A DNA stretch of 40,310 nt from Thiohalobacter sp. GTDB taxonomy: Bacteria; Pseudomonadota; Gammaproteobacteria; DSM-19610. Below the pieces are notes generated by a model. That model was not told where the DNA came from. It did no database searches and saw only the letters and a program-made list of their open reading frames with translations. Location of the stretch: assembly GCA_026984835.1 (NCBI GenBank), contig JALSRI010000188.1, positions 1-40,310 of the forward strand, read 5' to 3'. Each line of letters begins with the position of its first letter. Within the stretch, counting starts at the first letter, position 1. Positions 1-40,310 of the stretch are shown one piece after another. A program made the translations under genes and the position numbers.

Positions 1-322
1 TGGCATCCGCCAGGTCGATCCCACCGGCGCCACCGTGCTCAGCAACCGCGAGAACGCCGTGTTCCTGGATATCCGCGAGGACAAGGAATATCACGACGGC
101 CATATCCCGGATGCCCTGCACATCCCCTTGAAACAATTGCCGGATCGCGTCGCCGAACTGGAGAAGTTCCGGGACCGGCCGCTGATCGTCTGCTGCCGCT
201 CGGGCAGTCGCTCGGCGTCGGCCTGCGCAACCCTGCGCAAACGGGGCTTCGAAAACGTGTACAATCTGGGCGGCGGCATGCTGGCCTGGCAGAGCGCGAA
301 CCTGCCTGTGCGCAAGAAATAG
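1..322 (+). CDS. Rhodanese-like domain protein, 5' end missing
   Basis: The reading frame is open from base 2, so the gene begins outside the window; about 106 residues are visible. A single rhodanese fold is clear: an LDIRE segment, a GHIPDALHIP segment and the active-site loop CRSGSR, whose first cysteine would carry the persulfide. The C-terminal NLGGGMLAWQ motif is typical of YibN-type rhodaneses. Family members transfer sulfane sulfur; YibN carries an N-terminal membrane anchor, which would lie in the missing part. In Escherichia coli yibN is followed by grxC, secB and gpsA. Here secB follows 62 bases later and grxC is absent from that slot. The substrate cannot be inferred. The rhodanese domain is near certain; the YibN assignment rests on motifs and context. 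Confidence 0.85.
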   Translation, partial: GIRQVDPTGATVLSNRENAVFLDIREDKEYHDGHIPDALHIPLKQLPDRVAELEKFRDRPLIVCCRSGSRSASACATLRKRGFENVYNLGGGMLAWQSANLPVRKK

Positions 323-384
323 ACCGAACCGTTCCTGTCGAGCCGGCCCGGCAGGTCCAAACTACACATTCAGCGGAAACATCC

Positions 385-864
385 ATGGCAGAAGACAACA
401 CCCAGGCACAGAGCAACGAGAACCAGCCGGAGTTCGCCATCCTGCGCGTCTATTTGAAAGACGTGTCTTTCGAGACGCCCAACTCCCCGCAGATCTTCAA
501 GGACGACTGGAATCCCGAAATCAGCATGCAGCTGGGCAGCAAGGTGGATCCCCTGGAAGAAGAGGATCTGTATGAAGTCGCCCTCTCGGTCACGGTAACG
601 GCCAAACAGGGTGACAAGACCGGTTTCCTGGCGGAAGTGGAGCAGGCCGGCATCTTCACGCTCAAGGGTTTCGACAAGGCTCAATTGGGCAACATGCTCG
701 GCGCCTACTGTCCCAATGTGCTCTATCCCTTTGCACGAGAGGCGATATCGGATCTGGTCGTCAAGGGCGGCTTCCCGCAGGTGCTGCTGGCGCCCATCAA
801 TTTCGATTCCCTGCATGCGCAGCGTGTGATGGAGAGCGCGGGCCAGGCCGCCGGTTCGGCCTGA
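385..864 (+). CDS. secB: Protein-export chaperone SecB
   Basis: SecB is a cytoplasmic tetrameric chaperone that keeps precursor proteins unfolded and hands them to SecA for export. The 159-residue product has the usual family length. It shows the characteristic core beginning FAILRVYLKDVSFETPNSP, the FKDDWNPEI segment and the C-terminal GGFPQVLLAPINFD motif. An acidic, glutamine- and asparagine-rich N-terminus precedes the core, as is normal. The ATG at 385 has a short purine-rich stretch (GCGGAA) upstream. gpsA starts 18 bases after the stop, so the two are probably cotranscribed, as in many gammaproteobacteria. SecB is largely confined to proteobacteria, which supports the taxonomic reading. 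Confidence 0.97.
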   Translation: MAEDNTQAQSNENQPEFAILRVYLKDVSFETPNSPQIFKDDWNPEISMQLGSKVDPLEEEDLYEVALSVTVTAKQGDKTGFLAEVEQAGIFTLKGFDKAQLGNMLGAYCPNVLYPFAREAISDLVVKGGFPQVLLAPINFDSLHAQRVMESAGQAAGSA

Positions 865-882
865 AGCGACGGCCTGACCAGC

Positions 883-1896
883 ATGAATTCCAGGGCCGGC
901 GTAGGTGTCGCGGTACTCGGCGCCGGTTCCTGGGGCACGGCGCTGGGCATCCTGCTGGCGCGCAACGGGCATTCGGTCAACCTCTGGTCCCACCAGCGGC
1001 AGGAAATCGAGGCGCTGCAACGCGACCGCAGCAACGAGCGCTACCTGCCCGGCATTCCCCTGCCGGACAGGCTGCAACCCGTATTTCCCCTGCAGGACGC
1101 CGTCCGCGACTGCGACTACCTCCTGGTCGCGGTGCCCAGCCGCGCCTTCCGGACGGTTCTGCAGCAGATCGCCGCGCTGAAGACCGCACGGCGACGGCTG
1201 GCCTGGGCCACCAAGGGGCTGGAGGCCGGCAGCGGCAAGTTCCTGCACCAGATCTTCGAAGAGGAACTCGGCGACGGCTGGGTCAGCGCGGTGATATCCG
1301 GCCCCAGCTTCGCCGCCGAGGTCGCACGCGGCCTGCCGACCGCCGTCACCGTCGCCTCCGCCGACACGGCCTTCGCCGACCGGGTGGCGGACAGCCTGCA
1401 CGGTTCCAGCTTCCGCGCCTACACCTGCGACGACGTCATCGGCGTGGAACTGGGCGGCGCGGCCAAGAACGTGCTGGCCATCGCCGCCGGCATTTCCGAC
1501 GGCCTGGGCTTCGGCGCCAACGCCCGCGCCGCCCTCGTCACCCGCGGCCTGGCGGAGATCATGCGCCTGGGCGAGGCGCTGGGCGGCCGCCGCGACACCT
1601 TCATGGGCCTGGCCGGTGTCGGCGACCTGGTGCTGACCTGCACCGACGACCAGTCGCGCAACCGCCGCCTCGGCATGGCGCTCGGTCGCGGCGAGGCGCT
1701 CGATGCCGCAATGACACACATCGGCCAGGCCGTCGAGGGCGTGCATACCGCTGCCGAGGTGCTGGCACACGCCCGCAAGCGGGCGGTGGACATGCCTATC
1801 ACCGAGCAGGTCTGCCGTGTCCTGCACGCGGGTGCGTCCCCGGCCGCGGCGGTCGAGATCCTGCTCACCCGGGACAAGAAGGTCGAGTCGGCCTAG
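883..1896 (+). CDS. gpsA: Glycerol-3-phosphate dehydrogenase [NAD(P)+]
   Basis: GpsA reduces dihydroxyacetone phosphate to sn-glycerol 3-phosphate for phospholipid synthesis, in the cytoplasm. The 337-residue product opens with the dinucleotide-binding glycine motif GAGSWGT near residues 13-19. It also has WATKGLE, the SGPSFAAEV segment, the lysine-containing [14 protein letters not shown] catalytic region, and [13 protein letters not shown] in the C-terminal helical domain. The length is standard. The start ATG at 883 follows secB closely. The last 32 bases overlap the 3' end of trmL on the opposite strand, so the two genes converge with no room for a terminator between them. Confidence 0.96.
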
Positions 1897-2371
1897 CCGC
1901 CGGCCAGTCCGCGGCGCCCGCGAAGCCACACTGCCGCCAGGCCTCGTAGACCACCACGGCCACGGCGTTGGACAGGTTGAGGCTGCGGCTGCCGGCCACC
2001 ATGGGCAGGCGCAGGCAGTGCTGCGGGCCGATGGCATCCAGCACCCTGGCGGGCAGGCCGCGCGTTTCCGGGCCGAACAGGAAAGCGTCGCCGGCGCGCA
2101 GCTCGACTGCGGCCGGTGGCCGGCTGCCGCGTGTCGACAGCGCCCAGAGGCGCGGTGGTGCCACACGGCGGCGAAACGCGTCGAGGTCGTCGTGGACCCG
2201 CAGGCTGGCCCATTCGCGGTAGTCGAGGCCGGCGCGCCGCAGGCGGCTGTCTTCCAGTTCGAAACCGAGCGGGCGCAGCAGGTGCAAGTGGCAGCCGGTG
2301 TTGGCGCAAAGGCGTATGATATTGCCGGTATTGGGCGGTATTTCCGGCTGCAGCAACACGACATGGAACAT
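1865..2371 (-). CDS. trmL: tRNA (cytidine/uridine 34-2'-O)-methyltransferase TrmL
   Basis: TrmL (YibK) is a SPOUT-family enzyme that 2'-O-methylates the wobble base of leucine tRNAs with S-adenosylmethionine. The 168-residue product begins [17 protein letters not shown], matching the start of the family. It contains IRLCANTG, the [10 protein letters not shown] motif and [18 protein letters not shown], the trefoil-knot cofactor-binding segment. The frame stays open upstream of 2371, but the family alignment fixes the start there. The start codon shares two bases with that of the divergent pyrD-like gene, so its promoter and ribosome-binding site must lie inside that gene. It converges with and overlaps the end of gpsA. 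About ten residues at the C-terminus exceed the usual length. Confidence 0.95.
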
Positions 2372-3326
2372 GACTGATTCGAACGATCCGCTGGCGATGG
2401 AATTCTGCGGCCTGGCGTTCAACACGCCGCTGGTGCTGCTGTCAGGCTGCGTCGGCTTCGGCGAAGAGTACACACGGGTGGCGGGCTTTTCCAACCGCGA
2501 CGTCGGCGCCGTGTGCCTGAAGGGCACCACCGGTCAGCCCCGCCTGGGCAACCCGCCTCACCGCGTGTACGAGACGCCGATGGGCATGCTCAACGCCATC
2601 GGCCTGCAGAACCCGGGCGTGGATCAGGTGGTCGATCGCATCCTGCCGGAACTGGATTTTTCCGAGACCCGCTTCATCGCCAATGTCTCCGGTTCGACCC
2701 TGGAGGAATACCACGAGGTGACGCGGCGCTTCGACGATTCGCCCATCGACGCCATCGAGATCAACATCTCCTGCCCCAATGTGAAAGAGGGCGGGGTGGC
2801 GTTCGGCAACGACCCCGACATGTCGGCGCGGGTGGTCGAAACCTGCCGCAAGGCGACGGACAAGCCGCTGGTCACCAAGCTGTCACCGAACCAGACCGAC
2901 ATCGCCGGCAACGCGCGCCGCTGCATCGAGGCCGGCAGCGACGCCTTCGCGGTCATCAATACCCTGATGGGCATGGCCATCGACATCGAGTCGCGCCGGC
3001 CGGTGATCGGCAACAACCAGGGCGGGCTGTCCGGGCCCGCCATCAAGCCGGTGGCGCTGCTCAAGGTGCACCAGGTGCACCAGGTGTGCAGGGCGCACGG
3101 GATCCCCATCATCGGCCAGGGCGGGGTGGCCAGCGCCGAAGACGCCATCGAGTTCCTGATCGCCGGCGCCAGCGCCGTCGGCGTCGGCACGGCGCTGTTC
3201 TACGATCCGCTGGTCTGCCGCTCCATCAACACCGGCATCCGCGACTACCTCGACCGCCACGCCATCGACAGGGTCACCGACCTGGTCGGTACGCTGCAGT
3301 TGCACGGCGGCGGCGCCTGCGGCTGA
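2370..3326 (+). CDS. Dihydroorotate dehydrogenase, class 1B-like
   Basis: The product (318 residues from ATG 2370) is an FMN TIM-barrel of the dihydroorotate dehydrogenase family, which oxidises dihydroorotate to orotate in pyrimidine synthesis. Landmarks are [11 protein letters not shown] near the N-terminus, [26 protein letters not shown], the [13 protein letters not shown] active-site loop with the class 1 catalytic cysteine, and the FMN phosphate-binding [21 protein letters not shown]. These are class 1B (PyrDB) features. Most gammaproteobacteria use the membrane-bound class 2 enzyme, so this is unusual. Class 1B normally needs the PyrK partner, which is not in the window. A second ATG at 2397 is also a plausible start; neither has a strong ribosome-binding site. 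Another dihydropyrimidine oxidoreductase activity cannot be excluded. Confidence 0.85.
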
Positions 3327-3329
3327 AAG

Positions 3330-3388
3330 CCTGGCCGGGCGGCGGCCGCGGCCGGGGGGGATGGTGCGGTGGCCGGTGCCGGCCAGGC
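3330..3388. terminator. 10-base inverted repeat between convergent genes
   Basis: GCCTGGCCGG at 3330-3339 is exactly complementary to CCGGCCAGGC at 3379-3388. The 39-base loop is itself GC-rich and partly self-complementary. The repeat nearly fills the gap between the convergent pyrD-like and ntrC genes. It could end transcription from both sides. No T-run follows on either strand, so a classical intrinsic terminator is not demonstrated. Confidence 0.45.
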
Positions 3389-3396
3389 GTGGAACC

Positions 3397-4806
3397 TCAG
3401 TCCGGCTCCGGCCGCATGTCCAGTTCGCGGATCTTGCGGGTCAGGGTGTTGCGTCCCCAGCCAAGCAGCCGCGCCGCATCCTGGCGGCGGCCGCCGGTAC
3501 GCGCCAGGGCGGCCTCGATCATGACACGCTCGAACGCCGGCAGGGCCTCGTTCAGCAGCCCCGCCTCGCCGCTGGCCAGGCGCTGGTCCGCCCAACGCCG
3601 CAGCGCCGCTTCCCAGCCCCCGGCCGGCGCCGGCTCGGCGCCGGCCGGACGGCGCAGTTCCACGGGCAGGTCGTCTATGCGTATCTCCTGGCCGGACGCC
3701 ATGACGGTCAGCCAGCGGCACAGGTTCTCCAGCTGCCGCACGTTGCCGGGCCAGTCCAGCCCCTTGAGGTAGGTCTCGGTGTCCGGGTGCAGGTTCTTGG
3801 TCTCCACGTCCAGCTCCGCCGCCGCCCGGGCGAGGAAGTGCTTCATCAGCAGCGGAATGTCCTCGCGCCGCTCGCGCAGCGACGGCAGGTGGATGCGGAT
3901 GACATTGAGCCGGTGGAACAGATCTTCGCGGAACAGCCCTTCCTTCACCCGACGTTCAAGGTCCTGGTGGGTGGCGGCGATGATGCGCACGTCGACCTTG
4001 ATCGGCGTATGACCGCCGACCCGGTAGAACTCGCCGTCGGCCAGCACCCGCAGCAGGCGGGTCTGCAGTTCGGCCGGCATGTCGCCGATCTCGTCCAGGA
4101 ACAGGGTGCCCTGGTCGGCCTGCTCGAAGCGACCCACGCGGCGATTCTGGGCGCCGGTGAACGCGCCGCGCTCGTGCCCGAACAGTTCCGATTCCAGCAG
4201 GTCGCGTGGTATGGCCGCCATGTTGAGCGCCACGAACGGCTCACCGGCGCGCGGGCTGTGGCGGTGCAGGGCGCGCGCCACCAGTTCCTTGCCGGTCCCC
4301 GATTCGCCGTTGATGAGCACCGTGATGTTGGACCGTGACAGGCGGCCGATGGCACGGAACACCTCCTGCATGGCCGGCGCCTCGCCGATGATCTCGGGCA
4401 CACCGGCCGGCTCGTCGGGCCGGGCGGCGCCGAGCTGGCTGCGGCCATGCTCCGCGGCGCGCCGGGTCAGCTCCACCGCCTCGTCGATGTCGAACGGCTT
4501 GGGCAGGTATTCGAAAGCGCCGCCCTGGTACGCGGACACGGCGCTGTCCAGGTCGGAGTGGGCGGTGATGACGATGACGGGCAGCTCGGGGTAGTGGTCC
4601 TGGATCTGTTGCAGCAGCTCGAGTCCGTCCACGCCCGGCATGCGCACGTCGGTGATCAACACGTCGGGCCGCGTCTGCGCCAGCGTTTCCAGGATACCGC
4701 TGGCGGACGAAAAACTCGTGACATCCATGCCGGCGCCCTTCAGCGCCTTCTCCAGCACCCAGCGGATGGACGGGTCGTCGTCGATCACCCAGACTGTGTC
4801 AGCCAT
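3397..4806 (-). CDS. ntrC: Nitrogen regulation response regulator NtrC
   Basis: NtrC (GlnG) activates sigma-54 promoters of nitrogen-assimilation genes when phosphorylated by NtrB. The 469-residue product has three domains: a receiver (about 1-120, phosphoacceptor Asp53 in ITDVRMPG), an AAA+ domain with Walker A GESGTGKE (167-174) and the sigma-54 contact motif GAFTGA (214-219), and a C-terminal Fis-type helix-turn-helix ending in RNTLTRKIRELDM. The length matches the family. Its start overlaps the end of ntrB by 8 bases, indicating translational coupling. An NtrC-type dyad and sigma-54 promoter upstream of glnA in this window fit its expected target. Confidence 0.97.
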   Translation of the reverse strand: MADTVWVIDDDPSIRWVLEKALKGAGMDVTSFSSASGILETLAQTRPDVLITDVRMPGVDGLELLQQIQDHYPELPVIVITAHSDLDSAVSAYQGGAFEYLPKPFDIDEAVELTRRAAEHGRSQLGAARPDEPAGVPEIIGEAPAMQEVFRAIGRLSRSNITVLINGESGTGKELVARALHRHSPRAGEPFVALNMAAIPRDLLESELFGHERGAFTGAQNRRVGRFEQADQGTLFLDEIGDMPAELQTRLLRVLADGEFYRVGGHTPIKVDVRIIAATHQDLERRVKEGLFREDLFHRLNVIRIHLPSLRERREDIPLLMKHFLARAAAELDVETKNLHPDTETYLKGLDWPGNVRQLENLCRWLTVMASGQEIRIDDLPVELRRPAGAEPAPAGGWEAALRRWADQRLASGEAGLLNEALPAFERVMIEAALARTGGRRQDAARLLGWGRNTLTRKIRELDMRPEPD

Positions 4807-5857
4807 GTACCGTCTCCAGCGGAAGCAGGATGGTGAAGACCGTGTTGCCGGGCTCGCTGGCGCATTCGATCAGTCCGCCGTGCTCGTTGATCAGGGACTG
4901 GGCGATGGACAGGCCCAGGCCGGTGCCGTCGGCGCGGCCGGTCACCATCGGGTAGAACACCTTTTCCATCATGTCGGCCGGAATACCCGGGCCGTCGTCG
5001 CTTATATCGATGCGCGCCACCAGCTTGTGCTGCATCTGGCCGATGGTGAACTGGCGCTGCGGCCGGGTGCGCAGGGTGATGGTGCGGGCGCCGGCCTGGG
5101 CCGCATTGCGCACGATGTTGAGCACCGCCTGCACCAGCAGTTCCGGGTCGGCGTTGAGTTCGGGCAGGCTGGGATCGTATTCGCGCTGGATGTCCAGGTC
5201 CGCGTGGCCCTCGGCGCACACCAGGTTGCGCACGTGCTCCAGCACTTCGTGGATGTTGATCGGGCGCTTGTCCGGGACATTGCTCGGGCCCAGCATGCGG
5301 TCCACCAGTTTACGCAGGCGATCGACCTCGTTGATGATGACGCCGGTGTACTCTTCCATCTCCGGCTGATCGAGTTCGCGCTCCAGCAGTTGCGCCGCAC
5401 CGCGCAGGCCGCCCAGCGGGTTCTTGATCTCGTGCGCGAGCCCGCGCAGCAGATCCCTTGCCACCTGTTGCTGTACCAGCAATTGTTCCTCCCGGCTGAT
5501 GCGCAGGTGATGATCGACCCGCACCAGCTCCATCAACAGTTCCGTTTCGCCCAGCGGCGACACGGAACAATCCACGGTCATGTGGCCGCCGCCGGCCTGC
5601 AGCTCCAGTTCACGCTCCGTGAAAGGATGGCGATGCTCCAGGGCCGATTGCAGGTGTGCCACCAGCCGGTCGTCGGCCCTGACCAGATCGGGCCAGCCCA
5701 GCCCCGTGGCCTGGCGGCGGCTGACGCCGAGCAGCTCCTCGGCGGCCGGGTTCAGGTAGCGCAGCCGCAGGCGGTCGTCGAGCAGCAGCACGGCGGTACT
5801 CAGGGCTTCCAGCAACCGCCGTGGGGGCGCCGTATCCGGAAAAGCGTCCATAACCAT
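4799..5857 (-). CDS. ntrB: Nitrogen regulation sensor kinase/phosphatase NtrB
   Basis: NtrB (GlnL) is the cytoplasmic histidine kinase that phosphorylates or dephosphorylates NtrC under control of the PII protein. The 352-residue product has no membrane segment. It has an N-terminal PAS domain (about 15-120), the H-box GLAHEIKNPLGG with His142, the N-box NIVRNAAQA, and ATP-lid glycine motifs DDGPGIP and GTGLGLSIAQSL. Two in-frame ATG codons, at 5857 and 5851, could serve as start; neither has a clear ribosome-binding site. The gene lies downstream of glnA and a DUF4124 gene and overlaps ntrC, the usual gammaproteobacterial order with one extra gene. Confidence 0.96.
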   Translation of the reverse strand: MVMDAFPDTAPPRRLLEALSTAVLLLDDRLRLRYLNPAAEELLGVSRRQATGLGWPDLVRADDRLVAHLQSALEHRHPFTERELELQAGGGHMTVDCSVSPLGETELLMELVRVDHHLRISREEQLLVQQQVARDLLRGLAHEIKNPLGGLRGAAQLLERELDQPEMEEYTGVIINEVDRLRKLVDRMLGPSNVPDKRPINIHEVLEHVRNLVCAEGHADLDIQREYDPSLPELNADPELLVQAVLNIVRNAAQAGARTITLRTRPQRQFTIGQMQHKLVARIDISDDGPGIPADMMEKVFYPMVTGRADGTGLGLSIAQSLINEHGGLIECASEPGNTVFTILLPLETVHG

Positions 5858-5889
5858 TGTGTCAGGTGTGCAAAAACCAAACCATATGC

Positions 5890-5908
5890 GCGCCCCGCAC
5901 GGGGGCGC
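5890..5908 (-). terminator. GC hairpin upstream of ntrB
   Basis: On the minus strand GCGCCCC, a 5-base loop and GGGGCGC form a perfect 7-base-pair stem. It is followed in the minus direction by a T-rich stretch containing TTTGGTTTTTG. It lies in the 203-base gap between the DUF4124 stop and the ntrB start. It may terminate or attenuate transcripts coming from glnA and the DUF4124 gene before ntrBC. The T-run is interrupted, so strength is uncertain. Confidence 0.4.
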
Positions 5909-6060
5909 CGGCAGCGGGCTTGGGGTTTATAGGAAATCCCGAATAATCAAGGAAATACACACAGCACCCGGGGTCGGGGGCGTGCTGCGGGAAAAGCGGG
6001 ACGATCACCGACGGTGCAAACGCCCGAATGCCGGGGGCGCATGCACCATTATAGAGCAGA

Positions 6061-6609
6061 TCAGGGTGCCGCGGGAGGCTTGGGTCCGCGCGGAAACAGC
6101 CTGGACTGCCGATGCAGGAAGAAGCGAACCGGTTCGGTCCGCCGGATGGTCTTCTTGTTGCGATCGACGATGGCGGCCGACACCCGGTGTTCGCCGCGAT
6201 CGACGTTGGACAGCACGGCCTGCAGCGAGGTCGTCGGCTTGCCCACCGGCTTGCCGTCCAGGTAGATCTGGATGCGGTCCCCCGCCGCCTTGTCGAGATC
6301 GGGTTCGATGGCCAGCACCACGGTGACGTTGCCGGGATTGTCCCGCACCGTCTCGTCCGGGGCCGGCGACACCACGGCAAACTTGCGGTAACCCGGCGCG
6401 GGGGGAGACGCGGCGTCGTCCGGGCGGCTGGCGGGTGGACGGTAGCGCGGCGCCTGGTAGGTCGGCACAGGCGGCAGCTCCACCTCCTCGGCGCCACTGG
6501 CCGGCTGATCGGTGAAGATCACATTGCCTTCGGGATCGACCGTGCGGTAGACCGCGGCCGATACGGAAAAGCTGCCCAGAAACAAGGCAGTGGCTACTAT
6601 GCGGTTCAT
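6061..6609 (-). CDS. DUF4124-type secreted protein
   Basis: The 182-residue product has a signal peptide (hydrophobic residues about 5-18, SVSA-A cleavage region). Next comes the short VYRTVDPEGNVIFTDQP motif typical of the DUF4124 family, then a proline-rich linker (about 45-72). The C-terminal domain contains GNVTVVLAIEPDL, IYLDGKPVG and DRGEHRVSAAIVDR, resembling a small beta-sandwich. It is probably periplasmic. DUF4124 proteins of this layout often sit between glnA and glnL in gammaproteobacteria, but no biochemical role is known to me. AAGGTG lies 4 bases before the ATG. The gene is flanked by hairpins on both sides, so it may be expressed separately. Confidence 0.85.
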   Translation of the reverse strand: MNRIVATALFLGSFSVSAAVYRTVDPEGNVIFTDQPASGAEEVELPPVPTYQAPRYRPPASRPDDAASPPAPGYRKFAVVSPAPDETVRDNPGNVTVVLAIEPDLDKAAGDRIQIYLDGKPVGKPTTSLQAVLSNVDRGEHRVSAAIVDRNKKTIRRTEPVRFFLHRQSRLFPRGPKPPAAP

Positions 6610-6748
6610 GGCTTCACCTTAGCTGAATTGGGGTTTGGAGTACAATTCTCTATTCTGCCTGAAACTTGGAGCAGGCCATAATTGTTTGGTTCCCCATGAT
6701 CCTGACGCCGCAGCAGCCGCCCGGCCACCGACCCCGTCGCAGAAACGA

Positions 6749-6772
6749 CGACGCCCCCGAACGGGGGCGTCG
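6749..6772 (-). terminator. Probable intrinsic terminator of glnA
   Basis: A perfect 10-base-pair stem (arms 6749-6758 and 6763-6772) closes a 4-base loop 21 bases after the glnA stop. On the minus strand the stem is followed by TCGTTTCTG, a short T-rich tail. Strong GC pairing and position fit a terminator that separates most glnA transcripts from the downstream genes. Confidence 0.65.
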
Positions 6773-6793
6773 CGCACAACCCGATGACTGCGA

Positions 6794-8203
6794 TCAGAGG
6801 CTGTAGTACATGTCGAACTCGACCGGATGGGTGCTCATGCGCAGGCGCGTGACTTCTTCCATCTTGAGGTCGATGTAGGCGTCGATCATGTCGTTGCTGA
6901 ACACGCCGCCGGCGGTGAGGAACTTGCGGTCGGCGTCCAGCGCTTCCAGCGCCTGGTCGAAGGTGAAGCACACCTGCGGGATCTTCGCTTCCTCTTCCGG
7001 CGGCAGGTCGTAGAGATCCTTGTCCATGGCGTCGCCGGGATGGATCTTGTTCTGGATGCCGTCCAGGCCGGCCATCAGCATGGCGGCGAAGGCCAGGTAG
7101 GGGTTGGCGGTCGAATCCGGGAAACGCACCTCGATGCGGCGCGCCTTGGGGTTGGCCACGAAGGGGATGCGGATGGAAGCGGACCGGTTGCGGGCCGAGT
7201 AGGCCAGCATGACCGGCGCCTCGAAACCCGGCACCAGGCGCTTGTAGGAATTGGTCGAGGCGTTCACGAAGGCATTCAGGGCGCGGGCGTGCTTGATGAT
7301 GCCGCCGATGTAGTACAGGGCCAGGTCGGACAGGCCGCCGTACTTCTTGCCGCTGAACAGGTTCTTGCCGCCCTTGGCCAGCGACTGGTGCACGTGCATG
7401 CCGTTGCCGTTGTCGCCGACCAGCGGCTTGGGCATGAAGGTGGCGGTCTTGCCGTAGCTGTGGGCGACGTTCTGGACCACGTATTTCAGGATCTGCACCT
7501 CGTCGGCCTTGCGCACGAGGGTGTTGAACTGGCAGCCGATCTCGCACTGGCCGGCGGTCGCCACCTCGTGGTGGTGCACCTCGGTCTTGCAGCCCATCTC
7601 GTCCAGCGCCAGGCACATGGCCGAACGCATGTCGTGCAGGGAGTCGACCGGCGGCACCGGGAAGTAGCCGCCCTTGATGCCGGGCCGGTGGCCGATGTTG
7701 CCGTCCTCGTAGACGCGCTCGGCGTTCCAGGAGGCCTCCTCCGAATCCACCTTGTAGAAGGCGCCGCTCATCTCGGCGCCCCAGCGCACGTCGTCGAGCA
7801 CGAAGAATTCGTTCTCCGGACCGAAGTAGGCGGTGTCGGCGATGCCGGTGGACTTCAGGTAGGCCTCGGCGCGCTTGGCCAGCGAACGCGGGTCGCGCTC
7901 GTAGCCCTTCATGGTGGCGGGCTCGAGGATGTCGCAACGCAGGTTCAGGGTCGGCTCGTCCGCGAAGGGGTCGATGACGGCCGTGCTGGTGTCGGGCATC
8001 AGGACCATGTCCGATTCGTTGATGCCCTTCCAGCCGGCGATGCTGGAACCGTCGAACATCTTGCCATCCTTGTAGAAGGCGGAATCGATTTCGCTGGACG
8101 GCAGGGTGACGTGCTGCTCCTTGCCACGGGTATCGGTGAAACGCAGGTCGACGAACTTGACCCCGTTATCCTTCATCATCTTGTTGACCTTGGTTGCGGA
8201 CAT
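6794..8203 (-). CDS. glnA: Glutamine synthetase, type I
   Basis: GlnA makes glutamine from glutamate, ammonia and ATP as a cytoplasmic dodecamer. The 469-residue product carries the N-terminal [16 protein letters not shown] segment, [12 protein letters not shown] with metal ligands, and [23 protein letters not shown] and the [11 protein letters not shown] substrate region follow. Tyr398 in the LYDLPPEE motif is the adenylylation site, so activity should be controlled by GlnE. The start ATG at 8203 is set by GGAGGA 7 bases upstream; the open frame extends further but lacks family similarity. A sigma-54 promoter and an NtrC-type site lie in the 245-base upstream gap. ntrB and ntrC follow downstream. 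Confidence 0.98.
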
Positions 8204-8321
8204 GTACCTTCCTCCGAAGTAGGCGTGCTGATAGCGATGTGAACCCGGTGCACGGAGCCCTGTCGGACGCGGGTCCGGCATGCGCCGCGGCATCGGCCAA
8301 TGAAAATGTGCTGCTCAAAAG

Positions 8322-8337
8322 TGCACGAATTATGCCA
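8322..8337 (-). promoter_or_regulatory. Sigma-54 type promoter of glnA
   Basis: The minus strand reads TGGCATAATTCGTGCA, with the essential GG and GC doublets separated by exactly 10 bases, as required at -24 and -12. It matches the TGGCAC-N5-TTGC consensus apart from two positions. Transcription would begin near 8312, about 109 bases before the glnA ATG. The NtrC-type dyad about 70 bases upstream supports the call. Confidence 0.75.
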
Positions 8338-8399
8338 CGGGAAAAAAGTCAGGCAAGTCGGATATTTGTTGACTCCCCAAGGCGCTTGGCCCGCCAATA

Positions 8400-8415
8400 T
8401 GCACATATATGGTGC
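8400..8415. promoter_or_regulatory. NtrC-type binding dyad upstream of glnA
   Basis: TGCACATATATGGTGC has the GCAC-N5-TGGTGC layout of enterobacterial NtrC sites. Its centre is near -95 relative to the predicted glnA start, a normal enhancer distance. It lies between the glnA promoter and the stop of the CDF transporter gene. Only one clear site was found; Escherichia coli glnA has two strong ones. Confidence 0.75.
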
Positions 8416-8448
8416 GACTTGGGTCCCCGCATGCCCTGATTTTGTGCA

Positions 8449-9609
8449 TCAAGGCCGGAAGCGCACCTCGATTTCGCCGATTTCGACCTGGTCGGCGGCC
8501 GCCTCCTTGATCTGCCGGACGAGCTCGCCGACATCGGCGGCGCCCTCCAGCACCGACAGGGGCAGGACCAGTTCCACGTGCAGCCTGCCATTGAGGTAGT
8601 GCAGCGTCACATCGTTCAGATCCACGCCGTCGCCCGTGATGGCCTGCCAGCGCTGGCGCAGGTGATTCAGGACTTCCTCGCGCAGCGGCAGGTCCATGCT
8701 GGGCGAGCCCGCTTCGTCGTCCTCGGGATCGATGTGGACAGTGACGTCGTTGACCTCCTCGATGCGCTCCATCAGGCGCTGGCGCACCGCCTCGCCTATC
8801 TGGTGGCCTTCCGAGACGCTGATGCGCGGATCGACCTGGATATGGACATCGATCAGCGCATCGCCACCGCTCTTGCGCGTGCGCAGCATGTGCACGGCGC
8901 GCACGCCGGGCACGGAAAAGATCTCGTTGCGGATCGCCTCGATCTGTTCCGGCTCCAGTGCCGTGTCGATCAGCTCCATGGTGCTGGAGCGCACCAGGTC
9001 GAAACCGATCTTGGCGATCATCACCGCCACCACGATGGCCGCCACCGCGTCCAGGTAGGGATAACCGGCCATGGCGCCGGCCACGCCGATCACCACCACG
9101 ATGGAGGAGATGGCATCGGAACGGCTGTGCCAGGCGTTGGCCCGCAGCATGTCCGAGCGCAGGCGCCGCGCCGCGCGCACCGTGTAGCGGTAGATGCCTT
9201 CCTTGGAAAAGACCGACACCACTGCCACCGCCAGCGCGATCATGCCCGGCTCCAGCAGCAGGGCCGGCGCGTTCATGCGTTCCACGGCGTCGAAGGCGAT
9301 GCCGGTCGCCACCACCACCAGCGCCAGGCCGAGGCCCACCGTCGCGAGGGTTTCGATGCGTCCGTGACCGTAGGGGTGGTCCTCGTCGGCCGCCTTGTGG
9401 GAATGGCTGGCGGCGTACAGCACGATGAAGTCGGTGCCGAGGTCGGACAGCGAGTGCACGCCGTCGGCGATCAGGGCCTGCGACTGCGCGAACCAGCCCA
9501 CCAGGATCTTGGCCACGCCCAGCACGAAGTCGAGCACCGAGCCGATGATCGTGACCTTGCGGACCTCGTTGTAGCGCGCCAGGCTGGCGCTTTCGCTGCG
9601 TGCGGCCAT
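8449..9609 (-). CDS. Cation diffusion facilitator (CDF) metal exporter with extended C-terminus
   Basis: The product (386 residues from ATG 9609) is a proton-coupled divalent-metal exporter of the inner membrane. Six membrane helices occupy roughly residues 15-215. The metal-site motifs are ADGVHSLSD in helix 2 and HSRSD in helix 5, both HxxxD types. A cytoplasmic dimerisation domain follows, with VPGVRAVHMLRTRKSGG and DVHIQVDP. The last 75 or so residues form an additional alpha/beta segment (DVTLHYLNGRLHVELVLPL) that resembles a second copy of this fold. The metal cannot be assigned. It lies 58 bases downstream of the tusA-like gene and may belong to the same transcript. No good ribosome-binding site precedes the chosen ATG. 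Confidence 0.9.
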   Translation of the reverse strand: MAARSESASLARYNEVRKVTIIGSVLDFVLGVAKILVGWFAQSQALIADGVHSLSDLGTDFIVLYAASHSHKAADEDHPYGHGRIETLATVGLGLALVVVATGIAFDAVERMNAPALLLEPGMIALAVAVVSVFSKEGIYRYTVRAARRLRSDMLRANAWHSRSDAISSIVVVIGVAGAMAGYPYLDAVAAIVVAVMIAKIGFDLVRSSTMELIDTALEPEQIEAIRNEIFSVPGVRAVHMLRTRKSGGDALIDVHIQVDPRISVSEGHQIGEAVRQRLMERIEEVNDVTVHIDPEDDEAGSPSMDLPLREEVLNHLRQRWQAITGDGVDLNDVTLHYLNGRLHVELVLPLSVLEGAADVGELVRQIKEAAADQVEIGEIEVRFRP

Positions 9610-9667
9610 GGGGAGACAGTCTATCCGGAAATACGGCCCAGCGGCATCATCGAAACAGCCGTGCGGA

Positions 9668-9910
9668 TCATGTCGCCTCACCGACCTGCACGGTGATGAC
9701 CAGTTCGTCGCCGCGCTCCTCGATGTCGATCACCTGGTGACCGTTCACCCGGCACCAGGCCGGAATGTCGTGGCGGGCGCCGGGGTCGGTGCAGAGGACT
9801 TCGACGACGTCGCCGGCGGCCATGCCCTCGACCCGCTCCTGGGTGCGGATAACCGGCAGCGGACACAACAAACGGCGGGCGTCGAGCTGCACGCGGGTCA
9901 CAGATACCAT
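9668..9910 (-). CDS. TusA-family sulfur carrier protein
   Basis: The 80-residue product is a small TusA-like (SirA-like) protein. The sulfur-binding motif CPLPVIRTQE sits at residues 16-25, with the persulfide cysteine at position 16. GDVVEVLCTDPGARHDIPAWCRVNGH matches the rest of the fold. TusA proteins relay sulfur from cysteine desulfurase or rhodanese to tRNA thiolation or, in sulfur oxidisers, to the Dsr/Hdr pathway. Its start lies 13 bases inside the end of the upstream PP-loop thiolase-like gene, so the two are translationally coupled. This makes a sulfur-donor role for that enzyme likely. Confidence 0.9.
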   Translation of the reverse strand: MVSVTRVQLDARRLLCPLPVIRTQERVEGMAAGDVVEVLCTDPGARHDIPAWCRVNGHQVIDIEERGDELVITVQVGEAT

Positions 9911-10941
9911 TCCTTCGGCACGTCCCCGCCGGCCAGGGGTTCGACCCCGAGGGTGCGGCTGCCACCGTTCGGTGTGTTCACTTCCACCTCGACCCGGTCG
10001 GCGTCGCGCCCCTGGCTGAAGCGCGCCGTGATGCGCGCGGCGAGTTCGATGTCGTCGTCGTCCACCTGCCCGTCGACCAGCACCAACGGGCCCTTGTGGC
10101 TGACCGGGAACAGGTGCACGAATTGCTTGCGATAGCCCTGCAGGAAGCGGTTCTCGCCGTCCTCGCGGCCGACGATCAGCTTGAAATGGGGTCGCGGACG
10201 CAGGTGGCGCCCGACCTTGAGCAGCATGATGTCGTCGAGCTCGTAACGGCGCTCGCCGCGCGACTTCCACAGATCGGCCAGTTTCACCGCATACTGTCTG
10301 TCGGTGAGAAAGCAGCAGCCGCCGGCCGGCTGCGCATAGTCGGTGAAACCGAAGCGCCTGGCCAGCGCCATCTGCGGCTTGCGGGTGCGGCCCTGGAAGT
10401 CGTACAAGGCCTCGCGATCGACCCAGCCCTCGATTTCCGGCCGGGTCGGCGGCAGGTTCCTGGCGCACAGCGGCCGCAACAGCAGGTCATCGGCGCCGGA
10501 TTCGTGCGCCACCACCGGCAGGGTGTCGGCACGCTGCGACTTGGGCCGCTGACCGATCACTTCGCCCGTGACGATGAAATCGAAGCCGTGCTCGTCGATC
10601 CACTGCCTGGCCTTGCGCACCATGAACACCTTGCAATCCAGGCAGGGATTCAGGTTGGCGCCGTAACCGTGCTTCGGGTTGATGACGATGTCCTTGTATT
10701 CCTCGATGACATCGACGATGTGCAACTTGATGCCGAGCTGTTCGGCCACCCACAGCGCGTTGTTGCGCTTGGGCTTGTCGCGGTCCTTCTTGCGGATGGC
10801 GTGGGTGTGTCCCTCGACGCAGAAGCCGGTATAGAAATTGATGCCTTCCACGTGGATGCCCTGCTCCTGCATGACCCGGGCGGCCAGCAGTGAATCGAGC
10901 CCCCCGGAGATCAGGGCGACGGCTTTGCGGGGTTCGGACAT
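9898..10941 (-). CDS. PP-loop tRNA thiolase-like protein (MnmA/ThiI-related)
   Basis: The product (347 residues from ATG 10941) starts with the ATP-pyrophosphatase PP-loop SGGLDS (12-17). The NPCLDCK motif (Cys100 and Cys103) and PAGGCCFLTD (Cys209/Cys210) correspond to the two catalytic cysteine positions of MnmA-type tRNA thiouridylases. The C-terminal part (about 230-347), with LKVGRHLRPRPHFKLIVGRE, resembles the NFACT-type RNA-binding domain. It is shorter in the catalytic core than MnmA and lacks the normal MnmA C-terminal barrel, so it is probably not the housekeeping MnmA. The overlapping tusA-like gene supports sulfur transfer to tRNA. The target base is unknown. Confidence 0.82.
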   Translation of the reverse strand: MSEPRKAVALISGGLDSLLAARVMQEQGIHVEGINFYTGFCVEGHTHAIRKKDRDKPKRNNALWVAEQLGIKLHIVDVIEEYKDIVINPKHGYGANLNPCLDCKVFMVRKARQWIDEHGFDFIVTGEVIGQRPKSQRADTLPVVAHESGADDLLLRPLCARNLPPTRPEIEGWVDREALYDFQGRTRKPQMALARRFGFTDYAQPAGGCCFLTDRQYAVKLADLWKSRGERRYELDDIMLLKVGRHLRPRPHFKLIVGREDGENRFLQGYRKQFVHLFPVSHKGPLVLVDGQVDDDDIELAARITARFSQGRDADRVEVEVNTPNGGSRTLGVEPLAGGDVPKEWYL

Positions 10942-11150
10942 TGGGACGACGACACGGTTGCGGTTGAACCTGCCATTGTAGCCCATGCGCAAATCCTGCA
11001 CAGCAACAGCCCCAGGCCGCAAGCGGGAATTGCCCGCACGCCGGCGTTCGGGAGGCAGGGACGCCGCGCTGGAAAGAAGGGGGGTTCAGGCCCGTGCGTT
11101 GGCATCCAGCGGACCGGCCGGCAAATGAAGCGGAACGGCCCGGGGCGGGT

Positions 11151-11726
11151 TCAGTGCCGGCGGCGGCCGCCGCGGCCGGCGTCGAACGGCTCCAGCCGGT
11201 AGTGCTCCCGCAGCGTCCGGTAGGCGCCGCGCGAGCCGGTGTCGGCCCACAGCTCGGCCGCCTGCAGGGCGCCCAGCGCCGGTGTGCCGCCCAGGGCCCG
11301 CATTGCCTGCAGCACGTCCATGACCCCGACGAAGGCGCGCGCCAGGCCGGTGTAGAGACTTTCGCTGTGACGGTCGACGAGGGCGGCCAGCTGATCGTAG
11401 GCGGAGCGCCCCAGGTTGACGAAATAGCTGACCCGCACCAGGCGGCGCTCCGCCATCTGCGGGAACAGGCCCGAGAACAGCAGACACTGGTCGCCCACGT
11501 CGCGCAACTGCTCGCGCTGCTGGCCGCTGCGGGCCGCCTGCGCCTCCAGGTATTCGAGTGCCATGATCCGGGCCGCCATCTCCGGCTGGCCGGCGAACCG
11601 CATCAGCAGGAACACCAGGTAGGATTCCAGGGATTCGTCCAGGTGGTGCTCGCAGGCGGCTTCGGCCTCGTGCACCAGTGCGCGCCATTGGGCGACATCG
11701 GTCGGTTCCAGTACCAGCGACGACAT
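11151..11726 (-). CDS. Conserved-looking hypothetical protein
   Basis: I do not recognise this 191-residue protein. It is predicted to be soluble and mostly alpha-helical, with no signal peptide or membrane helix. Segments such as HLDESLESYLVFLLMRFAGQ, LRDVGDQCLLFSGLFPQ and RRLVRVSYFVNLGRSAYDQLA look conserved rather than random. The C-terminus is arginine-rich. The ATG at 11726 is preferred over the GTG two codons upstream because GAGG lies 5 bases before it. It is divergent from glyQ, with a 177-base gap between them. A 209-base gap separates its stop from the PP-loop gene; nothing definite was seen there. Confidence 0.75.
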   Translation of the reverse strand: MSSLVLEPTDVAQWRALVHEAEAACEHHLDESLESYLVFLLMRFAGQPEMAARIMALEYLEAQAARSGQQREQLRDVGDQCLLFSGLFPQMAERRLVRVSYFVNLGRSAYDQLAALVDRHSESLYTGLARAFVGVMDVLQAMRALGGTPALGALQAAELWADTGSRGAYRTLREHYRLEPFDAGRGGRRRH

Positions 11727-11852
11727 GATCACCTCACTCGGCTCCGTCTGAACGGCTATCGGCCGTGCTCCGGGCGGCCTTGAACCCCCGCCGGCCGGGG
11801 ACGCGGGCGGTTTCCGGCCCGGCCGGCCTTACATCGGGGCTGGCCCGCACGC

Positions 11853-11858
11853 TATACT
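11853..11858 (+). promoter_or_regulatory. Candidate -10 element of the glyQ promoter
   Basis: TATACT matches TATAAT at five of six positions and lies 45 bases before the glyQ GTG. No good -35 element is present (best is CTTACA with a 19-base spacer). It sits in the divergent gap shared with the hypothetical gene. Confidence 0.4.
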
Positions 11859-11903
11859 GCGCCGGTTTTCGGCCCCATTGACCCCTACACACAAAGACAG
11901 ACC

Positions 11904-12827
11904 GTGCCTGCCCCGAGTTCCAGCCCCGATACCCGGACCTTCCAGGGCCTCATCCTGGCCCTGCAGGACTACTGGGCCCGGCAGGGCTGCGTGCTGCTGC
12001 AGCCCTTCGACATGGAGGTCGGCGCCGGCACCTTCCACCCGGCCACCTTCCTGCGCTCCATCGGCCCCGAGCCCTGGCGCACCGCCTACGTGCAGCCGTC
12101 GCGGCGGCCCACCGACGGCCGCTACGGGGAGAACCCGAACCGTCTGCAACATTATTACCAGTTCCAGGTTCTACTCAAGCCCAGCCCCGACGACATCCAG
12201 GACCTGTACCTGGGCTCGCTGGTGGAGCTCGGCATCGACCCGCTGGTGCACGACATCCGCTTCGTCGAGGACAACTGGGAATCGCCCACCCTGGGCGCCT
12301 GGGGGCTGGGCTGGGAAGTCTGGCTGAACGGCATGGAGGTCACCCAGTTCACCTATTTCCAGCAGGTCGGCGGCCTGGACTGCAAGCCGGTCAGCGGCGA
12401 GATCACCTATGGCCTGGAGCGCATCGCCATGTACCTGCAGGGCGTGGAGAGCGTCTTCGACCTGGTCTGGACCCGCGGTCCCGCCGGCGACGTGAGCTAC
12501 GGCGACGTCTTCCACCAGAACGAGGTGGAGATGTCGGCCTACAACTTCGAACACGCCGACACCGAGGCACTGTTCGGCTGGTTCGACCACTGCGAGCGCG
12601 AGAGCCAGCGCATGATCGAAGCCGGCCTGCCGCTGCCGGCCTATGAACTGATGCTCAAGGCTTCACACACCTTCAACCTGCTGGACGCGCGCAGCGCCAT
12701 TTCGGTCACCGAACGCCAGCGCTTCATCCTGCGGGTGCGCGCCCTGGCCCGCGCGGTGGCCGAGGCCTACTACGCCCGGCGCGAATCCTTGGGCTTTCCC
12801 ATGCTCCGGCGGGGAGACCGGTCATGA
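11904..12827 (+). CDS. glyQ: Glycine--tRNA ligase alpha subunit
   Basis: GlyQ is the catalytic alpha subunit of the heterotetrameric bacterial glycyl-tRNA synthetase and forms glycyl-adenylate. The 307-residue product begins with GTG at 11904 and has the family core [18 protein letters not shown], then [19 protein letters not shown], the class II motif region with [20 protein letters not shown], and [22 protein letters not shown]. The length is standard. The stop overlaps the glyS start in ATGA, so the two subunits are translationally coupled. This alpha2beta2 type is general in proteobacteria. Confidence 0.98.
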
Positions 12828-14899
12828 CCGAAAGCCGCGACCTGCTGGTGGAGATCGGCACCGAGGAGCTGCCGCCGAAGGCTTTGCTGCGCCTGTCCAC
12901 CGCCTTCGCGGAGGGGCTTCAGCGCGGCCTGCAGGAAGCCACCCTGGCGCCCGCCTCGATCCGGCACTACGCCGCGCCACGGCGCCTGGCGCTGCTGGTG
13001 CGCGGCGTGCCGGTGGCGCAAGCGGACCGCGAGACGGTCCGGCGCGGGCCGGCCCTGGCGGCGGCCTTCGACGACGAGGGCTGCCCGACCCCGGCCGCGC
13101 TCGGCTTTGCCCGCTCCTGCGGCGTGGAGGTCGAGGCGCTGGACCGGCTGGAAACACCCAAGGGAAGCTGGCTGGTCTACCGTTCGGTGGAACCCGGCCG
13201 CGCCACCGCCGAGCTGCTGCCGGACCTCGTGGAACAGGCGCTGGGCGGGCTGCCGGTGCCCAGGCGCATGCGCTGGGGCGACGGCGAGGTCGAATTCGTG
13301 CGGCCGGTGCACTGGGTGGTGCTGCTGTTCGGCGAGCAGCCCATCCACGCCCGCATACTGGGCGTCGAGTCCGGTCAACACAGCCGCGGACACCGGTTCC
13401 ATCACCCGGACCCCATCTACATCGGCGAACCCGAGGCCTACCTGCCCATCCTGGAGACCGAGGGCCGTGTGTTGGCCGACCACCGCAGCCGCCGCGAGGC
13501 CATTCGCGCCCAGGTACTGGAACAGGCGGCCGCACTGGACGGCACCGCCCTCATCGACGAAGGCCTGCTGGACGAGGTGACGGCGCTGGTGGAATGGCCG
13601 GTAGCCCTGTCCGGCCGCTTCGACGACCGCTTCCTGGAAGTGCCACCGGAAGCCCTGATCTCCAGCATGCAGGACCACCAGAAATACTTTCCGGTGGTCG
13701 ACGGCGACGGCCGCCTGCTGCCGCATTTCATCACCGTGGCCAACATCGCCAGCCGCGACCCGGAACAGATCCGCGCCGGCAACGAGCGCGTCATCCGGCC
13801 GCGCCTCGCCGACGCCGATTTCTTCTGGAACCAGGACCGCAGGCAGCCGCTCGCCGCGCGCACGCAGGGCCTCAAGAACATGGTGTTCCAGGAACGGCTC
13901 GGCAGCCTCTACGACAAGCAGATGCGCATGGCGTCGCTGGCCACCGCCATCGCCGACAGCATCGGCGGCGACCCGGACCGGGCCGGCCGCGCCGCCCACC
14001 TGTGCAAGTGCGACCTGCTGACCAGCATGGTGTACGAGTTCCCGGAACTGCAGGGCGTGATGGGCCGCTACTACGCCCTGCACGACGGCGAGCCGGAAGA
14101 GGTGGCGCTGGCCATCGAGGAACACTACCGGCCGCGCTACGCCGGCGACGAGCTGCCGGCCACGCCCACCGGCCAGGCGCTGGCCATCGCCGACCGCCTC
14201 GACACCCTGGTCGGCATCTTCGCCATCGGCCAGCCGCCCAGCGGTGACCGCGACCCCTTCGGCCTGCGCCGCGCGGCGCTTGGCGTGGCACGCATCCTGA
14301 TCGAGAAACAGCTCGACCTCGACCTCGTGCAACTGTTGCAGGCCGGCGCCGACCTGCTCGACGAAAGCCTGCCCGCCGATGATGCGGTCGAACCGGTGTT
14401 CGACTACATCATGGAACGGCTGCGCGGCTACTATCAGGACCAGGGTGTCGAGGGCGACGTCTTCGACGCCGTGCTGGCACGCCGCCCGACACGGCCGCTC
14501 GATTTCCATCGCCGCGTCGAGGCGGTGCGCGAATTCCGGCGCCTGCCCGAGGCGCTGAGCCTGGCCGCCGCCAACAAGCGCATACGCAATATCCTACGCA
14601 AGGCGAAAGACGAGGTGCCGGACCACTACGATGCCTCGGTACTGACCGAACCGGCCGAGAAGGCGCTGGCCGCGCGGCTGGGCGAGCTGCTGCAGCGGGT
14701 CGAGCCGCTGCTGGACAGTGGCCGCTACACCGAGGCCCTCAAGGAGCTCGCGCAGCTGCGCGAACCGCTCGACCGGTTCTTCGACGACGTCATGGTCATG
14801 GCGGACGACGATGCCCTGCGCGTGAACCGGCTGGCGCTTCTGCAATCGATGAACCGACTGTTCCTGCGCGTCGCGGACCTGTCGCGGCTGCAGGGCTGA
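12824..14899 (+). CDS. glyS: Glycine--tRNA ligase beta subunit
   Basis: GlyS is the large beta subunit that recognises tRNA-Gly. The 691-residue product begins [21 protein letters not shown], the family hallmark, and contains [33 protein letters not shown] and [17 protein letters not shown]. The C-terminal segment with [21 protein letters not shown] is the DALR-type anticodon-binding region. Length matches the family. It overlaps glyQ by 4 bases and is followed 9 bases later by the MazG-like gene. A long antisense reading frame covers it but is a high-GC artefact. Confidence 0.98.
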
Positions 14900-14908
14900 G
14901 GACCCGAC

Positions 14909-15244
14909 ATGGACAAGCGCGATTCCTACCAGGCCATGCTCGACGCCGTGCAGGCCTTTCACGACAAGCACGACTTCCGCAACACCGGCGGCGAGGAAAT
15001 GACCTATCGCGTCGCCCTGATGGCCGAGGAACTGGGCGAGATATCGGCCTGCGTGACCAAGGGAAAGGACAAGGACAAGCTGGCCGAGGAAGTGGCGGAC
15101 CTGTTCATCCTGCTCATCGGCACGGCCATCGCGGCGGACTTCGATCTGAAAGAGGCCTTCTGGACCAAGATGGAACGCCTGATGAAGCGCGAGTCGCGCA
15201 TGGTGGACGGGCGTATCCGGGTGTCCGAATTCCGGGACATGTGA
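14909..15244 (+). CDS. MazG-like nucleotide pyrophosphohydrolase family protein
   Basis: The 111-residue product is a small all-helical protein. It has the metal-binding pattern of MazG-type pyrophosphohydrolases: EELGE (40-44) and EEVAD (60-64). These enzymes hydrolyse nucleoside triphosphates to monophosphates and pyrophosphate, often as house-cleaning of unusual nucleotides. The substrate cannot be predicted. GAGGA lies 8 bases upstream of the ATG. It occupies the position between glyS and the acyltransferase where Pseudomonas has gmhB. Short spacing to glyS suggests cotranscription. Confidence 0.8.
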   Translation: MDKRDSYQAMLDAVQAFHDKHDFRNTGGEEMTYRVALMAEELGEISACVTKGKDKDKLAEEVADLFILLIGTAIAADFDLKEAFWTKMERLMKRESRMVDGRIRVSEFRDM

Positions 15245-15277
15245 GGTGTCGGGAATCCCCGTGGTGAAACCCTGTTG

Positions 15278-16024
15278 ATGGCGGCGCAGCCCTCGAAAAT
15301 CGAACTCGTCGCGCGCTCGGCCGCGTTCTGGCTGGTGTTCTTCTCGTCGACCCTCATCATGGCGGTACTGGCGCTGTTCACCTTCCCGTTTCCGTTCCGG
15401 GTGCGGCACGGCTTCATTTCGCAGTGGTCGCGGCTCAACCTGTGGTGGCTGGAAAAGAGCTGCCGGCTGCGCTGGAACATCGAGGGACTGGAAAACGTCG
15501 ACGTCCCCAACGGCATCGTGTTCGCCAAGCACCAGTCGACCTGGGAGACGCTGTTCCTGCAGCAGTTGTTCAAGCCGGAGACCTGGGTGCTCAAGAAAGA
15601 GCTGCTGAAGATTCCCTTCTTCGGCTGGGGCGCGCGGCTGGTGGAACCCATCGCCCTGGACCGCGGCGCCGGCCGCCGGGCCGTGGAACAGCTCATCGAA
15701 CAGGGCCGCGACCGCCTGCAGAAAGGCCGCTGGGTGATCATCTTCCCCGAGGGCACGCGCATGCCGCCCGGGGTGCACGGCCGCTACCGCATCGGCGGCG
15801 CGGCGCTGGCCGAGGCCACCGGCTACCCGGTGATCCCCATCGCCCACAACGCCGGCGAATACTGGCCGCGGCGCGGCTTCATCAAGAAACCCGGTGTCAT
15901 CCAGGTGCGCATCGGCAAGCCCATTCACACCAAAGGCAAGAAGGCCCAGCAGATCCTCAAGGAAGCCGAGGACTGGATCGAAGCCCGGATGCAGGAAATC
16001 ACCACGCTGAAGCCCGCGACCTGA
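15278..16024 (+). CDS. PlsC-type 1-acylglycerol-3-phosphate acyltransferase
   Basis: The 248-residue product has an N-terminal membrane segment (about 12-35) and an acyltransferase domain. Motif I reads KHQSTWET, so the usual aspartate of HX4D is a glutamate. Motif III is FPEGTR and motif IV is VIPIAHN. Members convert lysophosphatidic acid to phosphatidic acid at the inner membrane, or acylate related lipids. The HQSTWE variant is characteristic of the second PlsC-like protein encoded near glyS in Pseudomonas and relatives, so this may not be the main PlsC. ATG 15278 is preferred to the TTG one codon upstream; neither has a strong ribosome-binding site. Confidence 0.88.
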   Translation: MAAQPSKIELVARSAAFWLVFFSSTLIMAVLALFTFPFPFRVRHGFISQWSRLNLWWLEKSCRLRWNIEGLENVDVPNGIVFAKHQSTWETLFLQQLFKPETWVLKKELLKIPFFGWGARLVEPIALDRGAGRRAVEQLIEQGRDRLQKGRWVIIFPEGTRMPPGVHGRYRIGGAALAEATGYPVIPIAHNAGEYWPRRGFIKKPGVIQVRIGKPIHTKGKKAQQILKEAEDWIEARMQEITTLKPAT

Positions 16025-16067
16025 CGGCGCCCCCGTAGGAACCCCGTGATCCCGCCGTGCTGGCCTC

Positions 16068-16104
16068 CCACGCCACCCTGTCCACCGAACCGGCGGCGGC
16101 GTGG
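16068..16104. repeat. Inverted repeat next to the gyrB stop
   Basis: CCACGCC at 16068-16074 pairs with GGCGTGG at 16098-16104 across a 23-base loop, in the 80-base gap between the convergent plsC-like gene and gyrB. It could act as a bidirectional terminator. There is no T-run, and GC-rich sequence makes such repeats common, so support is weak. Confidence 0.3.
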
Positions 16105-19636
<3,532 letters not shown>

Positions 19637-19782
19637 GACACGCCGCTGGGCCCCGAGGCGCTGAAGTCGTATTCATGAGGACAGCAAGGGCTTCGATCCT
19701 GTCCCGGCGGAACGGCAAACGCCACGCACCGACCCACCCGGCGTCCGAGCAGGCAGCGTCGTCAACCAGGCCGGGCGGGCGC

Positions 19783-20883
19783 CTACAGGCGCATCGGCAT
19801 GACGACGTAGCGATACTGGTCCGAACCCGGCTGACGGATGAGGCAGCTGCTGTTGGAATCGCTCAGCGTCAGTTCCACCTGGTCGCTGCGCACGCTGCCG
19901 AGCACATCCAGCAGGTAGTTCACGTTGAAGCCGATCTCCAGGCCACCCCCTTGGTAGTCCACCTCGAACTCCTCGTCCGCCTGTTCCTGTTCAGGGTTAT
20001 GTGATTGAATTTTAACTATATTTTTATCCAGATTGAGGCGGATGCCGCGGTATTTCTCGTTCGACAGGATAGACGTCCGGCTCAGTGCCTGGCGAAGCTG
20101 CTCGCGATCGGCCAGGATGCGCTTGTCACCTCCCTTGGGCAGCACCCGTTCATAGTCCGGAAAGCGGCCATCGACCAGCTTGGAGGTGAACCGCAGGTCG
20201 CCGCGGCTGACGCGGATATGGTTGGTTCCGACTTCGACCTCGACCGGCGTGTCACTGTCCTCCAGCAGGCGCAGCAGTTCCTGGATGCCCTTGCGCGGCA
20301 CGATCACCTGCTGGCGACCGGGCAGCTCCACTTCCGACTGCATGTCGCACATGGCCAGGCGATGGCCGTCGGTGGCGACCGCACGCAGCAGGCTGGACGA
20401 GATCTCCAGCAGCAGGCCGTTGAGGTAGTAGCGCACATCCTGCTGCGCCATGGAGAAGTGCGTGCGCTCGATCAGCTCGCGCAACCGGTTCTGGGGGATC
20501 GAGAAGCGGGTCTCCCCCTGGACCTGTTCCACCACCGGGAAATCGCCGGCCGGCAAGGTCGACAGGGTGAAGCGGCTCTTGCCGGAGCGGATCTGGACCC
20601 GCTGATCCCTCTCCGACAACTGAACCTTCGCCCCTTCCGGGAGCGCCTTGCAGATATCCAGCAACTTGCGCGCCGGTACGGTGATCTCGCCGCCTTCGTC
20701 GACCTGGCTTCCGACGCCGGCCTGGATTTCGACTTCGAGGTCGGTCGCCGTGACCTGGATGCCCTCGTCGTCCGCCGTCAGCAGCAGGTTGCCAAGAACG
20801 GGCAGGGTCTGACGCCGTTCCACGACACCGATCACCTGCTGGAGCGGTTTCAAAAGGGTTTCTCTGTCGATAGTAAATTTCAT
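19783..20883 (-). CDS. dnaN: DNA polymerase III beta sliding clamp
   Basis: DnaN forms the dimeric ring that tethers DNA polymerase III and other clamp-binding proteins to DNA. The 366-residue product has the usual length and three-domain organisation. It begins MKFTIDRETLLKPLQQVIGVVERR and contains TLPVLGNLLL, the RLAMCD region, and the C-terminal QYRYVVMPMRL that lines the hydrophobic binding cleft. The ATG at 20883 fits the family start; the ribosome-binding site is a distant AAGGAA. It follows dnaA across the 193-base origin-like gap and precedes recF. Confidence 0.98.
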   Translation of the reverse strand: MKFTIDRETLLKPLQQVIGVVERRQTLPVLGNLLLTADDEGIQVTATDLEVEIQAGVGSQVDEGGEITVPARKLLDICKALPEGAKVQLSERDQRVQIRSGKSRFTLSTLPAGDFPVVEQVQGETRFSIPQNRLRELIERTHFSMAQQDVRYYLNGLLLEISSSLLRAVATDGHRLAMCDMQSEVELPGRQQVIVPRKGIQELLRLLEDSDTPVEVEVGTNHIRVSRGDLRFTSKLVDGRFPDYERVLPKGGDKRILADREQLRQALSRTSILSNEKYRGIRLNLDKNIVKIQSHNPEQEQADEEFEVDYQGGGLEIGFNVNYLLDVLGSVRSDQVELTLSDSNSSCLIRQPGSDQYRYVVMPMRL

Positions 20884-21076
20884 AATAGATTTAGATATTC
20901 CTTGAATTTGTAATTACTAGACCGGCCCATCCTTGTGGATAACACATTTTTCAATATCAATTTCAATCAATTGTATTCCCTACAACTGGCTTGACAAGTC
21001 GCCGTCAAGCTGTGAGCGGCCTGTGGATAAAGCGGGATGAAATCTGCCTCCTCCAATCATCCACAGGTTATCCACA
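20884..21076. other. Candidate chromosomal replication origin (oriC)
   Basis: This dnaN-dnaA gap is clearly AT-richer than its surroundings and holds three perfect DnaA boxes: TGTGGATAA at 20934-20942 and at 21022-21030, and TTATCCACA at 21068-21076, touching the dnaA stop codon. A near match, TCATCCACA, is at 21057-21065. The AT-rich stretch 20943-20975 next to the first box is a plausible unwinding element. dnaA-dnaN gaps are a known oriC location. In Pseudomonas the rpmH-dnaA gap is also used; here that gap has only one perfect box. Confidence 0.72.
20951..20968. repeat. Three tandem 6-base repeats in the putative unwinding element
   Basis: TCAATA, TCAATT and TCAATC lie head to tail, 8 bases from the DnaA box at 20934-20942. 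Short AT-rich direct repeats beside DnaA boxes are typical of origin unwinding elements. The run is short and could be chance in an AT-rich stretch. Confidence 0.5.
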
Positions 21077-22420
21077 TCAAGTGGTCAGAATTCTCCACAG
21101 GTTGCTGTAGTCCTCCGCGATGCGGTTGTCAGACTCCCGCAGCTCCGCCATCTTGCGGCAGGCATACAGGACCGTGGTGTGGTCCCGGCCGCCGAAGGCA
21201 CTGCCGATCTCCGGCAGGCTGTGGCCGGTCAACTCCTTGGCCAGCGCCATGGCGATCTGGCGCGGCCGCGTGATGGAGCGCGTACGGCGCGCCGACAGCA
21301 GGTCGGCAACACGGATCTTGAAGTATTCAGCGACAGTTTTCTGAATATTGTCAATCGAAACCAGCCTGTCGTGCAGCGCCACCAGGTCGCGCAAGGCTTC
21401 CTTGGTGAACTTGAGGTCGATACCGCGGTTGGTGAAGCGGGCACTGGCGATCACCCGCCGCAGCGCTCCTTCCAGTTCGCGGATGTTGGAATGGATGCGC
21501 TTGGCGATGAAGAACGCCACTTCGTTTGGCAGCTCGACGCCGGCCTGTGCCGCCTTGTTGACCAGGATGGCTACCCGCGTTTCCAGCTCGGGCGGCTCGA
21601 TGGCGACGGTCAGACCCCAGCCGAAGCGCGACTTGAGCCGTTCCTCAAGGCCGTTGACCTCCTTGGGATAGCGGTCGCAAGTCAGGATGACTTGCCGCTG
21701 GCCTTCAAGCAACGCATTGAAAGTATGGAAAAATTCCTCTTGCGAGCGTTCCTTTCCGGCGAAGAACTGGATGTCGTCGATGAGCAGGGCGTCGACCGAG
21801 CGATAATAGCGCTTGAATTCGTTGATGGCGTTGTGCTGCAGCGCCTTGACCATGTCGGCCACGAAGCGCTCGGAGTGCAGATAGATCACCTGGGCGTCCG
21901 GGTTCTTCTGCACGATGAGGTTGCCCACGGCGTGCATCAGGTGGGTCTTGCCCAGTCCGACGCCGCCGTAGATGAACAGGGGGTTGTAGGCACCGCCGGG
22001 ATGGCCGGCGACCTGCAGCGAGGCGGCGCGCGCCAGCTGGTTGGACTTGCCTTCGACGAAACTGTCGAAGGTGAAGGCCGCATTCAGGTTGCCGGTCGGC
22101 GGTGCGCGGCGCTCCCGGCGCCGCTCCTCGCCGCCGGGCGGCGCGGGCGCACTGGCAGGGGGCTCGACCGCCGGCGTGCTGCTGCCGATACCCAGCTCCA
22201 CCCGGATCGGGTTGTTGCTGTCGAGTTCCGCCAGCACGTCGCGAATGCTGCCGATGTAATGATCCCGGACCCAGTCCAGCACGAACCGGTTGGGCGCCAG
22301 CAGCTTCAGCGCCTGCGCATCCTCGATTGCGTGCAAGGGCAGTATCCAGGTCGTAAACTGCTGTTCTGGCAGCTCATTTTGAAGGTGGTCGAGACACTTT
22401 TGCCAAAGCGACGCGTGCAA
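21077..22420 (-). CDS. dnaA: Chromosomal replication initiator protein DnaA
   Basis: DnaA binds DnaA boxes at oriC, unwinds DNA and helps load the DnaB helicase. From TTG at 22420 the product has 447 residues. Domain I begins [21 protein letters not shown], followed by a proline-rich domain II (about 80-108). The AAA+ domain has Walker [10 protein letters not shown] (about 152-160) and Walker [10 protein letters not shown], and domain IV has the [17 protein letters not shown]-binding signature. TTG is chosen because similarity to other DnaA proteins begins there and AGAGGG lies 8 bases upstream. The frame is open a further 28 codons but that part is unlike DnaA and contains the promoter and a DnaA box. 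Confidence 0.97.
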
Positions 22421-22472
22421 CAGCTGTACCCTCTGCCAGAAGATTTCAGGGAAAGCCCGGTGAGAGCGGCCA

Positions 22473-22503
22473 AGTCTACCCCCGGCCGCCGCACTTATCC
22501 ACA
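22473..22503 (-). promoter_or_regulatory. Candidate dnaA promoter with overlapping DnaA box
   Basis: On the minus strand TGGATA (22501-22496), a 17-base spacer and TAGACT (22478-22473) form a moderate sigma-70 promoter, each hexamer 4 of 6. A perfect DnaA box occupies 22495-22503 and covers the -35 element. DnaA bound there would be expected to repress its own gene, as known in other bacteria. Confidence 0.5.
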
Positions 22504-22536
22504 CCCGGCGCGGCGGCCGACGTCAGGCCGCTGCGG

Positions 22537-22565
22537 TTGACAGTCGCGGCGACTGAAAGTACTCT
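22537..22565 (+). promoter_or_regulatory. Candidate rpmH promoter
   Basis: A perfect -35 TTGACA (22537-22542) is followed after 17 bases by TACTCT (22560-22565), a weak -10. Transcription would start near 22572, leaving a leader of about 57 bases before rpmH. Confidence 0.55.
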
Positions 22566-22579
22566 CCCCGCCCTGTTTC

Positions 22580-22606
22580 GCCCGCGCCAACGCGGGCTTA
22601 TTTACT
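22580..22606 (+). promoter_or_regulatory. Stem-loop with T-rich tail in the rpmH leader
   Basis: GCCCGCG, the loop CCAA and CGCGGGC form a perfect 7-base-pair stem (22580-22597), followed by TTATTTACT. This looks like an intrinsic terminator but lies between the predicted promoter and rpmH. It may be an attenuator, or a 5' structure that protects the message. Confidence 0.5.
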
Positions 22607-22628
22607 TGTCACGGGACCTGATTGCGCC

Positions 22629-22763
22629 ATGAAGAGAACATTCCAACCCAGCAACCTGAAGCGCAAGCGTACGCACGGTTTCCGCGCCCGGATGCGCACC
22701 AAGGGCGGCCGCATGGTCATCAAGGCTCGCCGCGCCAAGGGCCGCGCGCGCCTGTCCGCCTGA
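22629..22763 (+). CDS. rpmH: 50S ribosomal protein L34
   Basis: The 44-residue, very basic product is ribosomal protein L34. It begins [19 protein letters not shown] and ends KGRARLSA, matching the family along its whole length. L34 is a late-assembling protein of the large subunit. It is the first gene of the rpmH-rnpA-yidD-yidC run, divergent from dnaA, the standard gammaproteobacterial arrangement next to the origin. Confidence 0.98.
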
Positions 22764-22776
22764 GTCAGCCGATTTC

Positions 22777-23157
22777 TTGAGCGTCGCAGCGACGCGCTAC
22801 CCACGTGCCCTACGGCTGCTGAAACCGGCTGATTTCCAGCGCGTCTTCAAGCAGGCCCGCTACAAGTCCGGCGATCGCTACCTGACGGTGCTGGCCCGGC
22901 CCAATGGCCTTGGCCACCCGCGGCTGGGCATGGCGATCTCGATCCGCAATGCCGGCAATGCCGTGGCCCGCAACCGGGTCAAGCGGGTCATCCGGGAGTG
23001 TTTCAGGCTCAGCCAGGCGCGACTGGATTCCCTGGACCTGGTCATCGTCGGACGCGCCGGCATCGCCACGCGCAGCAACCGGCAACTGGTCGAGTCGCTG
23101 CAACACCACTGGCAGAAGATCACGGACCATGCGCAGACTGATGTTATTGATGATTAG
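22777..23157 (+). CDS. rnpA: Ribonuclease P protein component
   Basis: RnpA is the protein cofactor of RNase P, which trims the 5' leader from precursor tRNAs. From TTG at 22777 the product has 126 residues. It shows the family pattern: a basic protein with [17 protein letters not shown] near the start, [10 protein letters not shown], and the signature [14 protein letters not shown] that contacts the RNA. The only earlier start-like codon that fits is the TTG, 13 bases after rpmH; the ribosome-binding site is poor, so coupling to rpmH translation is likely. The last 29 bases overlap yidD. Confidence 0.95.
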
Positions 23158-23359
23158 CGGTTACCGAGTGCTGCTCAGTCCGCTGCTGGGCAACAACTGC
23201 CGCTATTACCCCACCTGCTCCTGCTATGCCCATACTGCCATCGAACGCTTCGGCGTACTGAAGGGCGGCTGGCTGGCGTTGCGCCGCATCGGGCGCTGCC
23301 ATCCCTGGCACGAAGGCGGGCTGGACCCCGTTCCGGAGAAGCACACCCCCCATGGATAA
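23129..23359 (+). CDS. yidD: Membrane protein insertion efficiency factor YidD
   Basis: The 76-residue product matches the YidD family: [19 protein letters not shown] as an N-terminal amphipathic helix, [19 protein letters not shown] with conserved cysteines, and the [15 protein letters not shown] motif. YidD is a small inner-membrane-associated protein that aids YidC-dependent insertion. The usual CxYxPTCSxY signature is intact. It overlaps both the end of rnpA and the start of yidC, so this run is tightly coupled. The larger open frame that begins upstream is not the gene; the ATG at 23129 matches the family start. Confidence 0.96.
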
Positions 23360-25016
23360 TCCCCGCGTACTGCTGTTCATCGCACTCTCGTTCCTGTTTC
23401 TGCTCCTATGGCAGGCCTGGATGGACGACTACGGCAAGCCGCCGCAACCGGTCGCCGGCCAGCAGGCCGTCGAGCAGGCGGGCGCACCCGGTGAGCAGGC
23501 GCCGCGGGTGGCCGCAGGTGAGGACCTCCCCAGCCACCAGCCGGCTACCGCCGCCGGCGAGGCGCCGCCGCCGGAGACGGCCCGCCTGCAGAGCGGCCAG
23601 CGCGTCGATATCCGCACCGATCTGATCCACGCCGAAGTCGACAGCCGCGGCGGCGACCTGCGGGTCCTGGACCTTTTGGCCTATCCCGAAACCACTGCAC
23701 CCGACAGTCCGCCGTTCCGGCTCCTGGACGATCGGGGCCCGGAACTGTTCGTGGCCCAGTCCGGGCTGCGCGCCGCCGCCGGAGACGAGCCGACCCATCA
23801 CGCCGACTACCGGGTGGAGCAGAGCCGCTACCGGCTGGCCGACGGCCAGGACGTGCTCGAAGTGCCGCTGCACTGGCGCAGCAAGACCGGGGTGGATGTC
23901 ACCAAGGTATACCGATTCCACCGCGGCAGCTACGTCGTCGACGTCGAGTACCGCATCGACAACCGCGGCACCGAGGCCTGGAGCGGCCGCCCCTACAGCC
24001 AGTTCCAGCGCACGGAACCGGAAAAAAAGAAAGGCGCGCAGTTCATTCGCACCTATACCGGTGCCGTGATCTACAGCCCGGAAGAAAAGTACGAGAAGAT
24101 CCCGTTCAAGGACATGAAGGAGCAGGACCTCAGCCGTGACATAACCGGCGGCTGGACGGCCATGATCCAGCACTATTTCCTGGCCGCCTGGATCCCCCCG
24201 GCCGACGAGACGGAACACTATTATTCGCGCGCGCTGCGCGACGGGCGCTACATCGTCGGCCTGATCGGCCAGCCCGCGGAGGTGGCCGCCGGCCAGCAGC
24301 GCCTGCTCACGGAACGCCTGTACGCCGGCCCCAAGCTGCAGGATCACCTCGCCGAGGTGGCGCCCGGTCTGGAACTCACGGTCGACTACGGCCTGCTCAC
24401 GTTCATCTCCGAACCCCTGTTCTGGCTGCTGGAGAAACTGCACGCCCTGTTCGGCAACTGGGGCTGGGCCATCGTGGTGCTGACCATGCTCATCAAGGCG
24501 GCCTTCTTCAAGCTCTCCGAGACCAGCTACAAGTCCATGGCCAACATGCGCAAGCTGGCGCCGCGGCTGCAGGCGCTCAAGGAGCGCTACGGCGACGACA
24601 AGCAGCGCCTCAACCAGGCCATGATGGAGATGTACAAGAAGGAGAAGATCAACCCGCTGGGCGGCTGCCTGCCGGTGCTGGTGCAGATCCCGGTGTTCAT
24701 CGCCCTGTACTGGGTGCTGGTCGAGAGTGTGGAGCTGCGCCAGGCGCCCTTCATCCTGTGGATCCAGGACCTGTCGGCCGCCGATCCCTACTTCGTTCTG
24801 CCGGTGGTCATGGGCGTGACCATGCTCATCCAGCAGAAACTCAACCCGGCGCCCATGGACCCCATCCAGGCCAAGGTCATGATGATCCTGCCCATCGTCT
24901 TCACGGTGTTCTTCGCCTTTTTCCCGTCGGGTCTGGTGCTGTACTGGGTGGTGAACAACACCCTGTCGATCGCCCAGCAGTGGGTTATCACGAGGCGGGT
25001 CGAGCAGGGCCGCTAG
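23352..25016 (+). CDS. yidC: Membrane protein insertase YidC
   Basis: YidC inserts and folds inner-membrane proteins, alone or with SecYEG. The 554-residue product is the long gram-negative form. The first membrane helix is at about 5-20, followed by a proline- and alanine-rich linker and a large periplasmic beta-sandwich (about 75-335). The conserved five-helix core includes [21 protein letters not shown], the cytoplasmic coiled-coil with [21 protein letters not shown], and [20 protein letters not shown]. The expected neighbour mnmE is not downstream; instead a convergent response-regulator gene ends 23 bases away. Confidence 0.98.
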
Positions 25017-25039
25017 ACTCCCGACCGGACTGCGTACCC

Positions 25040-25969
25040 TCAGCTTTCCGGCTGACCGATCCGCTCGCCGAGAATCGTCTGGATCGCCACCGACGCCGCT
25101 GCCGTGCGGTTGCTGGCACCGATCTTGGGGTAGATCTGCTCCAGGTGCTTGTTCACGGTTCTCGGGCTCATGCCGAGGATTTCCGCGATCTCCCGGTTGG
25201 TCTTTCCATGCGCAAGCCACAGCAGCACCTCGGCCTCGCGGGTGGTGACGGACAGGCTGTCTTCCAGCACGGCGGGGTCGATCTCGACATCCGGAGACTG
25301 GATCTTCAGCAGGTATTCGTCCTCGCCCGACTGCTTGAAGTAGCACACCGTCAGTCTCCGCTCCGCACCGCGCAGGGGCAGTGCCAGGTTGTGCCCGGCC
25401 TGTCCGGTGGGCAGCCAGCGCCTGAGCCGGTCGCCGAGTTCCACCGCGCCGTCCGCCGCGCTGTGCCGGTAGCGGTCGAGCAGCGCCTGGGCCTCCGGCG
25501 TGGCCCACAGCAGCCTGCCGCGGCGATCAACGCAAAACACATACTGACGCATGGCATCCAGCACATTGCGTGCTTCCATCAGCATCCGCGTACTCTGGGT
25601 ATGCTGCTGGATGCGCACCAACAGTTCCTCTGGGTGGATCGGCTTGACGATGTAATCGTTGCCGCCCGCATCGAAGGCCTTGACGATGTGTTCGACCTCG
25701 CTCAGGCCGGTCATGAAAATGATCGGCGTCAGCGGCAGCTTCCTGCGGACCTCCCGGGCGCACTCGAAACCGTCCATCACCGGCATCACGGCATCCATCA
25801 GGATCACGTCCGGCGTGACCTGCTCCAGCACGTTCATCGCCTGCTGGCCATTCAGCGCAACCAGTACGGCGATCCCGGCCTCGTCCAGCGCCAGGTTGAT
25901 CATGCCCAGGGAGTCAGGGGAGTCGTCGACGACCAGCACGGTCGTCTTGCCCTTGAATTTGTGCTTCAT
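25040..25969 (-). CDS. Response regulator with receiver, middle and LuxR-type DNA-binding domains
   Basis: The 309-residue product has a CheY-like receiver (about 8-125, phosphoacceptor Asp59 in VILMDAVMP, conserved Lys109). A middle region (about 130-225) looks PAS-like, with VFCVDRRGRLLWATPEAQALL. The C-terminal helix-turn-helix (about 240-300) has LSVTTREAEVLLWLAHGKTNREIAEILGMSPRTVNKHLEQIY, here quoted in overlapping parts of the LuxR/NarL class: TNREIAEILGMSPRTVNKHL. It starts 6 bases after the stop of the upstream permease-kinase gene, so the two form an operon and a likely signalling pair. The divergent porin-urt-ure genes are the obvious candidate targets; this is inferred from position. 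Confidence 0.9.
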   Translation of the reverse strand: MKHKFKGKTTVLVVDDSPDSLGMINLALDEAGIAVLVALNGQQAMNVLEQVTPDVILMDAVMPVMDGFECAREVRRKLPLTPIIFMTGLSEVEHIVKAFDAGGNDYIVKPIHPEELLVRIQQHTQSTRMLMEARNVLDAMRQYVFCVDRRGRLLWATPEAQALLDRYRHSAADGAVELGDRLRRWLPTGQAGHNLALPLRGAERRLTVCYFKQSGEDEYLLKIQSPDVEIDPAVLEDSLSVTTREAEVLLWLAHGKTNREIAEILGMSPRTVNKHLEQIYPKIGASNRTAAASVAIQTILGERIGQPES

Positions 25970-25975
25970 AGGGAT

Positions 25976-28900
25976 CTACCCTTGCTTTCTTGCTTCTTCG
26001 ATGACATGGACGATGCCGTCCAGTTCGCACTTGTCGGTCAACGCCCTGAGCTTTTTCACCCAGGGGGAATCCGGTGCCTGCTTCTCCAGTCGTTCCAGCC
26101 AGTCGACCACACCTGTCAAATAACCGAGCCGGGCGGCGCGCTCCAGTTCCTCCAGCATCTCCGGGTCGGGCAGAAATCCCGGGCTGGCCGCTGCGTTTTC
26201 CGTCGGCGCTTTGTCTTCCTGTTCGGTGTCACACCAGCGCAGATCCAGGCAGCGCTGCAACTGCTCCAGCAGTTTCTCTATGCGTACCGGTTTGTAGATA
26301 TACGCCTCGAAATCCGTTTCACCCGGTTGTTTGCGGGCGTATTCGTAGGGATCGGCCGACAGGATGATGATCGGTTCCTCGAAGCCGCGCCTGCGGAGCT
26401 CGGCCAGCAACTGCCAGCCGTCCATGCCCGGCATGTTGATGTCCAGCAGGAACAGATCCACCGGATGGTCCTCGAGCAGCGCCAGGGCCTGTTCCGCCGA
26501 TGCCGCCTGATGCACCACGAAGCCCAGCGGATAGAGAAAATCACGAATCAGTTCGCGATGACTGTCTTCGTCGTCGACCACCATGATGTGGCGCGGCCGC
26601 CCCTCATAGCCGTGAATGCCGGCATTTTTCCCGGTCGTCACCACGCCGCCTGCCACGCCCGGCAGGAACAGACTCAGAAAGAATTCGGTGCCCTCCCCGG
26701 GACGACTCTTGAGCGCCAGATTGCCGCCCATCATTTCGATCAGAAGACGGCTGATCGACAGGCCGAGGCCGGTGCCGCCGATCAGCCGGGTCTGTTCGTT
26801 GCGCACGCGCTCGAAGGGTTCGAATATCCGTGATTGATCTTCCTCGGCAATGCCGATACCCGAGTCGCGGATCACGAAACGGGCGACCTGGTTGCGGTAG
26901 CTGATCGTCATCTCGACCCCGCCTTCGGGGGTAAACTTGATGGCGTTGGACAGCAGATTGAGCAGGATCTGCCGCAGGCGCTTCTCGTCCACGGACACGA
27001 AGCGGGGCAGTTCGTTCCGGCAATGAACCTCGAAGTTGATTCCCTTGTCTTCGGCCATGGGCCGGAACATATCCTCCAGCTCCTGGATCAGGGTGCGCAG
27101 ATCGACCGTGTCCCGGTGCAGCTCGAGTTTCCTTGCCTCGATCTTGGAAATCTCCAGCAGCCCTTCGATCACGTCCGACAGGTGTTCACTGCTGCGCCGT
27201 ATCACGGTGGAAATCCTTCGGGTCTTGGCATCCGCGCCGGCATCCATTTCCATCAAGCGGGCATAACCGAAGATGGTGTTCAGCGGTGTCCGGAGTTCGT
27301 GGCTGACCCCGGACAGATACCTCGACTTGGCCTTGTTGGCGGCATTGGCCGCATCCCGGGCCTTGGCGAGTTCCACGGCGGTTACCTCGTGCGCCATCAC
27401 CTCCTTCTGCATGCGTTCGGCCTGGAGCTGGATTTCGCTCAGCGCAAAGCGCGCGCTCTTCTGCGCCAGCACGTACAGCCAGATCAACACCCCGGTGACC
27501 AGCATCAGCAGGAAGAACACTTGCCACAACACATCACCGATCAGGTCCTGGCTTGCTGGTGCCTTGCTCTGCTGGGCATGGAACACGACCGACAACAGGC
27601 CGGCGATGATGCCGGCCGTCACCAGGAAGACCCCCAGGTAGTGGCCGGTGACGGAATGCAGGCGCCGGTTGATGAAGGCGGGCAGTATGCGTCCAAACAG
27701 GTCTGATGCCTGTGCGGCCAGATGGGCGTCCGGCCGGCACTGGTTCCCGCAGCGCGCATCCAGCGCACAACACAGGGAACAGATGGCGCCATCGTAGGTG
27801 GGACACCGGCTGATGTCTTCTGCATCGAACCGGTTTTCGCAGATCCGGCACTGTTGCCGGGCGCTGTCATGCGCCGGATCCTCTTTCTCGCGGCACAGAT
27901 AAAACCGGCCCCGGGTCAGCCAGGCGATGAGCGGCACGGTGAAAAAGGGGATCGACAGGGAGATGAAGGCCGCCAATGCCTCTGCCTCGGCACCGAAGAC
28001 GCCCGAGTTGGCGGCGATGCCGGCGCAGGATGCCACGAACATCGAGATCACCCCGACCGGATTGACGTCGTACAAGTGGCTGCGCCGAAACTCGATGTGC
28101 GACGGACTCAGCCCCAGCGGTTTGTTGATGACGAGGTCGGCCACCACGCTGCCGAGCCAGGCCACCACCAGGCTCGCGTAGGTGATCAGAATGGCTTCGA
28201 ACGCCTGGTAGAGCCCCAGTTCCATCAACATCAGCGCGATGGCGACATTGAATACCAGCCATACCACCCGCCCCGGATGGCTGTGGGTCAGCCGGGAAAA
28301 GAAGTTGCCCCAGGCGATCGAGCCGGCATAGGCATTGGTGACATTGATTTTCAGTTGTGAAATGACGACGAAGACGCCTGCCAGCCACAACGCCATGTCA
28401 GGATGGATCGTGATATAACCGAATGCCACGGCATACATGTGTGCAGGGTCACCCGCCAGCGCGGGCGACAGTCCCTGGTTCAGGGCCAGCACGGCCAGAA
28501 ACGAGCCGACGAACAGCTTGACGATGCCGAATACCACCCAGCCTGGCCCGGCACCTATCACCGCCATCCACCAGTATATCCGGTTCTTCCGGTTCGCCAC
28601 CGGCAGAAAGCGCAGAAAATCGGCCTGTTCCCCGTTCTGTGCGAGGAGCGGGAAAATGACGGCGGCGGCGGCACCGAACATCATCAACTCGAAGCCCTGA
28701 CCACCGCTTGCGGAGGCACCCCCGAAGGCCAGCCATTGCCGGAAGGCATCGGATTCGTACGCCGCGATGTAGACCAACGGCACCATCTGCAGCACCAGCC
28801 ACAGCGGCTGCGTCCAGGCCTGGAAGCGGGAAATGCGGCTGATGCCATGGGTCGCCAGCGGGATCACCACGACTGTGCTGATGACGTACGCCAGCGACAA

Positions 28901-29344
28901 CGGGATGTCCGCCACCATGTGGATGGCCATGGACATGATGGCCGCTTCCAGGGCGAAGAAAATGAACGTGAACGACGCGTAGACCAGCGAGGAAATCGTC
29001 GACCCGATATAGCCGAAGCCGGCGCCGCGGGTCAGCAGGTCGATATCCACCCCGTCGCGGGCGGCGTAATAGGCGAGCGGGAGCCCCGACAGGAAGATGA
29101 TGGCGCCGACCACCAGGATCGCCCACATGGCATTGGCAAACCCGTAGTTGAGGGTAATGGTGCCGCCGATGGCTTCCAGCGCCAGGAAGGAGACAATGCC
29201 CAGCGCCGTATTGGCGACCCAGCCCGCCGACCAGCGCCGCGCCCGCTTGGCGGTGTAACGCAGCGCATAGTCTTCCAGCGTCTCATTCGCGACCCACTGA
29301 TTGTATTCGCGCCGGATCCGCAGGGGATCCTTGTTCATGCTCAT
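25976..29344 (-). CDS. NCS1 permease-hybrid histidine kinase fusion
   Basis: This 1122-residue protein joins a transporter-like sensor to a kinase. Residues about 20-480 are an NCS1-type (purine-cytosine permease) domain with about 12 membrane helices, starting with ETLEDYALRYTAKRARRWS. A cysteine-rich segment (499-536) has pattern CxxC-x11-C-x7-CxxCC-x5-C-x3-C. Two more helices (about 566-628) lead to a coiled coil, HisKA with His682 in SHELRTP, and the ATPase domain (NLLSNAIKF, DSGIGIAEED, GTGLGLSIS). A receiver (about 918-1035, Asp968) and a helical tail follow. NCS1 proteins carry nucleobases, allantoin or hydantoins. Position beside urea genes suggests sensing of urea or a purine-derived precursor. 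Whether it transports is unknown. Starts at 29344 or 29338 are both possible. Confidence 0.9.
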   Translation of the reverse strand: MSMNKDPLRIRREYNQWVANETLEDYALRYTAKRARRWSAGWVANTALGIVSFLALEAIGGTITLNYGFANAMWAILVVGAIIFLSGLPLAYYAARDGVDIDLLTRGAGFGYIGSTISSLVYASFTFIFFALEAAIMSMAIHMVADIPLSLAYVISTVVVIPLATHGISRISRFQAWTQPLWLVLQMVPLVYIAAYESDAFRQWLAFGGASASGGQGFELMMFGAAAAVIFPLLAQNGEQADFLRFLPVANRKNRIYWWMAVIGAGPGWVVFGIVKLFVGSFLAVLALNQGLSPALAGDPAHMYAVAFGYITIHPDMALWLAGVFVVISQLKINVTNAYAGSIAWGNFFSRLTHSHPGRVVWLVFNVAIALMLMELGLYQAFEAILITYASLVVAWLGSVVADLVINKPLGLSPSHIEFRRSHLYDVNPVGVISMFVASCAGIAANSGVFGAEAEALAAFISLSIPFFTVPLIAWLTRGRFYLCREKEDPAHDSARQQCRICENRFDAEDISRCPTYDGAICSLCCALDARCGNQCRPDAHLAAQASDLFGRILPAFINRRLHSVTGHYLGVFLVTAGIIAGLLSVVFHAQQSKAPASQDLIGDVLWQVFFLLMLVTGVLIWLYVLAQKSARFALSEIQLQAERMQKEVMAHEVTAVELAKARDAANAANKAKSRYLSGVSHELRTPLNTIFGYARLMEMDAGADAKTRRISTVIRRSSEHLSDVIEGLLEISKIEARKLELHRDTVDLRTLIQELEDMFRPMAEDKGINFEVHCRNELPRFVSVDEKRLRQILLNLLSNAIKFTPEGGVEMTISYRNQVARFVIRDSGIGIAEEDQSRIFEPFERVRNEQTRLIGGTGLGLSISRLLIEMMGGNLALKSRPGEGTEFFLSLFLPGVAGGVVTTGKNAGIHGYEGRPRHIMVVDDEDSHRELIRDFLYPLGFVVHQAASAEQALALLEDHPVDLFLLDINMPGMDGWQLLAELRRRGFEEPIIILSADPYEYARKQPGETDFEAYIYKPVRIEKLLEQLQRCLDLRWCDTEQEDKAPTENAAASPGFLPDPEMLEELERAARLGYLTGVVDWLERLEKQAPDSPWVKKLRALTDKCELDGIVHVIEEARKQG

Positions 29345-29647
29345 CGACGGCTCAACACATCTGAAAGGCAGCCCGGGAACATGGCTGCTTCACCCGCGGA
29401 CCCTGTACCCAAGCCGGCACACGGATGCGGTATCCCCCTTAGTAACAAGTACTCCAATACCCCAACCACGGGGATTCCGCCATGCGTCATTTGACGTATA
29501 TCCCTGCGCTGGATTCCGGATTCTACCCCACTCCGCCTGCGAATAGACTCGGTGCCCATGAAAGCCGTCCGGTTCGCTCGCACGCTTTCCCTGGGGTTTG
29601 TTCGATCATCAACCGGCCGCCTGGCCACAACAACAGGAATTCGAAAA
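29345..29647. promoter_or_regulatory. Divergent control region between kinase and porin genes
   Basis: This 303-base gap should contain the promoters for the kinase operon (leftward) and the porin-urt-ure run (rightward). Visible structure includes the 18-base dyad at 29482-29499, AGTA-N5-TACT at 29442-29454, and a CCCC-N6-GGGG repeat around 29461-29473. By eye I found no sigma-54 promoter, no NtrC-type site and no convincing -10/-35 pair. An ATG frame open from 29552 runs into the porin gene but lacks a signal sequence of its own. Confidence 0.55.
29482..29499. promoter_or_regulatory. 18-base dyad, candidate operator
   Basis: ATGCGTCATTTGACGTAT has complementary arms AT-N-CGTCA and TGACG-N-AT around a 2-base centre. 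It is the strongest symmetry in the divergent gap, 149 bases before the porin start. The LuxR-type regulator encoded nearby would bind a dyad of about this size. No experimental support is available. Confidence 0.45.
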
Positions 29648-30783
29648 ATGCTCAACAAACATACTGTTGCAAAATCGCTGCTTCTCGGCAGTCTGCTGGC
29701 CCTGACCGGCAGTTCGGCGCTGGCGGCCGGGAAAATCGCCATTGACGATACCCGCTGGGTCAGCTTCGGCGCCGGTATCCGCACCTCGATCGCCTCCACG
29801 GAAGACGGTGCGCCGAACGGTGACCGGGGTACGGATTTCAACCTGGACAACATGCGCCTGTATGTGTCCGGCCAGGTCACCCGGGATTTCAAGTTCTACT
29901 TCGGCACCGACAAGATGTGGGGCGAGTATGGTGTGCTGGATGCCATCGTCCAGTACGAGCCGGGACCAGCCTTCAACGTCTGGGTCGGCCGCATGCTGAC
30001 CCCCGCCGACCGCATCGAAATGAACGGACCGTTCTATGGCCTGACCTGGGGACAGTATACCGTTCCCCTGTTCCCGTCGGACAACGACACCAGCAACGGG
30101 GCCGACGGCGTGGCGGGCACCTTTGGACGTGACGAAGGCATCACCATCTGGGGTTCACAGGGCAAGTTTCAGTACGCCTTCGGCGTCTTCGACGGCTACA
30201 GTGGCGACGAGAACCAGAGCGATGCCCTGCTCTATGCCACGCGTCTGGCCTACAACTTCTTGAACAAGGAATCCAATCCCGGCTATTACACCAGCAGCAC
30301 CTACTTCGGACAGGCCGGCGACATTCTGACGCTGGCAGTGTCCGCGCAGTACCAGGATGACGGATACGGCACGGTGACGGAGCGCGGTTCCTTCACCGGT
30401 TACGCCATCGACGGTCTGTTTGAAAAGCCACTCGAAGGCGGGGCCGTGATCACCGTCGAAGGTGAGTACAAGTCGTTTGACGTCGATACCGATGCCGCAG
30501 TCCCGGTGTTCCCGATGTTTGACGGGGACGCCTTCTTCGTTTCCGCGGCCTATCTTATGCCGGGCCAGGGTGGCATGGGTCGCTACCAGCCGTATCTACG
30601 TTTCACCCGCAACGACCCATCCGCCGGCGACGACAGTTCGCTGACCGAAGTGGGGGTCAACTACGTGATCTCGGGGCACAACCTCAAACTGAACCTCAAT
30701 CTGACCAGCGGTGACGCCAACGCCAGCGGCACCAAGGGGAACGACACCGACACCATCACCTTCGGCATGCAGTTCCAGATCTG
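29648..30783 (+). CDS. Outer-membrane porin, likely for urea or small amides
   Basis: The 378-residue product has a signal peptide (hydrophobic residues about 8-26, cleavage after ALA near 27). A beta-barrel porin follows, with alternating strands such as FNLDNMRLYVSGQVTRDFKFYFG, quoted in family terms as the LYVSGQV and KFYFGTDKM segments. The last residues TFGMQFQI end in an aromatic-containing strand without the common terminal phenylalanine. It resembles phosphate-selective porin O/P and short-chain-amide porin relatives. The ATG at 29648 is preferred to upstream ATGs because AGGAA lies 8 bases before it and the signal peptide starts there. urtA follows after 27 bases, so a role in urea entry is likely but inferred. 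Confidence 0.85.
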
Positions 30784-30810
30784 ATGGTCCAACATTCAGG
30801 AGACGATGAC

Positions 30811-32106
30811 ATGACCAAGACACGATTCAAGAACCTGGCTATGGCGCTGGTGATCACCGCCGTATCCTTCGCCGCCGCGGGTCTGGCCCGGGCAGAGGAA
30901 ACCATCAAGGTGGGTATACTCCACTCCCTGTCCGGCACCATGGCCATTTCCGAGACCACGCTGAAAGACACCATGCTGATGCTGATCGACGAACAGAACA
31001 AGAAAGGCGGCCTACTCGGCAAGAAGCTCGAAGCGGTGGTGGTCGATCCGGCATCCAACTGGCCGCTGTTCGCGGAGAAGGCGCGCGAGTTGATCACCAA
31101 GGACCATGTGGTCGTGACCTTCGGCTGCTGGACCTCGGTCTCCCGCAAGTCCGTACTGCCGGTGTTCGAGGAACTGAACGGCATCCTGTTCTACCCGGTA
31201 CAGTACGAGGGCGAGGAGTCCTCGAAGAACGTGTTCTACACCGGTGCCGCACCGAACCAGCAGGCCATCCCGGCGGTGGACTATCTCATGAACGAACTGG
31301 GTGTGAAACGCTGGGTGCTGGCGGGTACGGACTATGTCTATCCGCGCACCACCAACAAGATCCTCAAGGCCTACCTGATCGCCAAGGGGGTCAAGGAAAG
31401 CGACATCATGATCAACTACACGCCGTTCGGTCATTCCGACTGGCAGTCGATCGTTTCCGAGATCAAGAAGTTCGGCAGCGCCGGCAAGAAGACCGCTGTC
31501 GTCTCCACCATCAATGGCGATGCCAACGTGCCTTTCTACAAGGAACTGGGCAACCAGGGCATTTCCGCGGAAGACATCCCGGTGGTGGCGTTCTCCGTGG
31601 GTGAAGAGGAGCTGTCTGGTCTCGACACCAAACCGCTGGTCGGCCATCTGGCGGCATGGAACTACTTCATGAGCGTCGAGTCCGACGAAAACGACCGTTT
31701 CATCCGCGCCTGGAAGAAGTACATCAAGGACGACAAGCGCGTCACCAATGACCCCATGGAGGCCCATTATATCGGCTTCAACATGTGGGTGAAGGCGGTT
31801 GAAAAGGCGGGAACCACGGACCCGGCTGCCGTTCAGGAAGCGCTGATCGGTGTTGCAGTGCCGAATCTGTCGGGTGGCTACTCTGCCATGATGCCGAACC
31901 ACCACATCACCAAGCCGGTACTGATCGGCGAGATCCAGGACAACGGCCAGTTCGATATCGTCTGGGAGACTCCGGGCCTGGTCGCCGGTGATGCCTGGTC
32001 GGACTACCTGCCGGGCTCCCGTGATCTGATCTCCGACTGGCGCGCACCGCTGTCCTGTGGCAACTACAACGTCAAGACCAAGAAGTGCAGCGGTCAGAAC
32101 TACTGA
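30811..32106 (+). CDS. urtA: Urea ABC transporter, substrate-binding protein UrtA
   Basis: UrtA is the periplasmic urea-binding protein that feeds the UrtBCDE importer. From ATG 30811 the product has 431 residues with a signal peptide (about 1-28, cleavage after ARA). The mature protein has the family hallmarks IKVGILHSLSGTMAISE, the VFGCWTSVSRKSVLPV-like segment (here TFGCWTSVSRKSV), LFYPVQYEGEESSKN, and YVYPRTTN in the ligand cleft. AGGAG lies 8 bases upstream of the ATG. The frame is open nine codons upstream but without a ribosome-binding site. It lies 27 bases after the porin and before urtB. A stem-loop follows the stop. Confidence 0.97.
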   Translation: MTKTRFKNLAMALVITAVSFAAAGLARAEETIKVGILHSLSGTMAISETTLKDTMLMLIDEQNKKGGLLGKKLEAVVVDPASNWPLFAEKARELITKDHVVVTFGCWTSVSRKSVLPVFEELNGILFYPVQYEGEESSKNVFYTGAAPNQQAIPAVDYLMNELGVKRWVLAGTDYVYPRTTNKILKAYLIAKGVKESDIMINYTPFGHSDWQSIVSEIKKFGSAGKKTAVVSTINGDANVPFYKELGNQGISAEDIPVVAFSVGEEELSGLDTKPLVGHLAAWNYFMSVESDENDRFIRAWKKYIKDDKRVTNDPMEAHYIGFNMWVKAVEKAGTTDPAAVQEALIGVAVPNLSGGYSAMMPNHHITKPVLIGEIQDNGQFDIVWETPGLVAGDAWSDYLPGSRDLISDWRAPLSCGNYNVKTKKCSGQNY

Positions 32107-32114
32107 GACAAGTG

Positions 32115-32132
32115 CCGACCGGCATGGGTCGG
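32115..32132 (+). repeat. Stem-loop in the urtA-urtB gap
   Basis: CCGACC and GGTCGG form a 6-base-pair stem with a 6-base loop, 9 bases after the urtA stop. No T-run follows. It may stabilise the upstream message so that the binding protein is made in excess over the membrane components. The rest of the 177-base gap shows nothing definite. Confidence 0.45.
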
Positions 32133-32283
32133 AATCGGGCGACAAAGCAATAAATCGGTAGTCCATCGGGTGGTATGAGCAATGCACAGGATACAAACGG
32201 ATGCCTCGTCGAATCCCTTGTGTCCTGTGCTCTTTCCCGTGCAGCCCCGGACTGTCCAGAGCCGGTTCGAAGCGGGGCAGCTC

Positions 32284-33921
32284 ATGCGTGAATCGTTGAC
32301 GACAGTTGTGGCGGGCAGGCTGTTGCCGCTGCTCCTGTTGTTGTTTCTCTGGACAGGGCTTGCACCGCGAGTACTGGCCGAAGAAGTCATGGACCCGTCC
32401 GCGCTGCAGGAGGCATGGAAGGCACTGACGCAAAAGAGCTACAGCAAAAAGGAAAAGGCGATCGAGTTCATAGCCCGTCACGACGGTGCCGATGCCTACC
32501 CGGCCATGAAGGCGATGCTGGATGGCAAACTGTATTTTTCCATCCGCGACAGGACATTGTTCATCCTGAACGAAGAGAACGGACACTACACGTTCACCCC
32601 CCTGTCCGGCGGGCAGGTGGTCAGCCAGCAGACCCGGCGGGGCTTCAAGAAGGTGAAGATCAACAACCGGCTGAGGACCCGGCTGCGCCAGGCGCTGGCG
32701 TTGCAGCAGCTCCGGCATGACGACCGCGACCTGCGCCTGGCCGCCGTGCAGGAGTTGTTGAAAAATCCCGATACCCGGGCCGCGCGCCTGATCCGTAACG
32801 TCATCGAGCGGGAGCCCGATGCAGCCGTCCGGACCGCCATGCAGACCCTGCTGGCGATCATGCAACTCGAGGATGGCGACGAAAGCGCGCAACGACAGGC
32901 CATCGACGAACTGGCCGGCAGCCTGAACCCGTCCGCGCTGAACGCGCTGAAGGCATACCGGCCGCCGGACGAGGCATTGAAGAACCTGGCTGCTGCCGCC
33001 ATACGTAAAATCAACCACCGACGCGAACTGTATGCCCACGCGGAAACGGTCTTTTTTGGCCTCAGCCTGGGCTCGGTGCTGGCGCTGGCGGCCATCGGCC
33101 TCGCCATCACCTTCGGTGTCATGGGCGTGATCAACATGGCCCACGGCGAGCTGATCATGATCGGCGCCTATACCACGTATGTGATCCAGCTGCTGATGCC
33201 GGAACATATCGGCATTTCGGTGATCGTGGCCATCCCGGCCGCCTTCGTTGTCTCGGGCCTGGTGGGCATGGTCATCGAACTCAGCGTGATCCGCCATCTG
33301 TACGGCCGCCCGCTGGAAACGCTGCTGGCAACCTTCGGCGTAAGCCTGGTACTGCAGCAGACCGTGCGATCCATCTTCTCACCGCTCAACCGCAGCGTCG
33401 AGACCCCGCAGTGGATGTCCGGCGCCTTCCCGGTCAACGAGGTGCTCGCGCTGACCTGGAACCGTTTCTACATCATCATTTTCTGCCTGACCGTGTTCGT
33501 TGCGCTGATTCTGGTGATGAAAAAGACCCTGTTGGGCCTGCAGGTGCGGGCGGTTTCGCAGAACCGCCTGATGGCGCGCGCCATGGGTGTACGTTCCAAG
33601 TGGGTCGATGCCCTGACCTTTGGACTGGGTTCCGGCATTGCCGGTATGGCCGGCGTGGCGTTGAGCCTGCTGACCAACGTCGGCCCCAACCTCGGCCAGT
33701 CCTACATCATCGATTCCTTCATGGTCGTGGTGTTCGGGGGCGTCGGCAACCTGTGGGGGACGCTGGTGGCGGGGATGAGCCTCGGTATCATCAACAAGCT
33801 GCTGGAGCCCTGGGCGGGCGCCGTGCTGGCGAAGATTCTGGTGCTGGTCTTCATCATCCTGTTCATCCAGAAACGCCCCACCGGCCTGTTCCCCCAACGC
33901 GGCCGCGCGGCGGAGGATTGA
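32284..33921 (+). CDS. urtB: Urea ABC transporter, permease UrtB
   Basis: UrtB is one of the two membrane subunits of the urea importer. From ATG 32284 the product has 545 residues. The N-terminus is a signal or anchor segment (about 5-30), then a helical, HEAT-like region of about 220 residues on the outer side. A LivH-type permease domain follows, with GLSLGSVLALAAIGLAITFG, MAHGELIMIGAYTTY and VVFGGVGNLWGTLVAG. The long N-terminal region is a usual UrtB feature. An upstream ATG at 32182 would add 34 residues ahead of the signal segment and is less likely. urtC starts 4 bases after the stop. Confidence 0.95.
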   Translation: MRESLTTVVAGRLLPLLLLLFLWTGLAPRVLAEEVMDPSALQEAWKALTQKSYSKKEKAIEFIARHDGADAYPAMKAMLDGKLYFSIRDRTLFILNEENGHYTFTPLSGGQVVSQQTRRGFKKVKINNRLRTRLRQALALQQLRHDDRDLRLAAVQELLKNPDTRAARLIRNVIEREPDAAVRTAMQTLLAIMQLEDGDESAQRQAIDELAGSLNPSALNALKAYRPPDEALKNLAAAAIRKINHRRELYAHAETVFFGLSLGSVLALAAIGLAITFGVMGVINMAHGELIMIGAYTTYVIQLLMPEHIGISVIVAIPAAFVVSGLVGMVIELSVIRHLYGRPLETLLATFGVSLVLQQTVRSIFSPLNRSVETPQWMSGAFPVNEVLALTWNRFYIIIFCLTVFVALILVMKKTLLGLQVRAVSQNRLMARAMGVRSKWVDALTFGLGSGIAGMAGVALSLLTNVGPNLGQSYIIDSFMVVVFGGVGNLWGTLVAGMSLGIINKLLEPWAGAVLAKILVLVFIILFIQKRPTGLFPQRGRAAED

Positions 33922-33925
33922 GTCC

Positions 33926-35014
33926 TTGTTTCTGAACGAGTTCCGACGAAACGACAAACCCGGCGTCTGGTTGCTTGCGGCCCTGCTGGTTTTCAGTATC
34001 GTCGTGCCGGTACTGAACCTGGCGGTGCCCGAAAGCAGCGTGCTGCACCTGTCGACCTATACGGTCACCCTGCTGGGCAAGTACCTCACCTACGCCCTGC
34101 TGGCGCTTGCGGCCGACCTGGTATGGGGGTATCTCGGCATCCTCAGTCTTGGCCACGGCGCCTTCTTCGCGCTCGGCGGTTACGCCATGGGTATGTACCT
34201 GATGCGGCAGATCGGAGAGCGCGGCGTGTACGGTGACCCGCTGTTGCCGGACTTCATGGTGTTCCTGAACTGGCATGAACTGCCCTGGTTCTGGCACGGA
34301 TTCGACCAGTTCGGCTTTGCCATGCTGATGGTGCTGCTGGTTCCCGGCCTGCTGGCCTGCGTCTTCGGCTACCTGGCGTTTCGGTCCCGCGTCACCGGCG
34401 TCTACCTGTCGATCATGACTCAGGCCATGACCTATGCGTTGATGCTGGCCTTCTTCCGCAACGAAATGGGGTTCGGCGGCAACAACGGACTGACGGACTT
34501 CAAGGACCTGCTGGGTTTCGATCTGCGCGCGGACAGTACGCGCATCGGCCTGTTCCTGGCCTCGGCGGCAGCCCTGGCCCTGGCCTATCTGGTCACTCGC
34601 TACATCGTTGATTCCCGGCTCGGCCTGGCCAGCGTGGCCATCCGCGACGCGGAAAGCCGTACCCGCTTCATCGGCTACCGGGTCGAGAACATCAAGCTTT
34701 GGGTGTTCGTCTTCTCGGCCATGCTGGCGGGTGTTGCCGGCGCCCTCTATGTGCCGCAGGTCGGCATCATCAATCCCGGTGAATTCTCGCCGCTGAACTC
34801 CATCGAACTGATCATCTGGGTCGCCATCGGCGGCCGTGGCACCCTGTACGGTGCCGTCATCGGTGCGCTGCTGGTCAATTACGCCAAGACCTATTTCACC
34901 GCCGCGCTGCCGGAAGTCTGGCTGTACGCGCTGGGCGGGCTGTTCATTCTGGTCACCCTCTACCTGCCCAGGGGCATCGTCGGCCTGCGTCATCTGCGGA
35001 GAGCAGGGACATGA
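33926..35014 (+). CDS. urtC: Urea ABC transporter, permease UrtC
   Basis: UrtC is the second membrane subunit, of the LivM type. The 362-residue product has about 9-10 membrane helices and the motifs ADLVWGYLGILSLGHGAFFALGGYAMGMYL, here as GYLGILSLGHGAFFALGGYA, and FSAMLAGVAGALYVPQVGII. It starts with TTG at 33926; GGAGG at 33912-33916, 9 bases upstream, supports this. The stop overlaps the urtD ATG in ATGA, so translation is coupled. Extended loops between helices (for example around 85-120) are typical of UrtC. Confidence 0.95.
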   Translation: MFLNEFRRNDKPGVWLLAALLVFSIVVPVLNLAVPESSVLHLSTYTVTLLGKYLTYALLALAADLVWGYLGILSLGHGAFFALGGYAMGMYLMRQIGERGVYGDPLLPDFMVFLNWHELPWFWHGFDQFGFAMLMVLLVPGLLACVFGYLAFRSRVTGVYLSIMTQAMTYALMLAFFRNEMGFGGNNGLTDFKDLLGFDLRADSTRIGLFLASAAALALAYLVTRYIVDSRLGLASVAIRDAESRTRFIGYRVENIKLWVFVFSAMLAGVAGALYVPQVGIINPGEFSPLNSIELIIWVAIGGRGTLYGAVIGALLVNYAKTYFTAALPEVWLYALGGLFILVTLYLPRGIVGLRHLRRAGT

Positions 35015-35841
35015 GACCGGTGCAGGCCCTGCGGAAGTTCACCCGCCGCGACCGGGTGTTGGAGTTTCTGACAAAACCCCTGCCGCCGGATGTCGACGTC
35101 AGCCACAATGTCATCCTGTATCTCGACGATCTCAACAAGAGTTTCGACGGTTTCAAGGTCATCGACAACCTCAACCTGTACATCGAAACCGGGGAACTGC
35201 GCTGCATCATCGGCCCCAACGGCGCCGGCAAGTCCACCATGATGGACATCATCACCGGCAAGACCCGGCCCGACAGTGGACAGGCCTGGTTCGGCCAGCG
35301 CCTCGATCTGTTGCGCATGGACGAACCGGAGATCGCCGAGGCCGGCATCGGGCGCAAGTTCCAGAAACCCACGGTGTTCGAGAACCTGAGCGTGTTCCAG
35401 AATCTCGAACTGGCCATGGCCCAGGACAAGCGGGTATGGCCGCTGCTGGCCGCGCGGCTTACCGGCGAGCAGCGCGACCTGATTGAAGAGGTGATGCATC
35501 TCATTGGTCTGCAGGCCTTGTCGGCTGAACCGGCAGGTAAACTCTCCCACGGCCAGAAGCAATGGCTGGAAATCGGCATGCTGCTGATGCAAAAGCCGGC
35601 CCTGCTGCTGGTCGACGAACCCGTGGCCGGCATGACACACCAGGAAATGGAGCGCACCGCCGAACTGCTCACGTCGCTGGCCGGCAAGCACTCCGTGGTG
35701 GTGGTGGAACACGACATGGATTTCGTCCGTTCCATCGCCCGCAAGGTGACGGTGCTGCACCAGGGCAGCGTGCTGGCCGAAGGCAGCATGGCCGAGGTGC
35801 AGAACGACCCGCGTGTGGTCGAGGTCTACCTGGGGGGGTGA
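35011..35841 (+). CDS. urtD: Urea ABC transporter, ATPase UrtD
   Basis: UrtD is one of two ATP-binding subunits of the importer (LivG type). The 276-residue product has an N-terminal extension of about 35 residues before the ABC domain, as in other UrtD proteins. Walker A is GPNGAGKST, the Q-loop region reads GIGRKFQKPTVFENL, the signature is LSHGQKQWLEIGMLL and Walker B is LLLVDEPVAGM. The signature glycine pattern is slightly altered (SHGQ), which is normal for this family. It overlaps urtC by 4 bases and urtE begins one base after its stop. Confidence 0.96.
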   Translation: MRPVQALRKFTRRDRVLEFLTKPLPPDVDVSHNVILYLDDLNKSFDGFKVIDNLNLYIETGELRCIIGPNGAGKSTMMDIITGKTRPDSGQAWFGQRLDLLRMDEPEIAEAGIGRKFQKPTVFENLSVFQNLELAMAQDKRVWPLLAARLTGEQRDLIEEVMHLIGLQALSAEPAGKLSHGQKQWLEIGMLLMQKPALLLVDEPVAGMTHQEMERTAELLTSLAGKHSVVVVEHDMDFVRSIARKVTVLHQGSVLAEGSMAEVQNDPRVVEVYLGG

Positions 35842-35842
35842 C

Positions 35843-36538
35843 ATGCTGAGCATACACGGACTCAACCAGTTCTACGGCGAGAGCCATACCCTGTGGGACA
35901 TCGAGCTGGAGGTGCCGGCCGGCGGGTGCACCTGCCTGATGGGGCGCAATGGCGTGGGCAAGACCACCCTGCTCAACTGCATCATGGGAGCCCTGCCGCT
36001 GGCATCCGGCGAGATCGTGTACCGGGACATGCCCCTGCACGCCCTGCCCATGGAACAGCGGGCCCGGCACGGCATCGGCTATGTGCCGCAGGGACGGCAG
36101 ATCTTCCCCATGCTGACGGTCGAGGAGAACCTCGAGATCGGCTTGCCCGCCCGGCCCGACCGCAGCGGGAAAATACCGGATTTCATCTATGACCTGTTTC
36201 CAGTGCTGCGGGACATGCGTCATCGCCGCGGCGGCGACCTGTCGGGCGGCCAGCAGCAGCAGCTGGCGGTGGGGCGCGCGCTGGTGATCGACCCCAAGCT
36301 GCTGATCCTGGACGAACCGACCGAAGGCATTCAACCCAACATCGTTACCGAAATCGGTGATGTCATCGGCAAGCTCAACCGCGAAATGGGCATGACCGTA
36401 TTACTGGTGGAACAGAAACTTCCCTTTGTGAAGAAGGTCGCGGATCGTTTCTGCATACTCGACCGCGGCCGGGCGGTTGCCAGGGGCAGCGTGGGCGAAC
36501 TCTCGGAAACCCTGATCAGGGAGTATCTCACGGTATGA
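35843..36538 (+). CDS. urtE: Urea ABC transporter, ATPase UrtE
   Basis: UrtE is the second ATP-binding subunit (LivF type). The 231-residue product has Walker A GRNGVGKTT, a Q-loop region YVPQGRQIFPMLTVEENL, signature LSGGQQQQLAVGRAL and Walker B LLILDEPTEGIQPNIV. The ATG at 35843 gives the family start MLSIHGLNQFYGES; an upstream in-frame ATG would lie inside urtD. The stop overlaps the ureD ATG in ATGA, linking the transporter and urease genes in one transcript. Confidence 0.96.
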   Translation: MLSIHGLNQFYGESHTLWDIELEVPAGGCTCLMGRNGVGKTTLLNCIMGALPLASGEIVYRDMPLHALPMEQRARHGIGYVPQGRQIFPMLTVEENLEIGLPARPDRSGKIPDFIYDLFPVLRDMRHRRGGDLSGGQQQQLAVGRALVIDPKLLILDEPTEGIQPNIVTEIGDVIGKLNREMGMTVLLVEQKLPFVKKVADRFCILDRGRAVARGSVGELSETLIREYLTV

Positions 36539-37392
36539 TCACCGCTCCCGTGCACCGGCCGTGCGATGCGGCGTGCGATGCCGGCTGGCGGGCGAGCCTG
36601 GAACTCGGTTTCGCAGCGGCCGGTGCCCGTACGGTGCTGCGGCACAGCCGGCACCGGGGCCCGCTGCGCGTTCAGCGCCCGTTCTACCCGGAAGGCGACC
36701 TCGCCCATGTGTATGTCCTGCACCCACCGGGCGGCGTGGTGGGGGGCGACCGGCTGGATCTGTCATTGGATGTGGGAAGCGGCGCACGGGTCTTGTGCAC
36801 CACGCCCGGCTCCGGAAAGTTCTACCGCAGCGCCGGGGACGAGGCCGGGCTCGAACTGCGCCTGCATGTCGCCGCGGGCGCCAGTCTGGAATGGCTGCCG
36901 CAGGAGAACATTCTGTTCGCCGGTGCGCGTCTGCGGGCCGCCACCCGGATCGACGTGGAAGACGATGCCGTGTTCATCGGCTGGGATATCACCTGCCTGG
37001 GCCGCCCGGCCAGCCGTGAGCGGTTCGAGCCGGGCACCCTGAGTTCGCGACTGACATTCTGCCACGACCGGGCGCCGCAACTGGTCGAGAGCCAGCGCGT
37101 GTCCGGCGAGCGCCAGTTGAATGCCGCCGCCGGCCTGCGCGGCCGGCCGGTGCAGGGCATCCTGCTGGCCTTCCCGTGCAGCGAGGCGCACCTTGAGTGT
37201 GTGAGGGACGGTCTGGCCTCGACAGCATCGCTGCCGCCGATCGGCGTCACGCTGCTCGACCGCCTGCTCGTCGTGCGTGCCCTGGCCGACGACGCGGGGG
37301 CGTTGAAACAGGTCATGATCTCAATCTGGCAAACGCTTCGCCCCCGGCTGCTCGAACGGAACGCCGTGGCGCCCCGCATCTGGGCAACCTGA
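36535..37392 (+). CDS. ureD: Urease accessory protein UreD
   Basis: UreD (UreH) binds apo-urease with UreF and UreG and is needed for insertion of the two nickel ions. The 285-residue product has the family motifs [23 protein letters not shown] and [13 protein letters not shown], and [14 protein letters not shown]. Length is standard. It starts inside the end of urtE and lies 32 bases before the fused ureA-ureB gene. ureF and ureG are expected beyond the right edge of the window. Confidence 0.95.
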
Positions 37393-37424
37393 TCACACCC
37401 TGGCCGGCACCGAAAGGAGCGCCT

Positions 37425-38047
37425 ATGCAACTGACACCGCGAGAGAAAGACAAGCTGCTGCTGTTTACCGCCGCCCTGCTGGCCGAGCGCCGCCTGGCGC
37501 GCGGTGTGAAACTCAACTACCCCGAAGCGGTTGCCTATATCAGCGCCGCTATCCTCGAAGGCGCCCGCGACGGACGCAGCGTGGCCGAGCTGATGCACGA
37601 CAGCCGCCAGCTGCTGTCTTCCGATCAGCTGATGGAGGGTGTGGCCGACATGATCCACGAAGTGCAGGTGGAGGCCACCTTTCCCGACGGCACCAAGCTG
37701 GTCACCGTGCACCAGCCGGTGGTGGCGGCGGATACGTCCACAGCCGGGGAACTCAGGGTCGGCAAAGGTGACATCGAACTCAACGCGGGCCTGCCGACGC
37801 TGACCCTCGAGGTGGCCAACACGGGCGACCGCCCCATCCAGGTCGGCTCGCACTACCATTTCCACGAAACCAACGACGCGCTGGAATTCGACCGGGAGAA
37901 AACCCGCGGCTACCGGCTCAACATCCCGGCGGGCACGGCCGTGCGCTTCGAGCCGGGGCAGCGGCGCACCGTGGAGCTGGTCGCCTATGCGGGCAATCGA
38001 ACCGTGTACGGCTTCCAGGGCCGCATCATGGGCAAACTGGAGGACGG

Positions 38048-38051
<4 letters not shown>
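37425..38051 (+). CDS. ureAB: Urease gamma-beta fusion subunit (UreA-UreB)
   Basis: The 208-residue product joins the two small urease subunits in one chain. Residues 1-100 are UreA (gamma), with [21 protein letters not shown] quoted in part as [31 protein letters not shown] and ending [18 protein letters not shown]. Residues about 109-208 are UreB (beta), with [32 protein letters not shown] and [12 protein letters not shown]. The linker is only about 8 residues. AAGGAG lies 5 bases before the ATG. Most proteobacteria keep separate ureA and ureB; fused forms are known in Helicobacter and some others. No remnant start codon is seen at the junction. It overlaps ureC by 4 bases. Confidence 0.95.
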
Positions 38052-39754
<1,703 letters not shown>

Positions 39755-39762
39755 AGGCGACG

Positions 39763-40242
39763 ATGATAGAACTCACCCGGATTCTGGACGCCGCAGCCGA
39801 ACCCGTGGCCTGCCTGACCCTGTCCATCGAGCAACGCGTACGCAGCCGCCAGCGTGTGACGCTGGACGATGGCCGGGATGCCGGCCTGTTCCTCCCGCGT
39901 GGAATCCTGCTGCGCGGTGGTGACCGCCTCGGCAGCGAGGACGGGATGGTGGTCGAAGTCATCGCTGCCGAGGAACGGGTGTCGACCGTGCATTGTGAGG
40001 ACCTCGCCGGCCTGGCGCGGGCGGCCTACCACCTCGGCAACCGCCACGTGCCGCTGCAGGTCGAAGCCGGCTGGCTGCGCTACCTGCACGACCCGGTGCT
40101 GGACGACATGCTGCGGCAGATGGGACTGGCGCCGGTGGTCGAACTGGCCCCCTTCGAACCGGAAGCGGGCGCCTACCGACAGGCCGCGCACGGTCGTCAT
40201 CCTGGACATGCACACACCCATTCGATGCAACCTGGACAGTAA
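39763..40242 (+). CDS. ureE: Urease accessory nickel chaperone UreE
   Basis: UreE delivers nickel to the urease maturation complex. The 159-residue product has the N-terminal peptide-binding domain with RQRVTLDDGRDAGLFLPRG, then the metal-binding domain with AAYHLGNRHVPLQVE, which contains the conserved dimer-interface histidine. The C-terminus has scattered histidines (HGRHPGHAHTHS), a moderate metal-storing tail. It starts 8 bases after ureC. The next gene begins 13 bases downstream. Confidence 0.95.
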   Translation: MIELTRILDAAAEPVACLTLSIEQRVRSRQRVTLDDGRDAGLFLPRGILLRGGDRLGSEDGMVVEVIAAEERVSTVHCEDLAGLARAAYHLGNRHVPLQVEAGWLRYLHDPVLDDMLRQMGLAPVVELAPFEPEAGAYRQAAHGRHPGHAHTHSMQPGQ

Positions 40243-40255
40243 CGAGGAGTCTGCC

Positions 40256-40310
40256 ATGAAATCGAGTCACAGAAAGATCATCGTCCTTGCCGCCTGCCTG
40301 GCCTCACCCC
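40256..40310 (+). CDS. Start of an exported or membrane protein, cut by the window edge
   Basis: Only 18 codons are visible. They encode MKSSHRKIIVLAACLASP, a positively charged start followed by a hydrophobic stretch, as in a signal peptide. GAGGAG lies 6 bases before the ATG, so translation is well supported. After ureE a HupE/UreJ-type nickel transporter would be a common neighbour, as would ureF, but the visible part does not identify the protein. Confidence 0.65.
   Translation, partial: MKSSHRKIIVLAACLASP

Follow-up and report, generated by a model that had tools for sequence, protein, structure and literature searches.

Several described systems couple a nutrient transporter to a kinase. 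In the SLC5/STAC kinases (CbrA, CrbS/MxtR, RpuS and PrlS), a LeuT-fold transporter domain lies N-terminal to a histidine kinase or hybrid histidine kinase, and in Ks-Amt5 of Kuenenia, an ammonium transporter–histidine kinase fusion, a nutrient transporter domain has become a nitrogen-source sensor (PMC5764959). Amide and urea uptake is known from Methylophilus fmdCABDEF and B. japonicum blr0968–blr0973, which combine an amide/urea ABC transporter with FmdA; the Methylophilus formamide/urea genes are substrate-inducible, and a sensor kinase was not identified at either cluster (PMC10781810, PMC3098086). A hybrid histidine kinase and a LuxR regulator lie beside urtABCDE and fmdA in operon III of Ectopseudomonas guguanensis G3, for which the account of the operon gives gene order alone and mentions neither a permease domain nor a function (PMC13296017). 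Searches of the open-access literature returned no papers on NCS1–kinase fusions, which is weak evidence of absence, and no description of a dedicated two-component receptor for urea or amides. The sensor described here is most likely a receptor of this kind, through which bacteria detect urea (or formamide) and switch adjacent genes on.

The window, the whole 40,310-nucleotide stretch of Thiohalobacter sp. that was analysed, encodes this sensor in a single unbroken ATG open reading frame of 1122 aa spanning exactly 25976–29344 on the minus strand. Its parts are as follows.

25976–29344, minus strand: NCS1-like hybrid sensor histidine kinase gene (single ATG ORF, 1122 aa; relatives with this architecture were found)
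27911–29275, minus strand: NCS1-like LeuT-fold membrane domain, residues 24–478 (hhalign E=1.6e-23; Foldseek Mhp1/CodB)
27737–27850, minus strand: 8-Cys cluster, residues 499–536, C-x2-C-x11-C-x7-C-x2-CC-x5-C-x3-C, a putative zinc-ribbon-like metal site
27452–27655, minus strand: two-helix membrane linker, residues 564–631 (hydropathy; model helices 565–589 and 596–659)
27134–27331, minus strand: HisKA (DHp), residues 672–737 (PF00512 E=2.6e-15), phosphoacceptor His682 in the SHELRTPL motif
26666–26989, minus strand: HATPase_c, residues 786–893 (PF02518 E=9e-29)
26258–26587, minus strand: receiver (Response_reg), residues 920–1029 (PF00072 E=6.3e-23), phosphoacceptor Asp968 by motif

HisKA, HATPase_c and Response_reg all score far above their Pfam cut-offs, and the catalytic motifs are intact (H-box SHELRTPL at 681, N-box at 796, G-boxes at 827 and 857, receiver motif LLDINMP at 966), so that the protein qualifies as a hybrid histidine kinase. 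The region N-terminal to HisKA matched neither SSS nor any other Pfam family, residues 490–660 included, which sets the protein apart from the SSS/SLC5 plus STAC architecture. The original prediction of about 460 residues of NCS1 permease followed by kinase, ATPase and receiver domains in one protein agrees with the reading frame, with Pfam for the kinase, ATPase and receiver domains, and with hhalign and Foldseek for the permease part. The 8-Cys cluster, the two-helix linker and the regulator gene next to the sensor gene did not figure in that prediction.

The relation to NCS1 lies beyond the reach of most searches. PF02133 matched neither the window protein nor its 22 aligned relatives nor anything else in the window's genome, Pfam, phmmer and hmmsearch against PDB did not detect the relation for the window domain, the NCBIfam cytosine-permease model gave a weak match far under its cut-off (30 bits, E=2e-7), and single-sequence hhalign of the domain against CodB was marginal (E=0.005, probability 7%). 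When a profile of the family was compared by hhalign with an NCS1 profile built from CodB and 27 PF02133 proteins, residues 24–478 aligned over 398 columns with a probability of 99.6 and E=1.6e-23. Among the sequence searches, this profile–profile comparison alone settled the assignment. One kinase-less homologue exceeds the PF02133 cut-off itself (31.5 versus 23.5 bits). A Foldseek search of PDB with the AlphaFold model, which is of moderate confidence (pLDDT 73), gave Mhp1 and CodB as the best four matches (E 5.5e-7 to 1.2e-6; TM-score by target up to 0.74), with an Nramp structure ranking below them (E=4.4e-5) and NCS1 structures above SSS structures. Judged by sequence profiles and a predicted model, the NCS1 assignment of the membrane domain is correct, as divergent homology.

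The sensor gene is followed by a regulator gene and faces a porin, transporter and urease gene cluster near the end of the contig.

25040–25969, minus strand: cognate response regulator, REC plus LuxR/GerE HTH, 309 aa (Pfam), 6 nt downstream of the sensor gene
29483–29498, no strand assigned: candidate operator TGCGTCATTTGACGTA, consensus TACGTCAnnTGACGTA, an enriched dyad upstream of sensors
29552–30784, plus strand: outer-membrane porin gene (profile matches: Porin_O_P; weak ExtI-model match)
30784–32106, plus strand: urtA, urea ABC binding protein (TIGR03407 574.8 bits, cut-off 492.75)
32182–33921, plus strand: urtB, with an N-terminal extension of ~280 aa (TIGR03409 426 bits, cut-off 250.3)
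33926–35014, plus strand: urtC (TIGR03408 447.6 bits, cut-off 296.2)
35011–35841, plus strand: urtD (TIGR03411 386.1 bits, cut-off 304.1)
35813–36538, plus strand: urtE (TIGR03410 331.6 bits, cut-off 285.8)
36535–37392, plus strand: ureD (PF01774 E=8.7e-53)
37425–38051, plus strand: fused ureAB, urease gamma and beta in one ORF (PF00547 and PF00699 in one frame)
38048–39754, plus strand: ureC, urease alpha subunit (TIGR01792 987.9 bits)
39763–40242, plus strand: ureE (PRK13261 195.5 bits); the contig ends at 40310

With all five subunits over their NCBIfam cut-offs, the transporter is a UrtABCDE urea ABC transporter, and the porin, urt and ure genes agree with those that the original prediction implied. 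Of 80 close relatives, 79 have a homologue of the response regulator directly downstream of the sensor, as do 47 of the 49 in the phylum sample. A 345-aa gene first taken for an amidase is an AAA ATPase instead, and scans of the intergenic region for sigma-70 promoters and terminators found nothing.

We consider it likely that the sensor is a transporter-derived urea receptor controlling porin–urtABCDE–ure, in a family that serves urea or formamide/amides and whose kinase-less members are permeases. Urea would arrive from the periplasm and bind where the ancestral transporter took up its substrate, between the bundle and hash helices of the NCS1-like domain. The resulting conformational change would be relayed by the cytoplasmic 8-Cys module and then by the two-helix linker and, on reaching the DHp domain, would alter autophosphorylation of His682. 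The signal would reach the LuxR-type regulator (25040–25969) either directly or via receiver Asp968, and the regulator would bind the 29483–29498 palindrome and activate the porin–urtABCDE–ureD(AB)CE operon. Elsewhere in the family the same machine may respond to formamide and short-chain amides, beside an amide ABC transporter and formamidase, or to urea, beside urt/urease genes, with the kinase-less members as the corresponding permeases.

Comparison with the CodB pocket (residues from PMC9379551) is consistent with such ligands. The stacking Trp of NCS1 proteins is replaced (CodB W108 aligns with F129, Phe or Leu in the family), and CodB F204 aligns in the pairwise alignment with position 234 (I/V/M/L), gap placement in TM6 being less certain in the profile alignment; the family thus lacks the aromatic residues (Trp in TM3, Phe/Trp in TM6) between which NCS1 proteins sandwich a ring substrate. 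The Na2 Thr/Ser pair on TM8 is also absent, since K332 and I333 take the aligned places of CodB T278 and T279, both in sensors and in kinase-less members. Polar residues E133, Q236, E239, Q240 and N334 are kept in the predicted pocket across about 150 sensors, and Phe/Leu for Trp together with this retained polar pocket would fit a small non-aromatic ligand. Positions 129 and 336, which change almost exclusively in urea-linked sensors, were considered as urea determinants, but the window clade retains the ancestral F/T there, and an independent-pair test was not significant.

The kinase-less relatives apparently act as permeases, to judge by gene context and residues. Those of one genus all lie inside ureD-ureC-ureE-ureF-ureG clusters (7/7), usually with a NicO nickel transporter gene following, and a second type occurs as sensor | permease-fmdA-fmdB (3/3), an arrangement replaced in sister species by sensor | urtABCDE-type ABC-fmdA-fmdB; a fourth sensor | permease-fmdA-fmdB case comes from another family. 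All predicted pocket residues, including Lys332 at the place of the Na2-site Thr, are common to these homologues and the sensors, and CbrA, with Lys196 in its Na2 site, transports histidine (PMC13022988, PMC7096432). These observations would also suit a strict transceptor, in which the NCS1-like domain itself imports urea and the kinase is driven either by transport or by occupancy. We hold this only as a tentative possibility, because the loci normally also encode a high-affinity ABC transporter, which would make uptake through the sensor superfluous, and because sensors and permeases differ at fixed positions: at position 57, in TM1, all 155 sensors have Glu and all 10 kinase-less permeases have F or Q, which suggests from alignment that the sensor cycle is altered relative to the permeases.

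The assignment of urea and amides to the receptor rests on neighbouring genes. Of 398 evenly sampled Pseudomonadota genomes, about one in eight carries the family. All 48 informative relatives from this sample (those with readable flanks) lay near urea or formamide genes, 32 with formamidase FmdA and an amide-type ABC transporter, the commonest partner, and 16 with urt/urease genes. A search for urt and ure genes within about 10 kb of homologues, proposed with the original prediction, found a UrtB-type ABC permease gene in 42/48 and urease genes in 15/48, and a UrtA-type gene accompanied 72 of the 80 closest relatives. Because FmdA and the amide ABC transporter are the commonest partner, we take the ligand class of the family to be urea plus short-chain amides. 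The original prediction named urea, allantoin or another purine product; its urea part is upheld by the neighbours, and allantoin, uracil and purines were dropped, as an unsystematic look at the linked genes showed no such neighbour.

That most of the family lies by formamidase rather than urease, and that the substrates of NCS1 proteins can include nitrogen compounds lacking a ring, metformin for one (PMC13390362), would favour a related but different ligand co-occurring with urea, such as acetamide, carbamate, a guanidine-like compound or another nitrogen source. This is unlikely, because the window clade has urease and a urea transporter, as does the window's genome, which lacks FmdA, and because the 5–6 formamide/urea switches required by the tree follow the neighbouring enzyme. 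The clade that includes the window is well supported and comprises 14 members, whose loci are urea-linked or unlinked, with none linked to formamidase. Four genomes carry two copies, one by fmdA and one by ure.

Urea as the signal, read through the pocket, must also be weighed against the 8-Cys module. All eight Cys are invariant in 22 representatives and present in nearly all those added later. The module was considered as a possible widespread linker; among the 398 genomes it is confined to the NCS1-like sensor family, the exceptions being a truncated relative and a 50-aa remnant. This invariance in sensors, and the retention of four of the Cys in the urease-operon permeases, whose genes are mostly followed by one for a nickel transporter, would suit an intracellular signal: the cluster would respond to redox state or to a metal (Zn/Ni), and the NCS1-like domain would serve chiefly to anchor the protein in the membrane. 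We find this improbable, since an anchor would not keep fixed polar pocket residues in about 150 sensors and the cluster is present in kinase-less members too. The signal could also be something other than urea, either linked to ammonia or a metal that the Cys cluster senses.

The urea receptor reading gains from the palindrome TACGTCAnnTGACGTA. It recurs in the region separating sensor genes from transporter genes and was found independently at 12 loci, 58–130 nt upstream of fmdA. Its density is 1.19 per kb upstream of the genes versus 0.022 per kb elsewhere (~55-fold), and the 29483–29498 copy is the sole perfect TRCGTCANNTGACGYA match in the window's genome. Many loci lack a recognisable copy of the palindrome, among them several urease-linked clades and loci of the Bradyrhizobium type. 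Hundreds of relatives adjoin urea or formamide genes, and exceptions exist: six loci with readable flanks in the class-wide sample and one in the family sample have no such neighbour, urease being encoded elsewhere in four genomes of neighbour-less loci, and in one genome with neither urease nor formamidase both copies carry a GGDEF/EAL-type output in place of the kinase. Despite these few relatives, it is scarcely credible that this is an ordinary hybrid kinase beside urea genes by chance, given 48/48 in the phylum sample and a palindrome common to the divergent region and fmdA promoters. The urea link, originally drawn from divergent orientation, is strongly supported beyond it because the palindrome is conserved and because homologues lacking the kinase occur within operons for urease and formamidase, and is borne out by the 48 neighbourhoods.

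We place slightly better than even confidence in a broader view, that this is an undescribed, NCS1-derived LeuT-fold family of receptors and sister permeases for urea and formamide, with coexisting receptor and permease forms, interchangeable outputs (kinase, GGDEF/EAL-type), Lys replacing the Na2 sodium and at least five formamide–urea preference switches. Both urea and amides rank among the major sources of nitrogen. The family offers a candidate receptor for them, a candidate operator and, of the NCS1 type, candidate permeases for urea and formamide. As receptors and permeases of one fold occur together and differ at few fixed positions (Glu57 among them), it would serve as a natural experiment in transporter-to-receptor evolution, and the recurrent formamide–urea switches offer a route to ligand-determining residues.

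Among known systems, homology and fold shared with the NCS1 permeases CodB, Mhp1, PucI and MetT are detectable over about 400 residues, although the family differs from them in lying under Pfam detection, in having Lys-Ile for the Na2 Thr pair and Phe/Leu for the stacking Trp, and in being fused to a kinase. As in the window, some SLC5/STAC kinases are partnered with a LuxR-type regulator, and the Na2-site Lys of CbrA (PMC13022988) resembles Lys332 at the aligned position; whereas those kinases join an SLC5/SSS domain to a STAC/PAS linker, the window family joins an NCS1-like domain to an 8-Cys module and a two-helix linker, and the ligand is histidine for CbrA and probably urea or amides here. 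Ks-Amt5 has an Amt/Rh fold and senses ammonium, whereas the window family has a LeuT fold and would sense ammonium precursors. Operon III of E. guguanensis resembles the fmd-linked loci in its gene order, and the Methylophilus fmd system shares a porin and FmdB with loci of the window family, which is a candidate regulator of amide/urea systems in the organisms that carry it.

The sensor gene and its regulator lie together, and on the opposite side of the sensor gene, divergently oriented, are a porin gene, urtABCDE, ureD, a fused ureAB, ureC and ureE, with Urt subunits scoring above curated cut-offs.

25976-29344, minus strand: sensor histidine kinase gene, unbroken ORF, 1122 aa
25040-25969, minus strand: LuxR-type response regulator gene (Pfam), 309 aa, beginning 6 nt downstream of the sensor gene
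29483-29498: palindrome copy TGCGTCATTTGACGTA, 54 nt ahead of the porin start

The kinase and receiver of the original prediction were both recovered in this uninterrupted frame (HisKA, HATPase_c and receiver by Pfam, with H, N, G and D motifs intact). Urease gamma and beta subunits share a single ORF (37425-38051), an arrangement known from Helicobacter rather than from free-living Gammaproteobacteria, and UrtB (32182-33921) has ~280 additional N-terminal residues, which match HEAT repeats weakly (4.8e-6, under the curated cut-off). Immediately past the regulator gene are dnaN, yidD and yidC (19783-25016), which probably places the sensor system near the replication origin.

The proposed link to urea genes was borne out and broadened to formamide in an even sample of 398 Pseudomonadota genomes, 53 of which hold the sensor family: all 48 loci with readable flanks (49 retrieved) adjoin either FmdA (32 loci, accompanied in almost every case by an amide-type UrtABCDE-like transporter) or urea transporter/urease genes (16 loci). 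The identity of FmdA is well above threshold (NCBIfam, 771 bits versus a cut-off of 500). Since the chance of finding a single-copy gene in any one 20 kb stretch is about 1 in 200 for a 4-5 Mb genome, the association is far above chance, shared ancestry allowed for (37 genera). The 80 closest relatives in a named collection had the regulator in 79, a UrtA-type gene in 72, FmdA in 64 and UreC in 3, a count biased because Bradyrhizobium and flank limits dominate them. A class-wide sample was less uniform, with the family in 17 of 369 genomes and several loci lacking urea or formamide neighbours; four of the genomes with such loci have urease elsewhere and no FmdA, and one has neither, its family proteins, L121 among them, ending in GGDEF/EAL-type domains with no kinase. 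A ClpB/ClpA-like AAA ATPase gene recurs beside fmdA in Alcanivorax/Marinobacter-type loci (L047:2481-3518 and relatives), and one sensor-regulator pair without a nearby urea or formamide gene has a gene for a NupC-type nucleoside transporter downstream (L111:4814-6061).

In a 90-row tree, urea and formamidase labels were strongly clustered, yet five (sensors only) or six changes were required. The window protein falls in a well-supported clade of 14 (nine urea-linked, five unlinked, none formamidase-linked). Because urease and urt genes are present in its genome and FmdA was not found there, urea is our best guess, from gene content, for its ligand.

The NCS1 permease assignment held by profile-profile, model and homologue comparison but not by ordinary searches: the first 660 residues had no Pfam match, and PF02133 matched neither the window protein, nor its relatives, nor anything in its genome. 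A 167-member family profile aligned with a profile of CodB and 27 PF02133 proteins over residues 24-478 (hhalign, probability 99.6, E=1.6e-23), the four best PDB matches of the AlphaFold model (pLDDT 73, pTM 0.75) were Mhp1 and CodB, and one kinase-less homologue clears the PF02133 cut-off. The front part represents a divergent NCS1-like branch distinct from the typical nucleobase permeases.

Alignment to CodB, with CodB residues as published (PMC9379551), pairs Q105 with T126, W108 with F129 and N280 with N334, and the Na2 threonines with K332 and I333. Glu133 sits four residues past the W108 column. Counting from Mhp1 Trp117, we take its column to be that of Mhp1 Gln121. Residues T126, E133, Q236, E239, Q240, K332, N334, N337 and Y339 are fixed in 137 labelled sensors and in the kinase-less members, and Glu57 (TM1) is fixed in sensors and missing from kinase-less members. 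Such a pocket, polar and lacking the stacking tryptophan, is predicted to suit a small non-ring ligand.

Between permease-like part and kinase, the original prediction lacked an 8-Cys cluster and two-helix linker, a module confined to the sensor family among the 398 genomes. The cluster, modelled by AlphaFold with a short beta hairpin, is invariant in 22 representatives, is kept by kinase-less members entire or down to four Cys, and should be cytoplasmic given NCS1 topology. A truncated relative (L261:6841-8710, genome G653) starts inside a degenerate Cys module, its NCS1-like part gone, and looks like a decaying copy.

The tree splits kinase-less members from all sensors (support 97). Seven genomes of one genus carry a 540-580 aa kinase-less relative (one a fragment) within a ureD-ureC-ureE-ureF-ureG cluster (L123, L221-L226); in most of them a NicO nickel transporter comes next. 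Three further cases in that genus and one in another family have the order regulator-sensor, kinase-less relative-fmdA-fmdB (L115, L227-L229); in sister species the place between regulator-sensor and fmdA-fmdB is taken by an amide ABC transporter. Read most simply, the kinase-less protein stands in for the ABC transporter, making it a candidate urea permease in the former loci and a candidate formamide permease in the latter. Elsewhere the NCS1-like and 8-Cys front precedes Pfam-confirmed PAS, GGDEF and EAL domains (L121:7352-11026); a second protein with that front likewise lacks a kinase H-box and looks similar (L122:9523-13338), and together they suggest a cyclic-di-GMP output.

Over-represented dyads were sought upstream of sensor genes, and TACGTC-N4-GACGTA occurred in 12 of 53 formamidase-linked loci (≤1 in shuffles). 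The full palindrome, TACGTCAnnTGACGTA with ≤3 mismatches, reached 1.19/kb upstream of sensors versus 0.022/kb elsewhere in the same loci; recognisable copies are absent from many family loci. In 12 loci whose fmdA gene is kilobases distant, it also lies 58-130 nt ahead of that gene, an independent check because the motif was discovered upstream of sensors. The window copy is the sole perfect TRCGTCANNTGACGYA match in its 2.87 Mb genome. We infer that the LuxR-type regulator binds this candidate operator.

In Methylophilus, formamide and urea induce the fmd genes (PMC10781810), an amide transporter cluster was observed in Bradyrhizobium (PMC3098086), and one genome paper draws the order HK-LuxR regulator-urtABCDE-fmdA, the fusion uncommented in the sections available (PMC13296017). 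In the open-access literature, which leaves most subscription journals outside its scope, we found no published description of an NCS1-kinase fusion or an NCS1-type urea or formamide receptor. Transporter-kinase fusions as such are known, from CbrA and other SLC5/STAC kinases (PMC7096432, PMC7918813) to an ammonium transporter-kinase fusion (PMC5764959). K332, the family's lysine at the Na2 position, resembles Lys196 of CbrA at the same position (PMC13022988), a likeness that suggests sodium independence.
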